Shown: piece by piece, positions 1 to 64,000 of the stretch | Layout: each line of letters begins with the position of its first letter | How positions within the stretch are numbered: position 1 is the stretch's first letter | DNA from: Reinekea forsetii | GTDB taxonomy: Bacteria; Pseudomonadota; Gammaproteobacteria; Pseudomonadales; Natronospirillaceae | Reading direction: 5' to 3' | Length of the DNA: 64,000 nucleotides | NCBI RefSeq assembly: GCF_002795845.1 | Contig: NZ_CP011797.1 | Location: 2,007,501 to 2,071,500 of the forward strand | The notes under the pieces: generated by a model | What the model saw: only the letters and a program-made list of their open reading frames with translations | Told to the model about the DNA's origin: nothing | Database searches by the model: none | Position numbers and translations under genes: made by a program

Positions 1-1034
1 AGTTCGGCTTTGGACTGGATCGGAATCTCTTTATTGATGCCGGTGTCGTTCAGCTGCGCTTCGGTCCAGCGCAGGGTCGCCATGAGGCGATCGCGTATCT
101 GGTGCATACAGACCCGATAAGGCGTCTTAGAGCCCTGCCCATAGGTTGCACGAAAGTCCTCATCGGCCACATCCATACTCAGGCGCGCGGCCAGTTGGTT
201 GATATCACGCAGATATAGATCTGCGGCCATCCAGCGGCCCAGGAGGATCACCTCTTTGGTCACTGCATGGGTCACATTGGGATTGCCGTCGCGATCACCA
301 CCCATCCAGGAATAGAAATGAAAGGGGCAGATGTCTTTGGCCAAACTCTGGCCCGTTGTGCGGCGGGCCACCGCATCGAGTTCACGGAGAAAATCGGGCA
401 CCGCGCTCCACAAGGAATTCTCAATCACCGCAAAACCCCATTTCGCTTCGTCGACCGCCGAGGGCCGCTCATCGCGCACCTCATCGGTATACCAGACTTC
501 ATCGATGGTCGAGCGCAAACGCTCCTTGATTTGGTCGATTTCATAGCGAAACAGGTCGGTGCGCGATAAATCGCGCAATGCGTTGGAGACGTTCTCATAT
601 TTGCGAATCAGGGTACGGCGGGTGATCTCGGTGGGATGGGCGGTCAACACCAGTTCTATATTGAGCTCGTTTAGTACCTTAGCGACCTCTGCCTTGCCGT
701 GTTTTTCGGCAATTTGGGCTAAGGTCTCTTCCAGAATATCCCGTTTATCGGACTCGGCACTGGAGAAAAACTGTTGCTCGGCAATATTGGCCAAATTCAG
801 GAACTGGTTAAACGCGCGCGCGATCGGCAAGATATCCTTGTCTTCCAGCGCCGCCATCACATTGATCAGGGGTTGGGCGTCGGCATCATCGGCTTTATTT
901 ACCTGCTTACCCAGGTTGCGGATCTCTTCAACCTTGCGGAACAGCTGGGGCCCGTGGTTCTCCAGCAAGGTGTCACCGAGCAACTCACCGAGCATGCGCA
1001 CATTTAAACGTAAGGTATCGGGTATAACGGTCAT
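1..1034 (-). CDS. ppc: Phosphoenolpyruvate carboxylase, N-terminal part (runs off left edge)
   Basis: About 344 N-terminal codons of PEP carboxylase, which makes oxaloacetate from PEP and bicarbonate to refill the TCA cycle. The translation starts MTVIPDTLRLNVRMLGELLG and contains the active-site signature LVLTAHPTEITRR (catalytic His region) and GGDRDGNPNVT, both diagnostic for the bacterial enzyme. The start at 1034 is preferred because GGAG lies about 8 bases upstream; an in-frame ATG at 1049 has no ribosome site. The family is usually about 880 residues, so more than half the gene lies outside the window. It stands alone, downstream of yqaB on the same strand. Confidence 0.95.
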   Translation of the reverse strand, partial: MTVIPDTLRLNVRMLGELLGDTLLENHGPQLFRKVEEIRNLGKQVNKADDADAQPLINVMAALEDKDILPIARAFNQFLNLANIAEQQFFSSAESDKRDILEETLAQIAEKHGKAEVAKVLNELNIELVLTAHPTEITRRTLIRKYENVSNALRDLSRTDLFRYEIDQIKERLRSTIDEVWYTDEVRDERPSAVDEAKWGFAVIENSLWSAVPDFLRELDAVARRTTGQSLAKDICPFHFYSWMGGDRDGNPNVTHAVTKEVILLGRWMAADLYLRDINQLAARLSMDVADEDFRATYGQGSKTPYRVCMHQIRDRLMATLRWTEAQLNDTGINKEIPIQSKAE

Positions 1035-1089
1035 AGTTGAAAACTCCATTGCGCTCTGGTATTGCGCTTAGTCAGCATGCTAAGAAAAA

Positions 1090-1113
1090 CTTCAACGGCC
1101 CGCACGAGCGGGC
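1090..1113 (-). terminator. Possible terminator between yqaB and ppc
   Basis: On the minus strand a 6-bp GC-rich hairpin (GCCCGC, 4-base loop, GCGGGC at 1098-1113) is followed after a few bases by a short T run. It lies between the stop of yqaB and the start of ppc. The T tract is not immediately adjacent, so the call is weak. Confidence 0.35.
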
Positions 1114-1165
1114 TCCCAGTATAAAACCGCGCGACTGAGAGACCCTCGTCCCCGTCCGTCGGCCA

Positions 1166-1765
1166 TCACTTGATTAAATCGCGCACATCCACGGCGCTCA
1201 TTCCAGCGCTCAAAATAGCCTCAATGCCGATATCGGTATCCTCAAAGGCGACACAGCGTTCCGGCGCCACATTCAGGCGCTGGGCCGCCGCTAAGAAGAC
1301 ATCCGGTGCCGGCTTGTGACGGGCGACATCATCGGCCGTGACCAGCGCATCAAAGTAATGCGCTAGCTCCAGTTGCCCGAGCAACATCTGTGCTCCAGCC
1401 CGACTGCTGCCGGTCGCGATGGCCAGCGGCTTGGTGCCGAAAAACTGTTGCACGATGGCCAGAGTTTCTGCGATCGGCGTCGCCTTGGGCATCAACGCTC
1501 GAGAAAGCCCCTCTTTCATCGCTTTCGCGGCCTGCAGATCGATCTCTAGGCCCGCTTCGGCGGATAAAATCTGCAGTGTTTCAAATGTGGGCACGCCGCC
1601 GAGCTGGTAAAACCGGGGTTTGGAAAAAGGCAGCCGATAGTGCTCGGCGACCTGCTGCCAGGCGATATAATGCAAGGGCATGGTATCGACTAGGGTGCCG
1701 TCCATATCGAAGATTAGGGCGTCCGCTTGCGCCAAGCGATGCTGCAGTTCAGGGCTTAGGCTCAT
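1166..1765 (-). CDS. yqaB: HAD-superfamily phosphatase, YqaB (fructose-1-phosphatase) type
   Basis: A 199-residue HAD subfamily IA hydrolase that dephosphorylates small sugar phosphates in the cytoplasm. Motif I is FDMDGTLVDT (nucleophile and acid Asp near residues 20 and 22), motif II is ATGSS, motif III contains KPAPD, and motif IV is FEDTDIG. The spacing, the HKPAPD block and the C-terminal AVDVRDL block match E. coli YqaB, which acts on fructose-1-phosphate and 6-phosphogluconate. beta-Phosphoglucomutase relatives share the fold, so the substrate is inferred. It is a single gene between the gspD terminator and ppc. Confidence 0.82.
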   Translation of the reverse strand: MSLSPELQHRLAQADALIFDMDGTLVDTMPLHYIAWQQVAEHYRLPFSKPRFYQLGGVPTFETLQILSAEAGLEIDLQAAKAMKEGLSRALMPKATPIAETLAIVQQFFGTKPLAIATGSSRAGAQMLLGQLELAHYFDALVTADDVARHKPAPDVFLAAAQRLNVAPERCVAFEDTDIGIEAILSAGMSAVDVRDLIK

Positions 1766-1888
1766 AGAATCACTTCACTTATACGAGTCAAATAGAATAT
1801 CACGCTTACCGCAGAATGAAATTACGCCAATTCCAACCCGGTCTGCCTGATACTGAGACACTGATCCTTCTTGGGTGTCAGCGCGCAT

Positions 1889-1919
1889 AAAAAAGGCCCG
1901 TCGCAACTGCAATCGGGCC
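1889..1919 (-). terminator. Rho-independent terminator after gspD
   Basis: On the minus strand, stem GGCCCG (1914-1919) pairs with CGGGCC (1895-1900) and is followed directly by six Ts. It begins 25 bases after the gspD stop and ends the gspN-gspC-gspD unit. Confidence 0.8.
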
Positions 1920-1943
1920 CTATTGGATCAAGACTGTTGCGCC

Positions 1944-3917
1944 CTATTCGATCAGAGCATCGGCCGGCTGGATCTGGGATCCGTCTATATAGGTGCCGTC
2001 GAAAACCTCATCGATACTGGGTTGAATCAGACCCAGACCACCGCCTAAGGTTTCGATGCGCAATTCCCAGATGCCATTCATACGCCGTTGGATTAGCGCG
2101 CTAGACTGATCTCGGATAATCGTTGGCCGCAAGATAATCAACAGATTGGTTTTCTCTTTCTTGGTCGATTTAGACTTGAACAGATTCCCGATAATCGGCA
2201 AATGACCCAGTATTGGCACCCGGCTCTCAAATTCCGTGATCCGGTCTGAAATCAGCCCGCCCAAGACAATGGTCGAGCCGTCATTGACCAGAACCTCAGT
2301 TTTCACCTGGCGTTTGCTGGTCACCAAATCGACTGCACCGGCGGTATTCTCTCCTATCAAGGACTCAACCGTCTGATCGACCTCTAGCCGAATCGAACCA
2401 TTCTGTTGCACATGTGGAATCACCGAGAGGGTGGTGCCGACATCCTGACGATTGATGGTAAAGGGGTTATCCGTTGTGCCGCTGCCGCCGGTCTTAAAGG
2501 GCACCGAGCTGCCGACCGTGATAAAGGCTTCGCTGTTGTCGAGCGTCATCACACTGGGCGTCGACAATAGGTTGGTGTTACTTTCCGATTCCAGTGCTTG
2601 GATAATCAGACCAAAGTTTGCCGTGCTACCAAAGGGATCCGCCAAGGCTAGGAAACCACCCGTTGGCACCTGACTGATGGCACCCAGTGCCGAACCGGCG
2701 GTGGTTACCGCCGTACCCACACCCGTCGCCAGCTGCCCCAGGGATGCACCGGCGATGCTCGAACTGGATGAGGCAAACGGCAGGCCATCGACTACCCGCT
2801 CCGGGTTGGTCGCCCATTGCACACCCAAGGCATCGCCGTTGCTGCCGGTCACCTCGACAATGGCGGCTTCGATCAGCACCTGATCGCGGGTCACATCGAG
2901 CTGGGCGATAATAGCTTCAAGCTCGCTCAGCTCAGACGGTTCGGCACGCACAATTAGGGCATTTTGATCTTCATCGGCAAGAATCGATACCGGCTGGCTC
3001 GGCGGCTCACCCTGACCGCCCTGCGCGCCACCCGGAGCGGCGATACCTTTAAGGATTTCAGCCATTTTCTTAGCATCGGCGTTATTGAGGAAAATCACCT
3101 TGTAAGAGGTGTTCTCTTCAGAGGGGGTGTCGAGCTTTTGGATCAGTTCAACAATCTGTGCTCGAGAGTCGGATTCACCCTTGATAATAATTCGGTTGCT
3201 GCGCTCATCACCGACCAGCAAAACGCCTCGGTTAGAACCGGAACTGGAGCGAGCGCCCTGATTACCAGCCACCACGGCCGCGGGTGAGATCCGTTCTAAC
3301 AGGGTAATCATGCCACCAACCCAAGCATGCTTGAGATTGACCACCTCTATTTCTTCGCTGCCGGCCTTATCGAGCAGGTCGATAATTTCCGACAAGCGCT
3401 CAATATTGGTGGCCCGATCCGCGACGATCAGCACATTGGCAGACGGCACACCCGCCAGATGGCCATATTTGGCTACCATGGGCCGCAATATGGGCACCAG
3501 TTCCATGGCCGACGCGTTTTGAATGGGGAATACTCGTGTGATAATGTCTTCACCGACCCGTCCACCCGTGGTTTCAACGTCGATACCGGCGGATTTAATA
3601 TCCGACTGGCCGATAATTTTCACCACATCGCCCGCCACCACGGCGGAGAAACCGTAGACTTCCAGCGTTGCCAAGAAGGTTTCATAGATCTGTGATTGGG
3701 TCATTTCCCGTTCGGAGACCACCGTCACCTTGCCCCGAACGCGCGGGTCGATAATAAAGGTCTTGCCGGTCACCTTAGCGACCAGGTCGATCACTTCCTT
3801 TATTTCAGCATCCTGCATATTCAGCGTGTATTTTTGCTCGGTGGCGGCAAATACCAATGATGCCGAACAAAGGCAGCAGACTACCAAAGCCAATCTAACC
3901 TGAGCGAACAGAGCCAT
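1944..3917 (-). CDS. gspD: Type II secretion secretin GspD
   Basis: A 657-residue outer-membrane secretin, the channel through which the type II system releases folded exoproteins. It has an N-terminal signal peptide (about 25 residues, ending near VFAAT), an N0 domain starting YTLNMQDAEIKEVIDLVAK, N1-N3 repeats, and the C-terminal secretin gate with VPILGHLPIIGNLFKS and LLIILRPTII. The N3/secretin linker is rich in Gly and Ser. Length is typical. It is the last gene of gspN-gspC-gspD, 12 bases after gspC, and is followed by a clear terminator. The cytoplasmic and inner-membrane gsp genes E-M are not in the window. Confidence 0.95.
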   Translation of the reverse strand: MALFAQVRLALVVCCLCSASLVFAATEQKYTLNMQDAEIKEVIDLVAKVTGKTFIIDPRVRGKVTVVSEREMTQSQIYETFLATLEVYGFSAVVAGDVVKIIGQSDIKSAGIDVETTGGRVGEDIITRVFPIQNASAMELVPILRPMVAKYGHLAGVPSANVLIVADRATNIERLSEIIDLLDKAGSEEIEVVNLKHAWVGGMITLLERISPAAVVAGNQGARSSSGSNRGVLLVGDERSNRIIIKGESDSRAQIVELIQKLDTPSEENTSYKVIFLNNADAKKMAEILKGIAAPGGAQGGQGEPPSQPVSILADEDQNALIVRAEPSELSELEAIIAQLDVTRDQVLIEAAIVEVTGSNGDALGVQWATNPERVVDGLPFASSSSSIAGASLGQLATGVGTAVTTAGSALGAISQVPTGGFLALADPFGSTANFGLIIQALESESNTNLLSTPSVMTLDNSEAFITVGSSVPFKTGGSGTTDNPFTINRQDVGTTLSVIPHVQQNGSIRLEVDQTVESLIGENTAGAVDLVTSKRQVKTEVLVNDGSTIVLGGLISDRITEFESRVPILGHLPIIGNLFKSKSTKKEKTNLLIILRPTIIRDQSSALIQRRMNGIWELRIETLGGGLGLIQPSIDEVFDGTYIDGSQIQPADALIE

Positions 3918-3929
3918 GTTCTTTACCTT

Positions 3930-4850
3930 TTAATATGTCGGAATGGTTTGATAGATAGTAAAAGCACGGGAACCACGACGAATTTGAATTTTTATTTCAC
4001 CGCCGGTCTGCAATACCTGATTGAGTAAAACTTGGTCATTTTGGATATTGCCAACGGGCATATCGTTTACCGAGGTCACAATATCTCCTGGCCGCAACCC
4101 CACCATTTGCAGTTGCCGAGCCTGCCGGGTCACCTGATAACCCTCGGCAGAGGGTTCCAGACCCATTTCAGCCACAAACCCTTCTGGGTCTTCATTGGCG
4201 CGTCGATTCACATATTCGACCATGCCTTGCACCTGGGCTTGCAGGTCGGCGCCATTGGCCACATCGGCATTGGCTTGGGACAGGGCTTCACGGAAGGATG
4301 CGGCGGGTGCAGGTGCGTTATTCGCATTGGGATTAACCGATTCCAATATAGCCTCGGTGGCGACCTTTTCGTATCGGAGAATTTCCAACTGGCCGCGACG
4401 ATCGAGAACGATCCGATCACCAAACACTTCGGCCAACACAGCCTGGCCGAACAGATCTTCTCCCACCGCGAACACCTTCCCCGCTCCGCGGCCTTCGCCG
4501 ATCACGGCAAAGCCTTGGCCATCCCCACGCGCCATCACACCCTGAAGGGTTAAGTTGAGTTTTGTTTCCGGTACTTCGACAGCCTGTTTTTCGACTACTT
4601 GGGCGGCAGCAGCGAACGCGCCAAAAAATTCCCGGCTGCCGATGGAGCGACTGATCTCCAGCCAGTCTTGACCTTGACCCGTGCCATCCTGAACCGCCGG
4701 GACCACTTTGGGCGCCACCAGCGGTGCAACGGGCAGCACCGCTAACCAAGTGATTTTCGCCAAGCCGACGCCGCAGGCGATGACCAGCAGCGCCACCAAC
4801 CAACCCTGCACCGGGCGCCAGACATTAATGAGTTGGGCTTTAATATCCAT
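3930..4850 (-). CDS. gspC: Type II secretion inner-membrane protein GspC
   Basis: A 306-residue GspC, which links the inner-membrane platform to the GspD secretin. It has a short cytoplasmic N-terminus, one membrane segment near residues 16-38, a proline-rich linker, the homology region (LNLTLQGVMARGDGQGFAVI) and a C-terminal PDZ domain (GLRPGDIVTSVNDMPVG). The open frame extends 101 codons further upstream, but that stretch lies in gspN. The ATG at 4850 overlaps the gspN stop by one base (TAATG), which fixes the start and suggests translational coupling. Confidence 0.9.
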   Translation of the reverse strand: MDIKAQLINVWRPVQGWLVALLVIACGVGLAKITWLAVLPVAPLVAPKVVPAVQDGTGQGQDWLEISRSIGSREFFGAFAAAAQVVEKQAVEVPETKLNLTLQGVMARGDGQGFAVIGEGRGAGKVFAVGEDLFGQAVLAEVFGDRIVLDRRGQLEILRYEKVATEAILESVNPNANNAPAPAASFREALSQANADVANGADLQAQVQGMVEYVNRRANEDPEGFVAEMGLEPSAEGYQVTRQARQLQMVGLRPGDIVTSVNDMPVGNIQNDQVLLNQVLQTGGEIKIQIRRGSRAFTIYQTIPTY

Positions 4851-5587
4851 TAAAACACCTGCTGGGAAATATCGAACAGGGTCGTGCCATTGCCGGGCAC
4901 CCGAATCGCCATATCCTCGGCTAAGGTGCGCTGCACAGTCAGGGTTGCCAGACCGGCCGGCGTCAACGCTATATTTATATAATCTTGTTGCCGCTCGCCC
5001 TGCGCCCTGAGGGTCCAGCCCTGATCGTTTGAGGCCAACTGCCCAAACAGCGTCGGCACCTGATAATTCTGCACGGTGCGACCCATGGGTATGCCGACCG
5101 GCCCCCCAGACCAGGTCAGGGAGCCATGCAAGGCACCCAATTGTTTGCCCCAACCAACCTCGGCAGAGACTGAGTCCAACTGCAACCGACCGGAAAGGCT
5201 TGCCTTATAGGCGCTGTAAATGGGGGCAAACAGGGTGTCATCGAGGTAGCCGGTTAGATTCTCGATCGCCAAGCCGGCGGGCTTGACCAGTAGTCGACCC
5301 GTTACCGCCATTTGCGCATTTTGCACACTGATCTGGACCGGCAATTTAAGGGACAACAGACCAAGCAACTGAACATCCCAGTCGACTTTGACATAACCGT
5401 AGGATTTTAAGCGGACCAGTGATTCACCTTGCCATAAGGTGCCGTCGGGCTCTTCCAGCGTCACACCCAAACTGGCCAACCTCGGCCCGGCCAATGGCAA
5501 TAACCACTGTAGCGGCGCGAGAGCAGCCAAGGCTAGGCTGTAGCTGATCACTAGCAAAATGACCCATTTTATTTTGACTACCTTCAT
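4850..5587 (-). CDS. gspN: Type II secretion protein GspN
   Basis: A 245-residue protein with one N-terminal membrane segment (residues 7-30) and a beta-rich periplasmic body. The blocks EEPDGTLWQGES and SLTWSGGPVG and the length fit GspN, an accessory inner-membrane protein present in only some type II systems. It is the first gene of gspN-gspC-gspD and overlaps gspC by one base. Assignment rests on sequence resemblance plus the gspC/gspD context. Confidence 0.85.
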   Translation of the reverse strand: MKVVKIKWVILLVISYSLALAALAPLQWLLPLAGPRLASLGVTLEEPDGTLWQGESLVRLKSYGYVKVDWDVQLLGLLSLKLPVQISVQNAQMAVTGRLLVKPAGLAIENLTGYLDDTLFAPIYSAYKASLSGRLQLDSVSAEVGWGKQLGALHGSLTWSGGPVGIPMGRTVQNYQVPTLFGQLASNDQGWTLRAQGERQQDYINIALTPAGLATLTVQRTLAEDMAIRVPGNGTTLFDISQQVF

Positions 5588-5845
5588 GAATACAGTGCAA
5601 TTCCGTCGCGTAATATCGGCCCACAGTCTATAGGAGCCCCCTGCCCATCACAATTGGTTTACATCTATCATACGAGTGAACATTGGCTTTCGAAGGAGTG
5701 AACTCAACTCTTTGAATTTTTCCACCCACAATCTGTGGCGACCAAGTAAACGCCTATTGTCGGGCTTTTGGGTAATACCCGTTCTACATCCGAGTTAAAG
5801 CTCGAGCATTTTTGACTTTTTCAAGGAGAGGGTCGGGGAGAATAG

Positions 5846-5865
5846 ACCCCAAGTATACTTGGGGT
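5846..5865 (-). terminator. Perfect 20-bp palindrome at the end of the catabolic operon
   Basis: ACCCCAAG-TATA-CTTGGGGT is perfectly self-complementary and sits 8 bases after the stop of the LacI-family gene. It is a strong hairpin at the end of the 15-kb operon, though the following T run is poor. A transcript-end or RNA-protecting hairpin is the simplest reading. The remaining 5588-5845 spacer up to gspN shows no gene. Confidence 0.5.
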
Positions 5866-5872
5866 GTGTTGC

Positions 5873-6904
5873 TTAGGCCTTCGCCGTCGACTCGCGCACC
5901 ACCAAGTGCGGTGCAATAAGCCAGCGTTGTTTACTCGGCCAGGGCGAGCCGATTTCCTTGACCAACATTCGGGCAGCCTGCTCTCCGATCTCTTCGAACG
6001 GAACCGATACCGTGGTCAGAGATGGATTTACAATGTCGGCCATGGGCATATCATTGAATCCGCAGATCGAGATATCCTTAGGAATCTGGATATTCAGTTT
6101 ACGACAGGTTTCAATCGCGCCGATGGCCATCAGGTCGTTGGCCGCAATCCAGCCCGTGGCCTTGCCGCCCGATTCTAGGTAATCGCGCGCGCCCACTCGA
6201 CCGGCATCAACACTAAAGGCATAGGTATCGTCCTGATCACAATTAATTATGTCGAACTCGATATTATTTTGCTGACACAGCCACTCGAAGGCCTGACGTC
6301 GCTTTAAGCCCTGTAAAATGGTATCGGGACCGGCGAAGTGGGCCAAGTGACGATGACCCAATGAAATCAAGTGGTTGATCGCCAACTCCATGCCATGCTG
6401 ATCATCGCTTAACACCTGGTGCACCAGATGGCCTTCTTGTATTGACCGATTGGCCAAGACGAGCGGTATTTCCTGCAACAGGCATTCGCTGACACTGCGG
6501 TCTTCTAAAAACGCACTCGCCAAGATCAGTCCATCGACGTTGCGCATCGCTAGACGGCGAACCTCTTCCAAGGCCTCCTCTTGGTTATTATTACTAAACA
6601 CAAAAATAGTGATATAGCCTTGGGTAAACAAGTAGCTTTGGATGCCCTTGATCATGGGCGGAAACACCGGATTGAGAATATCGGGAATCACCACGCCGAT
6701 AACATGGGTTTTTTGATTACGCAGGGCCGCCGCGGCTAAATTGGGGATATAGCCGAGCTCACGGGCACAGTCTCGTACCCGCTTCACCTGGTCCTTACCC
6801 ACCATATGTTCGGTCTCCGGGCTCAAAGCCCGAGAGACCGTGGCAGTGCTTAAGTCCAGTTCCTTTGCAATGTCTTTTATTCGGACTCGCCCATATTTCG
6901 ACAT
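5873..6904 (-). CDS. LacI-family transcriptional regulator
   Basis: A 343-residue regulator. The N-terminal helix-turn-helix and hinge (RIKDIAKELDLSTATVSRAL, then GYIPNLAAAALR) are followed by a periplasmic-binding-protein-like effector domain (HVIGVVIPDILNPVFPPMI onward). It is the last gene of the operon, 18 bases after the dihydrolipoyl dehydrogenase gene. Two LacI-type operators sit at the other end of that operon (20893-20906 and 21084-21097), so self-coupled control of the import and catabolism genes is likely. The effector is presumably the imported compound or an intermediate. Confidence 0.93.
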   Translation of the reverse strand: MSKYGRVRIKDIAKELDLSTATVSRALSPETEHMVGKDQVKRVRDCARELGYIPNLAAAALRNQKTHVIGVVIPDILNPVFPPMIKGIQSYLFTQGYITIFVFSNNNQEEALEEVRRLAMRNVDGLILASAFLEDRSVSECLLQEIPLVLANRSIQEGHLVHQVLSDDQHGMELAINHLISLGHRHLAHFAGPDTILQGLKRRQAFEWLCQQNNIEFDIINCDQDDTYAFSVDAGRVGARDYLESGGKATGWIAANDLMAIGAIETCRKLNIQIPKDISICGFNDMPMADIVNPSLTTVSVPFEEIGEQAARMLVKEIGSPWPSKQRWLIAPHLVVRESTAKA

Positions 6905-6922
6905 CTTAAGCTCTACTCCAAG

Positions 6923-8287
6923 TTATAAATCCGTAAGGCTACCTAACGCTCTTTCTGCCGCAAACGCAATGGTTTCAGACAGGGTCGGATGCGCATGGAT
7001 GGTCAGTGCTAAATCCTCTAGCGTTGCACCCATTTCAATGGCCAAGGTAACCTCCGCCAGCAACTCACCGGCATTTTTCCCAACCAGTGAGCCACCCAAT
7101 ATCCGCCCAGTGGGCTCATCGTAAACCAGTTTGGTCAGGCCATCCTGCCCGCCCGAGGCGAGATTACGGCCGCTCGCCAACCAGGGAAAACTGGACGATT
7201 TAGCCTGATAGCCAGCTGCTTTAGCTGCTTCTACACTGAAACCTATCCAAGCGAATTCCGGCGAGGTATAGGCAACCGACGGAATCAGCTTGGTATCAAG
7301 CTGAACCTTGTGTCCCGCGATCACTTCGGCGGCGATCTTGCCTTGATGCGTGGCTCTGTGGGCCAGCATCGGCATGCCCGTAACATCCCCTATAGCAAAA
7401 ATATGCTTAACCGTGGTTCTGCTTTGAGCATCGACATCGATAATATCGCCGCGGCTAAGGGTCAGACCTGCGGCTTCAATATTCACTTTTCCGGCGTTGG
7501 AGCGTCGACCAACCGCAGAAATAACAATATCCGCTTCAATCGTCGTGTCTTTTGATGTTGTTAGGCGGATCCCGGCGCTGCTGGTTTCAATATCAACAAC
7601 TGCAGTGCCAAAATGGAACTCACAGCCCTGCTGGACCATTGCCTTATGTAACACCTTCGCAGATTCAGCATCCGCATCAGGCAGCATTGTATCGGCTAAC
7701 TCTACTAGAGTCACCTTACTGCCTAAGGCAGCGTACAGGGTTGCCATCTCTAAGCCGATAATACCGGCGCCCACAATGGTCAACCGCTGCGGTATTTCAG
7801 GCAATTCCAGCGCTCGGGTCGAATCCCAAATACGGGCATCCACTGGCCAGTTCGGTAGACTGACCGGGGTCGATCCGACCGCGATAATGACGTGGTCGAA
7901 ATCAATAGTTTCACCCTCGACCGACACACTATTGGGGCCGGTAAAGCGTGCTTCCCCTTGATGCACGGTGACCTTGCGTCGACGCGCGATTCCACCCAGG
8001 CCCCCGGTCAGCTTACCGACCAGCGAGTCCTTATGAGCGCGCACCTTATCCAAGTCGATCTCAGGCTCGGAGAAGGTGATCCCGAGTTCCGAGGCATGCT
8101 TGGCTTCGCGAATCACTTCAGCAACATGCAGCAGTGCCTTGGAGGGGATACAGCCTTCATTTAGACACACGCCACCGATGGAGTCGCGTTTGTCGACTAA
8201 AACAACATTAAGCCCCAGATCTGCCGCGCGAAAGGCCGCCGCATACCCGCCAGGACCACTGCCTATTACTAATAATTCTGTTTTCAT
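6923..8287 (-). CDS. lpdA: Dihydrolipoyl dehydrogenase (E3)
   Basis: A 454-residue flavoprotein that reoxidises the lipoyl arm of 2-oxoacid or acetoin dehydrogenase complexes with NAD+. It has the N-terminal FAD motif GSGPGGYAAAFRAADLG, the redox disulfide GGVCLNEGCIPSK (Cys41/Cys46), the NAD-binding GAGIIGLEMATLYAALGS, the second FAD motif AIGDV, and the C-terminal catalytic HAHPTLSE. There is no lipoyl extension. It is co-transcribed with E2, aldehyde dehydrogenase and E1 genes, with a 6-base gap from E2, so it is a dedicated E3. Confidence 0.93.
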   Translation of the reverse strand: MKTELLVIGSGPGGYAAAFRAADLGLNVVLVDKRDSIGGVCLNEGCIPSKALLHVAEVIREAKHASELGITFSEPEIDLDKVRAHKDSLVGKLTGGLGGIARRRKVTVHQGEARFTGPNSVSVEGETIDFDHVIIAVGSTPVSLPNWPVDARIWDSTRALELPEIPQRLTIVGAGIIGLEMATLYAALGSKVTLVELADTMLPDADAESAKVLHKAMVQQGCEFHFGTAVVDIETSSAGIRLTTSKDTTIEADIVISAVGRRSNAGKVNIEAAGLTLSRGDIIDVDAQSRTTVKHIFAIGDVTGMPMLAHRATHQGKIAAEVIAGHKVQLDTKLIPSVAYTSPEFAWIGFSVEAAKAAGYQAKSSSFPWLASGRNLASGGQDGLTKLVYDEPTGRILGGSLVGKNAGELLAEVTLAIEMGATLEDLALTIHAHPTLSETIAFAAERALGSLTDL

Positions 8288-8293
8288 CTCGCC

Positions 8294-9106
8294 TTACACC
8301 ATCAGTCGTTGAGGTTCGGTCAAATATTTGCAAATTTGACGTGTGAACCGAGCCGCATCTGCTCCGTTAATAACCCTATGGTCGTAACTGAGATCCAGTG
8401 GTAAACGCAATTCCGGCAAAAACTCGGTGCCGTTCCAAACCGGTTCCGTGACCATGGGCGTAACACCCAGGATAGCGACCTCGGGCGGATTGACGATGGG
8501 GGTAAAATAGGTGCCACCGATATTGCCCAAACTGGTGATCGACATCGATGCGCCACCCATCTGCTCGGCTTTTAGGCGCTTCGATTTGGCTGCCAACGCT
8601 AGGACATTAATTTCCTCAGCGATGGCCACAATTCCCTTTTGGTCTGCATTGCGAATCACGGGTACAACTAAGCCATAGTCGGTGTCAACGGCGATGCCGA
8701 TGTGCACATAGTGCTTTTGGATGAGCGTTTGACCGTCTGCACTTAGTGAGGTATTGAACTTGGGCATCTCTTGCAATGCCTTGGCCAACGCCTTAACCAA
8801 AAATGCCAGCACCGACAATTTCACACCGCGCGCCTGCATTTCGCCTTTTAGGCCCTTGCGAAATTGCTCCAGCAAGTCCACAGAGGCTTTGTCGCCATGG
8901 GTCACGCTGGGAATCAATTGGATCGATGCTTGCAGGTTGCCAGCCGACACCAAGGCCATCTTGGACATCGGTACTTCAGTCACCGCACCATACTGGCTGT
9001 GATCGACCTGCCAATATTGCTGGCCGTCTGGCGTCGCCTTGACCGAATGACCGGCAAAGCTCCGCGCTCGTTGTGACGGAGACCCGTCCGGTATCATGTT
9101 AATCAT
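8294..9106 (-). CDS. E2 acyltransferase catalytic domain, stand-alone (no lipoyl domain)
   Basis: About 270 residues equal to the catalytic core of a dihydrolipoamide acyltransferase. The motif DHRVINGADAARF (His at about residue 243) lies 32 residues from the C-terminus, and SITSLGNIGGTYFTPIVNPP is characteristic. There is no lipoyl or E1/E3-binding domain at all; those are on the protein at 10559-11551. The chosen ATG at 9106 has GGTGAG 5 bases upstream; the longer frame would need TTG (9118) or GTG (9115) inside the end of the aldehyde dehydrogenase gene. It probably forms the acyltransferase core of the complex encoded here. Confidence 0.85.
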   Translation of the reverse strand: MINMIPDGSPSQRARSFAGHSVKATPDGQQYWQVDHSQYGAVTEVPMSKMALVSAGNLQASIQLIPSVTHGDKASVDLLEQFRKGLKGEMQARGVKLSVLAFLVKALAKALQEMPKFNTSLSADGQTLIQKHYVHIGIAVDTDYGLVVPVIRNADQKGIVAIAEEINVLALAAKSKRLKAEQMGGASMSITSLGNIGGTYFTPIVNPPEVAILGVTPMVTEPVWNGTEFLPELRLPLDLSYDHRVINGADAARFTRQICKYLTEPQRLMV

Positions 9107-9111
9107 TGCGC

Positions 9112-10548
<1,437 letters not shown>

Positions 10549-10558
10549 AACACTAATC

Positions 10559-11551
10559 CTATAATAATTGACGCAGAGGCTGGGAGAAACGCAGCACTAA
10601 TTCTGACAGCAGCGCGACGGCTTGCTTGGCGTTTATTACCTCAGAATCGTAGTTCAGGTCCACGGTCCATTCGGATGTGCCGAAGAATGCGATACTGATG
10701 CCAGAATGATTGTCATCTGAAAAACTGGCAATCGGTGAATCGGTGAAATCCCACAAACTCACTGTACTGTCGACTGCAGAGGTTATTAACTCAATACCGG
10801 ACAAGCCCGCGCGATCTGGATTCAAAATGCTGGTCTCGTCAGCGGCCAAGGTCACATAACAGTCAGAATCGGACTCAATGGCCTGGGTTAAGCGCAACGC
10901 GCCCGCGGTCATAACGGCTAATAATTCTGCTCGAGTGATGGTAAAGCCTTCTGTGCCGAGCCACTGCTCCATCGCAACCAATGCCTCGGGTGCAACTTTC
11001 ACACTCACCTTCGAACGAGACTTCGCAGTCGCTTTCATGGGTACATAATTGACGACATCGTGCGCATGGAAGGGTTGCGCTATGCCAGAGGATGCGATAT
11101 CCGCCAAGGCGATATTGCGTTCACTGGCCAAGGCTTTTGCCTTGGGTGACGCAAGTATCTTACCCGTGCTGGATTGCTGGATCGGCACGGGTGCTTTCGG
11201 TACATCCGCTACGGCGGCAATAGGAGCAGGCGCTGCTACGGGCTTTTCGACTGCCGGCACTGGCGCGGCACTCACGGCCGGGGCCGCACTCGCCGAAGCG
11301 GCGCTTTCCTCAGGCGTGGCGGTCAGTTGCGCAATAACATCACCAACCGGTACCTCGGCGCCCTCTTCGTATTTAACGTGCGACAAATAACCCTCATGCC
11401 GAGTTTCGATATCTTGGACGGCCTTATCCGTTTCAACGGACAAGACTGCGTCGCCAGATGACACCCACTCGCCTGGCTGCTTGAGCCATTGCGCGATAAT
11501 GCCCGTGTCTTGATTCATACCAAGCACCGGCATAATAATATCAAAAGACAT
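10559..11551 (-). CDS. Lipoyl / peripheral-subunit-binding protein with degenerate acyltransferase domain
   Basis: A 330-residue protein in three parts. An N-terminal lipoyl domain carries the lipoylation site at Lys43 (VETDKAV). An Ala/Pro-rich linker (about 85-130) leads to a peripheral subunit-binding domain (ASPKAKALASERNIAL). The C-terminal domain aligns with the E2 catalytic domain. Its last 32 residues match E2 position by position, but the catalytic DHRVING is replaced by DSEVINA, so His and Arg are gone. It should carry the swinging arm and bind E1/E3 but not transfer acyl groups, like an E3-binding-protein. Its start overlaps the E1-beta stop by one base. Confidence 0.85.
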   Translation of the reverse strand: MSFDIIMPVLGMNQDTGIIAQWLKQPGEWVSSGDAVLSVETDKAVQDIETRHEGYLSHVKYEEGAEVPVGDVIAQLTATPEESAASASAAPAVSAAPVPAVEKPVAAPAPIAAVADVPKAPVPIQQSSTGKILASPKAKALASERNIALADIASSGIAQPFHAHDVVNYVPMKATAKSRSKVSVKVAPEALVAMEQWLGTEGFTITRAELLAVMTAGALRLTQAIESDSDCYVTLAADETSILNPDRAGLSGIELITSAVDSTVSLWDFTDSPIASFSDDNHSGISIAFFGTSEWTVDLNYDSEVINAKQAVALLSELVLRFSQPLRQLL

Positions 11552-12534
11552 TACAATACCCCTGTGACTAACTGTATCGCTTTGACCGTAACACCCTCAA
11601 CAGTCGGGACGGTAAGGTCCTCTAGCGCAGGAGAGAATGGGATCGGAACATCCATGGCACCAATTCGCGTCAGGGGCGCATCCAGGTAATAGAAAGCCTG
11701 CTCATTCAGACGAGCCACAATTTCAGAGGTTACACCAAGGCTCTGATGACCTTGATCGACAACGATCGCTCGACCGGTTTTCTTAACCGAATTCACTAAG
11801 GTAGCGTCATCGAGTGGGGCAATGGTTCTAACACTAATCACTTCGGCACTGATCCCTTGACGCGCCAAGGCGACGGCCGCTGCTTGACACACCTGGACCA
11901 TAGACGAGGTCGCGATCAGGCTAATATCCGTGCCTTGAGACACGACGCTGGCTTGGCCTAATGGGATGATGTATTCCTCTTCAGGGACCTCACCTTTCAT
12001 CTGGTAGGACAGCTTGTCTTCGAAGATGATCACCGGGTTGTTATCGCGGATCGCAGCCTTCATCAGGCCTTTCACTTCGTACGGCGTAGACGGAATAGCA
12101 ACTTTCAGGCCCGGTATGTGCGCAACCAAAGCTTGTAAACTTTGGCTATGCTGCGCGGCACTACGGCGCGTGGCACCCATATTGGTCCGAACGACCAAGG
12201 GCACGGTGAGCGCACCACCAGACATGTAATGTTGTTTGGCTGCTTGGTTAGCCAACTGATCCATGATCAGATAGATAAAATCACCGAACATCAAATCGAC
12301 AATAGGCCGCATACCAGTCATGGCAGCACCGACGGCCATGCCCATAAAACCAGGCTCAGATATGGGTGTATCTAAAACGCGTTGCGTACCAAATTCTTCA
12401 ACCAGCCCTGAGGTGACTTTAAACGGGGTGCCGGCTTCAGCTACATCTTCACCCAAGATAAATACACGCTCGTCGCGGCGCATTTCTTCGGCGATCGCTT
12501 CGTTCATTGCTTGCGACCAAGTAATAGTTCTCAT
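11551..12534 (-). CDS. 2-oxoacid/acetoin dehydrogenase E1 component, beta subunit
   Basis: A 327-residue transketolase-like beta subunit (MRTITWSQAMNEAIAEEMRR; GEDVAEAGTPFKVT; PISEPGFMGMAVGAA; FEDKLSY). With the alpha subunit it forms the thiamine-diphosphate E1 that decarboxylates or cleaves the substrate and acylates lipoate. The open frame continues 45 codons upstream into the alpha gene, but the ATG at 12534 has AAGGTGGAG 8 bases upstream and follows the alpha stop directly (TAGCATG), so this start is chosen. It resembles AcoB/PdhB; the family alone does not separate pyruvate from acetoin. Confidence 0.92.
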   Translation of the reverse strand: MRTITWSQAMNEAIAEEMRRDERVFILGEDVAEAGTPFKVTSGLVEEFGTQRVLDTPISEPGFMGMAVGAAMTGMRPIVDLMFGDFIYLIMDQLANQAAKQHYMSGGALTVPLVVRTNMGATRRSAAQHSQSLQALVAHIPGLKVAIPSTPYEVKGLMKAAIRDNNPVIIFEDKLSYQMKGEVPEEEYIIPLGQASVVSQGTDISLIATSSMVQVCQAAAVALARQGISAEVISVRTIAPLDDATLVNSVKKTGRAIVVDQGHQSLGVTSEIVARLNEQAFYYLDAPLTRIGAMDVPIPFSPALEDLTVPTVEGVTVKAIQLVTGVL

Positions 12535-12535
12535 G

Positions 12536-13531
12536 CTATATCTCCACCTTACTGTCTGCAAACACGTGCATATCAACTTCAGATTCGTCTGGGTAAGCAG
12601 CTGCCAGGGCGTATGCAACGGCGGCTTCCGCTTCTTGCTTGACGGCGCTATTGATCGTATCCAACTCACTCTGCTCTACCAATTTCTTCGCTACGAGCAA
12701 CGTACTTAAGATGCTAATCGGATCGCGATCGTCTTTCCAATGCTGCTCTTCTTCTTTGGTACGGTAGTAGGCACGGTTGATATCGCCAACATGGTGACCG
12801 TGATAACGGTAGGTGGACAATTCTATAAAGAATGGGCCTTCACCGTTGCGCGCACGCTCGACTAATTTTTCAGACAGTTCGTTAACCGCTACAAAATCTT
12901 GGCCATCGACCCGATGGGACTCAATACCAAAGGCCTCAGCTCTGGCCGTTATCGTGCCAGCCGCCATTTCATCGACATGGGTATATTCACCATACAAATT
13001 GTTTTCACAGGCATAGATAACCGGTAAGTTCCACAGTGCAGCCATGTTCATCACTTCATAGAGTACGCCTTGACCGAGCGCGCCATCACCAAAGAAACAA
13101 ACCGTGACGTCATCCTTGCCAAGCATTTTTGAGGTTAAAGCGGCACCCGTTGCAATACCGGCACTGCCACCAACAATGGCATTCGCACCTAAGTTGCCCA
13201 TGCTCTGATCGGCAATGTGCATAGAACCACCCTTGCCTCGGCAGTAGCCTTCTTCCTTACCGAGCAGCTCACAGAACATGAGTTTTAAATCCGCTCCTTT
13301 GGCTACACAGTGGCCGTGGCCTCGGTGGGTACTGGTGATGTAATCGGTCTTTTTCAACGCTTCACAAATACCCACGGCGACCGCTTCCTGGCCACTGTAC
13401 ATATGGGTCAAGCCGGGCATCTTAGCGCCGAGGTAAAGATCGTTCGCGTTATTTTCAAATTCTCGTATAGTGACCATCTGTCGATACGCTCGGAGCAAAC
13501 GCGGCGTATCTTTTTTTGTTAAAGTTGCCAT
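12536..13531 (-). CDS. 2-oxoacid/acetoin dehydrogenase E1 component, alpha subunit
   Basis: A 331-residue E1-alpha with HRGHGHCVAKG, the thiamine-diphosphate/Mg motif GDGALGQGVLYE...ENN, and a phosphorylation-loop-like YRYHGHHVGD. The blocks THMYSGQEAVAVGICEALK and GKGGSMHIAD resemble the acetoin dehydrogenase AcoA/PdhA group. It is the first gene of the E1-E2-E3 block, with E1-beta one base downstream. Length is normal for the AcoA group. Confidence 0.92.
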   Translation of the reverse strand: MATLTKKDTPRLLRAYRQMVTIREFENNANDLYLGAKMPGLTHMYSGQEAVAVGICEALKKTDYITSTHRGHGHCVAKGADLKLMFCELLGKEEGYCRGKGGSMHIADQSMGNLGANAIVGGSAGIATGAALTSKMLGKDDVTVCFFGDGALGQGVLYEVMNMAALWNLPVIYACENNLYGEYTHVDEMAAGTITARAEAFGIESHRVDGQDFVAVNELSEKLVERARNGEGPFFIELSTYRYHGHHVGDINRAYYRTKEEEQHWKDDRDPISILSTLLVAKKLVEQSELDTINSAVKQEAEAAVAYALAAAYPDESEVDMHVFADSKVEI

Positions 13532-13550
13532 TTTAAATTCTCTATATAAA

Positions 13551-13931
13551 TTAGTGCTTATGGTTACAGCTAGGACCGTGAGTATGACTGTGACTTTTCC
13601 CGCCGATCAATTTAGGCGAAGCGGTCACGCCACCGGTTACCGTGCGCCGACTTGAAACAGAACCATAGGCCGGTGTTTCTCTAGTGTTTTGAAACATTTG
13701 CTTGGCTAAAGCCACATTCGAAGCACAACCGCAGGCGGTTGCTGCTGGCAGTTTTTTGTTAACCTTTACATGCTCGCGAATGCCGTTATAGCGGATCGAA
13801 AAGCCGGCAACTATTACTCGGATCATTTCTTCACCAGACTCCGGATGGCTGGTATAACGGGGCTCGTCCATTTTTTGGGTGAAGTCAAAGCGTTCACCGG
13901 TTTCTACTGATTCGTAGGTATATATAGGCAT
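13551..13931 (-). CDS. Small FmdB-like protein lacking the zinc-ribbon cysteines, His-rich tail
   Basis: A 126-residue protein that begins MPIYTYESVETGERFDFTQK and then follows the FmdB pattern (MxxYEYxC...), where a four-cysteine zinc ribbon is expected. Here none of those cysteines is present in the first 40 residues. The remaining part has CGC near residue 68 and a C-terminal His/Cys cluster (SHSHTHGPSCNHKH) that could bind metal. GAGGAAG precedes the ATG at good distance. It lies between the M24 protein and E1-alpha in the operon. FmdB proteins are poorly characterised; the role is unknown. Confidence 0.7.
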   Translation of the reverse strand: MPIYTYESVETGERFDFTQKMDEPRYTSHPESGEEMIRVIVAGFSIRYNGIREHVKVNKKLPAATACGCASNVALAKQMFQNTRETPAYGSVSSRRTVTGGVTASPKLIGGKSHSHTHGPSCNHKH

Positions 13932-14002
13932 ATGGCTTCCTCAACCTTGCCAGCGATATAGCTATCACTGACAAGGTTTTCAACTTTAACGATGGCTGTT
14001 AA

Positions 14003-15307
14003 TTAATAAGCATTTGCGACAAATAGATCTTGGGCAGGGAACAGAGTAATAACTCGGCAACCGGTGGCGGTTACGACGATTTCTTCCTCAATTCGTGCAG
14101 CTCCATTGCCGTCAGCGGCTGGGCAATAGGTTTCAAGCGCGAAAACCATGCCTTCTTTCAATTCGAAAGGGTTCTCGAAAGACACTAAACGACTGATGAT
14201 CGGCCGTTCATGCAACGCCAAACCAAGGCCGTGACCAAACTGGAGGCCAAAGGCTTCCATTTCAGATTCGAAGCCGAAGGCCTGTGCTCGAGGCCAAACG
14301 GCCGCGATCTTGTCGGTCGTCATGCCTGGTCTAACCAGAGCAATGGCATTGTCGATCCACTCACGCGCTTTAGCGTAGGCATCCACTTGCGCTTGCGTTT
14401 TACTACCGACGTTCAAGGTACGGTAATAACAGGTTCGATAACCCATGTAAGACTGAATAATATCAAAGAACGCTTGATCGCCAGGGCGATACATCCGGTC
14501 GGTGAAATTATGGGGATGGGGTGAACAACGCTCACCCGATACCGCATTAATCGCTTCGACATCGTCTGAGCCATTGTCGTATAGAAACTTGTTAGCAATG
14601 GCGACCATTTCGTTTTCACGTGTGCCCGGCTTAAGCTCTTCAGCAATTAAGTGATACGCACCATCGACCATAGACGCGGACTGATTCAGCAGGATAATTT
14701 CATCCATGCTTTTAATCTGTCGGGCATTCAACATAACCTGTTGAACGTCACGCACGTCAAGCCCTTCCTGCTGCAAAGCAAACAGCATCGGAGGTTCACA
14801 AACATCCACACCGATCGGCATATCGAAAACGCCTTCTTGGCGTAACAGATCGGCAATTTCTTTAGCCGCGTTTGCAAACAGGCCAGCTTCTTCACCGACC
14901 GAACCGCGCAGACCCAACATACCGGCACGCCAATGGTCCGGTTCGAACCAAGGGTTGTGCAGACGATGGTGCGCTGCGGCGCTGCCGAAGTCCCACAAAT
15001 AGGGATCCGAGTTACCCGTAAACAGAGCATAGCGAGCAAACTTATCACGTGACCACTCGCCAATAACACTGCTGGTGAGGTAACGAATATTGTTGTTGTC
15101 GAAGCAAAGCATTGCGCCAAGATCAGACTCTTCTAGCGCGGTACGGGCTCGTGCGACCCGGTAACGATGTAAGCGACTGAAATCAACACGCTCTTCAAAG
15201 TCGACATTCATCCGTCCCGGAGACGGGATTGGACGTTCCCAATCCCAGCGCGGGTCCAGGTCAGGGTTCGTGATAATTCCATTATCACTTGGAGTTATAA
15301 TAGCCAT
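14003..15307 (-). CDS. M24-fold (creatinase / DddP-like) hydrolase, metal ligands incomplete
   Basis: A 434-residue protein with the N-terminal creatinase domain (DLGAMLCFDNNNIRYLTSSV) and the C-terminal pita-bread domain. QFGHGLGLALHE (His), ALETYCPA (Glu) and RIEEEIVVT (Glu) fit M24 motifs. The Asp block, normally D-x-D...D, reads FFDIIQSYMGYRTCYYR, so only the first Asp is kept. That argues against a two-metal aminopeptidase and towards a metal-free creatinase-like or other C-N/C-S cleaving enzyme. The DMSP lyase DddP is related but has the full metal set. It is operon-linked to an SDR and a sugar-type importer, and the substrate is unknown. Confidence 0.78.
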   Translation of the reverse strand: MAIITPSDNGIITNPDLDPRWDWERPIPSPGRMNVDFEERVDFSRLHRYRVARARTALEESDLGAMLCFDNNNIRYLTSSVIGEWSRDKFARYALFTGNSDPYLWDFGSAAAHHRLHNPWFEPDHWRAGMLGLRGSVGEEAGLFANAAKEIADLLRQEGVFDMPIGVDVCEPPMLFALQQEGLDVRDVQQVMLNARQIKSMDEIILLNQSASMVDGAYHLIAEELKPGTRENEMVAIANKFLYDNGSDDVEAINAVSGERCSPHPHNFTDRMYRPGDQAFFDIIQSYMGYRTCYYRTLNVGSKTQAQVDAYAKAREWIDNAIALVRPGMTTDKIAAVWPRAQAFGFESEMEAFGLQFGHGLGLALHERPIISRLVSFENPFELKEGMVFALETYCPAADGNGAARIEEEIVVTATGCRVITLFPAQDLFVANAY

Positions 15308-15325
15308 GTGTCTAACCCTTAGTTG

Positions 15326-16126
15326 TTATTGAATTACCATGCCGCCGTCGATCATCAACAACTGACCGGTCATATAATCTGAATCTGGGGCCGCCAGAAA
15401 CACTGCGGTACCAACAACATCTTTAGGATACGAATAGCGCTTCATCAGAATCATGTTTTTGGCCAGCTCATCCATAGAATCGCCTTCTTTTTCAAACTTA
15501 CCGATAGCGACCAGATCCTTATCGAGCTGTTCCCACAGTTCTGTTCGAACAACACCTGGGCCGTAGCCGTTTACGGTGATGTTGTGGTCTACCAGGGCTT
15601 TGGCGCCGCCGTTAATCATGGCTAGAACCGCATGCTTCGAACACGAATAAGGCACAACATCATCAAATGCTTGGCGCGACAAGATGGAGCCAACGTTGAT
15701 GATCTTATATGGACCGTTTTCTTTACCCTGAGCAATCATTTGCTTGCCGGCTTCCTGCATACCGACCAGAACACCCCAGGCATTGACCTTCATGATCTGG
15801 TTCCAATTGTCTTCGGTAATATCCAAGAACATCATCGGCTTATTTATACCAGCATTGTTCAGCATGATATTGAGGCTACCAAAGGCATCAACGGTCGCTT
15901 TAACAGCCGCCGTCATTTGCTCACGATTGGTGACATCTAAACGCACGGCGATGGCTTCGCCACCTTGAGCCTTGATACGCGCCACAACGGCTTCACAGCC
16001 TTCGATATTCAAATCGGCAACACAGACTTTTGCACCATGACGTGCGTATTCTTCAGCTACGGCGGCACCCATGCCTTGAGCTGCTCCGGTAATCAGTACG
16101 TTCTTTCCAGCTAGACGTTGTGACAT
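15326..16126 (-). CDS. Short-chain dehydrogenase/reductase (SDR)
   Basis: A 266-residue classical SDR: cofactor motif TGAAQGMGAA, structural NNAG at about residue 90, catalytic Ser (VGSI) and YSCSK. The acidic residue after beta-2 (VCVADLN) suggests NAD(H). The C-terminal DYMTGQLLMIDGGMV resembles acetoin/diacetyl reductases and sorbitol dehydrogenases. Between the importer and the dehydrogenase complex it could oxidise an imported alcohol to the ketone that E1 cleaves; that is inference. Confidence 0.88.
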   Translation of the reverse strand: MSQRLAGKNVLITGAAQGMGAAVAEEYARHGAKVCVADLNIEGCEAVVARIKAQGGEAIAVRLDVTNREQMTAAVKATVDAFGSLNIMLNNAGINKPMMFLDITEDNWNQIMKVNAWGVLVGMQEAGKQMIAQGKENGPYKIINVGSILSRQAFDDVVPYSCSKHAVLAMINGGAKALVDHNITVNGYGPGVVRTELWEQLDKDLVAIGKFEKEGDSMDELAKNMILMKRYSYPKDVVGTAVFLAAPDSDYMTGQLLMIDGGMVIQ

Positions 16127-16154
16127 GATTTAATTCCTCAGTAGATGATGATTA

Positions 16155-17177
16155 TTATTGTTTGGTTATGGCGGCGGTCAGCTTTCTTCGTAACTGGTCG
16201 GTATCGAAGAGCACCAGACGCCTTTGCAATTTATCCTCATACATTACAGACATGGTCTGGAACAAAATGACGGTAAGTAGCAGTATTCCGAGATATATTT
16301 GCACTACGTAAGCAGGTGTTATGTTAAATACCAATCCGGTATTGAGAAAGTTCACCGTCAAGGTACCGACTATTGCGCCGACCACACCACCTTTGCCACC
16401 CAGAATGCTCACACCACCGATAAAGGCGGCCACCGTTGCAGCGAGCAAGAGATACTGCAGCGCTAAGGGTTGTGCGGTACCGGAGCGCAGACCAATGATC
16501 GCTCCGCCGACGCCGGCACAGAAGCCAGACAAGGCAAAGACCAGAATCATCGGTCGATTCAGGCTAACACCGGATGCAACGGCTTCTTTACGGGCACCAC
16601 CAATGGCGTAGATTTCGCGACCGTATTTGGTGTAGCGCATGAACAGGCCAACGACGATACAGAGCACAATGACCAAAATTGACGCTGGCGAGAAGAACAC
16701 GCCCATTTTCGTTTGAATAAAGTCGGTGACAGTAAAGTCCGTTAACATGACCGTTCGTTCGTCAGCCGCAAATAACGATACACCGCGCAACAACATCAGG
16801 GTACCGACCGTTAATACGATGGCTCTGACTTTTAGGTAAGCAATTAAATAACCCTGAGTGGCACCAATCAACGTAGCGCAGACGACACCGAGCATTATTT
16901 AAGTGGGTGCACCGAGATCGTCCGCAAATCGAACCACAATAACCGCTGCCAAAGCAGCATTTGAGCCAATCGATAAGTCAATCTCACCGGCGATAATGCA
17001 CAGTGTCAGGGCGAGGCCGACTAGGCCGAGCACTGCAAAACGCTCCATAATCGCAAAGCCAGTGTTGAGCGTAAAGAACAGCGGATTGGAGAACGCAAAT
17101 ATCGAAAACACCAGTACCGACAGGATCACCGCAAAGGCAAGGTCAGGATCTTTGGAAAATATTTTTTTAACATTCAT
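16155..17177 (-). pseudogene. Sugar ABC transporter permease (RbsC family), split by one in-frame TAA
   Basis: A RbsC-type inner-membrane permease of about 340 residues whose frame is intact except for one TAA at 16899-16901. Part one (17177 to 16899, 92 residues) has EIDLSIGSNAAL, the permease signature. Part two runs on in the same frame from an ATG at 16895, two codons after the stop (246 residues, GARKEAVASGVSLNRPMIL, IGGVSILGGKGG). No bases are lost or gained. It may be a real nonsense mutation, a sequencing error, or a stop-restart pair (TAA ATA ATG) making two half-proteins. The partner permease is interrupted in the same way. Confidence 0.8.
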
Positions 17178-17183
17178 TTCTAA

Positions 17184-18203
17184 TTATCCTTCTGAGCGGG
17201 AGCCGCGGCGAATATAGGCGAAAATTATGATGCTAAACACAATCATCAGGCCAACCGATAGCACACGAGGACCACTGTTAAAGCCCTGAAGTACCATGAG
17301 GTTATCGATTGACGAAATGAAGATAGCACCTAGGCTGGTCCGCAGGGTCGAGCCAAAGCCGCCCACAATTGAGTTACCCCCAACCATGACCGTGGCAATG
17401 ACCAGAATGGTGAAGTCACCACTGGAGCCAAAAGACGACGAAAAGTAGTTAGCCTGAGCACTCGACATCTGGGCCGAAAAGGCGACCGCGACAAAGGCAC
17501 AACACACTGAGGCGATGATACAAACCTTTATGGCCATCATTAGATTTTCGTGGCCGGTTGCACGACCCGCAGCACGACTCGCGCCGATCAGATATACTTG
17601 TCGACCGAAGTTGGTTTTACGCAACGCCCATTCAGCAAGGCAAGCGATCAGAACAAATGCAATAGTGATGTTGGGTATACCAAACACCGAACCGGTACCG
17701 AGCCACTAGGCATCATTTGGGCGCCGGAACGAGATAACCAGGTTATCACTCCACCAAACGGCCAAACCATACAGAATACCCGCCGCACCCAGGGTCACCA
17801 CGATGGGGTTGCCTCCCAAGTCGATCAAAAAACCCTGTATGGAGCCTGAGACCACCGCAACTAAAACAGCCGCCATCAGCGATAAGAAGAAGCCGTAGTC
17901 GTTAGACATGCACATTGCAAAAGCAATGATACACAGGGCGGCGGTTTCCTTCATGGAGAGCAGGAAAAAGTTGCCAGAGATCGTAACAAAGGTCAGACCA
18001 ATCGCCATGATGCCAACCAAGGCTGCATCCCTGATAATGGTTTTGAAGTTAAACCAGGTCAGATAGTTTTGCGTGGTAATGGCGTAATAGACGAAAACGA
18101 TCGCCAGGATCCCCAAAAACAACGCTATGCCGTATTTTTGCAAAAAGCTTTTGGCTTGAATGCCGCCCTTGCTAGCTGTGTTGGACAGAGTATTTGTAGT
18201 CAC
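17184..18203 (-). pseudogene. Second sugar ABC transporter permease (RbsC family), split by one in-frame TAG
   Basis: A second RbsC-type permease of about 340 residues. It starts with GTG at 18203, overlapping the ATPase stop (GTGA). A TAG at 17706-17708 interrupts the frame after 165 residues (...FRRPNDA), and the same frame continues WLGTGSVFGIPNITI. A GTG at 17687 could restart translation. The rest is undamaged (IGASRAAGRATGHE, VMVGGNSIVGGFG). Like its neighbour it has a point stop only, without a frameshift, so loss of function would be recent or only apparent. Confidence 0.8.
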
Positions 18204-19723
18204 GATGCAACCTCCAATTTAAGATCGCTTGGATCTGGGTTCGTGATGTTATGTAATATTCGATCGGAGCTAATCTCTTCGCCAACCAACTCTTGTGCCA
18301 GGGCTCCCTTATAGAAAGTCAGCACACGGTCAGACAAATGGGTTATTTCCAATAGGTCGGTCGAGGCAATAACGATGGCGGCACCCTGATCGGCTAACGC
18401 GCGTAATTTAGCGTAGATTTCAGCCCGCGCGCCTACATCGACACCACGAGTAGGCTCATCAATCAGTATTAGCTCAGGGTTAATAGATAACCATTTACCC
18501 AGGGCCACTTTCTGTTGATTACCACCACTGAGAACAGACGCTTCTTGCTCAAGCCGACTAACATCGATGGTGAACGCCTTGGCGATCTCTAAGGCTAAGG
18601 CACTTTCTTTAATTTTACTTAAGATACCCCGGCTGCTAATGCGTTTTATATTCGGTGCTGTTAGGTTTTCAATAATAGGCCGACCCAAAAACAGACCATC
18701 GTGCTTTCGATCTGGTGAGCAGTAGCCTATACCATGTTCTATTGCCTGCTTAGGCGACTTTGGCAGAAACTCCTCACCGGTCGCCGTTTCCACAATACTA
18801 CCCTGTCGTACGGGCGTATTGCCGGCCATGGCCGCAAGTATTTCACCCGCGCCACTGCCCAGCTGGCCGGCTAGACCTAAAATCTCACCCGCATTAATAT
18901 TGAAATTAACAGGAGCCAGAACACGATCAGGCCAAAGGTTTTTGACGGAAAACTTCACATCAAGATCTTGTTTAAACTTACGTTCCGGAAACATGTCGCC
19001 GAGCTCACGTCCGAGCATTAGGGCGACCAATTTCTTAGTATCTAATTCAGCGGTTGGGACTGTTGCTTCGCTGCGGCCATCTCTCAGCACTGTGCACCGA
19101 GTTGTAATTTCAAACACCTCATTCATCCGATGAGATACATATATGATTGACTTACCTTGGGACCGAAGGCGATTTACCATCGTCAATATTCGTTGACTGT
19201 CCGCCTCACCGAGCGCTGCGGTAGGCTCATCGAGTATGAGCAGTTGCGGTTTATGGGCAATTAATCGCGCTACCTCTACCAGGTGACGTTCACCTACTGA
19301 CAGACGGCTGACCAATGTGGTCGGGGATATATAGTCAAGACCTACCTCAAGTAAATTAGGCAATGCCAGCGCAGCCAACTTTGATAGCGAGGCAACTACT
19401 GGACCGTGATCTCCACCTAGAAAAATATTCTCAGCAACGCTTAGCGTTGGGATTAAACTGAGTTCTTGTTGCGCAATAGCGATACCCAGTGAGCGCGCCT
19501 TCGCCGGAGAACTTAACTTAACTTCTTCACCGTTAACGAGGATTTCACCACTAAACTCACTATCAAAGCCACTCATGATCTTCATTAGTGTCGATTTTCC
19601 GGCACCATTTTCTCCAACTAGCCCTATCACTTCACCGTGATCGACTGTCAGATCAACACCTTTAAGTGCGTGTATGGAACCAAAACTTCTTTTGATGTTT
19701 CTAAGTTCAAGCCATGCAGACAT
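18200..19723 (-). CDS. Sugar ABC transporter ATPase, two nucleotide-binding domains (RbsA/MglA type)
   Basis: About 507 residues with two ABC domains. The first has Walker A GENGAGKST, signature LSVGERHLVEVARL and Walker B LLILDEPTAAL. The second has the usual degenerate Walker A for this family (GLAGQLGSGAGE), LSGGNQQKVALGKWL and LILIDEPTRGVDVGA. It powers the importer formed with the two downstream permeases and the binding protein. The open frame extends 20 codons upstream, but MSAWLELRNIKRSFG at 19723 matches the family N-terminus, although no ribosome site is obvious. Confidence 0.92.
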   Translation of the reverse strand: MSAWLELRNIKRSFGSIHALKGVDLTVDHGEVIGLVGENGAGKSTLMKIMSGFDSEFSGEILVNGEEVKLSSPAKARSLGIAIAQQELSLIPTLSVAENIFLGGDHGPVVASLSKLAALALPNLLEVGLDYISPTTLVSRLSVGERHLVEVARLIAHKPQLLILDEPTAALGEADSQRILTMVNRLRSQGKSIIYVSHRMNEVFEITTRCTVLRDGRSEATVPTAELDTKKLVALMLGRELGDMFPERKFKQDLDVKFSVKNLWPDRVLAPVNFNINAGEILGLAGQLGSGAGEILAAMAGNTPVRQGSIVETATGEEFLPKSPKQAIEHGIGYCSPDRKHDGLFLGRPIIENLTAPNIKRISSRGILSKIKESALALEIAKAFTIDVSRLEQEASVLSGGNQQKVALGKWLSINPELILIDEPTRGVDVGARAEIYAKLRALADQGAAIVIASTDLLEITHLSDRVLTFYKGALAQELVGEEISSDRILHNITNPDPSDLKLEVAS

Positions 19724-19805
19724 AGGAATAACCAACAATATTTTTATTTTTTTAAAGAGCCGACCGGGCGGCCGACTCATCATATTTAAGCTTTATAAAG
19801 CAAAC

Positions 19806-20831
19806 TTAGTTAGTCCAAGCACCTGAACAGAGCTCTTCAATTGTGTATGCTTTGCCGTCATAGCCTTTCAATGCAACTGTGTCCATGTTGGCAGCAGTAA
19901 CAGAAGGGTTTGGCGTAAAGTTTAGGTAGTTCTCTAACTCACCATTGGCCATATATTCTTCAACCATTTTGATAGCCAGCTGGCCTTCATGTAGTGGAGA
20001 CTGAAGAGTAGTACCGTATTGCTTACCTTCTTCAATTAACTGACGGTCACCATTACAAACAGTACCTACAGCAATTACGTCTTCGCCCATTTCATAACCG
20101 GCTTCTTCAAATGCTTTCAAAGCACCTGTCAGAATTGCATCGTCCATGCCGTATACATAATCGATACCTTCGTTACGCAATTTAGCGATAACTTTAGCAG
20201 CGCCTTTATAACCGTTTGCTTGGCCGAAACCTTCATCAACTTCGCCGATCAGGGTTAGATCAGAACCAGCAATAGCATCGTTAAATGCATTAATGGATAG
20301 ACCGTAGCCGCCGTAGCTTTGTGGATAGGTTACTGCAACTACGTTGAAGCTCGTTTTGCCTGCAGCTTTAGCTGCCTTGGCGGCTTCAACCATCATCAGA
20401 CCTGCATTACGGGCACGCAGACGATCATCTGGACCGGCAAAGCCGAATATGTATTGCTTGTCTTGCTCGTTTGGCAACTGGTTGATTTTAAGAACCGGCA
20501 CACCCGTTTTAGCAAGAGCGCGCAATGAGCCTAAACCGGCTACTGCGTCAGAAGGCCACCAAATAAATACGTCAGGCAGAACGCCTGCGGCAAGAACTTG
20601 CTGTACTTGCTGGTCTTGTTCAGCTTGGCTAAATTGGTTTTCATAAACATCGATTTTGTAACCCTTCAATGCCGCTGTATCTTTGATACCGCTGATGAAC
20701 TTACCAATATACGCTTCGCCAGCTGGGCCGTTGAAGGAGACAATTGATACTGCAAAGGCGCTACAGCTCAAAGATACTGCTAGGAGTGAAGCTCCCAATT
20801 TCGCGACAAGTCTTTTATTATTTTTAATCAT
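19806..20831 (-). CDS. Periplasmic sugar-binding protein of ABC importer (RbsB family)
   Basis: A 341-residue type I periplasmic binding protein. A signal peptide of about 27 residues (KRLVAKLGASLLAVSLSCSA...FA) precedes a Rossmann-like two-lobed domain (IVSFNGPAGEAYIGKFISGI; GYEMGEDVIAVGT). It captures the substrate and delivers it to the permeases encoded downstream. GGAG lies 8 bases before the ATG. It is the first gene of the 15-kb operon, behind a promoter with LacI-type operators. The ligand cannot be told from sequence; carbohydrates, polyols and related small molecules are typical. Confidence 0.92.
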   Translation of the reverse strand: MIKNNKRLVAKLGASLLAVSLSCSAFAVSIVSFNGPAGEAYIGKFISGIKDTAALKGYKIDVYENQFSQAEQDQQVQQVLAAGVLPDVFIWWPSDAVAGLGSLRALAKTGVPVLKINQLPNEQDKQYIFGFAGPDDRLRARNAGLMMVEAAKAAKAAGKTSFNVVAVTYPQSYGGYGLSINAFNDAIAGSDLTLIGEVDEGFGQANGYKGAAKVIAKLRNEGIDYVYGMDDAILTGALKAFEEAGYEMGEDVIAVGTVCNGDRQLIEEGKQYGTTLQSPLHEGQLAIKMVEEYMANGELENYLNFTPNPSVTAANMDTVALKGYDGKAYTIEELCSGAWTN

Positions 20832-20877
20832 ACTTTGCTCCAGATGGATTTTAGGTCGGATCCTGAGTGCTTATGGA

Positions 20878-20906
20878 TTTATAGCAAGTGGACGCAATCG
20901 ATTACA
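20878..20906 (-). promoter_or_regulatory. Extended -10 promoter with overlapping LacI-type operator
   Basis: On the minus strand TGCTATAAA (TATAAA at 20878-20883) is an extended -10 element upstream of the binding-protein gene. TGTAATCGATTGCG at 20893-20906 fits the LacI-family pattern TGnAAnCGnTTnCA at all but the last base and covers the -35 position. A repressor bound there would block initiation. Confidence 0.55.
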
Positions 20907-21083
20907 TCAAAATTGCACAGGCCTGTCAGCGGGATTTGTTCACTATTCCTTCTATTTTCGAGTGCTTATTGATAATAAGTGATCACTAAATAGCCAAAAA
21001 TGCCATTAAGGTGTTGATTTTCGATTATATTTTAAAAAACTAATATTATTGTATTGATGAAATAATGACTTATACAGAAATAA

Positions 21084-21097
21084 AGCAACCGTTTACA
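21084..21097 (-). promoter_or_regulatory. Second LacI-type operator
   Basis: On the minus strand TGTAAACGGTTGCT again fits TGnAAnCGnTTnCA except for the last base. It is centred 191 bp upstream of the first operator, a spacing compatible with repression by DNA looping. The rest of the 20832-21179 spacer is AT-rich with no gene. Confidence 0.5.
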
Positions 21098-21179
21098 TTA
21101 ATCTTAACTAACTTCTACCAGTCAAGTACTCGGTCAATGCATTGCCATAAAAGATCTTCGTGAGCGGAATACAAAGCAT

Positions 21180-21212
21180 AAAAAAGCCACCCAGCGATTT
21201 ATGCTGGATGGC
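21180..21212 (-). terminator. Rho-independent terminator after the ClC gene
   Basis: On the minus strand a 10-bp stem with one mismatch (21203-21212 with 21186-21195, 7-base loop) is followed by at least six Ts. It lies 60 bases after the stop of the ClC gene. Confidence 0.75.
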
Positions 21213-21271
21213 GTCGTCCTAGGTAATTCAAGCCTTGCGGCAGGCTATAATCGGTTGCCCCTAGACAGTCA

Positions 21272-22651
21272 TCAGGGTTTGGTTTTGAAGCCCTCGTATT
21301 TCTTATCTTTGGCGCGGATCTCTTCAAAGGGATTTTTACCTCGTCCATCTAACTGCCTCACCAACAAGGAACTTTGCGAGAACAGGTAAATAACAATGTA
21401 GGCTGAGGCGACGGAAAAAAGCACCGGCAATGAGCTCGACAATTTACCCGTCATTTCGATCATCGCAATGATGGCCGCGAAAACGGCGCCAATAACAGTT
21501 GCAACCGTCGCACCCATCCCGGCTATGGCGTAAATGGAGATGCCTGATATGGAAATACCTGTGCCCTCGACCATAATTCCCACCGCAGCACCCAACATGG
21601 CACCCATAAACAGACTGGGACCGAATACGCCGCCGTTAAAGCCAAAGGCAAGGCTGATAATGGTCGCAACGAACTTGAGTACCAATAAGATCAAACACAG
21701 TTGAAAGGCGATATTGCCGGCGATGGCCATTTGGGTTTCATAGCCCCCTAGGCCCAGTACCGACGGGTACATAAATCCAATACAGCCTAACAATAGGCCG
21801 CCAACGACCGGCTTTAAGCGGTTGTCGATCTTAACGTGCTTGGCCACCAGGCCAGCTGCTTTGGGTAACGCCTGATTAAAGGCAATCCCGACTACTCCTG
21901 ATAGCGCGCCAATAATGCCAAAGAAAATAAATTCATAGGGCGGGATAGAATCGGGAATTAAATCACTAAGAATAACGAACTGCACGTCCAACAACTTAGC
22001 TGTTTCAGAGCCAGCAACGGCTGCCGCCGCAACCGGAATAAACTGATAAATGCGCCACTGGCGCAAAACAACTTCCTGGACAAAGATAACCGCGGCCAAG
22101 GGTGCGATAAAGGATGCCGAAATCGCCGCCGCGATGCCGGAACAACCCAGGACGACCTTTTCTTGGGTACTGAGCTTGAAGATGGATCCCATACCGCTTG
22201 CCACGGCGGCACCCAAGTGTACGGCAGGTCCGTAACGTCCCACGGAAGCACCCGCACCGATCGAAACAGCCGAAATAAGTCCCACGGCTAAACCTTCTCG
22301 GACGCCGGTTTGGCCTTGATTGAAATGGATGTCTTCAATGACATGGGAAAGACCGCGGTTTGCCCTATTAGGCATTAGATAGTGGGTTAAAAGCCCAACA
22401 ATCAGCCCTAAAAAAGCCAAGACGCCGATCGACCAGATCGGCAAGGTAGCGTTTTCAATGCCCTGCTCCATTACCAGCGTGTCTAACGGGGTTTTATGCA
22501 GATAGGTTTGAGTTAGGTTAATGGCGATCAATAGACCCTTGGCTGCAAAGGCGGCCATTATCCCTATGGCAATCGACAGGCTGACCGTTCTGGCAATTGT
22601 CCAGTCGAGGTTTCTAAATTTCTTCTCTTCGGTACCGATTATGTCGCTCAT
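21272..22651 (-). CDS. ClC-family chloride channel/antiporter
   Basis: A polytopic membrane protein of about 459 residues of the ClC family, which moves chloride or related anions. It has the selectivity-filter motif GASVGRYGPAVHLG, the helix-N motif GGVFGPSLFMG, and duplicated hydrophobic halves. The filter reads GRYGP instead of GREGP, so the external gating glutamate of Cl-/H+ exchangers is a tyrosine; that favours altered gating or coupling. There are no CBS domains. The start at 22651 is chosen over 22687 because it has a better ribosome site (AGGGTG). It is monocistronic with its own terminator. Confidence 0.9.
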   Translation of the reverse strand: MSDIIGTEEKKFRNLDWTIARTVSLSIAIGIMAAFAAKGLLIAINLTQTYLHKTPLDTLVMEQGIENATLPIWSIGVLAFLGLIVGLLTHYLMPNRANRGLSHVIEDIHFNQGQTGVREGLAVGLISAVSIGAGASVGRYGPAVHLGAAVASGMGSIFKLSTQEKVVLGCSGIAAAISASFIAPLAAVIFVQEVVLRQWRIYQFIPVAAAAVAGSETAKLLDVQFVILSDLIPDSIPPYEFIFFGIIGALSGVVGIAFNQALPKAAGLVAKHVKIDNRLKPVVGGLLLGCIGFMYPSVLGLGGYETQMAIAGNIAFQLCLILLVLKFVATIISLAFGFNGGVFGPSLFMGAMLGAAVGIMVEGTGISISGISIYAIAGMGATVATVIGAVFAAIIAMIEMTGKLSSSLPVLFSVASAYIVIYLFSQSSLLVRQLDGRGKNPFEEIRAKDKKYEGFKTKP

Positions 22652-22967
22652 AAATACACCCTGGTTTATTATTCTTATTACCGACAACGTTCATGCGAAA
22701 CTATTAACAAGTAAACTTAGTTAGTGTGAAAACCAATACTTTACGCTGCTACGAACTGGTTTTAAAGCATTTATGGCATTCAAAATGACTCAGTTGATCC
22801 GCTAAGAGGCCCGTCAGCGCCTCTAATTGGGTATTACAAAAGTAATAGAAAGGCTGTTTGGGACTGCGTAAAGCGACTTAGAGAGGGATATTAAATGCCA
22901 TGACGGCCTTTATGGCCGGTTGTCCGGGGGGTGCCGCACCCTATCGGATGGCTGTCGATCCGAGTTC
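22652..22967. other. Intergenic spacer, ClC to DUF3726-like gene
   Basis: No gene seen. It holds two short hairpins: AGAGGC/GCCTCT near 22804-22823 and CGGCC/GGCCG near 22909-22919. Either could be the 3' end of the upstream minus-strand pair, but neither has a T tract. Confidence 0.4.
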
Positions 22968-23717
22968 TCAGCGACCTCCGGCTCCTTGGCGGGATTGATC
23001 ATTATTTTCAACCAATATACCGGTCCCTATTTGATTGATGCGTCGCCACAGTTCCGGTTCAATTTCAATGCCATGTTCAACACTGTTGGCTTTGTTTTCG
23101 GCCACTTCCTCGGCACTCATATGGCGCGCGTTACGGTTACCCTTGGACAACTGCAATGATGCGGTTAAATCGACCCGGGAACTGCAGATAATAGTCAAGG
23201 TTTGCTTCAGGTCGGTGCTCGCACTCAGATTGGTGAGCGCTTCACTGTAACTGGGGTAACGTGCACCGGCCCGTATCGCTGCGGCATGCTCGGTGACGGT
23301 ATGGCTCCCGTTTTGCCAGTAAGCTGCGATACTGATGCCACAACGGCCCCGATCGGTCAGGGCTTTGAGAATAAACATCCGATTGTGACAGTGATGCACC
23401 GTCACCGTGGCAATGCCACTTATCAGCGCTTTGGCGTGTGCCAGATCCACCGATGCGGCGATGCAGTTCAGTGCACTGGGACCGTGACTGTCGATTATCG
23501 CGGACGAACTGTCTTCATAGAGGACACTGCTGAGGAGCTTGTCGGTATCGTCGGTTATATAGGGCAGCAAACGCTCCAGCTCCGCCAAGCCTTTGAGGCC
23601 GTGTTTCTCCAACCACAGGATCATATTGGCGGCATCTTCATAGTTGCCAACAAAATAGTGAGAGGCCTCAAAACAACGTCGCAAGGCGGCTTTCAACTCA
23701 TTCATGGAAATATTCAT
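22968..23717 (-). CDS. Uncharacterised protein, DUF3726-like
   Basis: A 249-residue soluble protein. The frame opens further upstream, but ATG 23717 overlaps the stop of the preceding gene (ATGA) and gives the natural start MNISMNELKAALRRCFEA. The N-terminal helices (ASHYFVGNYEDAANMILWLE) resemble, from memory, the DUF3726 family; no search was possible. No catalytic motif is recognised. It is translationally coupled to the 574-residue gene upstream, so the two proteins probably work together. A LysR-type dyad lies upstream of the pair. Confidence 0.6.
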   Translation of the reverse strand: MNISMNELKAALRRCFEASHYFVGNYEDAANMILWLEKHGLKGLAELERLLPYITDDTDKLLSSVLYEDSSSAIIDSHGPSALNCIAASVDLAHAKALISGIATVTVHHCHNRMFILKALTDRGRCGISIAAYWQNGSHTVTEHAAAIRAGARYPSYSEALTNLSASTDLKQTLTIICSSRVDLTASLQLSKGNRNARHMSAEEVAENKANSVEHGIEIEPELWRRINQIGTGILVENNDQSRQGAGGR

Positions 23718-25438
23718 GAACAGTTTCCGCTTTGCTCTGGCGCTACAGGCATAAACCAATCGTCTTCGAATGCTTTGCCGATATCCGCTAGCAGCGGAGC
23801 GCCCTGAAACATGGTGTTGCGGACCCACAGTCGCGAACGCGGATCAAACTTACCGACACCAAAAAAGGCCAATTTGCAGCGCAATAGGTGAATTGGAAGC
23901 ACATTTCGATCCAGCAAATTGGCCTGAATATCACCATAGATGCAGCGATTCATACTTTGAATACGGCGCACTATTCCACGCATCTTGGGGCGCGCGACCA
24001 TGAATCTGGCGGTATTGTGGTCTGGATTCAGTGTTAGATAGGCGCACAGTTGGTCGTAGCACTTACTGACGGCATAGCCAACGCCCATTGCCATCTGCTT
24101 ATGCTTGGCCTCCTCATCGGCACTGTTGCCCAAGCGGGGCTCCATCTTCTCCTCGGAACGGTACCAACAGGTTTCACGTGCGCCATCGGCACTAAAGTCG
24201 GTGGCCAGCGCCCAATTGTAGCGTGTTTCAATGACCTCTTTGAGTTGCTCCAGGGGCATGATCGGATCGAGGTCGAGAATTTCATCGACGCTATGGAAAT
24301 CTTCAAGATCATCCACCAGTTCTGGATATATCTCTAACATAATCGAAACCAGCATCTCCTGGCCCTGTAAGGAGCAATGTTGCTCACTCCAGGCTATTAA
24401 CCCATCCCAGGTGTCGAAACTCGTCGCGACGTAGGTTTGCATCGCGTTTAGATCGACTACCACCTGTAAATTTTTCTCAGTTTGCGATTCATCATCGGTC
24501 GCAGTGTCTCGTGTGTGCTGCGCGCAACGGTCTATTAGGGTCGTGAGTGTCTCTTTTACCCGACCGTTGATACCGCCCAGAACCCGAATGCGAGCTAGGG
24601 CCAATTCGCGCATTTCAATCCAGTTACTGATTAACATGGGATGATTGACCAAAAACGGCGCCATGCCCAACCCGGTCGAGTTACCGATACCGAAATGACG
24701 CTTAAGCTCTGGTTGCATAGCTTGGAAGGTGTCAGGGGATTTGTGACGGGCAATATGTTCAGCCTGCAGGAAGCTGAAATTACGCAGCATCCAACAAACA
24801 AACATTTCCGAGGCAAAGGGCCGGGAAAAATCTTTGTGCTTGGTCGAAACCTTTTCCCAATCAGCCATGCCAAGCTTGCCACTGCCATAGACCGCCGTAG
24901 TCCGGTACAGATAACCGACCTTGGAGATTTGCTCGACATCCGGCTGCGCTCCGCGGGCTAGCTGATCGACAACATAATCAAATATCCTCGCACTGCGGTT
25001 GGCTCGTGACAGAACAAAAACCCGAGGGTCAACTCGTCCAGCTTCTTGCAAGGGTACATTTTGCTTCAGCCGTTCCAGGTAAAGCTGGTCCACCGGTCCT
25101 TCCACCAGCGCCATGGTGAGGTCCCATTGAGTGGCAATAACTCGATCGTTGCGATTTTCCAGCGCCAGATAGTGCGAAAATAATACAAAACTAAACAGGC
25201 CATTGGGTGCCTGGACTTCATAAACGACTGTGCCATAACCGTCGTCATCGAGGTCAAAGCGAGTCGGCTCAATCTGCCAGCGTTCCCGCATTATGCGTCG
25301 CACCAGGGTGCGCATAAAACTCAGGCGGCTCTGATGGAAGGACCCCAAGCGCTCTAAGTTCATCACTTGGTTAGCCGGACGCAGCGGCAACGCGTTGTTA
25401 CCCCTCATGGAATTTTGGATCGTGGCAGCAGTCGTCAT
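23714..25438 (-). CDS. Uncharacterised 574-residue protein
   Basis: Not recognised. A soluble, largely helical-looking protein without signal peptide or membrane segments. The N-terminal third includes RFDLDDDGYGTVVYEVQAP and FSFVLFSHYLALENRNDRVI; the middle has HFGIGNSTGLGMAPFLVNHP; the C-terminus has MRGIVRRIQSMNRCIYGDI. Conserved-looking His, Asp and Arg blocks suggest an enzyme. It is the first gene of a two-gene unit with the DUF3726-like gene (4-base overlap) and shares a regulatory dyad with the LysR/aldehyde dehydrogenase locus. Confidence 0.6.
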   Translation of the reverse strand: MTTAATIQNSMRGNNALPLRPANQVMNLERLGSFHQSRLSFMRTLVRRIMRERWQIEPTRFDLDDDGYGTVVYEVQAPNGLFSFVLFSHYLALENRNDRVIATQWDLTMALVEGPVDQLYLERLKQNVPLQEAGRVDPRVFVLSRANRSARIFDYVVDQLARGAQPDVEQISKVGYLYRTTAVYGSGKLGMADWEKVSTKHKDFSRPFASEMFVCWMLRNFSFLQAEHIARHKSPDTFQAMQPELKRHFGIGNSTGLGMAPFLVNHPMLISNWIEMRELALARIRVLGGINGRVKETLTTLIDRCAQHTRDTATDDESQTEKNLQVVVDLNAMQTYVATSFDTWDGLIAWSEQHCSLQGQEMLVSIMLEIYPELVDDLEDFHSVDEILDLDPIMPLEQLKEVIETRYNWALATDFSADGARETCWYRSEEKMEPRLGNSADEEAKHKQMAMGVGYAVSKCYDQLCAYLTLNPDHNTARFMVARPKMRGIVRRIQSMNRCIYGDIQANLLDRNVLPIHLLRCKLAFFGVGKFDPRSRLWVRNTMFQGAPLLADIGKAFEDDWFMPVAPEQSGNCS

Positions 25439-25935
25439 TACTCTTTACGTCCTAATTAGCAGCACATCTATCGGGCAGTCAACCTTCCGTTGTGCAATAT
25501 GGCCTAGCTAAAGCTTTGATGTGCGGAATCAACTGACAATACATCCGGTCTGTTGGTATTTGTAACCTTGGCGTCGGAATGAGCATCACCAGTAGGCATT
25601 ACCGCGCGGAATTGATATTCGCGTGGATCGCATATGGCAATTGTCAGCCCTAGGGGTTTCAAGACCCACAAGTGCTGACGGCAAACTCCGTCTCCGTTTT
25701 AGGGTGGCACCAATCATCTGTCAACCATGGGCCACTAAACAAATCAAAAGGACAAATCAACTGATAAGTGAAACTTATCAGCGTCCGATTTATGGTTCCT
25801 AAATTAGTGTTGGGGTAATGTTTCGACCCTAGCACCTCAGATCAATATTGCTAGAATTCTGCCCTCATCGCAGGACCCAAATCTTGCTATCCGGGCCAGT
25901 TCATAGCACTAGAAGTGGGCCACCTGGTCAGCTGG
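25439..25935. other. Intergenic spacer with LysR-type dyad
   Basis: About 500 bp without a convincing gene. It holds a perfect 9-bp inverted repeat with a 3-base spacer at 25761-25781 (described separately) and a nested hairpin at about 25647-25683 (GTCAGC ... GCTGAC enclosing GGGT/ACCC). It must carry the promoter of the minus-strand pair; no consensus -35/-10 was confidently placed. Confidence 0.4.
25761..25781. promoter_or_regulatory. Dyad CTGATAAGT-GAA-ACTTATCAG, putative LysR binding site
   Basis: A perfect 21-bp dyad containing ATAAG-N5-CTTAT (25764-25778), about 325 bp upstream of the 574-residue gene. The same ATAAG-N5-CTTAT core lies between lysR and the aldehyde dehydrogenase gene at 26842-26856. 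The two shared sites suggest one regulator controls both transcription units. Confidence 0.55.
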
Positions 25936-26829
25936 CTAGCCGCTACTGCTGGCAACGATAAAGTCTATCAAGGCCCTGGCGGGCGGGGTGAGTGACTTGT
26001 TGGTCAGATGTACGATGCCAATACGGCGAATCACAGTGGGAGTTTTTAACGGGATGAATTTGAGCGTGGTACTGTGCTTCGGAAAGGCATACCAGGGCAG
26101 CGTGGTAATGCCAAAACCGGCCTCCAACATCGCGATCAGGGAGATCATATTGGACACATAAAATTGTGAATGACCCAGCAATGGATGGGCGTCACTATCT
26201 TCCAGTAGCGCCGACGTGCCATTACTTATAAACCTATGTTCGCGCAACGTCTGCCAATGCAGCTCGGTGCTGCCGGCCAAGGGATGGTTGTTCGGGCAGA
26301 CCACGCCGATTTGATCCTGCCAAATAGGAATAAAGGTCTTGTCGGAATGTTCCTGCTCATGAAACAGATGCGCGATACCAAAATCGACTTGCTGGTTTTC
26401 GACCATTTGCAGGACAGCAGTGGAGTTATCATCAAAAAAACTAACATGCAGGCCAGGTGTGTCGGCAAAAAACTGCAATAACAACTCAGGCAACACCCTA
26501 CTGGCAATAGAAGGCACTGAGGCTAACCGCAGGTGCCCCGTCTTATGTTCTGCCAAGAGCGTCATGTCTTCCGCCACTCGATCATGGTGGGCTATGAGTT
26601 CTTTTGCCTTGGGTAAAAAATGACTGCCGAAGGGGGTTAATTCGGTTTTAGCGGTTTTGGCATTGCGCTTCTCGAACAGGCCTTCACCGAGTTTCTTCTC
26701 GAGGTCTCGGATAGATAAGGAAATGGCCGGTTGCGTGCGGTGCGCCTTTTCTGCTGCGACATGAAAACCTTTTAGTTCAGCAACCCAGACGAAATGACGT
26801 AATTGGGCAATTTTAAGCTCTGGCAGCAT
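25936..26829 (-). CDS. LysR-family transcriptional regulator
   Basis: A 297-residue LysR-type regulator. The N-terminal winged helix (LRHFVWVAELKGFHVAAEKA, then TQPAISLSIRDLEKKLG) is followed by the effector-binding domain (LRLASVPSIASRVLPELLLQ; CPNNHPLAGS). It is divergent from the aldehyde dehydrogenase gene across a 104-bp spacer with an ATAAG-N5-CTTAT dyad. The classical arrangement suggests it controls that operon and itself, probably with an amine- or betaine-derived effector given the BCCT gene. Confidence 0.93.
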   Translation of the reverse strand: MLPELKIAQLRHFVWVAELKGFHVAAEKAHRTQPAISLSIRDLEKKLGEGLFEKRNAKTAKTELTPFGSHFLPKAKELIAHHDRVAEDMTLLAEHKTGHLRLASVPSIASRVLPELLLQFFADTPGLHVSFFDDNSTAVLQMVENQQVDFGIAHLFHEQEHSDKTFIPIWQDQIGVVCPNNHPLAGSTELHWQTLREHRFISNGTSALLEDSDAHPLLGHSQFYVSNMISLIAMLEAGFGITTLPWYAFPKHSTTLKFIPLKTPTVIRRIGIVHLTNKSLTPPARALIDFIVASSSG

Positions 26830-26841
26830 GACCGCCTCCTA

Positions 26842-26856
26842 ATAAGAAAATCTTAT
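26842..26856. promoter_or_regulatory. ATAAG-N5-CTTAT dyad in lysR/aldehyde dehydrogenase spacer
   Basis: ATAAG-AAAAT-CTTAT, followed by CA as in the dyad at 25761-25781. It lies 13 bp from the lysR start and about 80 bp upstream of the divergent aldehyde dehydrogenase start. It has the size of a LysR T-N11-A box. Confidence 0.55.
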
Positions 26857-26933
26857 CAATAGATAGTTTTTATTGATTTTTATTATTAAAGCACGGAGCC
26901 TATGATTCCTCCAACAAAATTCGGACCATCGAT

Positions 26934-28376
26934 ATGACTGATACAGTGTTTAGAAATTACATCGCAGGCGAGTGGGTTGAAGGCAATCGAGCGGTGGCAA
27001 ATATCAGCCCTGCCGACAAAGCTGATCTGATCGGCCACTACGCTCAGGCCGACAAAGCACAAACCGAAGCCGCCATTACCGCCGCCGGTGTAGCCCAAGT
27101 TGAGTGGGCCAAAAGCGGCTTAGAACAACGCTACAGCGTTTTGATGGCGATCGGTGATGAACTGATTCAGCGTAAAGATGAGTTGGGTAGACTGTTAGCC
27201 CGTGAAGAAGGCAAAACACTTGCCGAGGGCGTGGGCGAAACCTACCGCTCCGGTCAATTCTTCCATTATTACGCCGCCGAAGTGCTGCGCCAGATGGGTG
27301 AAACTGCCGATTCAGTGCGCCCAGGCGTAGAAATTGAAACCCGCCGTGAGCCCGTCGGCGTGGTCGGCGTTATCACCCCGTGGAATTTCCCAACGGCCAC
27401 CGCCGCTTGGAAGATCGCTCCCGCCCTAGCCTTTGGCAACGCGGTGGTCTTTAAGCCGGCGAATCAGGTGACCGCAAGCGCTTGGTCACTGACCGAAATC
27501 ATCTCTCGCCAGGGCCTGCCAGCAGGTACTTTTAACCTGGTCATGGGCCCCGGCGCGGAAGTCGGTGATGTCTTGATAAATTCACGTGGCATTAACGCAC
27601 TGACCTTCACCGGTTCGCTCGAAACGGGCCGCAAAGTGGCTGTGGCGACGGCCATGAACCTGGTCAAGTGTCAGCTGGAAATGGGCAGTAAAAACGCCCT
27701 AATCGTATTGGATGACGCGGATCTCGATAATGCTGTTGAATGTGCAGTGGGGGGTGCTTATGGCGGTACGGGACAAAAATGCACCGCATCGTCGCGCCTA
27801 ATTGTCACCGAAGGCATCCACGATCGATTTGTGGCGGCCGTGATTGAGCGCATGAAGAAGTTGGTGGTCGGTCATCCTTTAAAGGAAGGCGTACATATAG
27901 GTGCCGTTGGCGATGCCCGTCAAATGGAACAGAACCTAAGGTATCTGCAACTGGCCAAAGATGAAGGCGGCACGCTGGCCTTCGGCGGCAACGTGTTAAC
28001 CGAAGATACAGATGGCTATTACCTGCAGCCAGCATTGTTTACCGAGACAACCAACGCGATGACGATCAATCGGGAAGAAGCCTTTGCGCCGATCGCTTGC
28101 GTCATCAAGGTCAAGGATTATGAGCAAGCCTTAGCCACCTTGAATGACACGAATTTTGGCCTTACTGGCGGCATCTGTACTGAGTCACTCAAGTATGCGA
28201 CCGATTTCAAACGCCAGGCCAAAACCGGCTGTGTGATGGTAAATCTGCCGACGGCGGGTACCGACTACCACGTTCCATTCGGCGGTCGTAAAGATTCTAG
28301 CTTTGGTCCACGCGAACAGGGTTCCTATGCCAAAGAGTTTTACACCGTGGTCAAAACCACCTATATCCGTGCGTAA
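26934..28376 (+). CDS. Aldehyde dehydrogenase (2-oxoglutarate-semialdehyde dehydrogenase-like)
   Basis: A 480-residue ALDH-superfamily enzyme. Cofactor segment VITPWNFPTATAAWKIAPAL, catalytic Glu in LEMGSKNAL and nucleophile Cys in GQKCTASSRLIV. The GQKCTASSR form is typical of the alpha-ketoglutarate-semialdehyde / YcbD-like group. It is the first gene of a plus-strand set with M19 and BCCT genes, divergent from lysR, and probably removes an aldehyde in the breakdown of an imported compound. The substrate is inferred only to class level. Confidence 0.9.
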   Translation: MTDTVFRNYIAGEWVEGNRAVANISPADKADLIGHYAQADKAQTEAAITAAGVAQVEWAKSGLEQRYSVLMAIGDELIQRKDELGRLLAREEGKTLAEGVGETYRSGQFFHYYAAEVLRQMGETADSVRPGVEIETRREPVGVVGVITPWNFPTATAAWKIAPALAFGNAVVFKPANQVTASAWSLTEIISRQGLPAGTFNLVMGPGAEVGDVLINSRGINALTFTGSLETGRKVAVATAMNLVKCQLEMGSKNALIVLDDADLDNAVECAVGGAYGGTGQKCTASSRLIVTEGIHDRFVAAVIERMKKLVVGHPLKEGVHIGAVGDARQMEQNLRYLQLAKDEGGTLAFGGNVLTEDTDGYYLQPALFTETTNAMTINREEAFAPIACVIKVKDYEQALATLNDTNFGLTGGICTESLKYATDFKRQAKTGCVMVNLPTAGTDYHVPFGGRKDSSFGPREQGSYAKEFYTVVKTTYIRA

Positions 28377-28390
28377 AGGACCTGCTCACT

Positions 28391-29377
28391 ATGCATTCTG
28401 ATCTAATTGTCATTGACGGCCTGCAATACTCCAATTGGGACCGAACGATCTTTGAACAACTCCATCAAGGTGGGGTCACCATGGTCCATGCGACCATTGT
28501 GTACCATGAACAGATTCGTGAAACCCTGTTGCGAATTGCCGAATGGAATCGGCATTTCGAGCAGAGCAGTGATCTAATAATGCCGGTAAAAAGTGCTGCC
28601 GATATCCGCCTTGCTAAGCAGTTGGGCAAGGTCGGGATCATGTTCGGTGCGCAGAACTGTTCTCCGATTGAAGACGACATCGGGATGGTTGAGGTCATGC
28701 GCGAATTAAACCTCATGATCATGCAGCTGACCTATAACAACCAGAGCCTATTGGCCTGCGGCTGTTATGAAGCCGAAGACAGCGGCGTGACCCGTTTTGG
28801 CCGGCAGGTGATTAAGGAGATGAACCGAGTCGGCATGATTGTGGACATGAGTCACAGCGCTGAACGCAGTACCCTAGAGGCGATTGAAATTTCCGAGCGC
28901 CCCATCGTCATCTCTCACGCCAATCCGAACACCTTTCATATGGCCAAACGTAATAAGTCAGACCGAGTCCTTAAGGCACTGGGTGCCTCCGGCGGCTTGC
29001 TCGGCTTCAGTCTCTATCCGTTTCACCTAAAAAACGGCTCTGATTGCACGCTGAACGAGTTCTGCGAGATGGTGGCCGATACAGCAGAGTTGATGGGCGT
29101 TGACCATATTGGCATTGGCACCGATCTGTGCCAGGAGCAACCGCATTCAGTCCTAGAGTGGATGCGCAACGGCCGTTGGTCAAAGGATACCGATTACGGC
29201 GAAGGTTCTAAGGCCAATGCCGACTGGCCCAAACCATTGGCGTGGTTTCGCGACAGCCGGGATTTCCCCAACATCACCAACGGCTTGCTGGCACGAGGAT
29301 TTAGCCCCCCAGAGGTTACAAAAATCATGGGCCAAAACTGGTTAAACCTGCTCGATGATGGGCTCAAGGCAACATAA
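28391..29377 (+). CDS. M19 membrane-dipeptidase-like amidohydrolase with altered metal site
   Basis: A 328-residue TIM-barrel protein of the M19 (renal dipeptidase) group. The later motifs are present: DMSHSAE, VISHANPN and GIGTDLC. The first metal motif, normally HxD after DGHND, reads IDGLQYSNW. The bridging Glu segment reads MFGAQNC. Two or three ligands of the binuclear zinc site are therefore missing. It may use one metal or a different reaction. It starts 14 bases after the aldehyde dehydrogenase stop and precedes a BCCT transporter, so it likely acts on a product of the imported substrate. Confidence 0.8.
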   Translation: MHSDLIVIDGLQYSNWDRTIFEQLHQGGVTMVHATIVYHEQIRETLLRIAEWNRHFEQSSDLIMPVKSAADIRLAKQLGKVGIMFGAQNCSPIEDDIGMVEVMRELNLMIMQLTYNNQSLLACGCYEAEDSGVTRFGRQVIKEMNRVGMIVDMSHSAERSTLEAIEISERPIVISHANPNTFHMAKRNKSDRVLKALGASGGLLGFSLYPFHLKNGSDCTLNEFCEMVADTAELMGVDHIGIGTDLCQEQPHSVLEWMRNGRWSKDTDYGEGSKANADWPKPLAWFRDSRDFPNITNGLLARGFSPPEVTKIMGQNWLNLLDDGLKAT

Positions 29378-29493
29378 GACGCAACTTATTTCCAACGTAA
29401 AAAGTAAGACCGATGGGGTGGCGTCAATAGGCGCTGCAACTTCAACGACGTAGCTTAAAACCTATAAATAATAAGAATCATAAGGTGGTTATT

Positions 29494-31059
29494 ATGGACA
29501 GTAATTCCGCGGCTAACGCCGAGGCAACGATGCAGAACAAAAAATGGCTGGCAGATGTCGATATGCCAGTATTCCTGATCAGTGGCGGTGCGTTAGTGCT
29601 GTTTGCTCTTTTAACTCTTTATGATATCGACATGATGTCCAATTGGGTTAATACCAGCTTTGCCGCTTCAACTAAGCTGTTCGGTGCCTACTGGCAGGTG
29701 TTGCTACTGCTGACATTTGTTATTGGTCTTTTCCTCGCCGTCAGCCGCACCGGCAGAGTTGTGCTGGGCGGTCTCAAGACGCCTGAGATTTCGACCTTCA
29801 AATGGATCTCTATCGTCATGTGCACCCTGCTTGCTGGCGGTGGTGTATTCTGGGCCGCAGCCGAGCCTTTGGCGCACTTCACCTCTCCGCCGCCATTGTT
29901 TTCGGATATAGCGGGCAATGAAACCGGAACCGCGCAAGCGGCCTACAATGCTCTGGCGCAAAGCTTTATGCATTGGGGCTTCTTGGCTTGGGCCATCCTT
30001 GGCAGCCTAACCGGCATCGTTTTCATGTACCTGCATTATGAAAAGGGCTTACCGCTCAAGCCGCGTACACTCCTCTATCCGGTGTTCGGTGATCGAGTGA
30101 TGACCGGCCCGCTTGGAACCATTGTGGATTCTTGCTGTGTATTGGCCGTTGTCGCCGGTACCGTCGGCCCGATTGGTTTTCTCGGCCTGCAGATCGGCTT
30201 CGGTCTGGAAAAACTATTCGGCATCCCAAATACCTATATCACTCAGGTTACGATTCTAGTCGGACTGGTTGTTATCTATACTCTATCGGCCGTTACTGGC
30301 GTAACCAAGGGTATCCAGATACTCAGCCGATTTAACGTAATTCTTGCCGTAGCTCTGATGGCTTTCATCCTCTTTTTCGGCCCAACCGCCTTTATTATTG
30401 ACAGCTTCATCCAAGGCTTTGGTATTTATCTAGACAAGTTCATACCGATGGCCACTTTCCGTGCAAGCCCAGGCTGGCTGGACTGGTGGACTGTGTTTTT
30501 CTGGGGCTGGTTCCTGGGCTACGGTCCATTGATGGCGATGTTTGTAGCGCGTATCTCTCGAGGCCGAACGATCCGTGAGATGGTCTTACTCATATCGGTT
30601 GTAGCACCGGTCATCACCTGCTTCTGGTTCACTATTGTGGGCGGTTCTGGTTTGGCCTTTGAATTGGCCAATCCGGGTGTTATATCGGAACCCTTTACCG
30701 GTTTTAATATGCCTGCGGCCCTATTGGCCATTACCGAACAGCTGCCAATGGGCTTCGTTATTTCGGTACTGTTCCTGATTCTGACCACCATCTTTGTCGC
30801 CACCACAGGTGACTCAATGACCTACTCGGTATCGATGGTGATGACCGGTAACGATCATCCTCACCCATTCGTGCGAGTTTTCTGGGGCGTGATGATGGGC
30901 TTGGTCGCAGCACTGTTGATCTCTATCGGTGCCGGCGGTATTTCAGCCCTGCAATCCTTCATCGTCGTCACCGCAGTACCGGTCTCATTGGTATTATTGC
31001 CGTCACTGTGGACTGCGCCCATGATTGCTCGAAAAATGGCCGATGACCAAGGCCTATAA
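29494..31059 (+). CDS. BCCT-family betaine/carnitine/choline-type transporter
   Basis: About 521 residues with twelve predicted membrane segments. The BCCT signature is WTVFFWGWFLGYGPLMAMFV with the Trp-rich box typical of Na+- or H+-coupled uptake of quaternary ammonium compounds. AAGGTGG lies 5-6 bases before ATG 29494; the slightly longer frame starting at 29485 would begin inside that site. It is the third gene of the LysR-linked set, after the M19 gene, and is followed by two terminators. The substrate is likely a trimethylammonium or similar zwitterion. Confidence 0.92.
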   Translation: MDSNSAANAEATMQNKKWLADVDMPVFLISGGALVLFALLTLYDIDMMSNWVNTSFAASTKLFGAYWQVLLLLTFVIGLFLAVSRTGRVVLGGLKTPEISTFKWISIVMCTLLAGGGVFWAAAEPLAHFTSPPPLFSDIAGNETGTAQAAYNALAQSFMHWGFLAWAILGSLTGIVFMYLHYEKGLPLKPRTLLYPVFGDRVMTGPLGTIVDSCCVLAVVAGTVGPIGFLGLQIGFGLEKLFGIPNTYITQVTILVGLVVIYTLSAVTGVTKGIQILSRFNVILAVALMAFILFFGPTAFIIDSFIQGFGIYLDKFIPMATFRASPGWLDWWTVFFWGWFLGYGPLMAMFVARISRGRTIREMVLLISVVAPVITCFWFTIVGGSGLAFELANPGVISEPFTGFNMPAALLAITEQLPMGFVISVLFLILTTIFVATTGDSMTYSVSMVMTGNDHPHPFVRVFWGVMMGLVAALLISIGAGGISALQSFIVVTAVPVSLVLLPSLWTAPMIARKMADDQGL

Positions 31060-31082
31060 GCTCTTCTCTCTAGCCAATAAAA

Positions 31083-31102
31083 GACCGAGTTTAATCTCGG
31101 TC
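31083..31102 (+). terminator. Hairpin after BCCT gene
   Basis: Perfect 7-bp stem GACCGAG/CTCGGTC with a 6-base loop, followed by GTTTA, 24 bases after the BCCT stop. It is the first of two hairpins in tandem. Confidence 0.55.
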
Positions 31103-31127
31103 GTTTAGACCGGTCATTTAACAGAAC

Positions 31128-31157
31128 AGGAGCCCAACAATGCGGCTCCTTTTTTTT
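31128..31157 (+). terminator. Strong rho-independent terminator
   Basis: Perfect 7-bp stem AGGAGCC (31128-31134) with GGCTCCT (31144-31150), then seven or eight Ts. It separates the BCCT unit from ridA. Confidence 0.85.
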
Positions 31158-31209
31158 ACGGCGACTTTAACCCTAAGGGTTCGAGCTCAGCTATCAATAG
31201 GAAGTAGAC

Positions 31210-31587
31210 ATGAAAAAAGCTGTCAAAACCCAGTTATTTGCCTCCAAAGCGCCGCTGGAGTGGGCTGTTATCGCCAATGGCCAATTATCGACTGCACAGA
31301 TACCGATCGACTCAGAAGGCAGGGTAGTCGCAGGGGGCATTGAAGCTCAGGCGCGTCAAACGATGGAAAATTTTAAACACACGATCGAAGCCGCTGAATT
31401 GACCATGGCCGATGTCACTCAGGTGCTCATCTACGTCACCGCACGGGATTATTTGGCTCCGTTTAACAAGGTCTACGCCGAGTATTTCGAGCCCCCCTAC
31501 CCCAACCGCGCAGCGATCATCGTAGCAGGCTTGGCGCGCGAAGAAATGTTGTGTGAGGTGGTCGCGTACGCGGCGGTGCCTCAGTAG
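31210..31587 (+). CDS. RidA/YjgF-family enamine/imine deaminase
   Basis: A 125-residue Rid-family protein that hydrolyses reactive enamine/imine intermediates to keto compounds and ammonia. The conserved Arg lies in PYPNRAAIIV, and the C-terminal Glu/aromatic block is LCEVVAYAA. AGGAAG precedes the ATG. It follows two terminators, so it has its own promoter, but its place next to the LysR/ALDH/BCCT group suggests a role in the same amine catabolism. Confidence 0.88.
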   Translation: MKKAVKTQLFASKAPLEWAVIANGQLSTAQIPIDSEGRVVAGGIEAQARQTMENFKHTIEAAELTMADVTQVLIYVTARDYLAPFNKVYAEYFEPPYPNRAAIIVAGLAREEMLCEVVAYAAVPQ

Positions 31588-31612
31588 TGGGCAGGTGTTG
31601 TTAAATAGACTA

Positions 31613-31634
31613 AACACCCATATAGCTGGGTGTT
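31613..31634. terminator. Inverted repeat downstream of ridA
   Basis: Perfect 8-bp stem AACACCCA/TGGGTGTT with a 6-base loop, 25 bases after the ridA stop. There is no good T tract on either side, so it could be a weak terminator or a small mobile-element end. Confidence 0.4.
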
Positions 31635-31658
31635 CATGATTCGCACCGTTGGTCGTAT

Positions 31659-31738
31659 CCTCTATTCCCTCTATTCCCTCTATTCCCTCTATTCCCTCTA
31701 TTCCCTCTATTCCCACCATGCCCACCATCCCCACCATT
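31659..31738. repeat. Two adjacent 9-bp tandem repeat arrays
   Basis: Six exact copies of CCTCTATTC (31659-31712) run straight into three near-exact copies of CCCACCATN (31712-31738). Both units are 9 bp. It is intergenic between ridA and a GNAT gene; the minus-strand frame through it would read (GIE)n(MVG)n but overlaps ridA and is not a credible gene. It is likely to vary in copy number between strains. Confidence 0.85.
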
Positions 31739-31815
31739 TTTAATCGATGTTGAAATTTTGGGATTACACTAAAACGGGGCAAGTTCAATGCCCCTTGCAG
31801 GCACTTGGTAGAATT

Positions 31816-32259
31816 TTATACTCGTAACTCCATAGGTTGAAACCCAATACCATCTATTTCACCCGCAACACCAGACTCAATAAAACCAAATTTTCTATAT
31901 ACTGGAACTGCGTACAATGATGATCTGAGCGTATAAATATTAGAGACACATACATTGCTTGCAAACCCCCAAAGTTCTCTTGCCAGGCCTTTGCCCTGGT
32001 ATTTCTCAGAGACAAAAAGATGGAATAAATGACTACTCCCTTTCATTGCAATATACCCAATTATTTCACCTTCATTTTCATAAACGAAATTGAAATATTC
32101 AGAACCTTCAATACGCTTTAAAAACTCACTCTGAGCAAGCGTTTTATCGAACCATTCGGGCAACTCATTTTTTTGATCTTTTAAATAAAAATGGGAAAGT
32201 GATTTAACAAGATTGCTAATCTTTACCACATCTTTTTTTACAGCGACTCGAATACGCAC
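31816..32259 (-). CDS. GNAT-family N-acetyltransferase
   Basis: A 147-residue GNAT protein that transfers an acetyl group from acetyl-CoA to an unknown amine. The fold shows in the N-terminal MRIRVAVKKDVVKISNLVKS, the beta-strand block GEIIGYIAMKG, the acetyl-CoA loop VSEKYQGKGLARELWGFA (Q/RxxGxG/A) and the C-terminal YRKFGFIESG. GTG at 32259 is chosen because a perfect AAGGAGG lies 4 bases upstream; the upstream ATG at 32292 has none. Low-GC codons set it apart from its neighbours, as in cassette-type acquired genes. Confidence 0.82.
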   Translation of the reverse strand: MRIRVAVKKDVVKISNLVKSLSHFYLKDQKNELPEWFDKTLAQSEFLKRIEGSEYFNFVYENEGEIIGYIAMKGSSHLFHLFVSEKYQGKGLARELWGFASNVCVSNIYTLRSSLYAVPVYRKFGFIESGVAGEIDGIGFQPMELRV

Positions 32260-32300
32260 AAAACCTCCTTGAATGTTGACAGCATATTTCACGGCTCTAG

Positions 32301-32795
32301 CCGTTTTTAGCCGGTGCCGGCTTTGTCTTAACTAACAAAGACTCAAACCCGCCAGCATACTATGAAGTATCCGCGATAGACCTGCAATTCAGCCACAATG
32401 GCTCCGGCTACGCTGAAGCCAATCTAACCACCTCGGTTGAAAATACCGGCGTTAAACCCAAAGGCTTTGTCGATCGAGATTTTGGCAAGTCGGTGGCTAA
32501 CCTGAATACCTATCTGACCTTCCGTGGCCAGGTTCATGGCGAACCCGGACTCAAGGTGCGCTTGGTCGATATCTGGGGCAATGTGTCCAGGGCTGTTGCG
32601 CCCTCGACCTATCGATTACGCTATGCCCGCTATATGGCGTCCTACTATATCCCGACCTATGTCTTCGATACGCCGGGCTTTAATTATCATGAGGTCAGGG
32701 CGATCCAGTTCTTTGTGGACGAAGAGGTGCCTGTGGGTGAAATTGGTTACAAGATATTCGGCTGCAATTCGCGCGATATAACTAGCAGTCCTTAA
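32301..32795 (+). pseudogene. C-terminal fragment of an unknown beta-rich protein
   Basis: A 164-codon open frame with no start codon near its beginning. It encodes a coherent sequence (YYEVSAIDLQFSHNGSGYAEA ... FVDEEVPVGEIGYKIFGC) with alternating polar/hydrophobic pattern like an extracellular or fibronectin/cadherin-type beta domain. It begins immediately after the GNAT gene's 5' end. The simplest reading is the tail of a larger gene whose front was lost when the GNAT segment arrived. The family is not recognised. Confidence 0.5.
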
Positions 32796-32953
32796 CGCCC
32801 TGCTGCGTGCATCAGAATCCATGCCTGCCCCGGTAACCACTGAGGGCGAGGACCAGTTGGCAAGAGCACCCGGCTCGGGCGCGAAGATCTCCGCCAACAG
32901 GGTGTCTACGGTGTCGTTTATGGTCATGTTGTTCTCTCTTTTAAATTCTTTAT

Positions 32954-34033
32954 TTAGCCGTGTGCTATCAGTACGTTGCATAAGGACTGGTTAATGTAAT
33001 AGTTGGCTCGGCCGACTTTTTGTTTATTTAAAAAGCCGTGTTTGACCAGTTGTTCTAAATATTTGGTGGCGGTTATGCGCGTTACCCCTAGCTCTTCAAC
33101 AATAAAGTCAATTTTCGTGTAGGGGTGGTTGAACAGGTTGTTGAGTAAATCTTGGCTATAGAGCTTCGGCAGCTGTTCGCGGATGCCGTGTTTCACACTC
33201 ACCATCAGGGTTTTCATTTCGGTGATCAGTGAAATGGTGTTTTGCGCGGTGTCGATAATGCCATCGAGCATAAACAGCAGCCACGGTTCCCAATTGCCGG
33301 TGTCTCTTACGGCTTGCAGGTTGGCGTAATAGTCGGCCTTGTGGTGAATGATAAAGCGGCTCAAATACAATACTGGCAGGTTGAGCAGGTCTTTTGTGAC
33401 CAGGTACAGAATATTCAAGATACGGCCGGTGCGGCCATTGCCATCGTAGAACGGGTGAATGCTTTCAAACTGATGGTGAATAATGGCCATTTTTACCAAT
33501 GGGTCGGCGTCGCACAGTTCATCGTTATTGATAAATTGAACGAGGTTATTCATTAATTTAGCTATTTCATCGGCATGTTGCGGTGGGGTATAGACCACTT
33601 GCCCGGTGCGGGGATTTTTGAGGTCGGTACCCGGTAGCTTACGCAGCCCGGCATTGTTGTTTTCTAAATTTTGTTGCACGGCGAGAATATCGCTTAGCCG
33701 AATTAATTTACTTTGCCTAGCGGAATGAAAGCCCTGTTTTAATGCAAATGCGTAATCTTGCACTTCTTTGGTGGCGGGATTGGTAATGGCTTCTTCAAAA
33801 AGGTTGGCTTTGTAGAGTTCATCGTGGGTGGTGACGATGTTCTCAACTTCAGAGCTGTCTTTGGCTTCTTGTAGAGCCAACGTATTGATTAAAATCGCTT
33901 CATTGGGAATACTCGCTGCCACACCTTTCAGTTCGGCCAGGTAACGATGCGCTTCGGCGGTCTTTTTGAGTACCGCACGGGTTTCCCATTGTTCAATATT
34001 GGCCAGTGGCAGCGGCGCTATTGGCGTTAACAT
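32954..34033 (-). CDS. Fic-family protein with N-terminal inhibitory motif and C-terminal winged helix
   Basis: A 359-residue class II Fic AMPylase-like protein. The Fic motif HPFYDGNGRTGR is complete (residues 193-204). The autoinhibitory helix motif [S/T]xxxE[G/N] is present as SSEVEN (residues 60-65), so activity should be self-restrained. The C-terminal FIVEELGVTRITATKYLEQL is a winged helix, suggesting DNA binding and autoregulation. A 10-bp inverted repeat lies just upstream. Such stand-alone Fic genes are common accessory genes; target proteins are unknown. Confidence 0.9.
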   Translation of the reverse strand: MLTPIAPLPLANIEQWETRAVLKKTAEAHRYLAELKGVAASIPNEAILINTLALQEAKDSSEVENIVTTHDELYKANLFEEAITNPATKEVQDYAFALKQGFHSARQSKLIRLSDILAVQQNLENNNAGLRKLPGTDLKNPRTGQVVYTPPQHADEIAKLMNNLVQFINNDELCDADPLVKMAIIHHQFESIHPFYDGNGRTGRILNILYLVTKDLLNLPVLYLSRFIIHHKADYYANLQAVRDTGNWEPWLLFMLDGIIDTAQNTISLITEMKTLMVSVKHGIREQLPKLYSQDLLNNLFNHPYTKIDFIVEELGVTRITATKYLEQLVKHGFLNKQKVGRANYYINQSLCNVLIAHG

Positions 34034-34072
34034 AGCTATATTTCACCTTTTTTTATACCTGACGGCACTTAT

Positions 34073-34143
34073 ATGTATAATTTTTCCGATAAATTATACA
34101 TGACAACTGAAACATGCATAGGTTTTTCGTTAATTTATACATT
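34073..34143. promoter_or_regulatory. Inverted repeats at the fic promoter
   Basis: ATGTATAATT (34073-34082) and AATTATACAT (34092-34101) form a perfect 10-bp inverted repeat 40 bp upstream of the fic start. A third related half-site, AATTTATACAT, ends at 34142. The arrangement fits an operator for the winged-helix part of the Fic protein. Confidence 0.5.
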
Positions 34144-34201
34144 TACTGAATCAGAGGGGTCACCCATTAGGAAGCTGGTGTCAAACGGCCAAAAAAAAAC
34201 C

Positions 34202-34297
34202 CTCATGCGGTTAGCATGATAAAAAAAACACTCAGATTCGTTTGGTCTCACACCCCGGGTTTTCGTCGTTGGTTTGTTACCACGCCCAGCGTGGTAA
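34202..34297. other. Non-coding spacer with two hairpins
   Basis: Part of the 34034-34890 gene-free stretch. TCATGC/GCATGA near 34202-34218 is flanked by A-runs and could terminate transcription in either direction. TTACCACGC-CCA-GCGTGGTAA (34277-34297) is a perfect 9-bp hairpin. A 93-codon frame over the second hairpin has no support as a gene. Confidence 0.45.
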
Positions 34298-34540
34298 TCA
34301 GTCACCCATCTGGATCTAGCTATAAGTTAGCCGTTGCTATTGCACCAGAAAACCGTTGGTACCAAGTGCAGTCCAATGCATTTTTGCACAGAGCCGAGGC
34401 CTGGTTAATACCGGCCAACCCGTTTGTGGCTCTACACTTGGGCAATTCCATTCAAATCTGTCGGTGGTGGAACGGGTGCTGCAATCAGAGTCTGTAGATT
34501 TTCACCAACCCCTATACTGGTATGAACAAGTTTTACGGAG

Positions 34541-34810
34541 GCTTAATTGGGCTTAATAGAGCTTAATAGGACACCCACTTTAACATTCCGAAAGTTGCGC
34601 CCCTACTGACCTAGGATTTGCCTGAACAGTACAAACCCCAATTGAGATGGTCAGAATCAAAGCCATGCTAATCAGCTACTTATAGCGTATTCTTCAATGT
34701 TTATAACTTAGAATGCTCGGTGACTGCCCCCTGTGTCAGGATAGTTGTTGCCTGTATTTTTAATGGGTCGATATTTGGTTTTGGTACTAAAGTGGGTGTC
34801 CAATTAAGCT
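34541..34810. mobile_element. MITE-like element with 23-bp terminal inverted repeats
   Basis: The arm at 34560-34582 (AGCTTAATAGGACACCCACTTTA, given as two parts: AGCTTAATAG and GACACCCACTTTA) is repeated in inverted form at 34788-34810 with one mismatch. The left end is preceded by two further GCTTAATWGR 10-mers in tandem (34541-34560). The 205-bp interior has no coding frame. This fits a non-autonomous transposable element or the scar of an IS; the parent transposase is not in the window. Confidence 0.6.
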
Positions 34811-34890
34811 TTTGTAAGCATCCTTTTAAGCACCACGGCCACAACGTTTTAGGGTGTGTGTCCGGTTATGCACATCTGGTTATGCATCCG

Positions 34891-35502
34891 TTATGTGGTT
34901 GGTTCACATAGCGCGATCAGCTCAGCTAAAACTTGCTCGGCATTGTTAAATACTGGCCAGCCATCGCCCGGTAAAACTGCCTTGATCCCTGGGATAGAGG
35001 CAATCCTTCTGACGGATTCTTTGGCCTGATCAGAGTCTTTTAACTTAGCTGCAGGAAGTATACAAAGACTACCAGCACTGTGGGCCCGAATAAGATCCCC
35101 GGTAATTAAGGTTTCGCCTTCAATTACAAAAGCCAGCTCGCCAGCCGTCTTGGAACCATTTAATGAATAGACATCGAGCCCCGCAATAAAATCCTTCGTT
35201 TCTTGCAACCATTGCGAACATTGAATTGGAAAAGAATGTTGTTCTCCTGATGGCCCAACAATTTTGGCACCCGTTAATTGAGCTAGCTTACCTGCATCAC
35301 GAATGTGATCAGAGTTTGAAATGATAATATGACTCACGTCGCCTAGGGACTTTAGGTGAAGTTCATCATGAGGCGACAAGGGCAGCGGGTCAAAAACAAC
35401 GTTACCCTCGGGCCTCACCCAAAGATAACTGTGAAAATCGATATTACGGTCATTATCAAATTGACTCCAACAGAAGAGATTTTTCTTGTGCAGTAATTTC
35501 AT
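34891..35502 (-). CDS. Metallo-beta-lactamase-fold-like protein with degenerate metal motif
   Basis: A 203-residue protein with MBL-fold layout: N-terminal beta-sheet (YLWVRPEGNVVFDPLPLS), then IIISNSDHIRDAG where HxHxDH is expected, ETLITGDLIRAH and VLPGDGWPVF. Only the Asp-His pair of the first zinc motif remains. It could be a one-metal or non-catalytic relative. It is a single gene with no operon partners among fragments and repeats. Confidence 0.65.
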   Translation of the reverse strand: MKLLHKKNLFCWSQFDNDRNIDFHSYLWVRPEGNVVFDPLPLSPHDELHLKSLGDVSHIIISNSDHIRDAGKLAQLTGAKIVGPSGEQHSFPIQCSQWLQETKDFIAGLDVYSLNGSKTAGELAFVIEGETLITGDLIRAHSAGSLCILPAAKLKDSDQAKESVRRIASIPGIKAVLPGDGWPVFNNAEQVLAELIALCEPTT

Positions 35503-35757
35503 TGATTTTCCTCAAATAATTATCGGATTTTAGTCATGAAAACCAGCTCACAGATTCATCTGCGGCCTGAGCGGTTATTACGCTGGTGGCCTATACGGCT
35601 TTCTGGTTTAACTGCCATCCCTAGGGCTCATTCATCATCCACACTCGCGCTTAAGTTGTCAATTTGATCTATCCCAAGGCGCCGGTGTGGATAAATAGTG
35701 ACATAGCACTGAGAGTCCCTACCAAATCATTCTCCATATACCCTGCCCGCCCGAGAT

Positions 35758-35955
35758 ATGATCTCAAAGTTTGAACAACTGCCCGAGTTTGTACCCAACA
35801 TAGAGATTGTTAGCTTAGATTGCGGCCATTGGATACAGCAAGAAAAGCCTGAAGAGACCACACAGGCAATTATTAGTTGGTTGGGCAAGAAGGTTAATGA
35901 AAGTTTTAGCGATAGGAAGGACTACACATCAGCACCCGACAAATCGTCATACTGA
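35758..35955 (+). pseudogene. C-terminal fragment of an alpha/beta hydrolase (epoxide-hydrolase type)
   Basis: A 65-codon frame containing FVPNIEIVSLDCGHWIQQEK, the block around the catalytic His of epoxide-hydrolase-like alpha/beta hydrolases, followed by the terminal helix. The rest of the enzyme (about 230 residues) is missing upstream, so this is a remnant, not a working gene. The surrounding 35503-36493 stretch otherwise holds a MITE-like element and another fragment. Confidence 0.55.
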
Positions 35956-36114
35956 ATGTCAGGTCTGACCCACTTAGGCCTGAACAAATTGGGGGTTAGA
36001 ACCCCACTTTAGAAGTCGAATGAGCGTGAGCGCAAATTCAACAACTTTATAGTTTAGATTTGCATTCCAAGGTAGGGTTCTGTGAACATCCCTGCCTAAT
36101 GTGACACTTACTTG

Positions 36115-36284
36115 GGTCCTGCGGTTTTCAGTCCAAAAAGGACACTGTCGTTCGTAAGTTTTTGATTTCAGCTTTCAAGAGCCAATTGCCCACATACCAA
36201 AAATAAATAATACCCTTCTGTATGACTTATGTTTAGCGGGCCGCTAGGGATTTCGTCCTTTTTGGACGGAAAAACCGCAGGACC
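36115..36284. mobile_element. MITE-like 170-bp element with about 30-bp imperfect inverted ends
   Basis: GGTCCTGCGGTTTT then GTCCAAAAAGGAC (36115-36143) recurs inverted at 36255-36284, differing only in the 2-3 bases between the two blocks (27 of 30 match). Each arm also contains its own GTCC-A5-GGAC hairpin. The interior is AT-rich and non-coding. No clear target duplication was seen. It lies downstream of the biosynthetic operon. Confidence 0.6.
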
Positions 36285-36341
36285 TTTCAGAGTTTCAGAA
36301 AAGCAGCGCCCATGGTATAACCGTTAGACTTGTTGCTGCTT

Positions 36342-36497
36342 CTAACCCTCTAGATAACGCTCCAGATTTCTAACTGATTTTAACTCGGATTTAAGTTTGG
36401 CAATCTCTAGTCGATCATCCGGTGATTGAACGTCTTTCGCTGTTCCCTGAATATCAGCCCGCCACTGATTCAACGTTTTTGTACCAGTCTTTCTCAG
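36342..36497 (-). pseudogene. Short coiled-coil-like remnant frame
   Basis: A 51-codon frame ending KSELKSVRNLERYLEG, hydrophilic with heptad-like spacing, and without an ATG. It begins at the very end of the ATP-grasp gene. The character recalls the C-terminus of a transposase helper or similar coiled-coil protein; identity is uncertain and chance is possible. Confidence 0.25.
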
Positions 36498-37768
36498 TAA
36501 ACGCCGAAGAAGTCGAGTTTAGCTCCTCGAGTTTCTAAAGGTTTACTAAAAGTAATTCGGTACCGTTCAATGATATCTTTTATGAGTTCAAGTTGATCAT
36601 TCTGGCTTTTCCCTTCAATTAAGAAAGTGCCACCAGTGTGAATATAGCCACCAGACTGATCAACGCGGTCGGCTTTCTGGGGCAACCTTGCCTCAATTAA
36701 GCCAGGCAACAACCCTTGCTTTGAGAATTCCACCGATTCAACCACGCAATGTTTAGCGGCTGGCACTGGGAACAGCAGCCAACCATACAAATGGTTGTTG
36801 GGCTGGCAGCTTTCGAGTCGCGGTATGTCTAAAAAACCATTCATTTGGAGCTTTAGATTTTCTTCAAACAAGCTGATGCCCCATCGTTTCTCAATACAAG
36901 GCGCCACAAACGCCCCACCGACCCTTGCGCCTACTTCCAGAAAACGAACCTCACCTTGCGTGTCTATGAAAAGCTCTAAGTGAAATGGTCCATTCGGCAG
37001 TTCAAGCGCGGCCAGTGCTTTTTCGGCAAATGCATTGAGTTTTTGCTGACGCTCTTCATCGTCCACCATCATTACGCCAACTGGTGAGCCGTTAGCAAAT
37101 GCATAGCAACTGTTGTAGTACTGATAAACCTGACAAAAGACGATTTTCAAGTCATTCATAAATCCATCAAGATGAAAAATGCTTCCAGAGATGAACTGTT
37201 CCGCTTCGTAATAGGGTAATTGGTCACCGATGTCTTTAAGGTCGGCATGCAACTCATTCTCGTCACAGGCTATCTTTACACCTTTGGAACTGGCGCCATC
37301 CAATGGTTTAAGAACCACGGGATAACCAAATTTCTCCACAATTTGCTGTGCGTTGTTTGCAACGGTAAATTCCGGTACCGCTATCTTTCTGTGTTGTAAG
37401 ATTTCTTTCATTAGAATTTTGTTACGAAACCGGGCCAATTCTGTTTCCCGGACACCGCCTATGTTCAGTTCATCACGTAACTGCGATGCCAGTAATATAT
37501 CTTCTTCATTGAGTGCGATAATCCTGTCTACCGGTTTCTGGGTACGCAAACGTCGAACCGTTTCCTTAATCAGATCTGAGAGATCCAACGACGGAAGTTC
37601 AATTATGTCGGCGTTTAGGTACTCTTCCTCATGCAAGCCCTGTTTGCTGTTTCCGTCAATAATGTAATGAACCTGATGTTGAGTATGGTCAATGACACCA
37701 TGGTAGTTTGTTTTCGGTGCATTCCAATTCCAGCCATAAAACCGACGATTGATAATAACAACATTCAT
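36494..37768 (-). CDS. ATP-grasp carboxylate-amine ligase
   Basis: A 424-residue ATP-grasp enzyme, a class that joins a carboxylate to an amine through an acyl phosphate. It shows a pre-ATP-grasp domain (1-110), an ATP-binding lid with FGYPVVLKPLDGASSKGVKI, the Mg-binding block GEVRFLEVGARVGGAF, and a C-terminal domain. The layout resembles stand-alone L-amino-acid ligases (BacD/YwfE type) and other natural-product amide ligases. It is the last gene of the 15-gene operon; its start overlaps the EamA stop (ATGA). In this cluster it is the likely final coupling enzyme. Confidence 0.85.
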   Translation of the reverse strand: MNVVIINRRFYGWNWNAPKTNYHGVIDHTQHQVHYIIDGNSKQGLHEEEYLNADIIELPSLDLSDLIKETVRRLRTQKPVDRIIALNEEDILLASQLRDELNIGGVRETELARFRNKILMKEILQHRKIAVPEFTVANNAQQIVEKFGYPVVLKPLDGASSKGVKIACDENELHADLKDIGDQLPYYEAEQFISGSIFHLDGFMNDLKIVFCQVYQYYNSCYAFANGSPVGVMMVDDEERQQKLNAFAEKALAALELPNGPFHLELFIDTQGEVRFLEVGARVGGAFVAPCIEKRWGISLFEENLKLQMNGFLDIPRLESCQPNNHLYGWLLFPVPAAKHCVVESVEFSKQGLLPGLIEARLPQKADRVDQSGGYIHTGGTFLIEGKSQNDQLELIKDIIERYRITFSKPLETRGAKLDFFGVY

Positions 37769-38721
37769 ACATCACCTCCTTTGATACTTTGCTTTCCAAA
37801 TGGGTTTCGAACTCTATTCGCGGCAGACTGAAGCGTTTGTACTGGTGTAATCACGAAAATCAATCCGGCAATGACAACCATAATGCCACCGATAATCGGC
37901 ACTGTAATGACTTCACCCAATAACGCACTTGATAGAATAAGTGCCGTCACCGGCATAACAACTGTAAAAACACCTGCTGTCGTGGCGTCTACTTTATCTA
38001 CCCCTCTAAACCACAACACAAATGAAATGATATTGACAAATACGGCTGTGTATACGATAAGCAACCAGTCACTGGCCTGAACTGAACTCAGGTCAAACGA
38101 ACGTAAGTCATAGAGACCTAAGGGCAAAAATAAGACGGCACCTATCACACACAAATACACATTGGAGGTGACTGGGTTTAATGCCTGATGGGTAAGCTTT
38201 TTCCGAAGCACCGTAAACAGTGCCTCACACACAACCGCTAACAGTACGAGGCCGATGCCAATCAACGCTTGCCAATTATTGCTCATCATTATTTCTGAAG
38301 ACTGACACAATGCGACGCCAACGACACATAGTCCAATGCCAGTAGAAACTACGACGCCCACTTTTTCACGCAGCATGACAATGGATAGCAGAGCAATCAC
38401 GACCGGGGTTAAGGCTATAAGAATTCCGGCCATTGACGCTGAAGACCAATATAGACCATAAAGAAAAAATACTCTAAACAACACCACGCCGAACAGAGTC
38501 TGCAAAAACAGATATTTGAATTGCGGCCAGTTTAGCACTGGTAGCCGACCAACGATGATCAGATGAATGGCTGTCATTCCGACGGCCGCCATTGACAAGG
38601 TCAGTACACTGGACAACATGACCGGAAAAATCTCGATCACTTTTTTTCCTACAACTGACAAGCTCCCGACGATCATCATCGCAAGAGTCAGCTCTATATA
38701 GGCTGTCGTTTTTAGGTTCAT
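37765..38721 (-). CDS. EamA/DMT-superfamily transporter
   Basis: A 318-residue membrane protein with ten predicted helices in two EamA repeats (PVVIALLSIVMLREKVGV; MPVTALILSSALLGEVITV). DMT proteins often export amino acids and metabolites. It lies between trpF and the ATP-grasp gene with 4-base overlaps on both sides, so it belongs to the biosynthetic operon and is a candidate exporter of the product. Confidence 0.87.
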   Translation of the reverse strand: MNLKTTAYIELTLAMMIVGSLSVVGKKVIEIFPVMLSSVLTLSMAAVGMTAIHLIIVGRLPVLNWPQFKYLFLQTLFGVVLFRVFFLYGLYWSSASMAGILIALTPVVIALLSIVMLREKVGVVVSTGIGLCVVGVALCQSSEIMMSNNWQALIGIGLVLLAVVCEALFTVLRKKLTHQALNPVTSNVYLCVIGAVLFLPLGLYDLRSFDLSSVQASDWLLIVYTAVFVNIISFVLWFRGVDKVDATTAGVFTVVMPVTALILSSALLGEVITVPIIGGIMVVIAGLIFVITPVQTLQSAANRVRNPFGKQSIKGGDV

Positions 38722-39356
38722 TTAGGGCTCCCATTAGTGGCACCACGAACTTCTTTTATGAAGGAAATTACTTTTTCAATCGATTTATGGCCGGGCTTTC
38801 CGTCTGCTTCGACGCCAGAACACACATCGACCACGGCGGGGTGCAATAGGCGTACGTGCTCGGAAACATTTGCGGGCGAAAGCCCCCCTGCCAACCAAGC
38901 TTTCGACAAGTTGATTTCTACTCCTGTATGCAGGTGCGTTCCCCAATCAAACGTTTCTCCATGCCCAGCGCCTGGGTCCAGTAAGTGAGCTTTTAAATTA
39001 CTGTGCTCAGTGCACTGCGATCTCTGTAACCACGTAAATGGGTGCAGGCGTTGTACAACTGGGCGATCCAGCAACTTCACAAGGTCACCGTCTTGTTCTC
39101 CATGCAATTGCACGATATCTACCGGAAACTCTTTCAGTATGGACTGTATGAACGTAAGCGATTGATTCATGAATACCGCCACAGATTTCGTTGCTTTGGG
39201 CACATGGTTCAACAGACCCAGACAGCTGCGTTCGGTTAGCTGCCGCTTTGACCCCTCAACAAATATAAAGCCCATATACTCAATACCCTGTTCGCCAAGG
39301 GCCACGACATCTTGCGGTTGCGTTATCCCGCAAACCTTTATGGCAACGTTATTCAT
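38718..39356 (-). CDS. trpF: Phosphoribosylanthranilate isomerase
   Basis: A 212-residue TIM-barrel enzyme converting phosphoribosylanthranilate to CdRP in tryptophan synthesis. The catalytic Cys is in KVCGITQPQDV, the catalytic Asp in LLDPGAGHGETFDW, and the phosphate loop in LAGGLSPANV. ATG 39356 matches the family N-terminus and overlaps the trpA end by 8 bases; the frame extends 19 codons more within trpA. The order trpB-trpA-trpF is within a larger non-trp operon. Confidence 0.92.
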   Translation of the reverse strand: MNNVAIKVCGITQPQDVVALGEQGIEYMGFIFVEGSKRQLTERSCLGLLNHVPKATKSVAVFMNQSLTFIQSILKEFPVDIVQLHGEQDGDLVKLLDRPVVQRLHPFTWLQRSQCTEHSNLKAHLLDPGAGHGETFDWGTHLHTGVEINLSKAWLAGGLSPANVSEHVRLLHPAVVDVCSGVEADGKPGHKSIEKVISFIKEVRGATNGSPK

Positions 39357-40149
39357 AAGCCGAAATCTCACGTAAAAATACGGCCGCATTGTCAATGGCG
39401 GATTCTGGCTCACTGATTTGTTTGATCAACGCGCTTCCGACAATGACCCCGTCGACATTTTTTGCTGCCTGAGAGACCTGTTCCGCGTGACCAATACCAA
39501 ACCCCAACGCGATTGGTGTATCGGTATATTGTCGAATACGTGCGCACAGTGACGCCACATTATCGGGTACATTTTGTCGTTGCCCGGTGACACCAGTAAC
39601 CGATATGAGGTAGATAAACCCACTGGCGCTTTGGGCGATTTTCTTGATTCTTTCGTCGGACAGATTAGGAGCAACGAAGTGAATAAGGTGAATATGTGCG
39701 TTGTCCAACAAAACTTTTAACGTCTTACTTTCTTCCAATGGTAAATCCGGCACGACCACTCCACGTACGCCAACGAATCGACACTTTTCAACAAAGTGCT
39801 CTAATCCCATTTGCAGCAATATGTTGTAATAGGTCATGATCACCAACGAGGCCGTGCACTCGCTATCGGCGTATCCGGTCAAAATTTCGAAGGTTTTTTC
39901 AGGCGTCATTCCCCGCTCCAGCGCGGCCTGCGATGATGCTTGTATCACAGGCCCATCGGCTAGCGGATCACTGTAGGGAATGCCAACTTCGATAATGTCT
40001 GCGCCGTTATCAGACAAGGTTTGCAGCAAACGCAACGACAGGTTTTCTTCGGGATAACCCATAGTCAAAAACGGCATGATCGCGGCTCGATGCCTTTTCT
40101 TAGCGTTGATAAATGCCTGGTCAAGTTCATTTATAAATTGTGCTTTCAT
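39349..40149 (-). CDS. trpA: Tryptophan synthase alpha subunit
   Basis: A 266-residue TIM barrel that splits indole-3-glycerol phosphate into indole and glyceraldehyde-3-phosphate. The catalytic Glu54 and Asp65 lie in EVGIPYSDPLADGP, and loop 6 is VTGVTG. All key residues are present, so it should be active. It overlaps trpB by 4 bases. It should pass indole to TrpB through the inter-subunit tunnel. Confidence 0.95.
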   Translation of the reverse strand: MKAQFINELDQAFINAKKRHRAAIMPFLTMGYPEENLSLRLLQTLSDNGADIIEVGIPYSDPLADGPVIQASSQAALERGMTPEKTFEILTGYADSECTASLVIMTYYNILLQMGLEHFVEKCRFVGVRGVVVPDLPLEESKTLKVLLDNAHIHLIHFVAPNLSDERIKKIAQSASGFIYLISVTGVTGQRQNVPDNVASLCARIRQYTDTPIALGFGIGHAEQVSQAAKNVDGVIVGSALIKQISEPESAIDNAAVFLREISAYE

Positions 40150-41393
40150 TTGGCATCCCCGTGTTGGCTTCGCTCGAATATCGCCATCATATCTTTATCG
40201 CCGCGACCACTGATGTTAACAATGACGCGATCCTGTTCGTTGAATGTCGTTGAAAGTTGCACGAGACCGGCAATGGCGTGGGCACTTTCTAATGCTGGTA
40301 TAATGCCTTCCGTTCGGGTTAAAAGCTTAAGACCCGCCAGGGCTTGTTCATCATCTGCACTGTAGTATTCTGCACGCCCCTGTTGCCACAGTTGCGCATG
40401 CTCTGGACCGACCATGGCGTAGTCAAGTCCGGGTGCAATACTGTGTGTTTCCTGAATCTGACCTTCCGCATTTTGCAAAACAAAGGAATAGCATCCCTGT
40501 AGGACGCCCGGCTTTGGTTGAACACCCTTGGCAAGTCGAACCGAATGCTGGCCAGATTCAATTCCTTTGCCTGCGGCTTCGATGCCAATCAACCGCACTG
40601 ACGGTTCGTCAATGAAGGTATGAAACAAGCCAATCGCATTGGAACCGCCACCGACACAAGCCACCACTGCCGTAGGCAACTCACCCGGGAACTTAGATTG
40701 AAATGCTTGCTTTGCTTCAATACCGATTATTTTTTGAAACTCACGGACAATTTTCGGGTATGGGTGGGGTCCTAATGCAGACCCTAACAGGTAGTATGTG
40801 TTGTCAACGTTAGTCACCCAGTCGCGAATAGCTTCGTTAATAGCGTCTTTCAGTGTTTTCGTCCCATTTTCAACCGGGACAACTTTTGCACCAAGCAATT
40901 CCATGCGAAATACATTGAGCTTTTGACGCTCTACGTCGACTGACCCAATATAGATAGTACAGTCCAGTCCCAGTAAAGCGCATACGGTCGCGGTGGCGAC
41001 ACCATGTTGACCTGCGCCGGTTTCCGCTATGATACGATGCTTTCCCATGCGTTTTGCGAGCAATGCCTGACCCAGTGCATTGTTGATTTTATGTGCTCCG
41101 GTGTGGGCGAGGTCTTCCCGCTTTAACCAGATCTGAAACCCAAGTTCATCCGATAGGTTTTTCGCATAAGTTAACGGTGTCGGACGTCCCACATATGTTG
41201 CCAACAAATTAGAGAGTTCGTCGCGGAAATCGGCCTGTTGTGTAATTGCCTCTATTTGACGGATTAACTCATCAATGGCCGGCATTAAGGTTTCTGGAAT
41301 AAAACAGCCGCCATAGGCATCATAATACGCGCTCATGTCACTGAAACTCGCGTAACCTTTTTCACTGGGTGTTAACTGTTGTTGTTTAGTCAT
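40146..41393 (-). CDS. trpB: Tryptophan synthase beta subunit
   Basis: A 415-residue PLP enzyme joining indole and serine to tryptophan. The PLP lysine is Lys102 in HTGAHKINNALGQ; the catalytic Glu block is AETGAGQHGVATA and the phosphate cup is CVGGGSNAIG. It is slightly longer than the usual 395-400 because of an N-terminal extension. It belongs to the alpha-dependent TrpB1 type by sequence and context. It overlaps the B3/B4 gene upstream by 8 bases and trpA downstream by 4. Confidence 0.95.
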   Translation of the reverse strand: MTKQQQLTPSEKGYASFSDMSAYYDAYGGCFIPETLMPAIDELIRQIEAITQQADFRDELSNLLATYVGRPTPLTYAKNLSDELGFQIWLKREDLAHTGAHKINNALGQALLAKRMGKHRIIAETGAGQHGVATATVCALLGLDCTIYIGSVDVERQKLNVFRMELLGAKVVPVENGTKTLKDAINEAIRDWVTNVDNTYYLLGSALGPHPYPKIVREFQKIIGIEAKQAFQSKFPGELPTAVVACVGGGSNAIGLFHTFIDEPSVRLIGIEAAGKGIESGQHSVRLAKGVQPKPGVLQGCYSFVLQNAEGQIQETHSIAPGLDYAMVGPEHAQLWQQGRAEYYSADDEQALAGLKLLTRTEGIIPALESAHAIAGLVQLSTTFNEQDRVIVNISGRGDKDMMAIFERSQHGDAK

Positions 41394-42087
41394 GTTTATC
41401 TCGAATCATTTCTAAGTTATGGACGGCTCGCATGAGCCCTGTCACTGTATCATCACGACTCACACCCGGAACCTGACAAGCTAACAGCCAAACCGTTTTG
41501 GTTTTTTCGCTGATAGCCTGTGCCTGGCTGTCGCGTACGGAAAATATTGAGAGTATTTTTTTTTGGTCACGCAACACCATTAAACCGTCAGCCAATTCCT
41601 CGGCTTTCTCCGCACCGAGGCCTAAAAAGCTTTCTCCTGCACGGCTGAAGCTCAATTGAAGTTCACCTTCGACACAAGCAGCGTCGAATACGCCCAAAGA
41701 TACTTCTGTTTGCAGTGCAGCCACATTGACTGCGTCGACAATCGGGTTAATACGCGGTAAGCGCGGTGCCTCGTTAGTCAGACATCGCGTAATCAGATTT
41801 GCGACGGACGGCGGATTTTTTTTGACTTTCAATCCGAGGGCCGTCATAAACTCAGCGTATGGCTGTTGCTTTACTGAATTGAGTACGTCACTGCGTGACT
41901 TGCCGATCCAGCGTTGGTGCAATTGCTCGATTTCCGCTTCCCAACTGACATTGGTCAGTGTTTCAAATGATAATTTGACACCCAACACGTGAACACCTGG
42001 GAAACGTTTCGCCACCGTTTCTGAATTTGAAATAGTGAGGGGATTCACCGTCATTGTCGGCCTGCTTTGAGTCATATCAACTGTCAT
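41386..42087 (-). CDS. Free-standing B3/B4 domain protein (PheRS-beta editing-domain family)
   Basis: A 233-residue protein matching the B3/B4 domain found in the phenylalanyl-tRNA synthetase beta chain, where it hydrolyses mischarged tRNA. The diagnostic blocks are NPPSVANLITRCL, LPRINPIVDAVNV and LGVFDAACVEGELQLSFSRAGE. Free-standing copies are poorly characterised and may edit mischarged tRNA in trans. It lies directly before trpB (8-base overlap) in the biosynthetic operon, so it may protect the producer from misincorporation of the product or an analogue. Confidence 0.8.
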   Translation of the reverse strand: MTVDMTQSRPTMTVNPLTISNSETVAKRFPGVHVLGVKLSFETLTNVSWEAEIEQLHQRWIGKSRSDVLNSVKQQPYAEFMTALGLKVKKNPPSVANLITRCLTNEAPRLPRINPIVDAVNVAALQTEVSLGVFDAACVEGELQLSFSRAGESFLGLGAEKAEELADGLMVLRDQKKILSIFSVRDSQAQAISEKTKTVWLLACQVPGVSRDDTVTGLMRAVHNLEMIRDKHD

Positions 42088-42544
42088 TCTTTCCCTCCAA
42101 CGACCGTGCTTCAGTCATGGTCCCATCATTGAAAGAAATGCGCTGCGCTAGCGTTAACTCTAAGTCAGTCGCGCAGAGAAGCGTCTCCGTTTCAATTAAA
42201 ATATTGTAGTGATTTGGAAAGTGACAGTCATCGAAGCCTGCTATAGTTCCGATGACGTTGCCGTTGACCGTAACATGATCTCCTCTTTCAAGAACACCGG
42301 CATTCAAAATTTCAACAAACCCAAGAAAGCCCACTTGGTCAACGCGATCACCGGTAGCCAACGACTTGTGAGTGGTTGTCACCAGCTCATGAACTTCCCC
42401 GGTTCGCACACATCGGGAGGCAAATTCAATAACCGTCATTCCACGACTTTCTTGTTTGTGGAACAGCTTTTTAACAACCTGGCTTTGAACGTCCGTTTTC
42501 AACGCCTCGGTCTCTTGATGCGTTGTTGATTCAGACGACTGCAT
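42077..42544 (-). CDS. Unrecognised 155-residue protein
   Basis: Not recognised. After a polar N-terminus (about 35 residues) comes a beta-rich domain: TVIEFASRCVRTGEVHELV, DRVDQVGFLGFVEILNAGVL, HVTVNGNVIGTIAGFDDCHF, NHYNILIETETLLCATDLEL. The strand pattern suggests a small beta-barrel, perhaps a binding or scaffold protein. Start ATG 42544 overlaps the Gfo/Idh stop by 14 bases; a second ATG at codon 36 is possible. It is wholly embedded in the operon between the oxidoreductase and B3/B4 genes. Confidence 0.6.
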   Translation of the reverse strand: MQSSESTTHQETEALKTDVQSQVVKKLFHKQESRGMTVIEFASRCVRTGEVHELVTTTHKSLATGDRVDQVGFLGFVEILNAGVLERGDHVTVNGNVIGTIAGFDDCHFPNHYNILIETETLLCATDLELTLAQRISFNDGTMTEARSLEGKNDS

Positions 42545-43463
42545 GAGTTACTTCCTGTTCATCTATCTGATAACAATGATTCACCAGTGCAACAGCAGCT
42601 TGCCCTTCTTCCCCTTGACCCCGATTTTCTTGAATATGCACAGCGAAGTCGTCAATAACCCGAGCGTATTCATGAAACAAAGACGACTTAAATGATACGC
42701 TTCCTTGCAACATATCACCGGTCAACTGTCGCCCATCCTTCATTGTGTAAACCACACGCTTGTCTTCGCCATGTGGGTATGCCCAATCCAAATACGTTGT
42801 CGCGGTCAGGCCTTGATCGTTGCGCAGTTCAACCTCTGCTTCGATGTCGATATTCCGATCGTCGCGGACAATGGACGCGCGAGTGACAGACAGAGGACCG
42901 ATCAACCACGCAAGGGTATCAAATGCGTTAGGGCCATTGTCGGCTACGCATCCACCACCACATTTGGTTGGGTCTAAATACCAGGTGTCGTTACCGGCGT
43001 GATCTTCTATTTTTTCGTTATAATATAAATCGACTTGAGCCACCTCGGACAAAGGTCCAACTTGAGATTTCAGATCAATTAACGGTTGATTGTATCGTCG
43101 ATGGAATGCGGTAAAGAGTGTTTTACCCGCCTGTTTTGACGTGTTTTGCAAGATTATGGCTTCTTCCATATTCAGTGTCAGTGGCTTTTCACAACACACA
43201 TGCTTACCCTTTAAGAGCGCTTCCCGACACACATCAAAATGCAAATCGTTCGGTAAATTAATAACCACGGCTTCTACATTCGGATCGTTTAATAATGATC
43301 GGTATTCTTGATAGACACGAACATCCGTTTTTGAAAATGGATCTGTTTTTTCCGTCTGCAAATCGCAAACAGCTGTAAGCTTCGCTGTGCGCGACTCTGG
43401 AAACGCCGAAATGTAATATTTGGCGATTACGCCGAGGCCGATCACACCGATTTTAATCATCAT
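42531..43463 (-). CDS. Gfo/Idh/MocA-family oxidoreductase (second copy)
   Basis: A 310-residue NAD(P)-dependent dehydrogenase. Rossmann motif GVIGLGVIAKYYISAF, then the family motif CCEKPLTLN with its catalytic Lys, and a beta-sheet C-terminal domain (GGGCVADNGPNAFDTLAWLI; the His/Asp pair of sugar dehydrogenases is partly replaced by Asn and Asp). Members oxidise hydroxyl groups on sugars, cyclitols and their phosphates. It overlaps the Ldh_2 gene by 4 bases. Confidence 0.87.
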   Translation of the reverse strand: MMIKIGVIGLGVIAKYYISAFPESRTAKLTAVCDLQTEKTDPFSKTDVRVYQEYRSLLNDPNVEAVVINLPNDLHFDVCREALLKGKHVCCEKPLTLNMEEAIILQNTSKQAGKTLFTAFHRRYNQPLIDLKSQVGPLSEVAQVDLYYNEKIEDHAGNDTWYLDPTKCGGGCVADNGPNAFDTLAWLIGPLSVTRASIVRDDRNIDIEAEVELRNDQGLTATTYLDWAYPHGEDKRVVYTMKDGRQLTGDMLQGSVSFKSSLFHEYARVIDDFAVHIQENRGQGEEGQAAVALVNHCYQIDEQEVTHAVV

Positions 43464-44536
43464 AATTCCTCCAATGGCATCATTTGGTGACTGGCAGCAT
43501 ACTCATTCAATTCTTTGAAAATCGTTACAGGTATTGGAATTCCCCGTTCTGCACGCTCAGCCCGGTTGTCATTATCTGGCTGTCCGGCATACTGCAGGGT
43601 GTCGAAGCCATCGAACGTTGGGACCGACAAATAGCCATCCAACATCTGCGCCATGGTTTGTTTAAATTCACTGGCAGGCATGAACGACGGTATGTTCATT
43701 ACCAGAAAGAAATGCCCTACTTCATTTGTTTTGCCTTTCTGCCCAACCATTGGAACATCCGCTCCGGCTAAGACACCGCTCAGAATTTCAACCATAAGAT
43801 TCAATCCGAATCCTTTATGACCTCCCGATGACTTTTTCCATCCCCCCAAACCGGGCAAATAAGCGGTGCCATTAAAGTAGGCTTCTGGATTTGAAACAGG
43901 TTCTCCCTTGTCATTACATAACCAATCTCCAGATACGTCGGCGTTTCTTGCATTCGCTTGTTTGATCTTGCCACTAGCACAGACCGTGGTACTCATGTCC
44001 AATAAAAAATTCGGCATGTTAGCGACAGGTGCTGCAAATGAAATTGGGTTTGTACCAAGAATAGGTTGTCGACTTCCCATCGCGTGAGCAACAGGGTCTG
44101 AACCTAAGTTGGTCATGGCCATACCGATCATGTCTTCCGCAAGTGCCATTTGAGCGTAATACCCTGCTGCACCAAAATGAGTACTGTTGCGGACACAAGC
44201 AATTCCGACACCATATTGTTTTGCTTTGTCCATGGCCATCTGCATTGCGTAATGACCTGCATTTAAACCAAGCATTTGATGCGCGTCCAGAGTGACGACA
44301 GCACCTTGATCACGCAATACTTCGATTTCTGCCGTACGACTTATGACACCTTCACTCAATCCCTTCACATAAAGTGACATTAAGTTAAGTACGCCATGCG
44401 TGTCCAAGCCTGCAAGATCGGCATACGACAATGTTGCTGATGCCTGCTTCGCCCTTTCTACATCAACACCTTCGTTGATCAGTGCAGTTTCTACAAAATG
44501 TCTTAACGGCTCAGCCGCTACAAGAATATCATTCAT
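43460..44536 (-). CDS. Malate/L-lactate dehydrogenase family (Ldh_2) oxidoreductase
   Basis: A 358-residue enzyme of the Ldh_2/MDH2 fold, which reduces 2-oxoacids or cyclic imines with NAD(P)H and is unrelated to classical LDH. It has the N-terminal DLAGLDTHGVLNL (catalytic His), ACVRNSTHFGAAGYYA, LGTNPISFAAP and GGHKGFGLNLMVEIL. Relatives include delta-1-piperideine-2-carboxylate reductase and ureidoglycolate dehydrogenase. In this cluster it probably reduces a 2-oxo intermediate or imine. Confidence 0.88.
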   Translation of the reverse strand: MNDILVAAEPLRHFVETALINEGVDVERAKQASATLSYADLAGLDTHGVLNLMSLYVKGLSEGVISRTAEIEVLRDQGAVVTLDAHQMLGLNAGHYAMQMAMDKAKQYGVGIACVRNSTHFGAAGYYAQMALAEDMIGMAMTNLGSDPVAHAMGSRQPILGTNPISFAAPVANMPNFLLDMSTTVCASGKIKQANARNADVSGDWLCNDKGEPVSNPEAYFNGTAYLPGLGGWKKSSGGHKGFGLNLMVEILSGVLAGADVPMVGQKGKTNEVGHFFLVMNIPSFMPASEFKQTMAQMLDGYLSVPTFDGFDTLQYAGQPDNDNRAERAERGIPIPVTIFKELNEYAASHQMMPLEEL

Positions 44537-44545
44537 CTCTTATCC

Positions 44546-45856
44546 TTAAGCTGTTGGGATCTTTGCCTGTACGCGAGTGCGTTCAGGCAATGTAAATTCG
44601 TGATTGAACTGTGCGAGTAGTTGCACGATTGATTGACTGAAGCTTTCTAATTCATGAATGGAAATAAACTCGTCCGCGGTATGAGCTCCGTTCTCTTCCA
44701 GTGACCCAGGACCATACATGATGGAATAGGCGTCATGTTGCTGGCCCCACATTGCATCACAGGTAAAAGTTCGTTCATTATGTTTGTGTCGATTGATGCC
44801 AGCCCGATTCAACAGCGACTCTAATCTATGATCTCGGTTATCCAACACAGGCAAGCCTTTCTTAAGCCACCGGTACGTTAACGAGGTCGACAGCTGATCT
44901 ATCGTGCGTTTAAACAAGGGAATGCCAGAAAAATCGCTCACGAATTTCGTCACCGCTTGATCATAGGCGCTACCGAATGCCTGCTCAGTTAGCTGCCCAT
45001 CTTTTTGTAAACGATAGGAAAAGTTCATAAGCAGCTTGCCTTGGCCGTAAACACGGTTATGCATGCTCCCAGTGTGTAATCCAGCCACCGTCATTTTAAC
45101 TTGATGTTTTTCCAGCTCAGGGGCCAGTGTTTTGCTAATTGATGTTGCCATCGCCGAGAGTAATAAGGTTGCATTGACAGCTGCTGATGGGCTGTCGTCT
45201 GTTGCGCTGTTGCCATCAACATTTATCTCAACAGTCATTGATGACGTAGAGGAATCAAAGTATTGACCTTCCGAAGGTATGACGAAGACATTTAAAGCAC
45301 CATAGTAACTTTGGTCAAAAAGCATCCTTGTTCCATAAGTGCCCATCGCACCACCTTCCTCACCACCCACGACCTGTATTAGAATACCAATGCGCTGCGG
45401 TTTGTCGTTTTTTGCCAACCAGCGATCAATGGCGGCGAGAACGGCGACACCTGGTCCCTTGTTGTCAACCACTCCACGCCCTTCAATTCGATCTGTAGTT
45501 TGTTTTACGGGCAGTACCGGCCCAACGGTATCCATATGAAAGTTAAACATTATGGTACGTTCTCGGTTACGCCAATCCCCCAAGCCAAGCACCATTGACG
45601 GCTGGTTTGGAAAAAAAGGTGCCCCAACCTCTTGAACCTTTCGGCGTACTGAGGCTGGTAACTTATTGCTGTCTTGGCCGATAACTTCTGTTACCACCTC
45701 AAATCCCAATGCGACAGCCGCTTGAGTAAACTCCATATTTGCTTTGCTAAGATCTGACAGTGTTCCAGTTTCCATTGGAGAAACGGTATCTATCTCCAGG
45801 AGTCGAAGCAGTAGTTCCTGGTAGCTTGGCGTCAACACAGAATGAGCCATTTTCAT
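44546..45856 (-). CDS. M20-family metallopeptidase/amidohydrolase (ArgE/DapE-like)
   Basis: A 436-residue zinc hydrolase. Metal and catalytic motifs are intact: FNFHMDTVG (His and catalytic Asp), GVVDNKG (bridging Asp), VVGGEEGG (catalytic Glu and ligand). A dimerisation domain is inserted in the middle. M20 enzymes remove acyl or peptide groups from amino acids. It overlaps the TIM-barrel gene by 4 bases. In a biosynthetic operon it may deprotect an intermediate or hydrolyse the amide product. Confidence 0.88.
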   Translation of the reverse strand: MKMAHSVLTPSYQELLLRLLEIDTVSPMETGTLSDLSKANMEFTQAAVALGFEVVTEVIGQDSNKLPASVRRKVQEVGAPFFPNQPSMVLGLGDWRNRERTIMFNFHMDTVGPVLPVKQTTDRIEGRGVVDNKGPGVAVLAAIDRWLAKNDKPQRIGILIQVVGGEEGGAMGTYGTRMLFDQSYYGALNVFVIPSEGQYFDSSTSSMTVEINVDGNSATDDSPSAAVNATLLLSAMATSISKTLAPELEKHQVKMTVAGLHTGSMHNRVYGQGKLLMNFSYRLQKDGQLTEQAFGSAYDQAVTKFVSDFSGIPLFKRTIDQLSTSLTYRWLKKGLPVLDNRDHRLESLLNRAGINRHKHNERTFTCDAMWGQQHDAYSIMYGPGSLEENGAHTADEFISIHELESFSQSIVQLLAQFNHEFTLPERTRVQAKIPTA

Positions 45857-46737
45857 ATTGCTACCTCGGCAAAAGTTTTCGCACGTGATAGGTCGTTTTT
45901 TGCTTGCTGCAGCAATTCCAACGCTGCCTGCCCGTAAGCAATGTAATGTTCATTAATACCGTCAACATCCAGTTGGCGCCCTCCTTCATGTGCAATCATG
46001 TCAATATGGGGCTCGATGGAGAAGAGTCCGTTATAACCTAGCTTCAGTAACTGCTTAATGTTTTCGAGAAGGTGGACTGCACCCTTGCCTGGAAAGCAAT
46101 AATCGATTTTGCCATTGGCAGTGCGAACGGCATCTTTGATATGCACATGTGCGATCGAGTCAAAGCAGGATGTTATAAAATCTTCAGGCGCATTTTGATA
46201 GGCTGGACCATTACCGAGATCTAACAACAACTGTAGCGATGGAGACGTTATTTCCTTGAGCATTATTTGTGTATTCTGTGCGTCGATTCCTGCCCAACCT
46301 GTACAGTTTTCGTGAAGGAGAACCAACCCACCTTGCGCAGCTCTGGCGGTTAGTCTTGTCAACCGTTCTAACACCCGATCCCGCCATTCATTGATTTCCA
46401 GGTAACCTTGCAGGTATGACATTACGCGTATGTGGCGACTACCGACGAAATGACTTAAATCAATCAGCCGTGCAAGCTCATCTTCTTCTTGTTCTAAGTC
46501 TGTATCGATCGATCGTTGCCAGTTGCCAATTCGAGAGGCTAGGCAATTAACTTGCAGCCCGGCGTCCGCTAATTGCTTGGCGACTGATTTTGCCAATACA
46601 CCGCTAAGTTCATCCACGGGCATCCCGTCGATATTCCGAAGCTCCATAAACTGCCAATTCAATTGTTGATGTGCATCAATCTGCTGTGTCAGGTTTCGAC
46701 CCGCTTCATCTGCGAGGCCAGATAAACGCTCAAGCAT
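45853..46737 (-). CDS. Sugar phosphate isomerase/epimerase-like TIM barrel (xylose isomerase-like)
   Basis: A 294-residue TIM barrel of the AP-endonuclease-2 / xylose-isomerase-like family. Metal-site blocks are LVLLHENCTGW (Glu), LLLDLGNGPAY (Asp), SIAHVHIKDAV (His) and GLFSIEPHID (Glu). Such proteins isomerise or epimerise sugars, inososes and hydroxy-keto acids. It lies between the second DegT gene (3-base gap) and the M20 gene (4-base overlap). It probably acts on the polyol-like part of the pathway. Confidence 0.85.
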   Translation of the reverse strand: MLERLSGLADEAGRNLTQQIDAHQQLNWQFMELRNIDGMPVDELSGVLAKSVAKQLADAGLQVNCLASRIGNWQRSIDTDLEQEEDELARLIDLSHFVGSRHIRVMSYLQGYLEINEWRDRVLERLTRLTARAAQGGLVLLHENCTGWAGIDAQNTQIMLKEITSPSLQLLLDLGNGPAYQNAPEDFITSCFDSIAHVHIKDAVRTANGKIDYCFPGKGAVHLLENIKQLLKLGYNGLFSIEPHIDMIAHEGGRQLDVDGINEHYIAYGQAALELLQQAKNDLSRAKTFAEVAI

Positions 46738-46740
46738 TGG

Positions 46741-47880
46741 TTACCCTTTATATGATTGTAAAGCAATAACGACCGACTCAACTTGCGTATCGGTAAGTTC
46801 CGGATAAATCGGTAGGGCGATCGCCTGTTGAGCAATTGTTTGCGAATTTGGGAAGTCATCGTCGATTTTTCGCCAATCAGCAAAGGCAGGTTGATCCGGC
46901 AATGGGTCGGGAAATCCGCGTTTACTTTCTATCCCTTCTCTCCGTAGATGGTCAGCTAATGCTTGAGGGGATTCTGTTAAAAGTACGTAGCTGTATGGGA
47001 CGTTCTTCACGTCACCAAGTGAAATATCACTCTGCTGACGACGCCAGCCCAATCTATCAATAACCGCATCGTACTGTTCAACAATCGCGTTTCGACGCTG
47101 ATTCTGTTCTTCCAACTTGGTAAGTTTCTGCATCAGATAGGCTGCATTTATGTCGTCCATACGACTGTTATAACCCAAAACAAAATGGGTGAAACGGACT
47201 TGCCCATCTTGCCCATGATTGCGGTACATTGCGCATTTTCGATGTAACAATTTGTCATGTGTCACTAACATACCTGCGTCACCTAACCCACCTAGCGGCT
47301 TAGCCGGGAAGAAGGAGTACACACCAACATCTCCGATCAGTCCCGTGGGTGTTCCGTTAACACTGCCACCCAAGCAAGTAGCGCTGTCTTCTACTATCGA
47401 GATTGATGCAGGTAATTTAGATTTTAACGCCGCAACGTCCATTACTTGTCGATACAGGTGAACTGCAATAACAGCCTTCGTTCGTGAGGTGATTTTACAC
47501 AAGACAGTTTCACTGTTTAGCATGAAGTCATTCTTGTTTACGTCCACGAATATTGGTGTGGCTCCGACCGATACAATTGCACTCGCCGTTGAAACATATG
47601 AGTATGCAGGAGTGATGACTTCATCTCCTGGACCTATGCCCAACGCTTTTAATGCGATGACCATACCCATTGAAGCTGAACTGACAGCAGCACAATGGAC
47701 AGCTTTCTGAGTTGAATTGTGAAGTTGCAGATACTCCGCGATTGCCTTTTCAAATGAAACGACTGAATCTTTCAGTATAAACTGCCCTTTGGCACAGTGC
47801 GCCTCTATGAGTTCAGGCAGCCTATCTGGCAATGATTTGTATCTCTCGACATAGTTAAAAAATGAGATGGTCATGTCCAA
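46741..47880 (-). CDS. DegT/DnrJ/EryC1/StrS aminotransferase, second of a tandem pair
   Basis: A 379-residue PLP aminotransferase of the secondary-metabolite sugar group. The PLP Lys is at about residue 194 in YSFFPAKPLGGLGDAG, the PLP-ring Asp in IVEDSATCLGG, and the cofactor pocket in VITPAYSYVSTASA. Family members aminate keto-sugars or inososes, usually from glutamine or glutamate. It is directly adjacent (0-base gap) to a paralogue. Two tandem copies could form a heterodimer or aminate two positions. Confidence 0.92.
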   Translation of the reverse strand: MDMTISFFNYVERYKSLPDRLPELIEAHCAKGQFILKDSVVSFEKAIAEYLQLHNSTQKAVHCAAVSSASMGMVIALKALGIGPGDEVITPAYSYVSTASAIVSVGATPIFVDVNKNDFMLNSETVLCKITSRTKAVIAVHLYRQVMDVAALKSKLPASISIVEDSATCLGGSVNGTPTGLIGDVGVYSFFPAKPLGGLGDAGMLVTHDKLLHRKCAMYRNHGQDGQVRFTHFVLGYNSRMDDINAAYLMQKLTKLEEQNQRRNAIVEQYDAVIDRLGWRRQQSDISLGDVKNVPYSYVLLTESPQALADHLRREGIESKRGFPDPLPDQPAFADWRKIDDDFPNSQTIAQQAIALPIYPELTDTQVESVVIALQSYKG

Positions 47881-48999
47881 TTACTCCTTATAGAAATTTT
47901 GTATACATTGAACAATGTCATCAAGTTGATGCTGCTGCATTTCTGCATGCATTGGCAATCCCAAAGCACAGGTAGAAGCTTTTTCAGCTACTGGGAAATC
48001 GCCCTGGCGGTACCCTAAGTGTCGACAGATGGGCTGCATATGCAGAGGGATTGGGTAATAGGTTTCTGTTGTAATTCCTGCTAGTGCTAAGTGTTGAGCC
48101 AAAGCATCACGGTTATCTACCTCAATTAGATACACATAATCAACCCGATTTGCGTCATACCCACGACTGTTGAATATTGGCGTTTTTACCATTGGTGCTT
48201 GTGCGTTCAGACTTGTCGTTAGATAATCAGAATTTGCTGACCTTGCTTGTATGTTTTCCTCTAAAACCGAGAACCGGGACCGTAAAACCATCGCGTGCCA
48301 CTCGTCCATTCGGCTATTAAAGCCAATTCGCTGAGCGATACCGGATTCGTCCCGCCCTAAATTACCAAGCTGTCGGCAAGCTTTCGCAAATTTGTCGTTG
48401 TTTGTGAGTATCATGCCTGCGTCACCGAGCGCCCCAAGTGTTTTAGTTGGAAAAAAAGATAAAACCCCACCTAAGCCGAAACCGCCTGCATGCACACCAT
48501 TTTGATACATTCCAATGGCTTCGGCACTGTCTTCAAATATCAACAACTGATGCCGTTCAGCAACCTCCCGGATGCTCGGCATGTCTGCCATTTGACAAAA
48601 CAAATGGACAGGCATGATCGCTTTCGTTTTAGGCGTTATTGCTGCTTCTATGGAAGTTGAATTCATGGCATAGGATTCCGCCTCGATATCTACAAACACG
48701 GGTGTCGCGCCAACATGTAATATGCAGGAAACCGAAGCAAAAAAGGAATAACAGGGAACGATAACTTCATCGCCAACCCCGACTCCCGCAGCGGTTAGGC
48801 CGATAATGAGAGCATCGGTACCATTGCCAACCGCGATCGCATTTTTGATTCCGGTAAACTGTTCCATTTCTCGTTCAAAGCTATCAACCTGGCTTCCATT
48901 TATGAGTTCGGTCTGCTGTATAATTTCCTTAAGTTGTGCTTTCCACTGTTGCTGGAAAAACATAATTTCCTGCTGATTTTCATAGAATGGTACAGCCAT
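47881..48999 (-). CDS. DegT/DnrJ/EryC1/StrS aminotransferase, first of a tandem pair
   Basis: A 372-residue PLP aminotransferase. The PLP Lys is Lys186 in SFFPTKTLGALGDAGMI; the ring Asp is Asp157 in FEDSAEAIG; VIVPCYSFFASVSCIL lines the pocket. All catalytic residues are present. The start overlaps the oxidoreductase stop by one base (TAATG). It is clearly related to, but not a recent duplicate of, the next gene. Typical substrates are keto-sugars or scyllo-inosose-like compounds. Confidence 0.92.
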   Translation of the reverse strand: MAVPFYENQQEIMFFQQQWKAQLKEIIQQTELINGSQVDSFEREMEQFTGIKNAIAVGNGTDALIIGLTAAGVGVGDEVIVPCYSFFASVSCILHVGATPVFVDIEAESYAMNSTSIEAAITPKTKAIMPVHLFCQMADMPSIREVAERHQLLIFEDSAEAIGMYQNGVHAGGFGLGGVLSFFPTKTLGALGDAGMILTNNDKFAKACRQLGNLGRDESGIAQRIGFNSRMDEWHAMVLRSRFSVLEENIQARSANSDYLTTSLNAQAPMVKTPIFNSRGYDANRVDYVYLIEVDNRDALAQHLALAGITTETYYPIPLHMQPICRHLGYRQGDFPVAEKASTCALGLPMHAEMQQHQLDDIVQCIQNFYKE

Positions 49000-50063
49000 T
49001 AGGCGGTTTCCTTTAAGGACATTTCGGTCATAGGGTGACAGTTAACTTGAGTTCCTGAGCGTACGGATATATTTTTAGCGGCCTCAAGAATCTCAACTTT
49101 TTGCTCATTGAATCCGAGGTCCATTCCCGCAGGGCGGATCACTGAAAAGTTTTGCTGGCTCGCAATAAAGTACTGATAGGCTCTGATAAAACACAAGGTG
49201 AGAGGGTCATCTTCTATCAGTTGGTCTGAGTACAAAGTGCCAGTGGGTGTCACAATGGTTAACCGAGAGTAACTATCATCACCTCCAGACGGAAAGGCTA
49301 CCTCTATTCTGTGACCGGTTGAAGTGAGCACATTGAGATAACGTTCCCTGGATGTGTGTATTAAACTGGAATGAAGCTGCGAAGTGATTCCATTGTCATG
49401 CCGCAGTGTCAGATCACCTTTGCCTAAATTCGGAATCACCATGTCCGGCATAATCATGTCTGATACTTGTGCCGACTCAACCACAGCAGCCCCACCCAAA
49501 TACAGAGCTAGTGCGACTTGATGAGGCATTTCGATGTCGAATACGTGCTCACCACAGCGTTGTCGGGAGCGCATAAAGCGTGATTTATTCTGCACCACGG
49601 TAATATGACTAAGACGACCAAAGGCCTCGGAGTCCAGTAGCTCCTTTGCTTTAGTCACAGCGGCACTGCTTACCCAATTAGCAACGACCAGAATTTTAGC
49701 GCCATAGAACCGCTCTAGCGCTTTTAATTGCAATAGTTGCTCACGAGTCGAGACGGCTGGCTTCTCAACAATGATTTGGCGATACCCGCAATTTAATGCT
49801 GTCTTAATATTTTCAAAGTGTGAGGATGGTGGAGAACAGACATGCAATACGCAATACGCAGAATCTTCCTTGCTTATTGGCTGCAGTGCCGTCTGGAAAA
49901 GAACATTCTCGTATTCGATTTTTGCTCTTGGCTGCGCGTTGTCGATAGCAACGACCCCAGGATTAATAACATTACTCCAACCCATATCACGCATTTTTGA
50001 GATACAGTGATGATGCAAACTACGCCCAGCGAATCCATATCCGATGATTAATATTTTTAGCAT
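48999..50063 (-). CDS. Gfo/Idh/MocA-family oxidoreductase (first copy)
   Basis: About 354 residues. The Rossmann motif is ILIIGYGFAGRSLHHH, the family Lys motif is QIIVEKPAVSTREQ, and a C-terminal alpha/beta domain follows (CGEHVFDIEMPHQVALALY). Start ATG 50063 fits the Rossmann N-terminus with AGG 6 bases upstream; the frame opens 10 codons earlier. It probably makes the keto group that the DegT enzymes aminate. It follows trpC after 62 bases, the largest gap in the operon. Confidence 0.85.
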   Translation of the reverse strand: MLKILIIGYGFAGRSLHHHCISKMRDMGWSNVINPGVVAIDNAQPRAKIEYENVLFQTALQPISKEDSAYCVLHVCSPPSSHFENIKTALNCGYRQIIVEKPAVSTREQLLQLKALERFYGAKILVVANWVSSAAVTKAKELLDSEAFGRLSHITVVQNKSRFMRSRQRCGEHVFDIEMPHQVALALYLGGAAVVESAQVSDMIMPDMVIPNLGKGDLTLRHDNGITSQLHSSLIHTSRERYLNVLTSTGHRIEVAFPSGGDDSYSRLTIVTPTGTLYSDQLIEDDPLTLCFIRAYQYFIASQQNFSVIRPAGMDLGFNEQKVEILEAAKNISVRSGTQVNCHPMTEMSLKETA

Positions 50064-50125
50064 ACGATACCTGCATTCCTTTGTTCGTATCACCTACTGC
50101 CTAAAAGGCGATTCAAAACCTTGAT

Positions 50126-50902
50126 TTAATCCATCATTATTTCGGAAATTTTCCCTGGAATATCTTCTTGACAAATAATGGACTCACCAATCAGCATGGC
50201 ATTAAAACCAAGTGACTCCATGAAAAGAACATCCTCTCGAGTGTGGATACCACTTTCACTGACTGTGATTATATTATCTGGAATTAGCTCCATAAGCCGG
50301 CGTGTTTTCTCAAAATCGGTTTTAAACGTATCAAGATCCCTATTGTTAATACCAATAATCTCTGCACCGGCCTCAAGTGCTCTTTTAACATCAGATTCGT
50401 CGAATGTTTCAACCAAAGCGGACATTCCCAATTCATGCGTTTTCGCGATCAGATCTTTCAGTGTGTTTTGATCGAGTATTCGGACGATGAGTAACACCGC
50501 ATCGGCATTAGAAGCACGAGCCTCATACAACTGATATTCCGAGGCAATAAAATCTTTAAACATCACCGGTACAGATATATCTGAGTTACTCGCGATGGAG
50601 CGTACAATTTCTGAACTTCCCGCAAAAAAATGCTCATCCCCCAAAACCGATATCGCGCTTACACCGGCCTTTTGATAGAGCTTTGCGATTTCAAGATGAT
50701 TAAAGTTTTCTTTTAGAATTCCTTTCGAAGGTGATTTCTTTTTTACTTCCGCAATCAATGAAATATTAGCACCGGAAAGTGCGTGCTTGAAATTTCTGGG
50801 CGACCTTGCTTTTTTAATTTGCTGCTTAAGCTGTGAAATAGTCAATTGCTTTTCTTTACTTTCCGTTTCATGTTTTTTGTATGCGACAATATCATCTAAC
50901 AT
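50126..50902 (-). CDS. trpC: Indole-3-glycerol phosphate synthase
   Basis: A 258-residue TIM barrel that closes the indole ring. Catalytic residues lie in LIAEVKKKSPSKG, VMFKDFIAS, LVETFDESDV, IGINNRDLDTF and VSESGIHT; all are present. It is the monofunctional form, with trpF separate at the other end of the operon. AGGA precedes the ATG by 7 bases. It is the first gene of the 15-gene operon, 38 bases after a near-consensus promoter. Confidence 0.95.
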   Translation of the reverse strand: MLDDIVAYKKHETESKEKQLTISQLKQQIKKARSPRNFKHALSGANISLIAEVKKKSPSKGILKENFNHLEIAKLYQKAGVSAISVLGDEHFFAGSSEIVRSIASNSDISVPVMFKDFIASEYQLYEARASNADAVLLIVRILDQNTLKDLIAKTHELGMSALVETFDESDVKRALEAGAEIIGINNRDLDTFKTDFEKTRRLMELIPDNIITVSESGIHTREDVLFMESLGFNAMLIGESIICQEDIPGKISEIMMD

Positions 50903-50946
50903 TTATCACGTCCTTTTAAGTTAGTTTTCTAAATCTCAATGAGCGA

Positions 50947-50975
50947 TTAATATGAGCAATACATAACCATGTCAA
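50947..50975 (-). promoter_or_regulatory. Near-consensus sigma-70 promoter of the biosynthetic operon
   Basis: On the minus strand a perfect -35 TTGACA (50970-50975), 17-bp spacer and -10 TATTAA (50947-50952). Transcription should start near 50940, giving a leader of about 38 bases before trpC. There is no Trp leader peptide or attenuator in so short a leader. The IS-like element starts 18 bp upstream of the -35 and leaves the promoter intact. Confidence 0.7.
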
Positions 50976-50992
50976 ATACAATATCTTTCAGA

Positions 50993-51983
50993 AGGGCACC
51001 TCTATTAACTCGCTTTTACCCAGCGTTATTATTCGTTGTTTATTAATATTTCCGTAGGCACCATATTTTTGCGTAATTTACCGTTTTTAGTTCAATAAAG
51101 CTCAAAAACGACCTTTTAATGGCCTATTTTCGTTCATTTAGCAAATAACGGACGCACCTCTCCTTTGAAGACTGACCATTCGTCTCATATTGTAAGCCAA
51201 GTTCATCAGGCCAATTTTGACGGCCGCTCGTGTGTGGCCAATGGTTCGAACAAACATTCCGCCTTGTTCATTTTCCATCGATCCAAATACATGTTCAACA
51301 CGAGCACGCGTCTTGGATTTCTTGCTGTTCATTTCTTGTTGTTTGACTGACAACGGCTTATTACGTCGGGCCTTTTTATGAACCTTGTTACGGTAACCCG
51401 ACGCATAAAGTTCCAATGTACTCGCTTCACTTTGATAGGCGCTGTCTGCCCATACATCGGCCGAACTGTTGTCGGCTAGCAATTCGATAAAGACCTGACT
51501 GTCGTGAACTTCTGCAGAGGTGACATCATAGTCACGGATCAATTTGTTTTCATTATCGATGGCGACATGCACTTTATATCCAAAGTGAACTTCATTATTC
51601 TTCTTGGTCCACCGGGCATCAACGTCTTTCTGGCTGGCTTTATGGTTGTTTTCCGCAAAGCTTTCGGGGGTAATGCCGGCTTTAATGTCTTTGTTTTCTT
51701 CACGGGTATTACGTTGTCTGGGAGCTTCAATAAAACTTGCATCGACAATTTGGCCTTTGCGCGCCGCGAGGCCCTTCAGTTGCAGTTGATATTCAAAACC
51801 ATGAAATAACTGCTTAACGATACCCTTTTTAGTCAGCCGCTCCCGAAATAACCAGATTGTTTTGGCATCGGGTACCCGATCCTCGGGCATCAATCCCAGA
51901 AATCGACAAAAGCTATACCGGTCTCGGATCTGAAATTCAGATTGGTCATCGCTGATGTTGTAGAGACTCTGGAGAGGTGCCCT
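50993..51983 (-). mobile_element. Decayed IS5-family insertion sequence
   Basis: A 991-bp segment bounded by a perfect 11-bp inverted repeat: AGGGCACCTCT at 50993-51003 and AGAGGTGCCCT at 51973-51983. It contains a minus-strand IS5-type transposase reading frame that lacks its N-terminus. The right repeat abuts coding sequence for LQSLYNISDD, so an internal deletion has removed the 5' part of the transposase. No target duplication was evident. Confidence 0.7.
51138..51983 (-). pseudogene. IS5-family transposase, N-terminally truncated
   Basis: The frame reads SLYNISDDQSEFQIRDRYSF, then MPEDRVPDAKTIWLFRERL and a DDE domain: Asp in QIVDASFIEAPRQR, Asp in DVWADSAYQSE, Glu in RARVEHVFGSME. Catalytic residues are intact, but about 60-75 N-terminal residues (DNA-binding part) are gone and no proper start remains; ATG 51893/51890 would give about 251 residues. 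It is likely inactive. Confidence 0.8.
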
Positions 51984-52316
51984 AAAGTCAATTAAAGATA
52001 TAACAAATAAATTCTCAGTAGGAGTCTATTTAGGGGGTAGGTGGGCTTTTGTCAAAGTATGAGTTTCCCAATCTACTAGTCCACACTAGCCATTAACAAC
52101 TCCAAATTACAAAACGAGCGGCCACCATACAGAGACCAGGTGTGGTTGTTCAACCGGAAGGGCGAATTAGTTTGGAATAGATGAAATGGGTTCTTGGGGT
52201 TTTTCCATCCAAAAACGACAGAAGCCTATGGAGAGCCTGCCACCATTAGCCTGCAGGGGTTACGCGGAGATAACGACTGTGAGTAATAGCCTCTCTATTT
52301 TTAGCTGAGATTGAAA
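51984..52316. other. Spacer between IS element and island junction
   Basis: About 330 bp. No gene, repeat or promoter could be supported by eye. Confidence 0.4.
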
Positions 52317-52505
52317 ATGGGGGATTACACCCTAAGCCTGTATAAAGAAGACAAACGACTAAGCTCCATCATGATCGAAATAAACCGGCGCCTGTACCTG
52401 GATGATGCGTTTCAAGAAATCGACCCTGAGTTTACAACACTGCAGAGCTGTATAGACAATTTATACGGCCTTATAACGGCTGAGGCGAAAGTATCGCTAC
52501 CATAA
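52317..52505 (+). CDS. Small hypothetical protein (62 residues)
   Basis: MGDYTLSLYKEDKRLSSIMI begins a hydrophilic, acidic, helix-rich peptide with no known motif. The ribosome site is weak (GAG 9 bases upstream). It ends at the base of a hairpin that serves as terminator for the opposite strand. It may be the normal neighbour of groEL in this genome; it could also be chance. Confidence 0.35.
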   Translation: MGDYTLSLYKEDKRLSSIMIEINRRLYLDDAFQEIDPEFTTLQSCIDNLYGLITAEAKVSLP

Positions 52506-52540
52506 AAAAAGCCCGCAAGCACTAGGCTTACGGGCTTCTT
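52504..52540 (-). terminator. Rho-independent terminator of groEL
   Basis: On the minus strand, stem AAGCCCG (52531-52537) pairs with CGGGCTT (52509-52515), extended by inner pairs, and is followed by seven Ts. It lies 30 bases after the groEL-type stop codon at 52570-52572. Confidence 0.75.
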
Positions 52541-52569
52541 AGAGTCCGAATGGAATTCGGGGGAACGGC

Positions 52570-52587
52570 TTACATCATGCCGCCCAT
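52570..52587 (-). pseudogene. Last codons of groEL, putative att junction
   Basis: On the minus strand ATG GGC GGC ATG ATG TAA encodes MGGMM and a stop, the hallmark Gly-Met tail of GroEL. It is followed by a terminator at the right distance. No groEL body is present to its right; the sequence there becomes AT-rich and leads into an AlpA/integrase module. This is what is expected if an element integrated at the 3' end of groEL and separated the tail and terminator from the gene. Confidence 0.5.
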
Positions 52588-52707
52588 ACATTTTTAACTA
52601 TCTGATTTAATTACCTATACACTCAACTTGCCAATCTGATACCCCTCATTATACCCCACCTGATCACTTAAGCTGTACTGACTCATGCTTGATCAGACAC
52701 ATTTACA

Positions 52708-52809
52708 ATGGAATTGATCTTTGAGGTACTGTTGCCCTTTATTGGAAGGTTGCTAGGTTATTTATTTATAGAGTTATTCTTACACGGCTTGTTACGCCTG
52801 CTGCCTTGA
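52708..52809 (+). CDS. Possible 33-residue single-span membrane peptide
   Basis: ATG 52708 to TGA 52809 encodes MELIFEVLLPFIGRLLGYLF followed by IELFLHGLLRLLP. This is one hydrophobic helix with an acidic N-terminus, similar in style to short membrane proteins often annotated as hypothetical. It overlaps the 3' end of the alpA-like gene on the other strand. No ribosome site is obvious. Confidence 0.3.
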   Translation: MELIFEVLLPFIGRLLGYLFIELFLHGLLRLLP

Positions 52810-52974
52810 TTCAACCCACTGTATGATTGCACTTTCATGCCACCCCACCGAACGGGCACCCGTCAATTGTATTTGTTTCGGAAATTTTCCCTTGGCAATC
52901 TCCAGATAAATTGTTGAGCGAGATAACCCTGTTATTTCCTTTACTTCCCTCAATCTAAGAATTTTACAGCTCAT
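52792..52974 (-). CDS. alpA: AlpA-family regulator / excisionase-like protein
   Basis: A 60-residue MerR-like winged helix: LRLREVKEITGLSRSTIYLE, then GKFPKQIQLTGARSVGWHES and AIIQWVESR. The AlpA family activates integrase genes or acts as excision factor on prophages and islands. GGAG lies 7 bases upstream of the ATG. It lies next to an integrase gene, with a large inverted repeat in its 5' region, which fits a role in controlling excision of the island. Confidence 0.85.
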   Translation of the reverse strand: MSCKILRLREVKEITGLSRSTIYLEIAKGKFPKQIQLTGARSVGWHESAIIQWVESRQQA

Positions 52975-52980
52975 TTCACG

Positions 52981-53028
52981 TCTCCGTTTTTGTGTATAGC
53001 GGTCTTATGCTATGCACAAAGACGGAGA
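52981..53028. repeat. 20-bp inverted repeat upstream of alpA
   Basis: TCTCCGTTTTTGTGTATAGC (52981-53000) and its near-complement (53009-53028), 18 of 20 matched, with an 8-base loop. It starts 7 bases upstream of the alpA start. It could be an operator for AlpA, a leader hairpin, or part of a recombination site. Confidence 0.55.
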
Positions 53029-53737
53029 AAACAATGAAATATCTGTTCATACCCGGAAGAACTTTTATCGCACAGAAAAACTGTTCGGCGGAATAGCCCG
53101 GCCATTCAGTACATTGAAAAAATGTACTTCACACCTTGAACGGTTTTTGAGGGTTACGGCTAAGGGTTTTATGTTCTAGTGGTGGCACTTATCTGTGGCA
53201 GCTACAGACTTAGCTGCAAGCGAGTCCTTCATGAGTAATTGGCATGAAGGCACATGGGTTCCAGTGGAACCAATGCCGTGAATGATTTGATCCCTGTTTA
53301 ACCCATTAATCGGGGATCACATGCATTCACAAACACACCCTTCCATTAATCAACACACCTAAAAAGGAGGTGATGCCAGCAATAATGAGAAACCGGCAAC
53401 GATGCGCTAACCCGTCTCTGTGGAGACTTTACACAGAGACGGGTCTGATAATTCGGCAATAATCGTAGTCCATACAATGCATTAGCAGCCACATCGCTGA
53501 TACAAAAGCAGTAAAAACGCCGACACAGGCACCCATGCGACCAACGACTAAACCCTATTTAAAGGTTTGATCAATTGGCACAGTACACAACCCGCAGGCA
53601 TTAACCCCTGTTCAGGTGCACCAAGCATGAGGAGCCAGTCATTTGCCCATGAGGTTTTAACCTCCGCAGGCTGAGCGGCTCAGCACAGCACGACCGGTGC
53701 TTAATCCGGTTTAACACTTACCAGTTTCAGGGTTTAT
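53029..53737. other. Highly structured non-coding segment before the integrase gene
   Basis: About 700 bp rich in hairpins: AGTACATT/AATGTACT near 53111-53131, TTCATG/CATGAA and GGTTCC/GGAACC near 53228-53275, and GATCCC/GGGATC near 53290-53319. A perfect 12-bp stem with a 9-base loop lies at 53411-53443. At 53362-53374 AAAAGGAGGTGAT is fully complementary to the 16S rRNA 3' end and abuts an ATG (53373) opening a 29-codon frame. No protein gene is convincing. It could hold regulatory RNA, the integrase leader or the att/recombination region. Confidence 0.5.
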
Positions 53738-54679
53738 ATGGGCAACGTCGGCGGCAATCGTAATTATGGCTATGGCAAACAACTCGCATGGGCGGGTAAA
53801 AATGCGTTGGCTGATCGGTATGGTCAGGGTCATTTCAGTACCCGTGCAACCCATGAAGAACGCTGGAACCAATTCGTTCATTTTTTAAAGGATGAAGGAA
53901 TTAACGATGCTAGAAAAATTACCCCGACCGTTCTGAACAAACATAATCAGCTTTTGAAAGAATTAGTTAGCAAGGGAGAAATGAGCGTGGCCTATGCTCA
54001 AAACCGGCTATCAACGGTGAATGTGATACTGGAAACAATGCGTAAAGATACCGTCCTGACGATCAAGCCCGCGCAGATTATAGGGCAACGTTCTCACGTC
54101 CGTTCAACCATTCCTGCAACGTTTAAAACGGACGTGTTAAAAGCCATCACCGTTAAACACGGTCAAAACCGGACGATGCTCATTGCTAAACTCACCCGTG
54201 ATCTGGGTTTACGTTTTAAAGAAGCTTCTTTACTCGATACACGCAAAGCTCTCCGCCAGGCCAGGCAACACGGGCGTATTAATATTACCCAAGGCACCAA
54301 GGGCGGAAGAGGCAAAGGGTCAGACCGGTGGATACCCGTCAGTAACCAGTGTCTGCAAACCCTAAAAGCCGCCACTCTCATGCAGGGCAAAGAACAGAAT
54401 TTAATTCCACCTGAAAGGAACTATAAAAAATGGCGAGTCCACCGGTATAACCAGTGGCGTGCCATGACAAACCAGACAACCATCAATGGTTTTCACGATA
54501 TGCGAGCCGCCTATGCTTGCGAACGCTATCAAGCCATTACCGGCTATCCCGCTCCGGTCATTACCGGAAAACGACAAGCCGATAAAGCGCTGGATAAAAA
54601 AGCCCGCACCATTCTCGCCCAAGAATTAGGACACAATCGCACCGATGTGGTTGCAGCCTATATTGGCAGTAGTAAATAG
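53738..54679 (+). CDS. Tyrosine recombinase / integrase
   Basis: A 313-residue integrase. The N-terminal core-binding domain is SAM-like (HEERWNQFVHFLKDEGINDA). The catalytic set is complete: Arg159 in DLGLRFKEASLL, Lys188 in TQGTKGGRG, His253-x-x-Arg256 in GFHDMRAAYA, His299 in ELGHNRTD, Tyr308 in AAYIGSS. It should catalyse integration and excision of the island. It starts near the island's left edge, 1.1 kb from the groEL-tail junction. Confidence 0.92.
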   Translation: MGNVGGNRNYGYGKQLAWAGKNALADRYGQGHFSTRATHEERWNQFVHFLKDEGINDARKITPTVLNKHNQLLKELVSKGEMSVAYAQNRLSTVNVILETMRKDTVLTIKPAQIIGQRSHVRSTIPATFKTDVLKAITVKHGQNRTMLIAKLTRDLGLRFKEASLLDTRKALRQARQHGRINITQGTKGGRGKGSDRWIPVSNQCLQTLKAATLMQGKEQNLIPPERNYKKWRVHRYNQWRAMTNQTTINGFHDMRAAYACERYQAITGYPAPVITGKRQADKALDKKARTILAQELGHNRTDVVAAYIGSSK

Positions 54680-54693
54680 CGTATTGAATAATT

Positions 54694-55062
54694 ATGCGCC
54701 CAGCCAATCACAAACAAGCCGAGCAACATATGGAGCATTTATTAAATCGTAAGCTGAAAGGTAATCGTGGTACTCGCGTTAAAGAACATACCCATCGAGC
54801 AAAGAAAATAGCGGCTGTTATATGGACGAGATTTCAGGTTGGCCCGTACCAATATCAACTCAAGCATCTGCGCTGGTACTTACAAGTCCAAACAAGACAT
54901 CTCAAACCAAGCTCCCGTTACCGATATTGGTTAACCGTAAAAAACATACTGAGAGCACTAAACAAAGAGGCAGCTTGGATACACCGACTACATGGGCCTT
55001 GGGGCAGTCCTGCAATGGTTAATAGACCGAGCAGCAATCATGAAAAGATTACGGTTCAATAA
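54694..55062 (+). CDS. Small basic protein downstream of the integrase
   Basis: A 122-residue, strongly basic protein, not recognised. The central region (AVIWTRFQVGPYQYQLKHLR, then SSRYRYWLTVKNILRAL) resembles a helical core-binding domain of tyrosine recombinases without the catalytic domain. It starts 14 bases after the integrase stop, so it is probably co-transcribed. It may be an accessory DNA-binding partner for recombination. The ribosome site is weak. Confidence 0.6.
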   Translation: MRPANHKQAEQHMEHLLNRKLKGNRGTRVKEHTHRAKKIAAVIWTRFQVGPYQYQLKHLRWYLQVQTRHLKPSSRYRYWLTVKNILRALNKEAAWIHRLHGPWGSPAMVNRPSSNHEKITVQ

Positions 55063-55086
55063 GTTAGGCCTTTATGTTTTTGATCC

Positions 55087-56832
55087 TCATCTGCTTTGAT
55101 ACCGCCACCGCTCCACAACAGTTCCAATTTGATCTTCAGATAGCGCTTCTTTCTGCCAGCCTTTATCAAAATCTACATCGTTAGAACGAGGAAGCTGCAC
55201 CTTGGATAAACTGCGAATCATAATACGTGATGGGAGTGTGGCTGCCTGGCCTACAAAAATAGCTTCTTGCCTACGTAAACCTGAAAGCATTTTGGTTAAG
55301 CCGGACATCGAGTCTGGTAACACACTTCGAACATGCTCTCGGTCTGAATCATTTGTTATTCTCAGAACAATCCATGAGTTACATTGCGAAAGCACTGTAG
55401 CCTCAACTTCACTGGGGCGCTGAGACACCAGCAGTAAACCAACACCATATTTGCGACCCTCTTTAGCAATACGCCTGATTGCGGATTGAGCCGCTTCATA
55501 CTGCGCTTCGCCTCTGTTGGGAACATAACGGTGAGCTTCTTCACATACCAGCAAAACCGGGCTGTCACGCCGCTCATCCTCTGACTGCCAAACTTTTAAC
55601 TGAAAAATAATTCGTGCTATCGCGGCACTTGCAACGCCAGCAACTTCGTTGGGCACACCGGAAAGGTCTACAATCTGCACTGTGGTTTTGCGAGTTAAGA
55701 ATTGATTAACGATAGTAGGTAGCGGGTCTTGAACCCCATCCCAAGGTTTCATCATAAAATTAAGCCGACCATCTTTTAGCAAAGAGCTAATTTTACGGAT
55801 AACTTTATTATAATCTTCATGATCTTTTTGACTTTTGTTTTGTGGTCGCTGAGTATTTATAGCGCCTATTAACCCTATCGTATAAAGGTCATCACCATTC
55901 TTTCCAAAATTATCTAGCCCATAGGTATCACCTAAAACATAAGGTACTGGAGAGTCTACAGTTAACTTGGTTTTATCCAACCCCAATGACTCTGCGGCTT
56001 GTTCACGCACTTTAATCAAGGCGTTTTTTATAATATTTGATTGCGAAGTAGCTGCATATTCTGTTTTACCAATAAATAAGCTTAAAGACTCTTCCAAATC
56101 TAACAACCAATAAGGCAACACCAGCGTTCCTTCATCGGTTGAAAGACGCTGATGTTCCGGGAAAGCTTTGCCATATTCGTTATGCGGGTCGAGTACGATA
56201 ATTTGTGGATGCCAATGTTGGTGGTTCGCAATATCTCCACGTTCAAGAATACTGTGAATAACTGCCGCAACCGCACCTGATTTACCTGCGCCCGTAGAAC
56301 CCAAAATGGCCGTATGCTTGCCTAATAACTCATTTAGCTCGGCGTAACAGGGAGCACCACCAGAACCGACATGCTCGCCAAGCTGAATGACAGCGCCTCT
56401 GGCATCACCATAAATAAAACGAAGTTCAGCCTTTGGAGTGATGTACAAGGTTTGCTGTGGCAGAGGATAAGTCGCTACACCACGTTCAAACTCAAGTGAT
56501 AAATCACCGTTTTCATTTTTACGCCACTCACCCTCACCAAATAAATCAGCTTCAATAATGCGCTCATCTGAAGATGCAACAGGCAGCCCTTGCTCAAGCT
56601 GATAATCAGCCTTCATACGGAGGCGGCTAACTAACCCATATATCGAGCGCCGACCAAAGTGAACTTTTATAATTGAGCCAAATTGCCCAATGGGGTAATT
56701 CTCACCGGCAAAAACTCGGGAAAGATCAGATATGGAAGGGTCAAGCTCGGCAATAATTCGAGAGCCATCGACTTCAATAATTTTACCAATGGCAAGGTTC
56801 TCTATGGGTTTGGAATATCTACTGTGCTCCAT
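55087..56832 (-). CDS. herA: HerA-type ATPase/helicase (SIR2-HerA defence)
   Basis: A 581-residue HerA/FtsK-like hexameric ATPase. An N-terminal beta-barrel (HAS-barrel, 1-140) precedes Walker A GSTGAGKS (178-185), IIVLDPHNEYGKAF, Walker B LLVCEEAHRYVP and the arginine-finger region ESDR-like NDSDREHVRSVLP. ATG 56832 has GGAGGAGC at good spacing; it follows the SIR2 stop by one base. Paired SIR2-HerA proteins form a known anti-phage complex that depletes NAD+ and cuts DNA. It is the last gene of the defence operon. Confidence 0.9.
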   Translation of the reverse strand: MEHSRYSKPIENLAIGKIIEVDGSRIIAELDPSISDLSRVFAGENYPIGQFGSIIKVHFGRRSIYGLVSRLRMKADYQLEQGLPVASSDERIIEADLFGEGEWRKNENGDLSLEFERGVATYPLPQQTLYITPKAELRFIYGDARGAVIQLGEHVGSGGAPCYAELNELLGKHTAILGSTGAGKSGAVAAVIHSILERGDIANHQHWHPQIIVLDPHNEYGKAFPEHQRLSTDEGTLVLPYWLLDLEESLSLFIGKTEYAATSQSNIIKNALIKVREQAAESLGLDKTKLTVDSPVPYVLGDTYGLDNFGKNGDDLYTIGLIGAINTQRPQNKSQKDHEDYNKVIRKISSLLKDGRLNFMMKPWDGVQDPLPTIVNQFLTRKTTVQIVDLSGVPNEVAGVASAAIARIIFQLKVWQSEDERRDSPVLLVCEEAHRYVPNRGEAQYEAAQSAIRRIAKEGRKYGVGLLLVSQRPSEVEATVLSQCNSWIVLRITNDSDREHVRSVLPDSMSGLTKMLSGLRRQEAIFVGQAATLPSRIMIRSLSKVQLPRSNDVDFDKGWQKEALSEDQIGTVVERWRYQSR

Positions 56833-56833
56833 G

Positions 56834-57976
56834 CTAAGCTCCTCCCTCAAGAATCTGTGTTAAATTTTCAAACTTCCACCACTCAATACTCTGTGCAGAA
56901 TGTTCTTGTTGGCCTGCGTGAAAAAAACCTTTGTCAGCAAATATTAATACTTGCTCATTTATCTCAGGATCTTGGTGCCAAGAATCTAAAATGCCATTAG
57001 GTGTAGCATCACTGGTAAATACAATAACCGTAAGGTTGCCATTAGATGCTTTTAATCCGCGTTCAATTTCAAGATTAATGTGCGCATCACCAAAGCTGTA
57101 ACCCAAAATCAGTAAAACCCGTTGTTCACCATTATTGGGGTTTAACACTGCTCTGGCTTTGGCCATTAAATGCGCATACGGGTCAAGCTGGGCTTCACGA
57201 TACTTAGTCGATGCTGGCCAAATCATAATCTTGGATGTTGTTTCTGTGTTTCGTGTTAAATGCGAAGCGATACGATGCGGCACTGTTGAGCCAGAAGTTT
57301 CAACCCAGTCGATCGAGCCATGCAGTTTATAAACCTTTGCATCTAACCCTTTGGCATCAAAGGTCAATGGCTCCCACCAAGCCGATACTCCGCCAGCAAG
57401 GCCATCAGCATAATGCACTTTGGAAAGAGCCAGGGCATCTTCAATAAGAGAGTCATAATTCATGACTAGATAGTCGATGCATTCGCCGTGAGTTGCTTTC
57501 CCTGGGCGCATTGGCCGATGTAAAGCCTGTACAAAACGCTCATGAATACTGGAATCTACCTGTTGACTAATCTGCCCCTCAATAGCCAACTTGATTTCAT
57601 CAATTGCGGTAGCTAACTGCTTTTCTGTATAAGTCGCGGCACCTATGGTCACAGTATTATCAGGCACAGCTCTGCTGGCTCTACGATTGGCAATTGCCAA
57701 CCAATCCACCAGCTCGCTTAAAAAGTCTTCTATATGAGCCGCAGGATTTGCATCAGTAAACGAGGTTTGTATTGCTGTCAGAATTCCCTTTGAATCATCT
57801 GACAATTTATCACTTGCAAGTACGCTCGCTGTAAGCTGGTTAGTTAATGGCAGCCCCGCACAGTAACTTGCACCTGCACCAAGTAATATTGCCTTGGAGT
57901 GAGACAATAATCCTTCTAATTTCTCAAGTGCTTCTTTGAATGGTTTGTGCTGTAAAGCCGTGGTATCGAATATCAT
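56834..57976 (-). CDS. SIR2-domain NADase (SIR2-HerA defence)
   Basis: A 380-residue protein with a SIR2-like domain. NAD-binding LLGAGASYCAGLPL (residues 31-44), catalytic Asn173 in VMNYDSLIED and His219 in KLHGSIDW are intact, and LILGYSFGDAHINLEIERGL is the C-terminal nucleotide-fold block. In phage defence such proteins degrade NAD+ on infection. It is paired with HerA (1-base gap) and starts 9 bases after hsdS, so it is in the same transcription unit as the type I restriction genes. Confidence 0.9.
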   Translation of the reverse strand: MIFDTTALQHKPFKEALEKLEGLLSHSKAILLGAGASYCAGLPLTNQLTASVLASDKLSDDSKGILTAIQTSFTDANPAAHIEDFLSELVDWLAIANRRASRAVPDNTVTIGAATYTEKQLATAIDEIKLAIEGQISQQVDSSIHERFVQALHRPMRPGKATHGECIDYLVMNYDSLIEDALALSKVHYADGLAGGVSAWWEPLTFDAKGLDAKVYKLHGSIDWVETSGSTVPHRIASHLTRNTETTSKIMIWPASTKYREAQLDPYAHLMAKARAVLNPNNGEQRVLLILGYSFGDAHINLEIERGLKASNGNLTVIVFTSDATPNGILDSWHQDPEINEQVLIFADKGFFHAGQQEHSAQSIEWWKFENLTQILEGGA

Positions 57977-57985
57977 ATTCCCTCC

Positions 57986-59203
57986 CTAGAGTTCGCCTTT
58001 AAAGGCTGAATTGAGTATTGATTCCTTAAGTTCACTTAAATATTGGATTTTTTCATTTAACTCTTTTTTTAGTTCAATTGATAAAGTATCCATAGCCTTT
58101 ATTTTTTCCACAATCACTTTTTGCTCTTCTGTCGTCGGAACTGAAAGCTTGATCCTAGATAAGATTTTAAGATTAATGTTCTTTTGGGCGGCTGCATTTG
58201 CTTGGGTATCTAGATACTGTTGAAGCGTAGTCAGAAAGTAATAAAGATATTCAGTCGATAACTCACTGGATGAAATCCCAACAACGCTATCAGGAAAGCA
58301 AGCATCCATATCCAAAATAGCAACATCCCCTATATTTGCTGCTATTGTCAGGCAAATTGTACCCTTTGCCCATAATTTGCTTTGCTGCAAACCTTTCTCA
58401 CTGTATGTGGCTGAGTAAGCCGAAATGTACTTCTGAGCATTGCGAACATCCCCCGTTTGTATAAAGGGGTAATCTCCTCCAAAAAGTGATTTGTCATTCC
58501 TTGGTCGGTGCTTTGACTTCCCCCTTGCAACTTTAGCGACTTGGTGTAACTCCATCGAAGGCCATTGTTCGTGGCCTAAGCTAAATACATTGCTTAGCTG
58601 ACTAGCATACAATGCATCGGCCAACTTAACACTTTCCTGTAAATGCTCAATGGCGGTGTCGATGAGGGTGATCAGTGCATCGAGTTTTTCGACGATGCGT
58701 TTTTGTTCAGAGATCAGCGGCAAAGGAATATCAAGCTGTTCAATCATTGTTTTGGTTAAAGCTTGCCGCGTAGCACCGCCAGCACCCTGCCACAATAAGT
58801 TAGCTTTAAATTTTGGACTGACAACTAAATAATTTAAAAAACCATTATCAATATTCTCTTTAACACGTAGTATTGCTACGTGCTGATTAACTCTAGCTGG
58901 TAGGTATTCATCAGGCACAATACAACTACGAGCAATTGATGCTCCGGTTATATTAAGTAAAATATCACCCGTTTTGACAACAACATTCTTTAGTGCATAA
59001 GCTTGATCATCGTCAATAAATGCCAGCCTCTTAAATTTAAACCGGCAGTCATGCACATTAAGGCTCCTTATGAGGGAAATACCACTTTCTTTGTATGCTT
59101 TCTCACCGCCTTTTGGAGTAGCCCCACTCCCAATTTTTGTTGTCAAGTTAACTAGCTTGTGCCACTCCCAACCATCCGGCAATTCATATAAAGCCTGCTC
59201 CAT
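57986..59203 (-). CDS. hsdS: Type I restriction-modification specificity subunit HsdS
   Basis: A 405-residue specificity subunit with two target-recognition domains. TRD1 spans about 1-160 (PDGWEWHKLVNLTTKIGSGAT ends it short), followed by the conserved helix EQKRIVEKLDALITLIDTAI. TRD2 (about 205-350) is followed by the second helix EEQKVIVEKIKAMDTLSIEL. The C-terminus, ESILNSAFKGEL, is typical. It determines the bipartite DNA target, which cannot be read from sequence. It lies 2 bases after hsdM. Confidence 0.93.
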   Translation of the reverse strand: MEQALYELPDGWEWHKLVNLTTKIGSGATPKGGEKAYKESGISLIRSLNVHDCRFKFKRLAFIDDDQAYALKNVVVKTGDILLNITGASIARSCIVPDEYLPARVNQHVAILRVKENIDNGFLNYLVVSPKFKANLLWQGAGGATRQALTKTMIEQLDIPLPLISEQKRIVEKLDALITLIDTAIEHLQESVKLADALYASQLSNVFSLGHEQWPSMELHQVAKVARGKSKHRPRNDKSLFGGDYPFIQTGDVRNAQKYISAYSATYSEKGLQQSKLWAKGTICLTIAANIGDVAILDMDACFPDSVVGISSSELSTEYLYYFLTTLQQYLDTQANAAAQKNINLKILSRIKLSVPTTEEQKVIVEKIKAMDTLSIELKKELNEKIQYLSELKESILNSAFKGEL

Positions 59204-59205
59204 GT

Positions 59206-60678
59206 CTACTTCTCCACCAACAGGCTTTCAATTTCATCCAACAGGCCTGACACCAACTTTTCCTTAGTACGGATCTGTTTAAGAATATCGCTGGGTGCTA
59301 AATGCTCGGCATCCTTCTGTTTGGCAGGATTTTTGGCGGACAGGTCATAATCTTCTGTTAGCTTGCTGAAAGGCACTGTCCATGACAGTTCGGTGGTTTC
59401 ACGACTTGCATACAATTCAACAAATTCTTTTAAATGCCCATCGGTAATCGGCTTATTTTTGGTGAGTTTTTGCTCTGGCTCGCATTCGTAATACCACACA
59501 TCACTGGTGCCACCACTACGCTCAAAAAATAGCACATTGGTTTTAACACCCGAGTACGGCAAAAACACCCCAGCAGGCAGGCTTAAAATGGTATGCAGGT
59601 TAAAGTTTTCTAACAATTCCTGTTTCACTTGTTTAAAGGCGCTATTGGTTTGGAACAGCACGCCTTCTGGCACGACTATCGCTGCTTTACCACCCACTTT
59701 TAAGGTTTTCATAAAGTGCTGTAAAAACAGCAATTCAGTAGCGTTACTTTGAATGGGAAAATTTTGTTGGATTTGTGATTTTTCTTTACCTCCAAAAGGC
59801 GGATTAGCCAGAATAATGTCGTAACGGTCTTTTTCCTGAATATCGCGGATGTTTTGTGTGAGAGTATTGCCACGGTACAGGTTAGGTGACTCGATACCGT
59901 GCAAAATCATATTCATCATACCCATCACATAGGCCAATGACGTTTTCTCATAACCAAAAAAGGTATCGCGCTGAATAAAATCCCATTGGTCGGTGTTTAG
60001 CTTATCTTTTTGGGCTTTTAGGTGTTCAAAGGCTTGTACTAAAAACCCGCATGAACCAGCAGCAGCATCATAAATACTTTGCCCTGGCTGTGGGTCTATT
60101 ACGTTTACAATACTGCGAATGACCGCGCGGGGCGTATAAAACTCACCGGCATAGCCACCCGCATCCCCCATATTTTGTAATAAGCCTTCATACACATGCG
60201 ACAGCTCAAACATCTCATCGCTGGATTGAAAGTTAAGGGTGTCGATAATATCCAGCACCTCACGCAGTGTATGACCAGAGGCAACCTTGTTATCTAAGTA
60301 TTGAAAGATTCCCCCAATTTTATAGGTAAAGGATTTAGGGTCGGCGGTGGTAATGGTGGCAAAGGCTTTCAAATAAGGGAAAAGCTCGTTGTTTACATAA
60401 TCGGTAAGGTCGTCGCCTGTACGGACTTTGGTGATGTCTAGCTTGCCGTTACTTGTTTTGGGGCAGGCCCAATTTCCCCAGCGGTGTTCTTTATCCAATA
60501 CCGGCTGGTAGTCTTTGCCAGACAATACCGCTTCGTCTTCTTTTTCTGATTCGTAGTCATCTAAAAACTTAAGAAACAATACCCATGAGGTTTGCTCGGT
60601 ATAGTGCATGGCACCACTGATGCCATCGTCACGGCGGAGAATGTCGGTAATGCGGTCTATTTTTTGTTGTAATGACAT
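59206..60678 (-). CDS. hsdM: Type I restriction-modification methyltransferase HsdM
   Basis: A 490-residue N6-adenine methyltransferase. The N-terminal helical domain (DRITDILRRDDGISGAMHY) precedes the SAM site AGEFYTPRAVIRSIVNVI and DAAAGSCGFLVQAFEHL (motif I, a variant of DPAAGTGGF), then the catalytic NPPFGG. It methylates the host site recognised by HsdS. It is 2 bases downstream of the AAA/TOPRIM gene and 2 bases upstream of hsdS. Confidence 0.93.
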   Translation of the reverse strand: MSLQQKIDRITDILRRDDGISGAMHYTEQTSWVLFLKFLDDYESEKEDEAVLSGKDYQPVLDKEHRWGNWACPKTSNGKLDITKVRTGDDLTDYVNNELFPYLKAFATITTADPKSFTYKIGGIFQYLDNKVASGHTLREVLDIIDTLNFQSSDEMFELSHVYEGLLQNMGDAGGYAGEFYTPRAVIRSIVNVIDPQPGQSIYDAAAGSCGFLVQAFEHLKAQKDKLNTDQWDFIQRDTFFGYEKTSLAYVMGMMNMILHGIESPNLYRGNTLTQNIRDIQEKDRYDIILANPPFGGKEKSQIQQNFPIQSNATELLFLQHFMKTLKVGGKAAIVVPEGVLFQTNSAFKQVKQELLENFNLHTILSLPAGVFLPYSGVKTNVLFFERSGGTSDVWYYECEPEQKLTKNKPITDGHLKEFVELYASRETTELSWTVPFSKLTEDYDLSAKNPAKQKDAEHLAPSDILKQIRTKEKLVSGLLDEIESLLVEK

Positions 60679-60680
60679 GC

Positions 60681-62411
60681 TTAAAGTTTTCCGATAATAA
60701 AGTTGTACATATTAGTGATGTCTTCGCTGATTTCTGAGGGTGGGATTAGGTTGATATATTCTTGTAGTGATTCAAGGCATAAACCTTCTACTGGTTTGAT
60801 AATAGGTTTAATAACTTCCTTCACATCAAGACGTCTCACAGGCTCAGAATCGGAAGCCACGTTTGCATCTAACTGATACTCAACTCCTAGCTGATCATTA
60901 ATTTGAGGTAATTGATTATGTACGATTAGCGCAGTATGGCTAAGAAGATAATTTTCAATTTCACGGTGTCGCCAAGAGAGCAAATGTACTTTTGGGTTGG
61001 CTTGGCCTGACCAACTACTTGGTTGCGCATTTTCCCCATTAACTGAGACTCCATTGGCTACATCGATACTAGTGACAGGCAAGTTATCCCTATCGCAGAT
61101 AAGAAAAATATTTTTTGTTTGAATATCCCATTCCGAGGATCGTATTGAAAAAGCATCCGCCCATGCAATTTTACTTTTACCAAAACCACAGGTATGTTGC
61201 TCGTAATTTGATTCTTTCTTAATAGCTTGTATATCGTTCAATCTTGGAAGCGGCCGCTCTAGCTTCCTTTCAGCAAGCATCTTGAAAATAACCCAGTCAT
61301 CAGGGTCGTCTATAAGCACAATATTCTCAATAAGAGAGCAAACTTTAAATTGCGCTTTTTGGACATAGCCTAATTGATCTAAACGCTTTGTCAGTGCTGA
61401 AAATTTATCCTCATCTGTAATTCTACCTTTGGAAATAAGATGAATGTTGTTTATACCTGTTGCTGAAATCGATTCTAGAAGATGAGATGTTGTTATTGTT
61501 TGGCCTTTGGCCCCCTTTAATGTTCGCCATAGTTTTTTAACATTCGTGTAATGAAGGTGGGAGTCCGCCTCATCTAATAGAAACAATGTATTTTCGGAGT
61601 CGAATAAATCAATCAATGAGTAGAGGAATAACATTTGGTATTCACCATCGCTCAACTCTTCAAACTCTAGGCCTTCGTTAAACCTTAACTGTGAGCCATC
61701 AGCATCAAGAAAATAGCCGTTATAGGCTCCTTCGACTAGAAATTTTGTCGCGTCTAACTTTGACCCATCGAAACAATTAAAAAAGGCCTTTGATGTGAAG
61801 GATATATTTTGACTTTTTATCCCTTTTCCTTTCTCAAGGATTGTCTCAAAAGTATCTAGCTCGCTAGCACTGTCAATAAATGACTCAAGGCGCTGATTAA
61901 ATGGCCTCTTCCTAATTGAAGGGTGGTCAAAATTCAGAGCCTCTTTTTCTTCATCCGACTTAATCGTTTTAAGATAATTTATTGGTATTTCTAACGGAAT
62001 AGAGAAAGTTGATATTTTGTCTAAATCATCTTCAATTTTTATATACTCCTTTTTTCCAAGGAATGACCTTACTAAGCCTTGAGGGACAAATGTCGTGGCC
62101 AGAAAAACTAATGAACGCACATCTCGTTTGGTAAAATATAAACAGCCAAAATCAATATCACTAATGTCATTTGTTTTTCTCAATCTGTTTATTCTATTAG
62201 AAAAAATCCCCGAAAAATTTTCATTTTGGCCTGAGGTGAAACATATTAACCGGCCATTTTCTTCTTCTGACCCAGTGATTCTTGAGTTGAAAATAGAATG
62301 TAAAATTGTAGATTTACCACAACCATTTTCTCCAATAAGAGTCGCAACTTTATCAACAGTTAGTGTTTGCCGATCTGTGCAGAGTTGATTGGGTGCTAAT
62401 GCAATTTCCAT
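60681..62411 (-). CDS. AAA ATPase with C-terminal TOPRIM/DUF4435-like region (PARIS- or OLD-like)
   Basis: A 576-residue protein. The ABC-type ATPase domain has Walker A GENGCGKST (27-35), signature FEELSDGEYQML, Walker B TLFLLDEADSHLH and the switch TTSHLLES. The C-terminal half (from about residue 360) has ENIVLIDDPDDWVIF, IFLICDRDN and WRHREIENYLL. Those blocks recall TOPRIM/DUF4435 nuclease regions, although the usual Glu of the first motif is Asp. This resembles a fused AriA-AriB (PARIS) or an OLD-type nuclease. It lies between hsdR and hsdM with 2-3-base gaps, so it is part of the restriction operon. Confidence 0.75.
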   Translation of the reverse strand: MEIALAPNQLCTDRQTLTVDKVATLIGENGCGKSTILHSIFNSRITGSEEENGRLICFTSGQNENFSGIFSNRINRLRKTNDISDIDFGCLYFTKRDVRSLVFLATTFVPQGLVRSFLGKKEYIKIEDDLDKISTFSIPLEIPINYLKTIKSDEEKEALNFDHPSIRKRPFNQRLESFIDSASELDTFETILEKGKGIKSQNISFTSKAFFNCFDGSKLDATKFLVEGAYNGYFLDADGSQLRFNEGLEFEELSDGEYQMLFLYSLIDLFDSENTLFLLDEADSHLHYTNVKKLWRTLKGAKGQTITTSHLLESISATGINNIHLISKGRITDEDKFSALTKRLDQLGYVQKAQFKVCSLIENIVLIDDPDDWVIFKMLAERKLERPLPRLNDIQAIKKESNYEQHTCGFGKSKIAWADAFSIRSSEWDIQTKNIFLICDRDNLPVTSIDVANGVSVNGENAQPSSWSGQANPKVHLLSWRHREIENYLLSHTALIVHNQLPQINDQLGVEYQLDANVASDSEPVRRLDVKEVIKPIIKPVEGLCLESLQEYINLIPPSEISEDITNMYNFIIGKL

Positions 62412-62414
62412 AAA

Positions 62415-64000
62415 TTACGCCATATGATAAAGCTGATGTTGCAACTGTTTAAATGCCGCAAGCAAATGTGCTGGCTTACCGCCAAAGGCTTGTGAAGCAT
62501 CTTTAGTGGTGCCCAAACCTGACAGCTCAATCAGTGCTGGCAGGCGCTCACGGGATAACTCCGTTACCCCTGTCTGCTCATAGCGATTGAGTACGAAACG
62601 TAAAAAGTTTTGTGCTTTATCTTGCTGATATTGACCAAAAAAATCTTGATTATTACGAACAGCTTCTGCTCGGTAGTGCCTTGTGGACATGGGTTGCTCA
62701 AAGGCAAGAAAGGCGAGCAGGTCGAATACATCGCACTCTTCGGCTTCGAACATACGACGTAACACGGTTAACTGTTCTTTATCAAAGCCAGCCTGCACCA
62801 ATTTATTGAGTAACGTCTCTCGTTGATCAGGATCTGACCAAATATCTCTTAGCTCCTCAACTGACTTAAATAGCCCAGGTAGTTGTTGCAGCAGGCGTTC
62901 TACAAACTCTTGCAGGGTAAGTGGCTTGCCGTTTTCATCAATATAGCGAGTTTCTATATCAATAACTTTGAGTTCCCTGTGCTTGCCTAGTTTTATCTTT
63001 AGGCGAGGCAATGGCTCACCGGGATCACCCATGGGCGGATCATCAGTAACAGGTGGATTTGATGTATAAGGTGGTGGGGTTGGTTCGCTGGTGCCACCCG
63101 GTTCCGGTGCTTCCGGCTCGCCATCCCAATCTTGATCGTAGAATTTATTGGTCGCACCACGAAAGTCAATAATGGTGAAATAATCCTTACCTTCAAATAC
63201 ACGGGTACCACGGCCAATTATCTGTTTAAACTCCACCATAGAGCCAATGCTTCTGTCGAGTACGATATTACGAACATTACGGGCATCTACTCCTGTGGTT
63301 AGCATTTGTGATGAAGTCAAAATAGTGGGGATATCTTTGTCGTTATCTTGAAATTTCTCTAGCAGCTCTCGGCCAATCTTACCTTCATCGCTTGTAACCC
63401 GAACGCAGTAGTGAGGATCGGTTACCGTTTTATGTTTGTTAATCATGTCGCGCATGGTGAGCGCATGATTTTGGTTTTCACAAAAAACAATGGTTTTATC
63501 CATTCGGTGCATATTGTTCAGAATGGTTTTGGCGACCAGTTCGGTTCGTTCATCCACGACGATTTTTTTGTCGTAATCTTCCACTTGGTAGATGTCCTGA
63601 CTCGATTCTCCCTCAACAACCTGATCGTCTTTTGTCAGTACCAGTTCATCCAAATTGGTACGTACCCGCTTTACTCGGTAAGGCGTTAAAAAACCATCAT
63701 TAATGCCCTCTTTCAACGAGTATTCAAAAGCAGGCTGGCCAAAATAATCATAAGTATCTACGTTATCTGTGCGCTTGGGCGTTGCTGTTAAGCCAAGGTG
63801 TACGGCACTGGTAAAGTGATCCAATATTGCACGCCATGAGCCAGCCTCATTCGCAGCACCTCGGTGACACTCGTCGATAAGAATTAAATCAAAAAAGTCC
63901 TCTGGGTATGCTTTGTAATAGCCATCGATATTTTCTCGTTCAGCAATAGCCTGATAGATGGCAAAAAATATATGAGCGTTAGTGGGTACAACGCCATTAC
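62415..64000 (-). CDS. hsdR: Type I restriction endonuclease/translocase HsdR, C-terminal part (runs off right edge)
   Basis: At least 528 residues of an EcoEI-type HsdR, the DNA translocase and nuclease subunit. Visible helicase motifs are LILIDECHRG (Walker B/DEAD-like), GLTATPKRTDN (motif III) and IGRGTRVFEGKD (motif VI). The C-terminal helical region (about residues 350-528 of the visible part) binds HsdM. The frame is open to the window end, so the N-terminal nuclease domain lies beyond. It is the first visible gene of the six-gene defence operon and is followed by the AAA/TOPRIM gene after 3 bases. Confidence 0.93.
   Translation of the reverse strand, partial: NGVVPTNAHIFFAIYQAIAERENIDGYYKAYPEDFFDLILIDECHRGAANEAGSWRAILDHFTSAVHLGLTATPKRTDNVDTYDYFGQPAFEYSLKEGINDGFLTPYRVKRVRTNLDELVLTKDDQVVEGESSQDIYQVEDYDKKIVVDERTELVAKTILNNMHRMDKTIVFCENQNHALTMRDMINKHKTVTDPHYCVRVTSDEGKIGRELLEKFQDNDKDIPTILTSSQMLTTGVDARNVRNIVLDRSIGSMVEFKQIIGRGTRVFEGKDYFTIIDFRGATNKFYDQDWDGEPEAPEPGGTSEPTPPPYTSNPPVTDDPPMGDPGEPLPRLKIKLGKHRELKVIDIETRYIDENGKPLTLQEFVERLLQQLPGLFKSVEELRDIWSDPDQRETLLNKLVQAGFDKEQLTVLRRMFEAEECDVFDLLAFLAFEQPMSTRHYRAEAVRNNQDFFGQYQQDKAQNFLRFVLNRYEQTGVTELSRERLPALIELSGLGTTKDASQAFGGKPAHLLAAFKQLQHQLYHMA

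Follow-up and report, generated by a model that had tools for sequence, protein, structure and literature searches.

The 15-gene operon on the minus strand at positions 36494–50902 of the window, by which we mean the whole 64,000-nucleotide stretch of Reinekea forsetii DNA analysed here, is on balance a secondary-metabolite cluster, probably horizontally acquired, that would bring together an amino-sugar-derived unit and dedicated tryptophan or indole. The best reading is that it belongs to a widespread family for which we found no description in the literature, where no described match to this gene set and no described product came to light. The biosynthetic cluster proposed in an earlier, sequence-only reading is partly supported, with a conserved cassette and dedicated copies of the trp genes on its side. 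If one member were solved, DUF6917, the free-standing B3/B4 proteins and a separate group of TrpB proteins would all gain a chemical meaning.

Gene content and layout of the operon

The operon opens with trpC (50126–50902), for indole-3-glycerol phosphate synthase (PF00218, E 2.3e-79), followed by Gfo1 (48999–50093), a divergent Gfo/Idh/MocA dehydrogenase (PF01408, E 4.4e-9) with an EKP motif and weak PDB matches that include WbpB. The aminotransferases DegT1 (47881–48999) and DegT2 (46741–47880), both PF01041, carry the PLP-lysine motifs FFPTK and FFPAK, respectively; both have PDB matches, those of DegT1 including scyllo-inositol transaminase, QdtB and WbpE, and the nearest solved relatives of the pair are amino-sugar or inosose transaminases. 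The predicted structure (pLDDT 93.9) of the TIM-barrel sugar epimerase/lyase-like protein (45853–46737; PF01261) resembles keto-sugar epimerases, its nearest folds being D-tagatose 3-epimerase, IolE, UlaE and the 3-keto-glucoside 4-epimerase YcjR. Next come an M20 metallo-hydrolase (44546–45856; PF01546), deacylase/peptidase-like and with no PDB sequence match at 1e-6, an Ldh_2 oxidoreductase (43460–44536; PF02615, E 1.9e-99) that matches malate, sulfolactate and ureidoglycolate dehydrogenases in the PDB, and a second Gfo/Idh/MocA dehydrogenase, Gfo2 (42531–43463; PF01408), whose PDB matches include DgpA. DUF6917 (42077–42544; PF21891, E 1.3e-52) is a small protein modelled as all-beta (pLDDT 90.6), for which Foldseek returned nothing at E≤0.001 in the PDB or BFVD; a PTS glucitol IIA-like identity was rejected on this result and because Pfam gave DUF6917 alone. 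The remaining genes encode a free-standing B3/B4-domain protein (41386–42087; PF03483, E 1.8e-21), TrpB (40146–41393; PF00291), the tryptophan synthase beta subunit, placed in a cluster group by trees and residue comparison, the alpha subunit TrpA (39349–40149; PF00290, E 1.2e-85), the PRA isomerase TrpF (38718–39413; PF00697), whose true start is probably downstream of the GTG used here, an EamA-type transporter (37765–38721; PF00892 in two stretches) and an ATP-grasp ligase related to amino-acid ligases (36494–37768; PF13535, E 7.5e-12). The catalytic motifs checked, those of TrpB included, are intact. These families are those first assigned from the sequence, and the one gene then left as unknown is now DUF6917.

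The claim that these 15 minus-strand genes form one operon stands: in the window's list of open reading frames, neighbours overlap or lie 0–32 bp apart. There is one real gap, as had been said, between trpC and Gfo1, although its reported 62 bp holds only from an in-frame ATG and shrinks to 32 bp from the GTG start 10 codons earlier; all other junctions lie between a 9-bp gap and an overlap of 65 bp, the latter for trpA/trpF when trpF is taken from its longest start. The promoter proposed upstream of trpC, TTGACA-17-TATTAA, can indeed be read there, but it carries little weight, as our scanner, whose rule requires T as the last −10 base, did not report it, and shuffled regions yield 1.3 passing sites each. 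An Rfam search of 33000–56000 gave nothing reaching the gathering score. A transposase and an integrase lie upstream of the operon, and its GC content is 0.44–0.48 as against 0.45–0.55 across the first 30 kb; since GC stays low beyond the operon on its right and dips again at 18–22 kb, composition argues only weakly that the operon itself was transferred.

A recurring cassette with two sets of partner genes

Eight of the window genes form a recurring cassette in the order Gfo1-DegT1-DegT2-TIM-M20-Ldh2-Gfo2-DUF6917. A scan of sequenced genomes found 197 relatives of DUF6917, and we compared the loci of the best 80, bounded by 10 kb flanks or contig ends and with matches counted at E≤1e-8; the open reading frames of high-GC loci came from our own rough caller. 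Because the loci end at these bounds, genes scored as absent may lie further out. Five core genes (tim, m20, ldh2, gfo2 and duf6917) are present in 62 of the 63 loci that reach at least 15 kb, and they keep that order in 61; these genes in this order are how we define the family here, and the window operon has them so. In the best 80, DUF6917 is part of a conserved cassette whose two flavours swap tryptophan or prenyl partner genes. Of the 80 loci, 15 contain trpA and trpB along with a free-standing B3/B4 gene, the set that with the cassette defines our trp type and that the window operon also has; the other 65 contain none of the three. Prenyl genes are present in 49 of these 65, the remaining 16 having none of the four that were sought. 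DXS and LytB were considered as self-resistance genes and set aside, since the polyprenyl synthase and UbiA found in prenyl-flavour loci point rather to prenyl supply.

The 15 trp-type loci are spread over several phyla, and the same gene block in many unrelated genomes makes the operon more than a chance assembly. Named trp-type strains are Bacillus sp. WMMC1349, Algicola sagamiensis DSM 14643 and Streptomyces noursei. Conservation as a block in other taxa, the support that the sequence-only reading had asked for, was therefore found, and the amino-sugar-type enzymes it had pointed to are those of the conserved cassette. In a phylum sample of 398 genomes, DUF6917 occurred only in the window's own genome, and none of the 12 stretches of viral contigs that matched a pattern was a DUF6917 relative. 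The association of trp genes with B3/B4 may reflect one ancestral event instead of 15 independent ones; in a tree of the core, one branch sets the trp type apart, with a support of only 29. Gfo1 was unmatched at 1e-8 in the six Streptomyces trp-type loci. Eight of the 15 trp-type loci and 36 of the other 65 also encode a nucleotide-sugar dehydrogenase; the single example tested belongs to the UDP-ManNAcA dehydrogenase type.

Dedicated tryptophan genes and optional partners

Second copies of trpA (G000:C1:115809), trpB, trpC (G000:C1:414890) and trpF (G000:C1:2141858) lie elsewhere in the same genome, and all 15 trp-type genomes have at least two TrpBs each. The operon genes are thus extra, dedicated copies and not the organism's only ones, and a plain trp operon is ruled out. 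The 16 cluster TrpBs fall on one side of a branch from 43 others with support 95/79 (87/53 when two long rows are kept), and the window TrpB does not group with the housekeeping TrpBs of its host lineage in this comparison; this support is suggestive, not proof, of a single origin. The whole trpE-to-trpA set of seven trp genes lies in the Pseudomonas cluster region.

Two further features of the earlier reading, an amide-forming ATP-grasp ligase and export by EamA, do not define the family. Of 12 trp-type genomes tested, seven have a similar ATP-grasp inside the cluster and five, including the nearest relative, Algicola, lack one there; the three trp-type loci outside these 12 have matches at the locus edge. 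The amide is therefore not core to the family, and the window protein scores far below the cut-offs of the models for dapdiamide synthase and D-Ala ligase that it matches. Matches to the window's EamA occur in 6 of the 15 trp-type loci.

A possible pathway and its alternatives

From the gene content we infer the following scheme. The Gfo enzymes would oxidise a nucleotide-sugar, likeliest UDP-GlcNAc or its uronic acid, to a keto-sugar, which DegT1 and DegT2 would transaminate; the TIM protein would rearrange the aminated sugar, M20 would remove an acyl group, Ldh_2 would reduce, and DUF6917 would perform a core step of its own. The outcome would be a small unit, either an amino-polyol or a cyclic amino acid. 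TrpC, TrpF, TrpB and TrpA would supply tryptophan, or indole, for combination with this unit, and they might do nothing beyond boosting supply. ATP-grasp would add an amide in some members, EamA or MFS pumps would export, and B3/B4 would act on the tryptophan branch, either as the joining enzyme or in protection from mischarged tRNA. Among the genes of the window operon itself there is none for a nucleotide-sugar dehydrogenase, a glycosyltransferase or an NRPS, and no joining enzyme was identified.

The calcium-dependent antibiotic cluster (BGC0000315), which we take to be a peptide-synthetase cluster, differs from the window operon, whose trp genes, trpA and trpB among them, are partnered by a DegT/Gfo/TIM cassette. 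Both have additional trp copies, which in that cluster are trpC2, trpD2 and trpE according to the accessible part of the source (PMC5270213), and on this model the operon's trp genes would simply raise tryptophan, with ATP-grasp coupling it to the amino unit in a dipeptide-like amide, as the sequence-only reading had it. The ATP-grasp matches in seven clusters and at the edges of three more loci are consistent with this, but the five clusters that do without it, Algicola's among them, make it an unlikely account of the family.

It is tempting to speculate that the cluster TrpB instead accepts the cassette's sugar-derived beta-hydroxy amino acid in place of serine and bonds it to indole, giving a substituted tryptophan, with B3/B4 clearing mischarged tRNA. 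Position 321 of the window TrpB, three residues ahead of the near-invariant Asp324, is Pro in 16 of 16 cluster proteins versus Ala in 44 of 45 others, and a further change is found at position 96; B3/B4 is present in 15 of 15 trp-type loci versus 0 of 65 others; and, as ATP-grasp is optional, some members need another joining chemistry. However, the TrpB motifs checked are unaltered, the filter for cluster-specific change left only three positions, and the editing residues His and Glu of PheT align with Gly and Leu in the 12 B3/B4 proteins aligned, so that we consider this route quite improbable. Its extension is more speculative still, and we would give it only a slim chance: across phyla, one cassette's sugar-derived amino unit would be joined either to a prenyl chain, in the UbiA flavour, or to indole, in the trp flavour, with TrpB retuned for a C-C bond to the unit instead of serine and B3/B4 guarding the producer's tRNA from a tryptophan analogue. 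Gfo, TIM, DegT and Ldh_2 proteins are also found in sugar breakdown and polysaccharide synthesis, but a catabolic or cell-surface sugar operon with trp genes inserted by chance is very hard to credit. Fifteen loci in several phyla pair the cassette with trp genes and B3/B4, and their TrpBs form a group apart; the operon encodes neither an uptake system of the ABC or PTS kind nor a glycosyltransferase.

The preferred reading, an amino-sugar-derived unit with dedicated tryptophan or indole, has partial parallels among known systems. The NTD/kanosamine operon combines DegT, Gfo and a HAD phosphatase, and no HAD phosphatase match was found among the 15 window genes. The WbpA-WbpB-WbpE pathway to a diamino-uronic acid uses a nucleotide-sugar 6-dehydrogenase, a Gfo and a DegT enzyme; the cassette shares Gfo and DegT with it, as well as a nucleotide-sugar dehydrogenase in many relatives, whereas the window operon lacks the 6-dehydrogenase and any glycosyltransferase and has TIM, M20, Ldh_2, DUF6917 and trp genes in addition. 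YcjS/YcjR and DgpA represent the enzyme partnership of 3-keto-glycoside pathways, a Gfo dehydrogenase with a TIM-barrel keto-sugar enzyme, which the window operon shares at low identity while adding two aminotransferases and trp genes. One cluster host is Bacillus sp. WMMC1349, whose bacillimidazoles were rejected as the product because, in the portion of the report available, tryptamine, phenethylamine and butanedione seem to give rise to them spontaneously (PMC8779896); gromomycins (PMC12105684) and zigralones (PMC13307353) were rejected as matches since the genes given in the accessible text of each are different. The ebo operon, whose product is undescribed in the available part of PMC5133447, has a sugar phosphate cyclase and no DegT, DUF6917 or trp gene among the six proteins listed there, and shares with the prenyl flavour the pairing of a UbiA-family gene with a xylose-isomerase-like gene.

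The operon and its genomic setting

The operon is a real, conserved and biosynthetic-looking set of 15 minus-strand genes, running from trpC (50902) down to an ATP-grasp ligase gene (36494), and it is a member of a trp-type subfamily, in which related loci carry trpA, trpB and a free-standing B3/B4 gene. Pfam bears out the gene-family names assigned in the sequence-only reading and identifies its one 'unknown' gene as DUF6917. Neighbouring genes overlap by up to 65 bp or are at most 9 bp apart, except for trpC and the first Gfo/Idh gene (gfo1), whose gap is 32 bp, or 62 bp if a later ATG is used as the start. The sequence does contain the TTGACA-17-TATTAA proposed as promoter, but with no statistical weight.

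This is not a plain trp operon holding the sole trp copies, as trpA, trpB, trpC and trpF each have a second copy in the genome (3.66 Mb, one contig), at 115.8, 114.5, 414.9 and 2141.9 kb, respectively. The checked motifs of the operon TrpA, TrpB, TrpC and TrpF are intact. By ORF reading, the other trpBA pair (L097:9512-13937, a locus at ~114.5-119 kb of the chromosome) just precedes TssB- and TssC-like type VI secretion genes, an odd setting for housekeeping trp genes.

All six of the other genomes of the genus that were examined have one TrpB each (E≤1e-60), with 51% identity to the operon TrpB; the latter is 82% identical to the TrpB of the matching Algicola sagamiensis operon. Among 398 sampled genomes of the phylum, DUF6917 was found in one, the window's own. 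The GC content is 0.44-0.48 in the operon, 0.45-0.55 in the first 30 kb of the window and 0.40-0.46 to the right of the operon. Upstream of the operon there are a DDE transposase gene at 51138-51893 and an integrase gene at 53738-54679. Together these features weakly suggest that a mobile island extends beyond the operon itself. ORF reading also places HsdS-, HsdM- and HsdR-like genes, resembling a type I restriction-modification island, at 57986-63824, in a window whose integrase lies at 53738, and a SoFic-like Fic-domain protein is encoded at 32954-34033.

A conserved cassette in two flavours

DUF6917 relatives were found by tblastn in two of 72,556 plasmid records and by a scan of genome contigs in 197 instances, the best 80 of which were used for the cassette comparison and all the counts that follow from it. 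By record titles, their hosts are 71 Actinomycetota, seven Bacillales, one Pseudomonas and one Algicola. The gene block is conserved in other taxa. At E≤1e-8, tim was matched in 76, m20 in 75, ldh2 in 78 and gfo2 in 79 of the 80 loci; degT1 and degT2 each had a match in 70, gfo1 in 69. Among the 63 loci of at least 15 kb, 62 have all of tim, m20, ldh2, gfo2 and duf6917, in the same order in 61 (the exception is Nocardia anaemiae), and 55 have degT1 and gfo1 besides these five. Streptomyces violens (L036, L051) and S. ochraceiscleroticus (L054, L069) have two separate DUF6917 loci per genome.

The 80 loci fall into two flavours: trpB, trpA and B3/B4 occur all together in 15 and are all missing from the other 65. 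Of the latter, 49 have at least one of four prenyl genes (UbiA-family in 37, polyprenyl synthase in 11, DXS in 11, LytB in 8) and 16 have none; the same four were sought in the 15 trp-type loci and found in none. A nucleotide-sugar dehydrogenase is present in 8/15 trp-type and 36/65 other loci, and the PDB entries that best match the Paenibacillus pini one are Cap5O and a hypothetical UDP-N-acetylmannosaminuronate dehydrogenase. Some trp-type regions carry further trp genes: trpD in one Bacillus, one Paenibacillus and Pseudomonas, and trpE and trpG in Streptomyces noursei and Pseudomonas, which makes the trp set of the Pseudomonas region complete at seven genes. Close to the trp end, Bacillus sp. 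WMMC1349 and S. noursei encode a regulator of the GntR-aminotransferase kind.

In a tree of the core genes (76 rows; a short search under a simple model, with a long-branch warning), 59 of the 60 non-trp rows form one well-supported group (SH-aLRT 100), with N. anaemiae outside, and the 16 trp rows are set apart by a branch whose support is only 29. The N. anaemiae locus (L016:7062-18866), in which the cassette is rearranged, also encodes an ATP-grasp, a Y_phosphatase3 protein and a nucleotide-sugar dehydrogenase, and neither the trp genes nor the four prenyl genes were found in it; it is possibly a third flavour.

Our literature search, largely without subscription papers, found no title or abstract describing the gene set and no mention of DUF6917, so 'undescribed' here means 'not found'. 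There is precedent for a natural-product cluster containing trp genes (PMC5270213) and for a cluster of unknown product, ebo, with UbiA-family and xylose-isomerase-like genes (PMC5133447).

TrpB, B3/B4 and the cassette proteins

All 15 trp-type genomes have at least two TrpBs. In a tree of 59 proteins, one branch separates the 16 cluster TrpBs from 43 others, of which one is the second copy of the window genome, 14 are additional copies from the hosts of the clusters and 28 come from relatives. Its support is 95/79, without a star; it is present in 98% of bootstrap trees, and a result as low was reached in none of 500 shuffles. When two long rows are kept, the support is 87/53. With the long rows kept, the cluster TrpBs of Streptomyces and Bacillales group together (100/99), the same hosts' other TrpBs lying elsewhere. 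Among 61 aligned proteins (16 cluster, 45 others; window numbering), position 321 is Pro in 16/16 cluster proteins and Ala in 44/45 others, position 96 is Thr (12) or Ala (4) versus Asn in 43/45, and position 272 is Gln in 13/16 (Glu in the window) versus Glu in 45/45. Three residues after position 321 is the near-invariant Asp324, which we take to be the active-site Asp305 of Salmonella TrpB. For B3/B4, PheRS-type editing of the ordinary kind is doubtful, because 12 aligned proteins (the window and 11 of the 15 loci) have Gly and Leu aligned with the editing residues His and Glu of PheT.

The closest matches of both DegT1 and DegT2 are scyllo-inositol and amino-sugar transaminases, Gfo2 best matches 3e18 and DgpA, and Gfo1 is divergent. 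The TIM protein was modelled with a pLDDT of 93.9; of the 325 PDB matches that this model has at E≤0.001, the closest are D-tagatose 3-epimerase, IolE, UlaE, AsbF and YcjR. Its Glu143, Asp173, His197 and Glu242 are conserved in 44/44 aligned sequences, namely that of the window and 43 of the 77 extracted. DUF6917 is confidently modelled as all-beta (pLDDT 90.6), with zero matches at E≤0.001 among PDB and viral structures. Arg34, Arg44, Cys45, His52, Glu53, Asp105, Cys107, His108, Asn111 and His112 are invariant in its 54 rows, which cover 53 of the 80 loci; Cys45, His52 and Cys107 lose their invariance once the two plasmid relatives are added. The successive genes on a Streptomyces plasmid encode Gfo, sugar isomerase, M20, Ldh, Gfo and a fusion of DUF6917 to a DXS-like enzyme (L012:19977-22304), and in Thermomicrobium (L013:10731-14134) DUF6917 is flanked by a proline racemase family gene and a thiamine-pyrophosphate enzyme gene. 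The fusion and the latter neighbour raise the possibility of a functional link between DUF6917 and thiamine enzymes.

A proposed pathway and its optional parts

What the data show directly is the gene content of the clusters, their synteny, their split into two flavours and a TrpB group apart from other TrpBs. Gfo together with DegT enzymes gives amino-sugars by way of keto intermediates. Enzymes with this TIM-barrel fold act on keto-sugars by epimerisation or elimination, and those of the Ldh_2 family reduce 2-oxo acids or cyclic imines. The cassette is inferred to yield an amino unit derived from a nucleotide-sugar, whose partner would be a prenyl group in the prenyl flavour and tryptophan or indole in the trp flavour. 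For the joining step of the latter, B3/B4 and TrpB are the candidates, since no gene tested other than these and trpA is in 15/15 trp-type and 0/65 other loci.

The sequence-only reading, of a tryptophan- or indole-based compound amide-joined by the ATP-grasp ligase to an amino-polyol-like unit and exported by EamA, is partly supported; what did not hold up is the placing of the amide and EamA steps at the core. Of the 12 trp-type genomes covered, 7 have a like ATP-grasp within the cluster region (the match in the remaining 3 of 15 lies at the locus edge); at 1e-10 none was found in Algicola, Halalkalibacter or Pseudomonas, and two Bacillus genomes have a match only outside the cluster. The window EamA is matched in 6/15 trp-type loci. 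Because of this patchiness, both steps are tailoring. Pseudomonas has another EamA gene a few kb from trpE, and MFS genes are present in the Paenibacillus and S. noursei loci.

A second small cluster (L099:186-5604) lies on the same chromosome, ~20 kb past the window's right end. ORF reading gives it ATP-grasp-like, MFS-like and GNAT-like genes and a partial cysteine-synthase-like gene, two of its ATP-grasps were also matched by search, and it looks like a dipeptide-type pathway.
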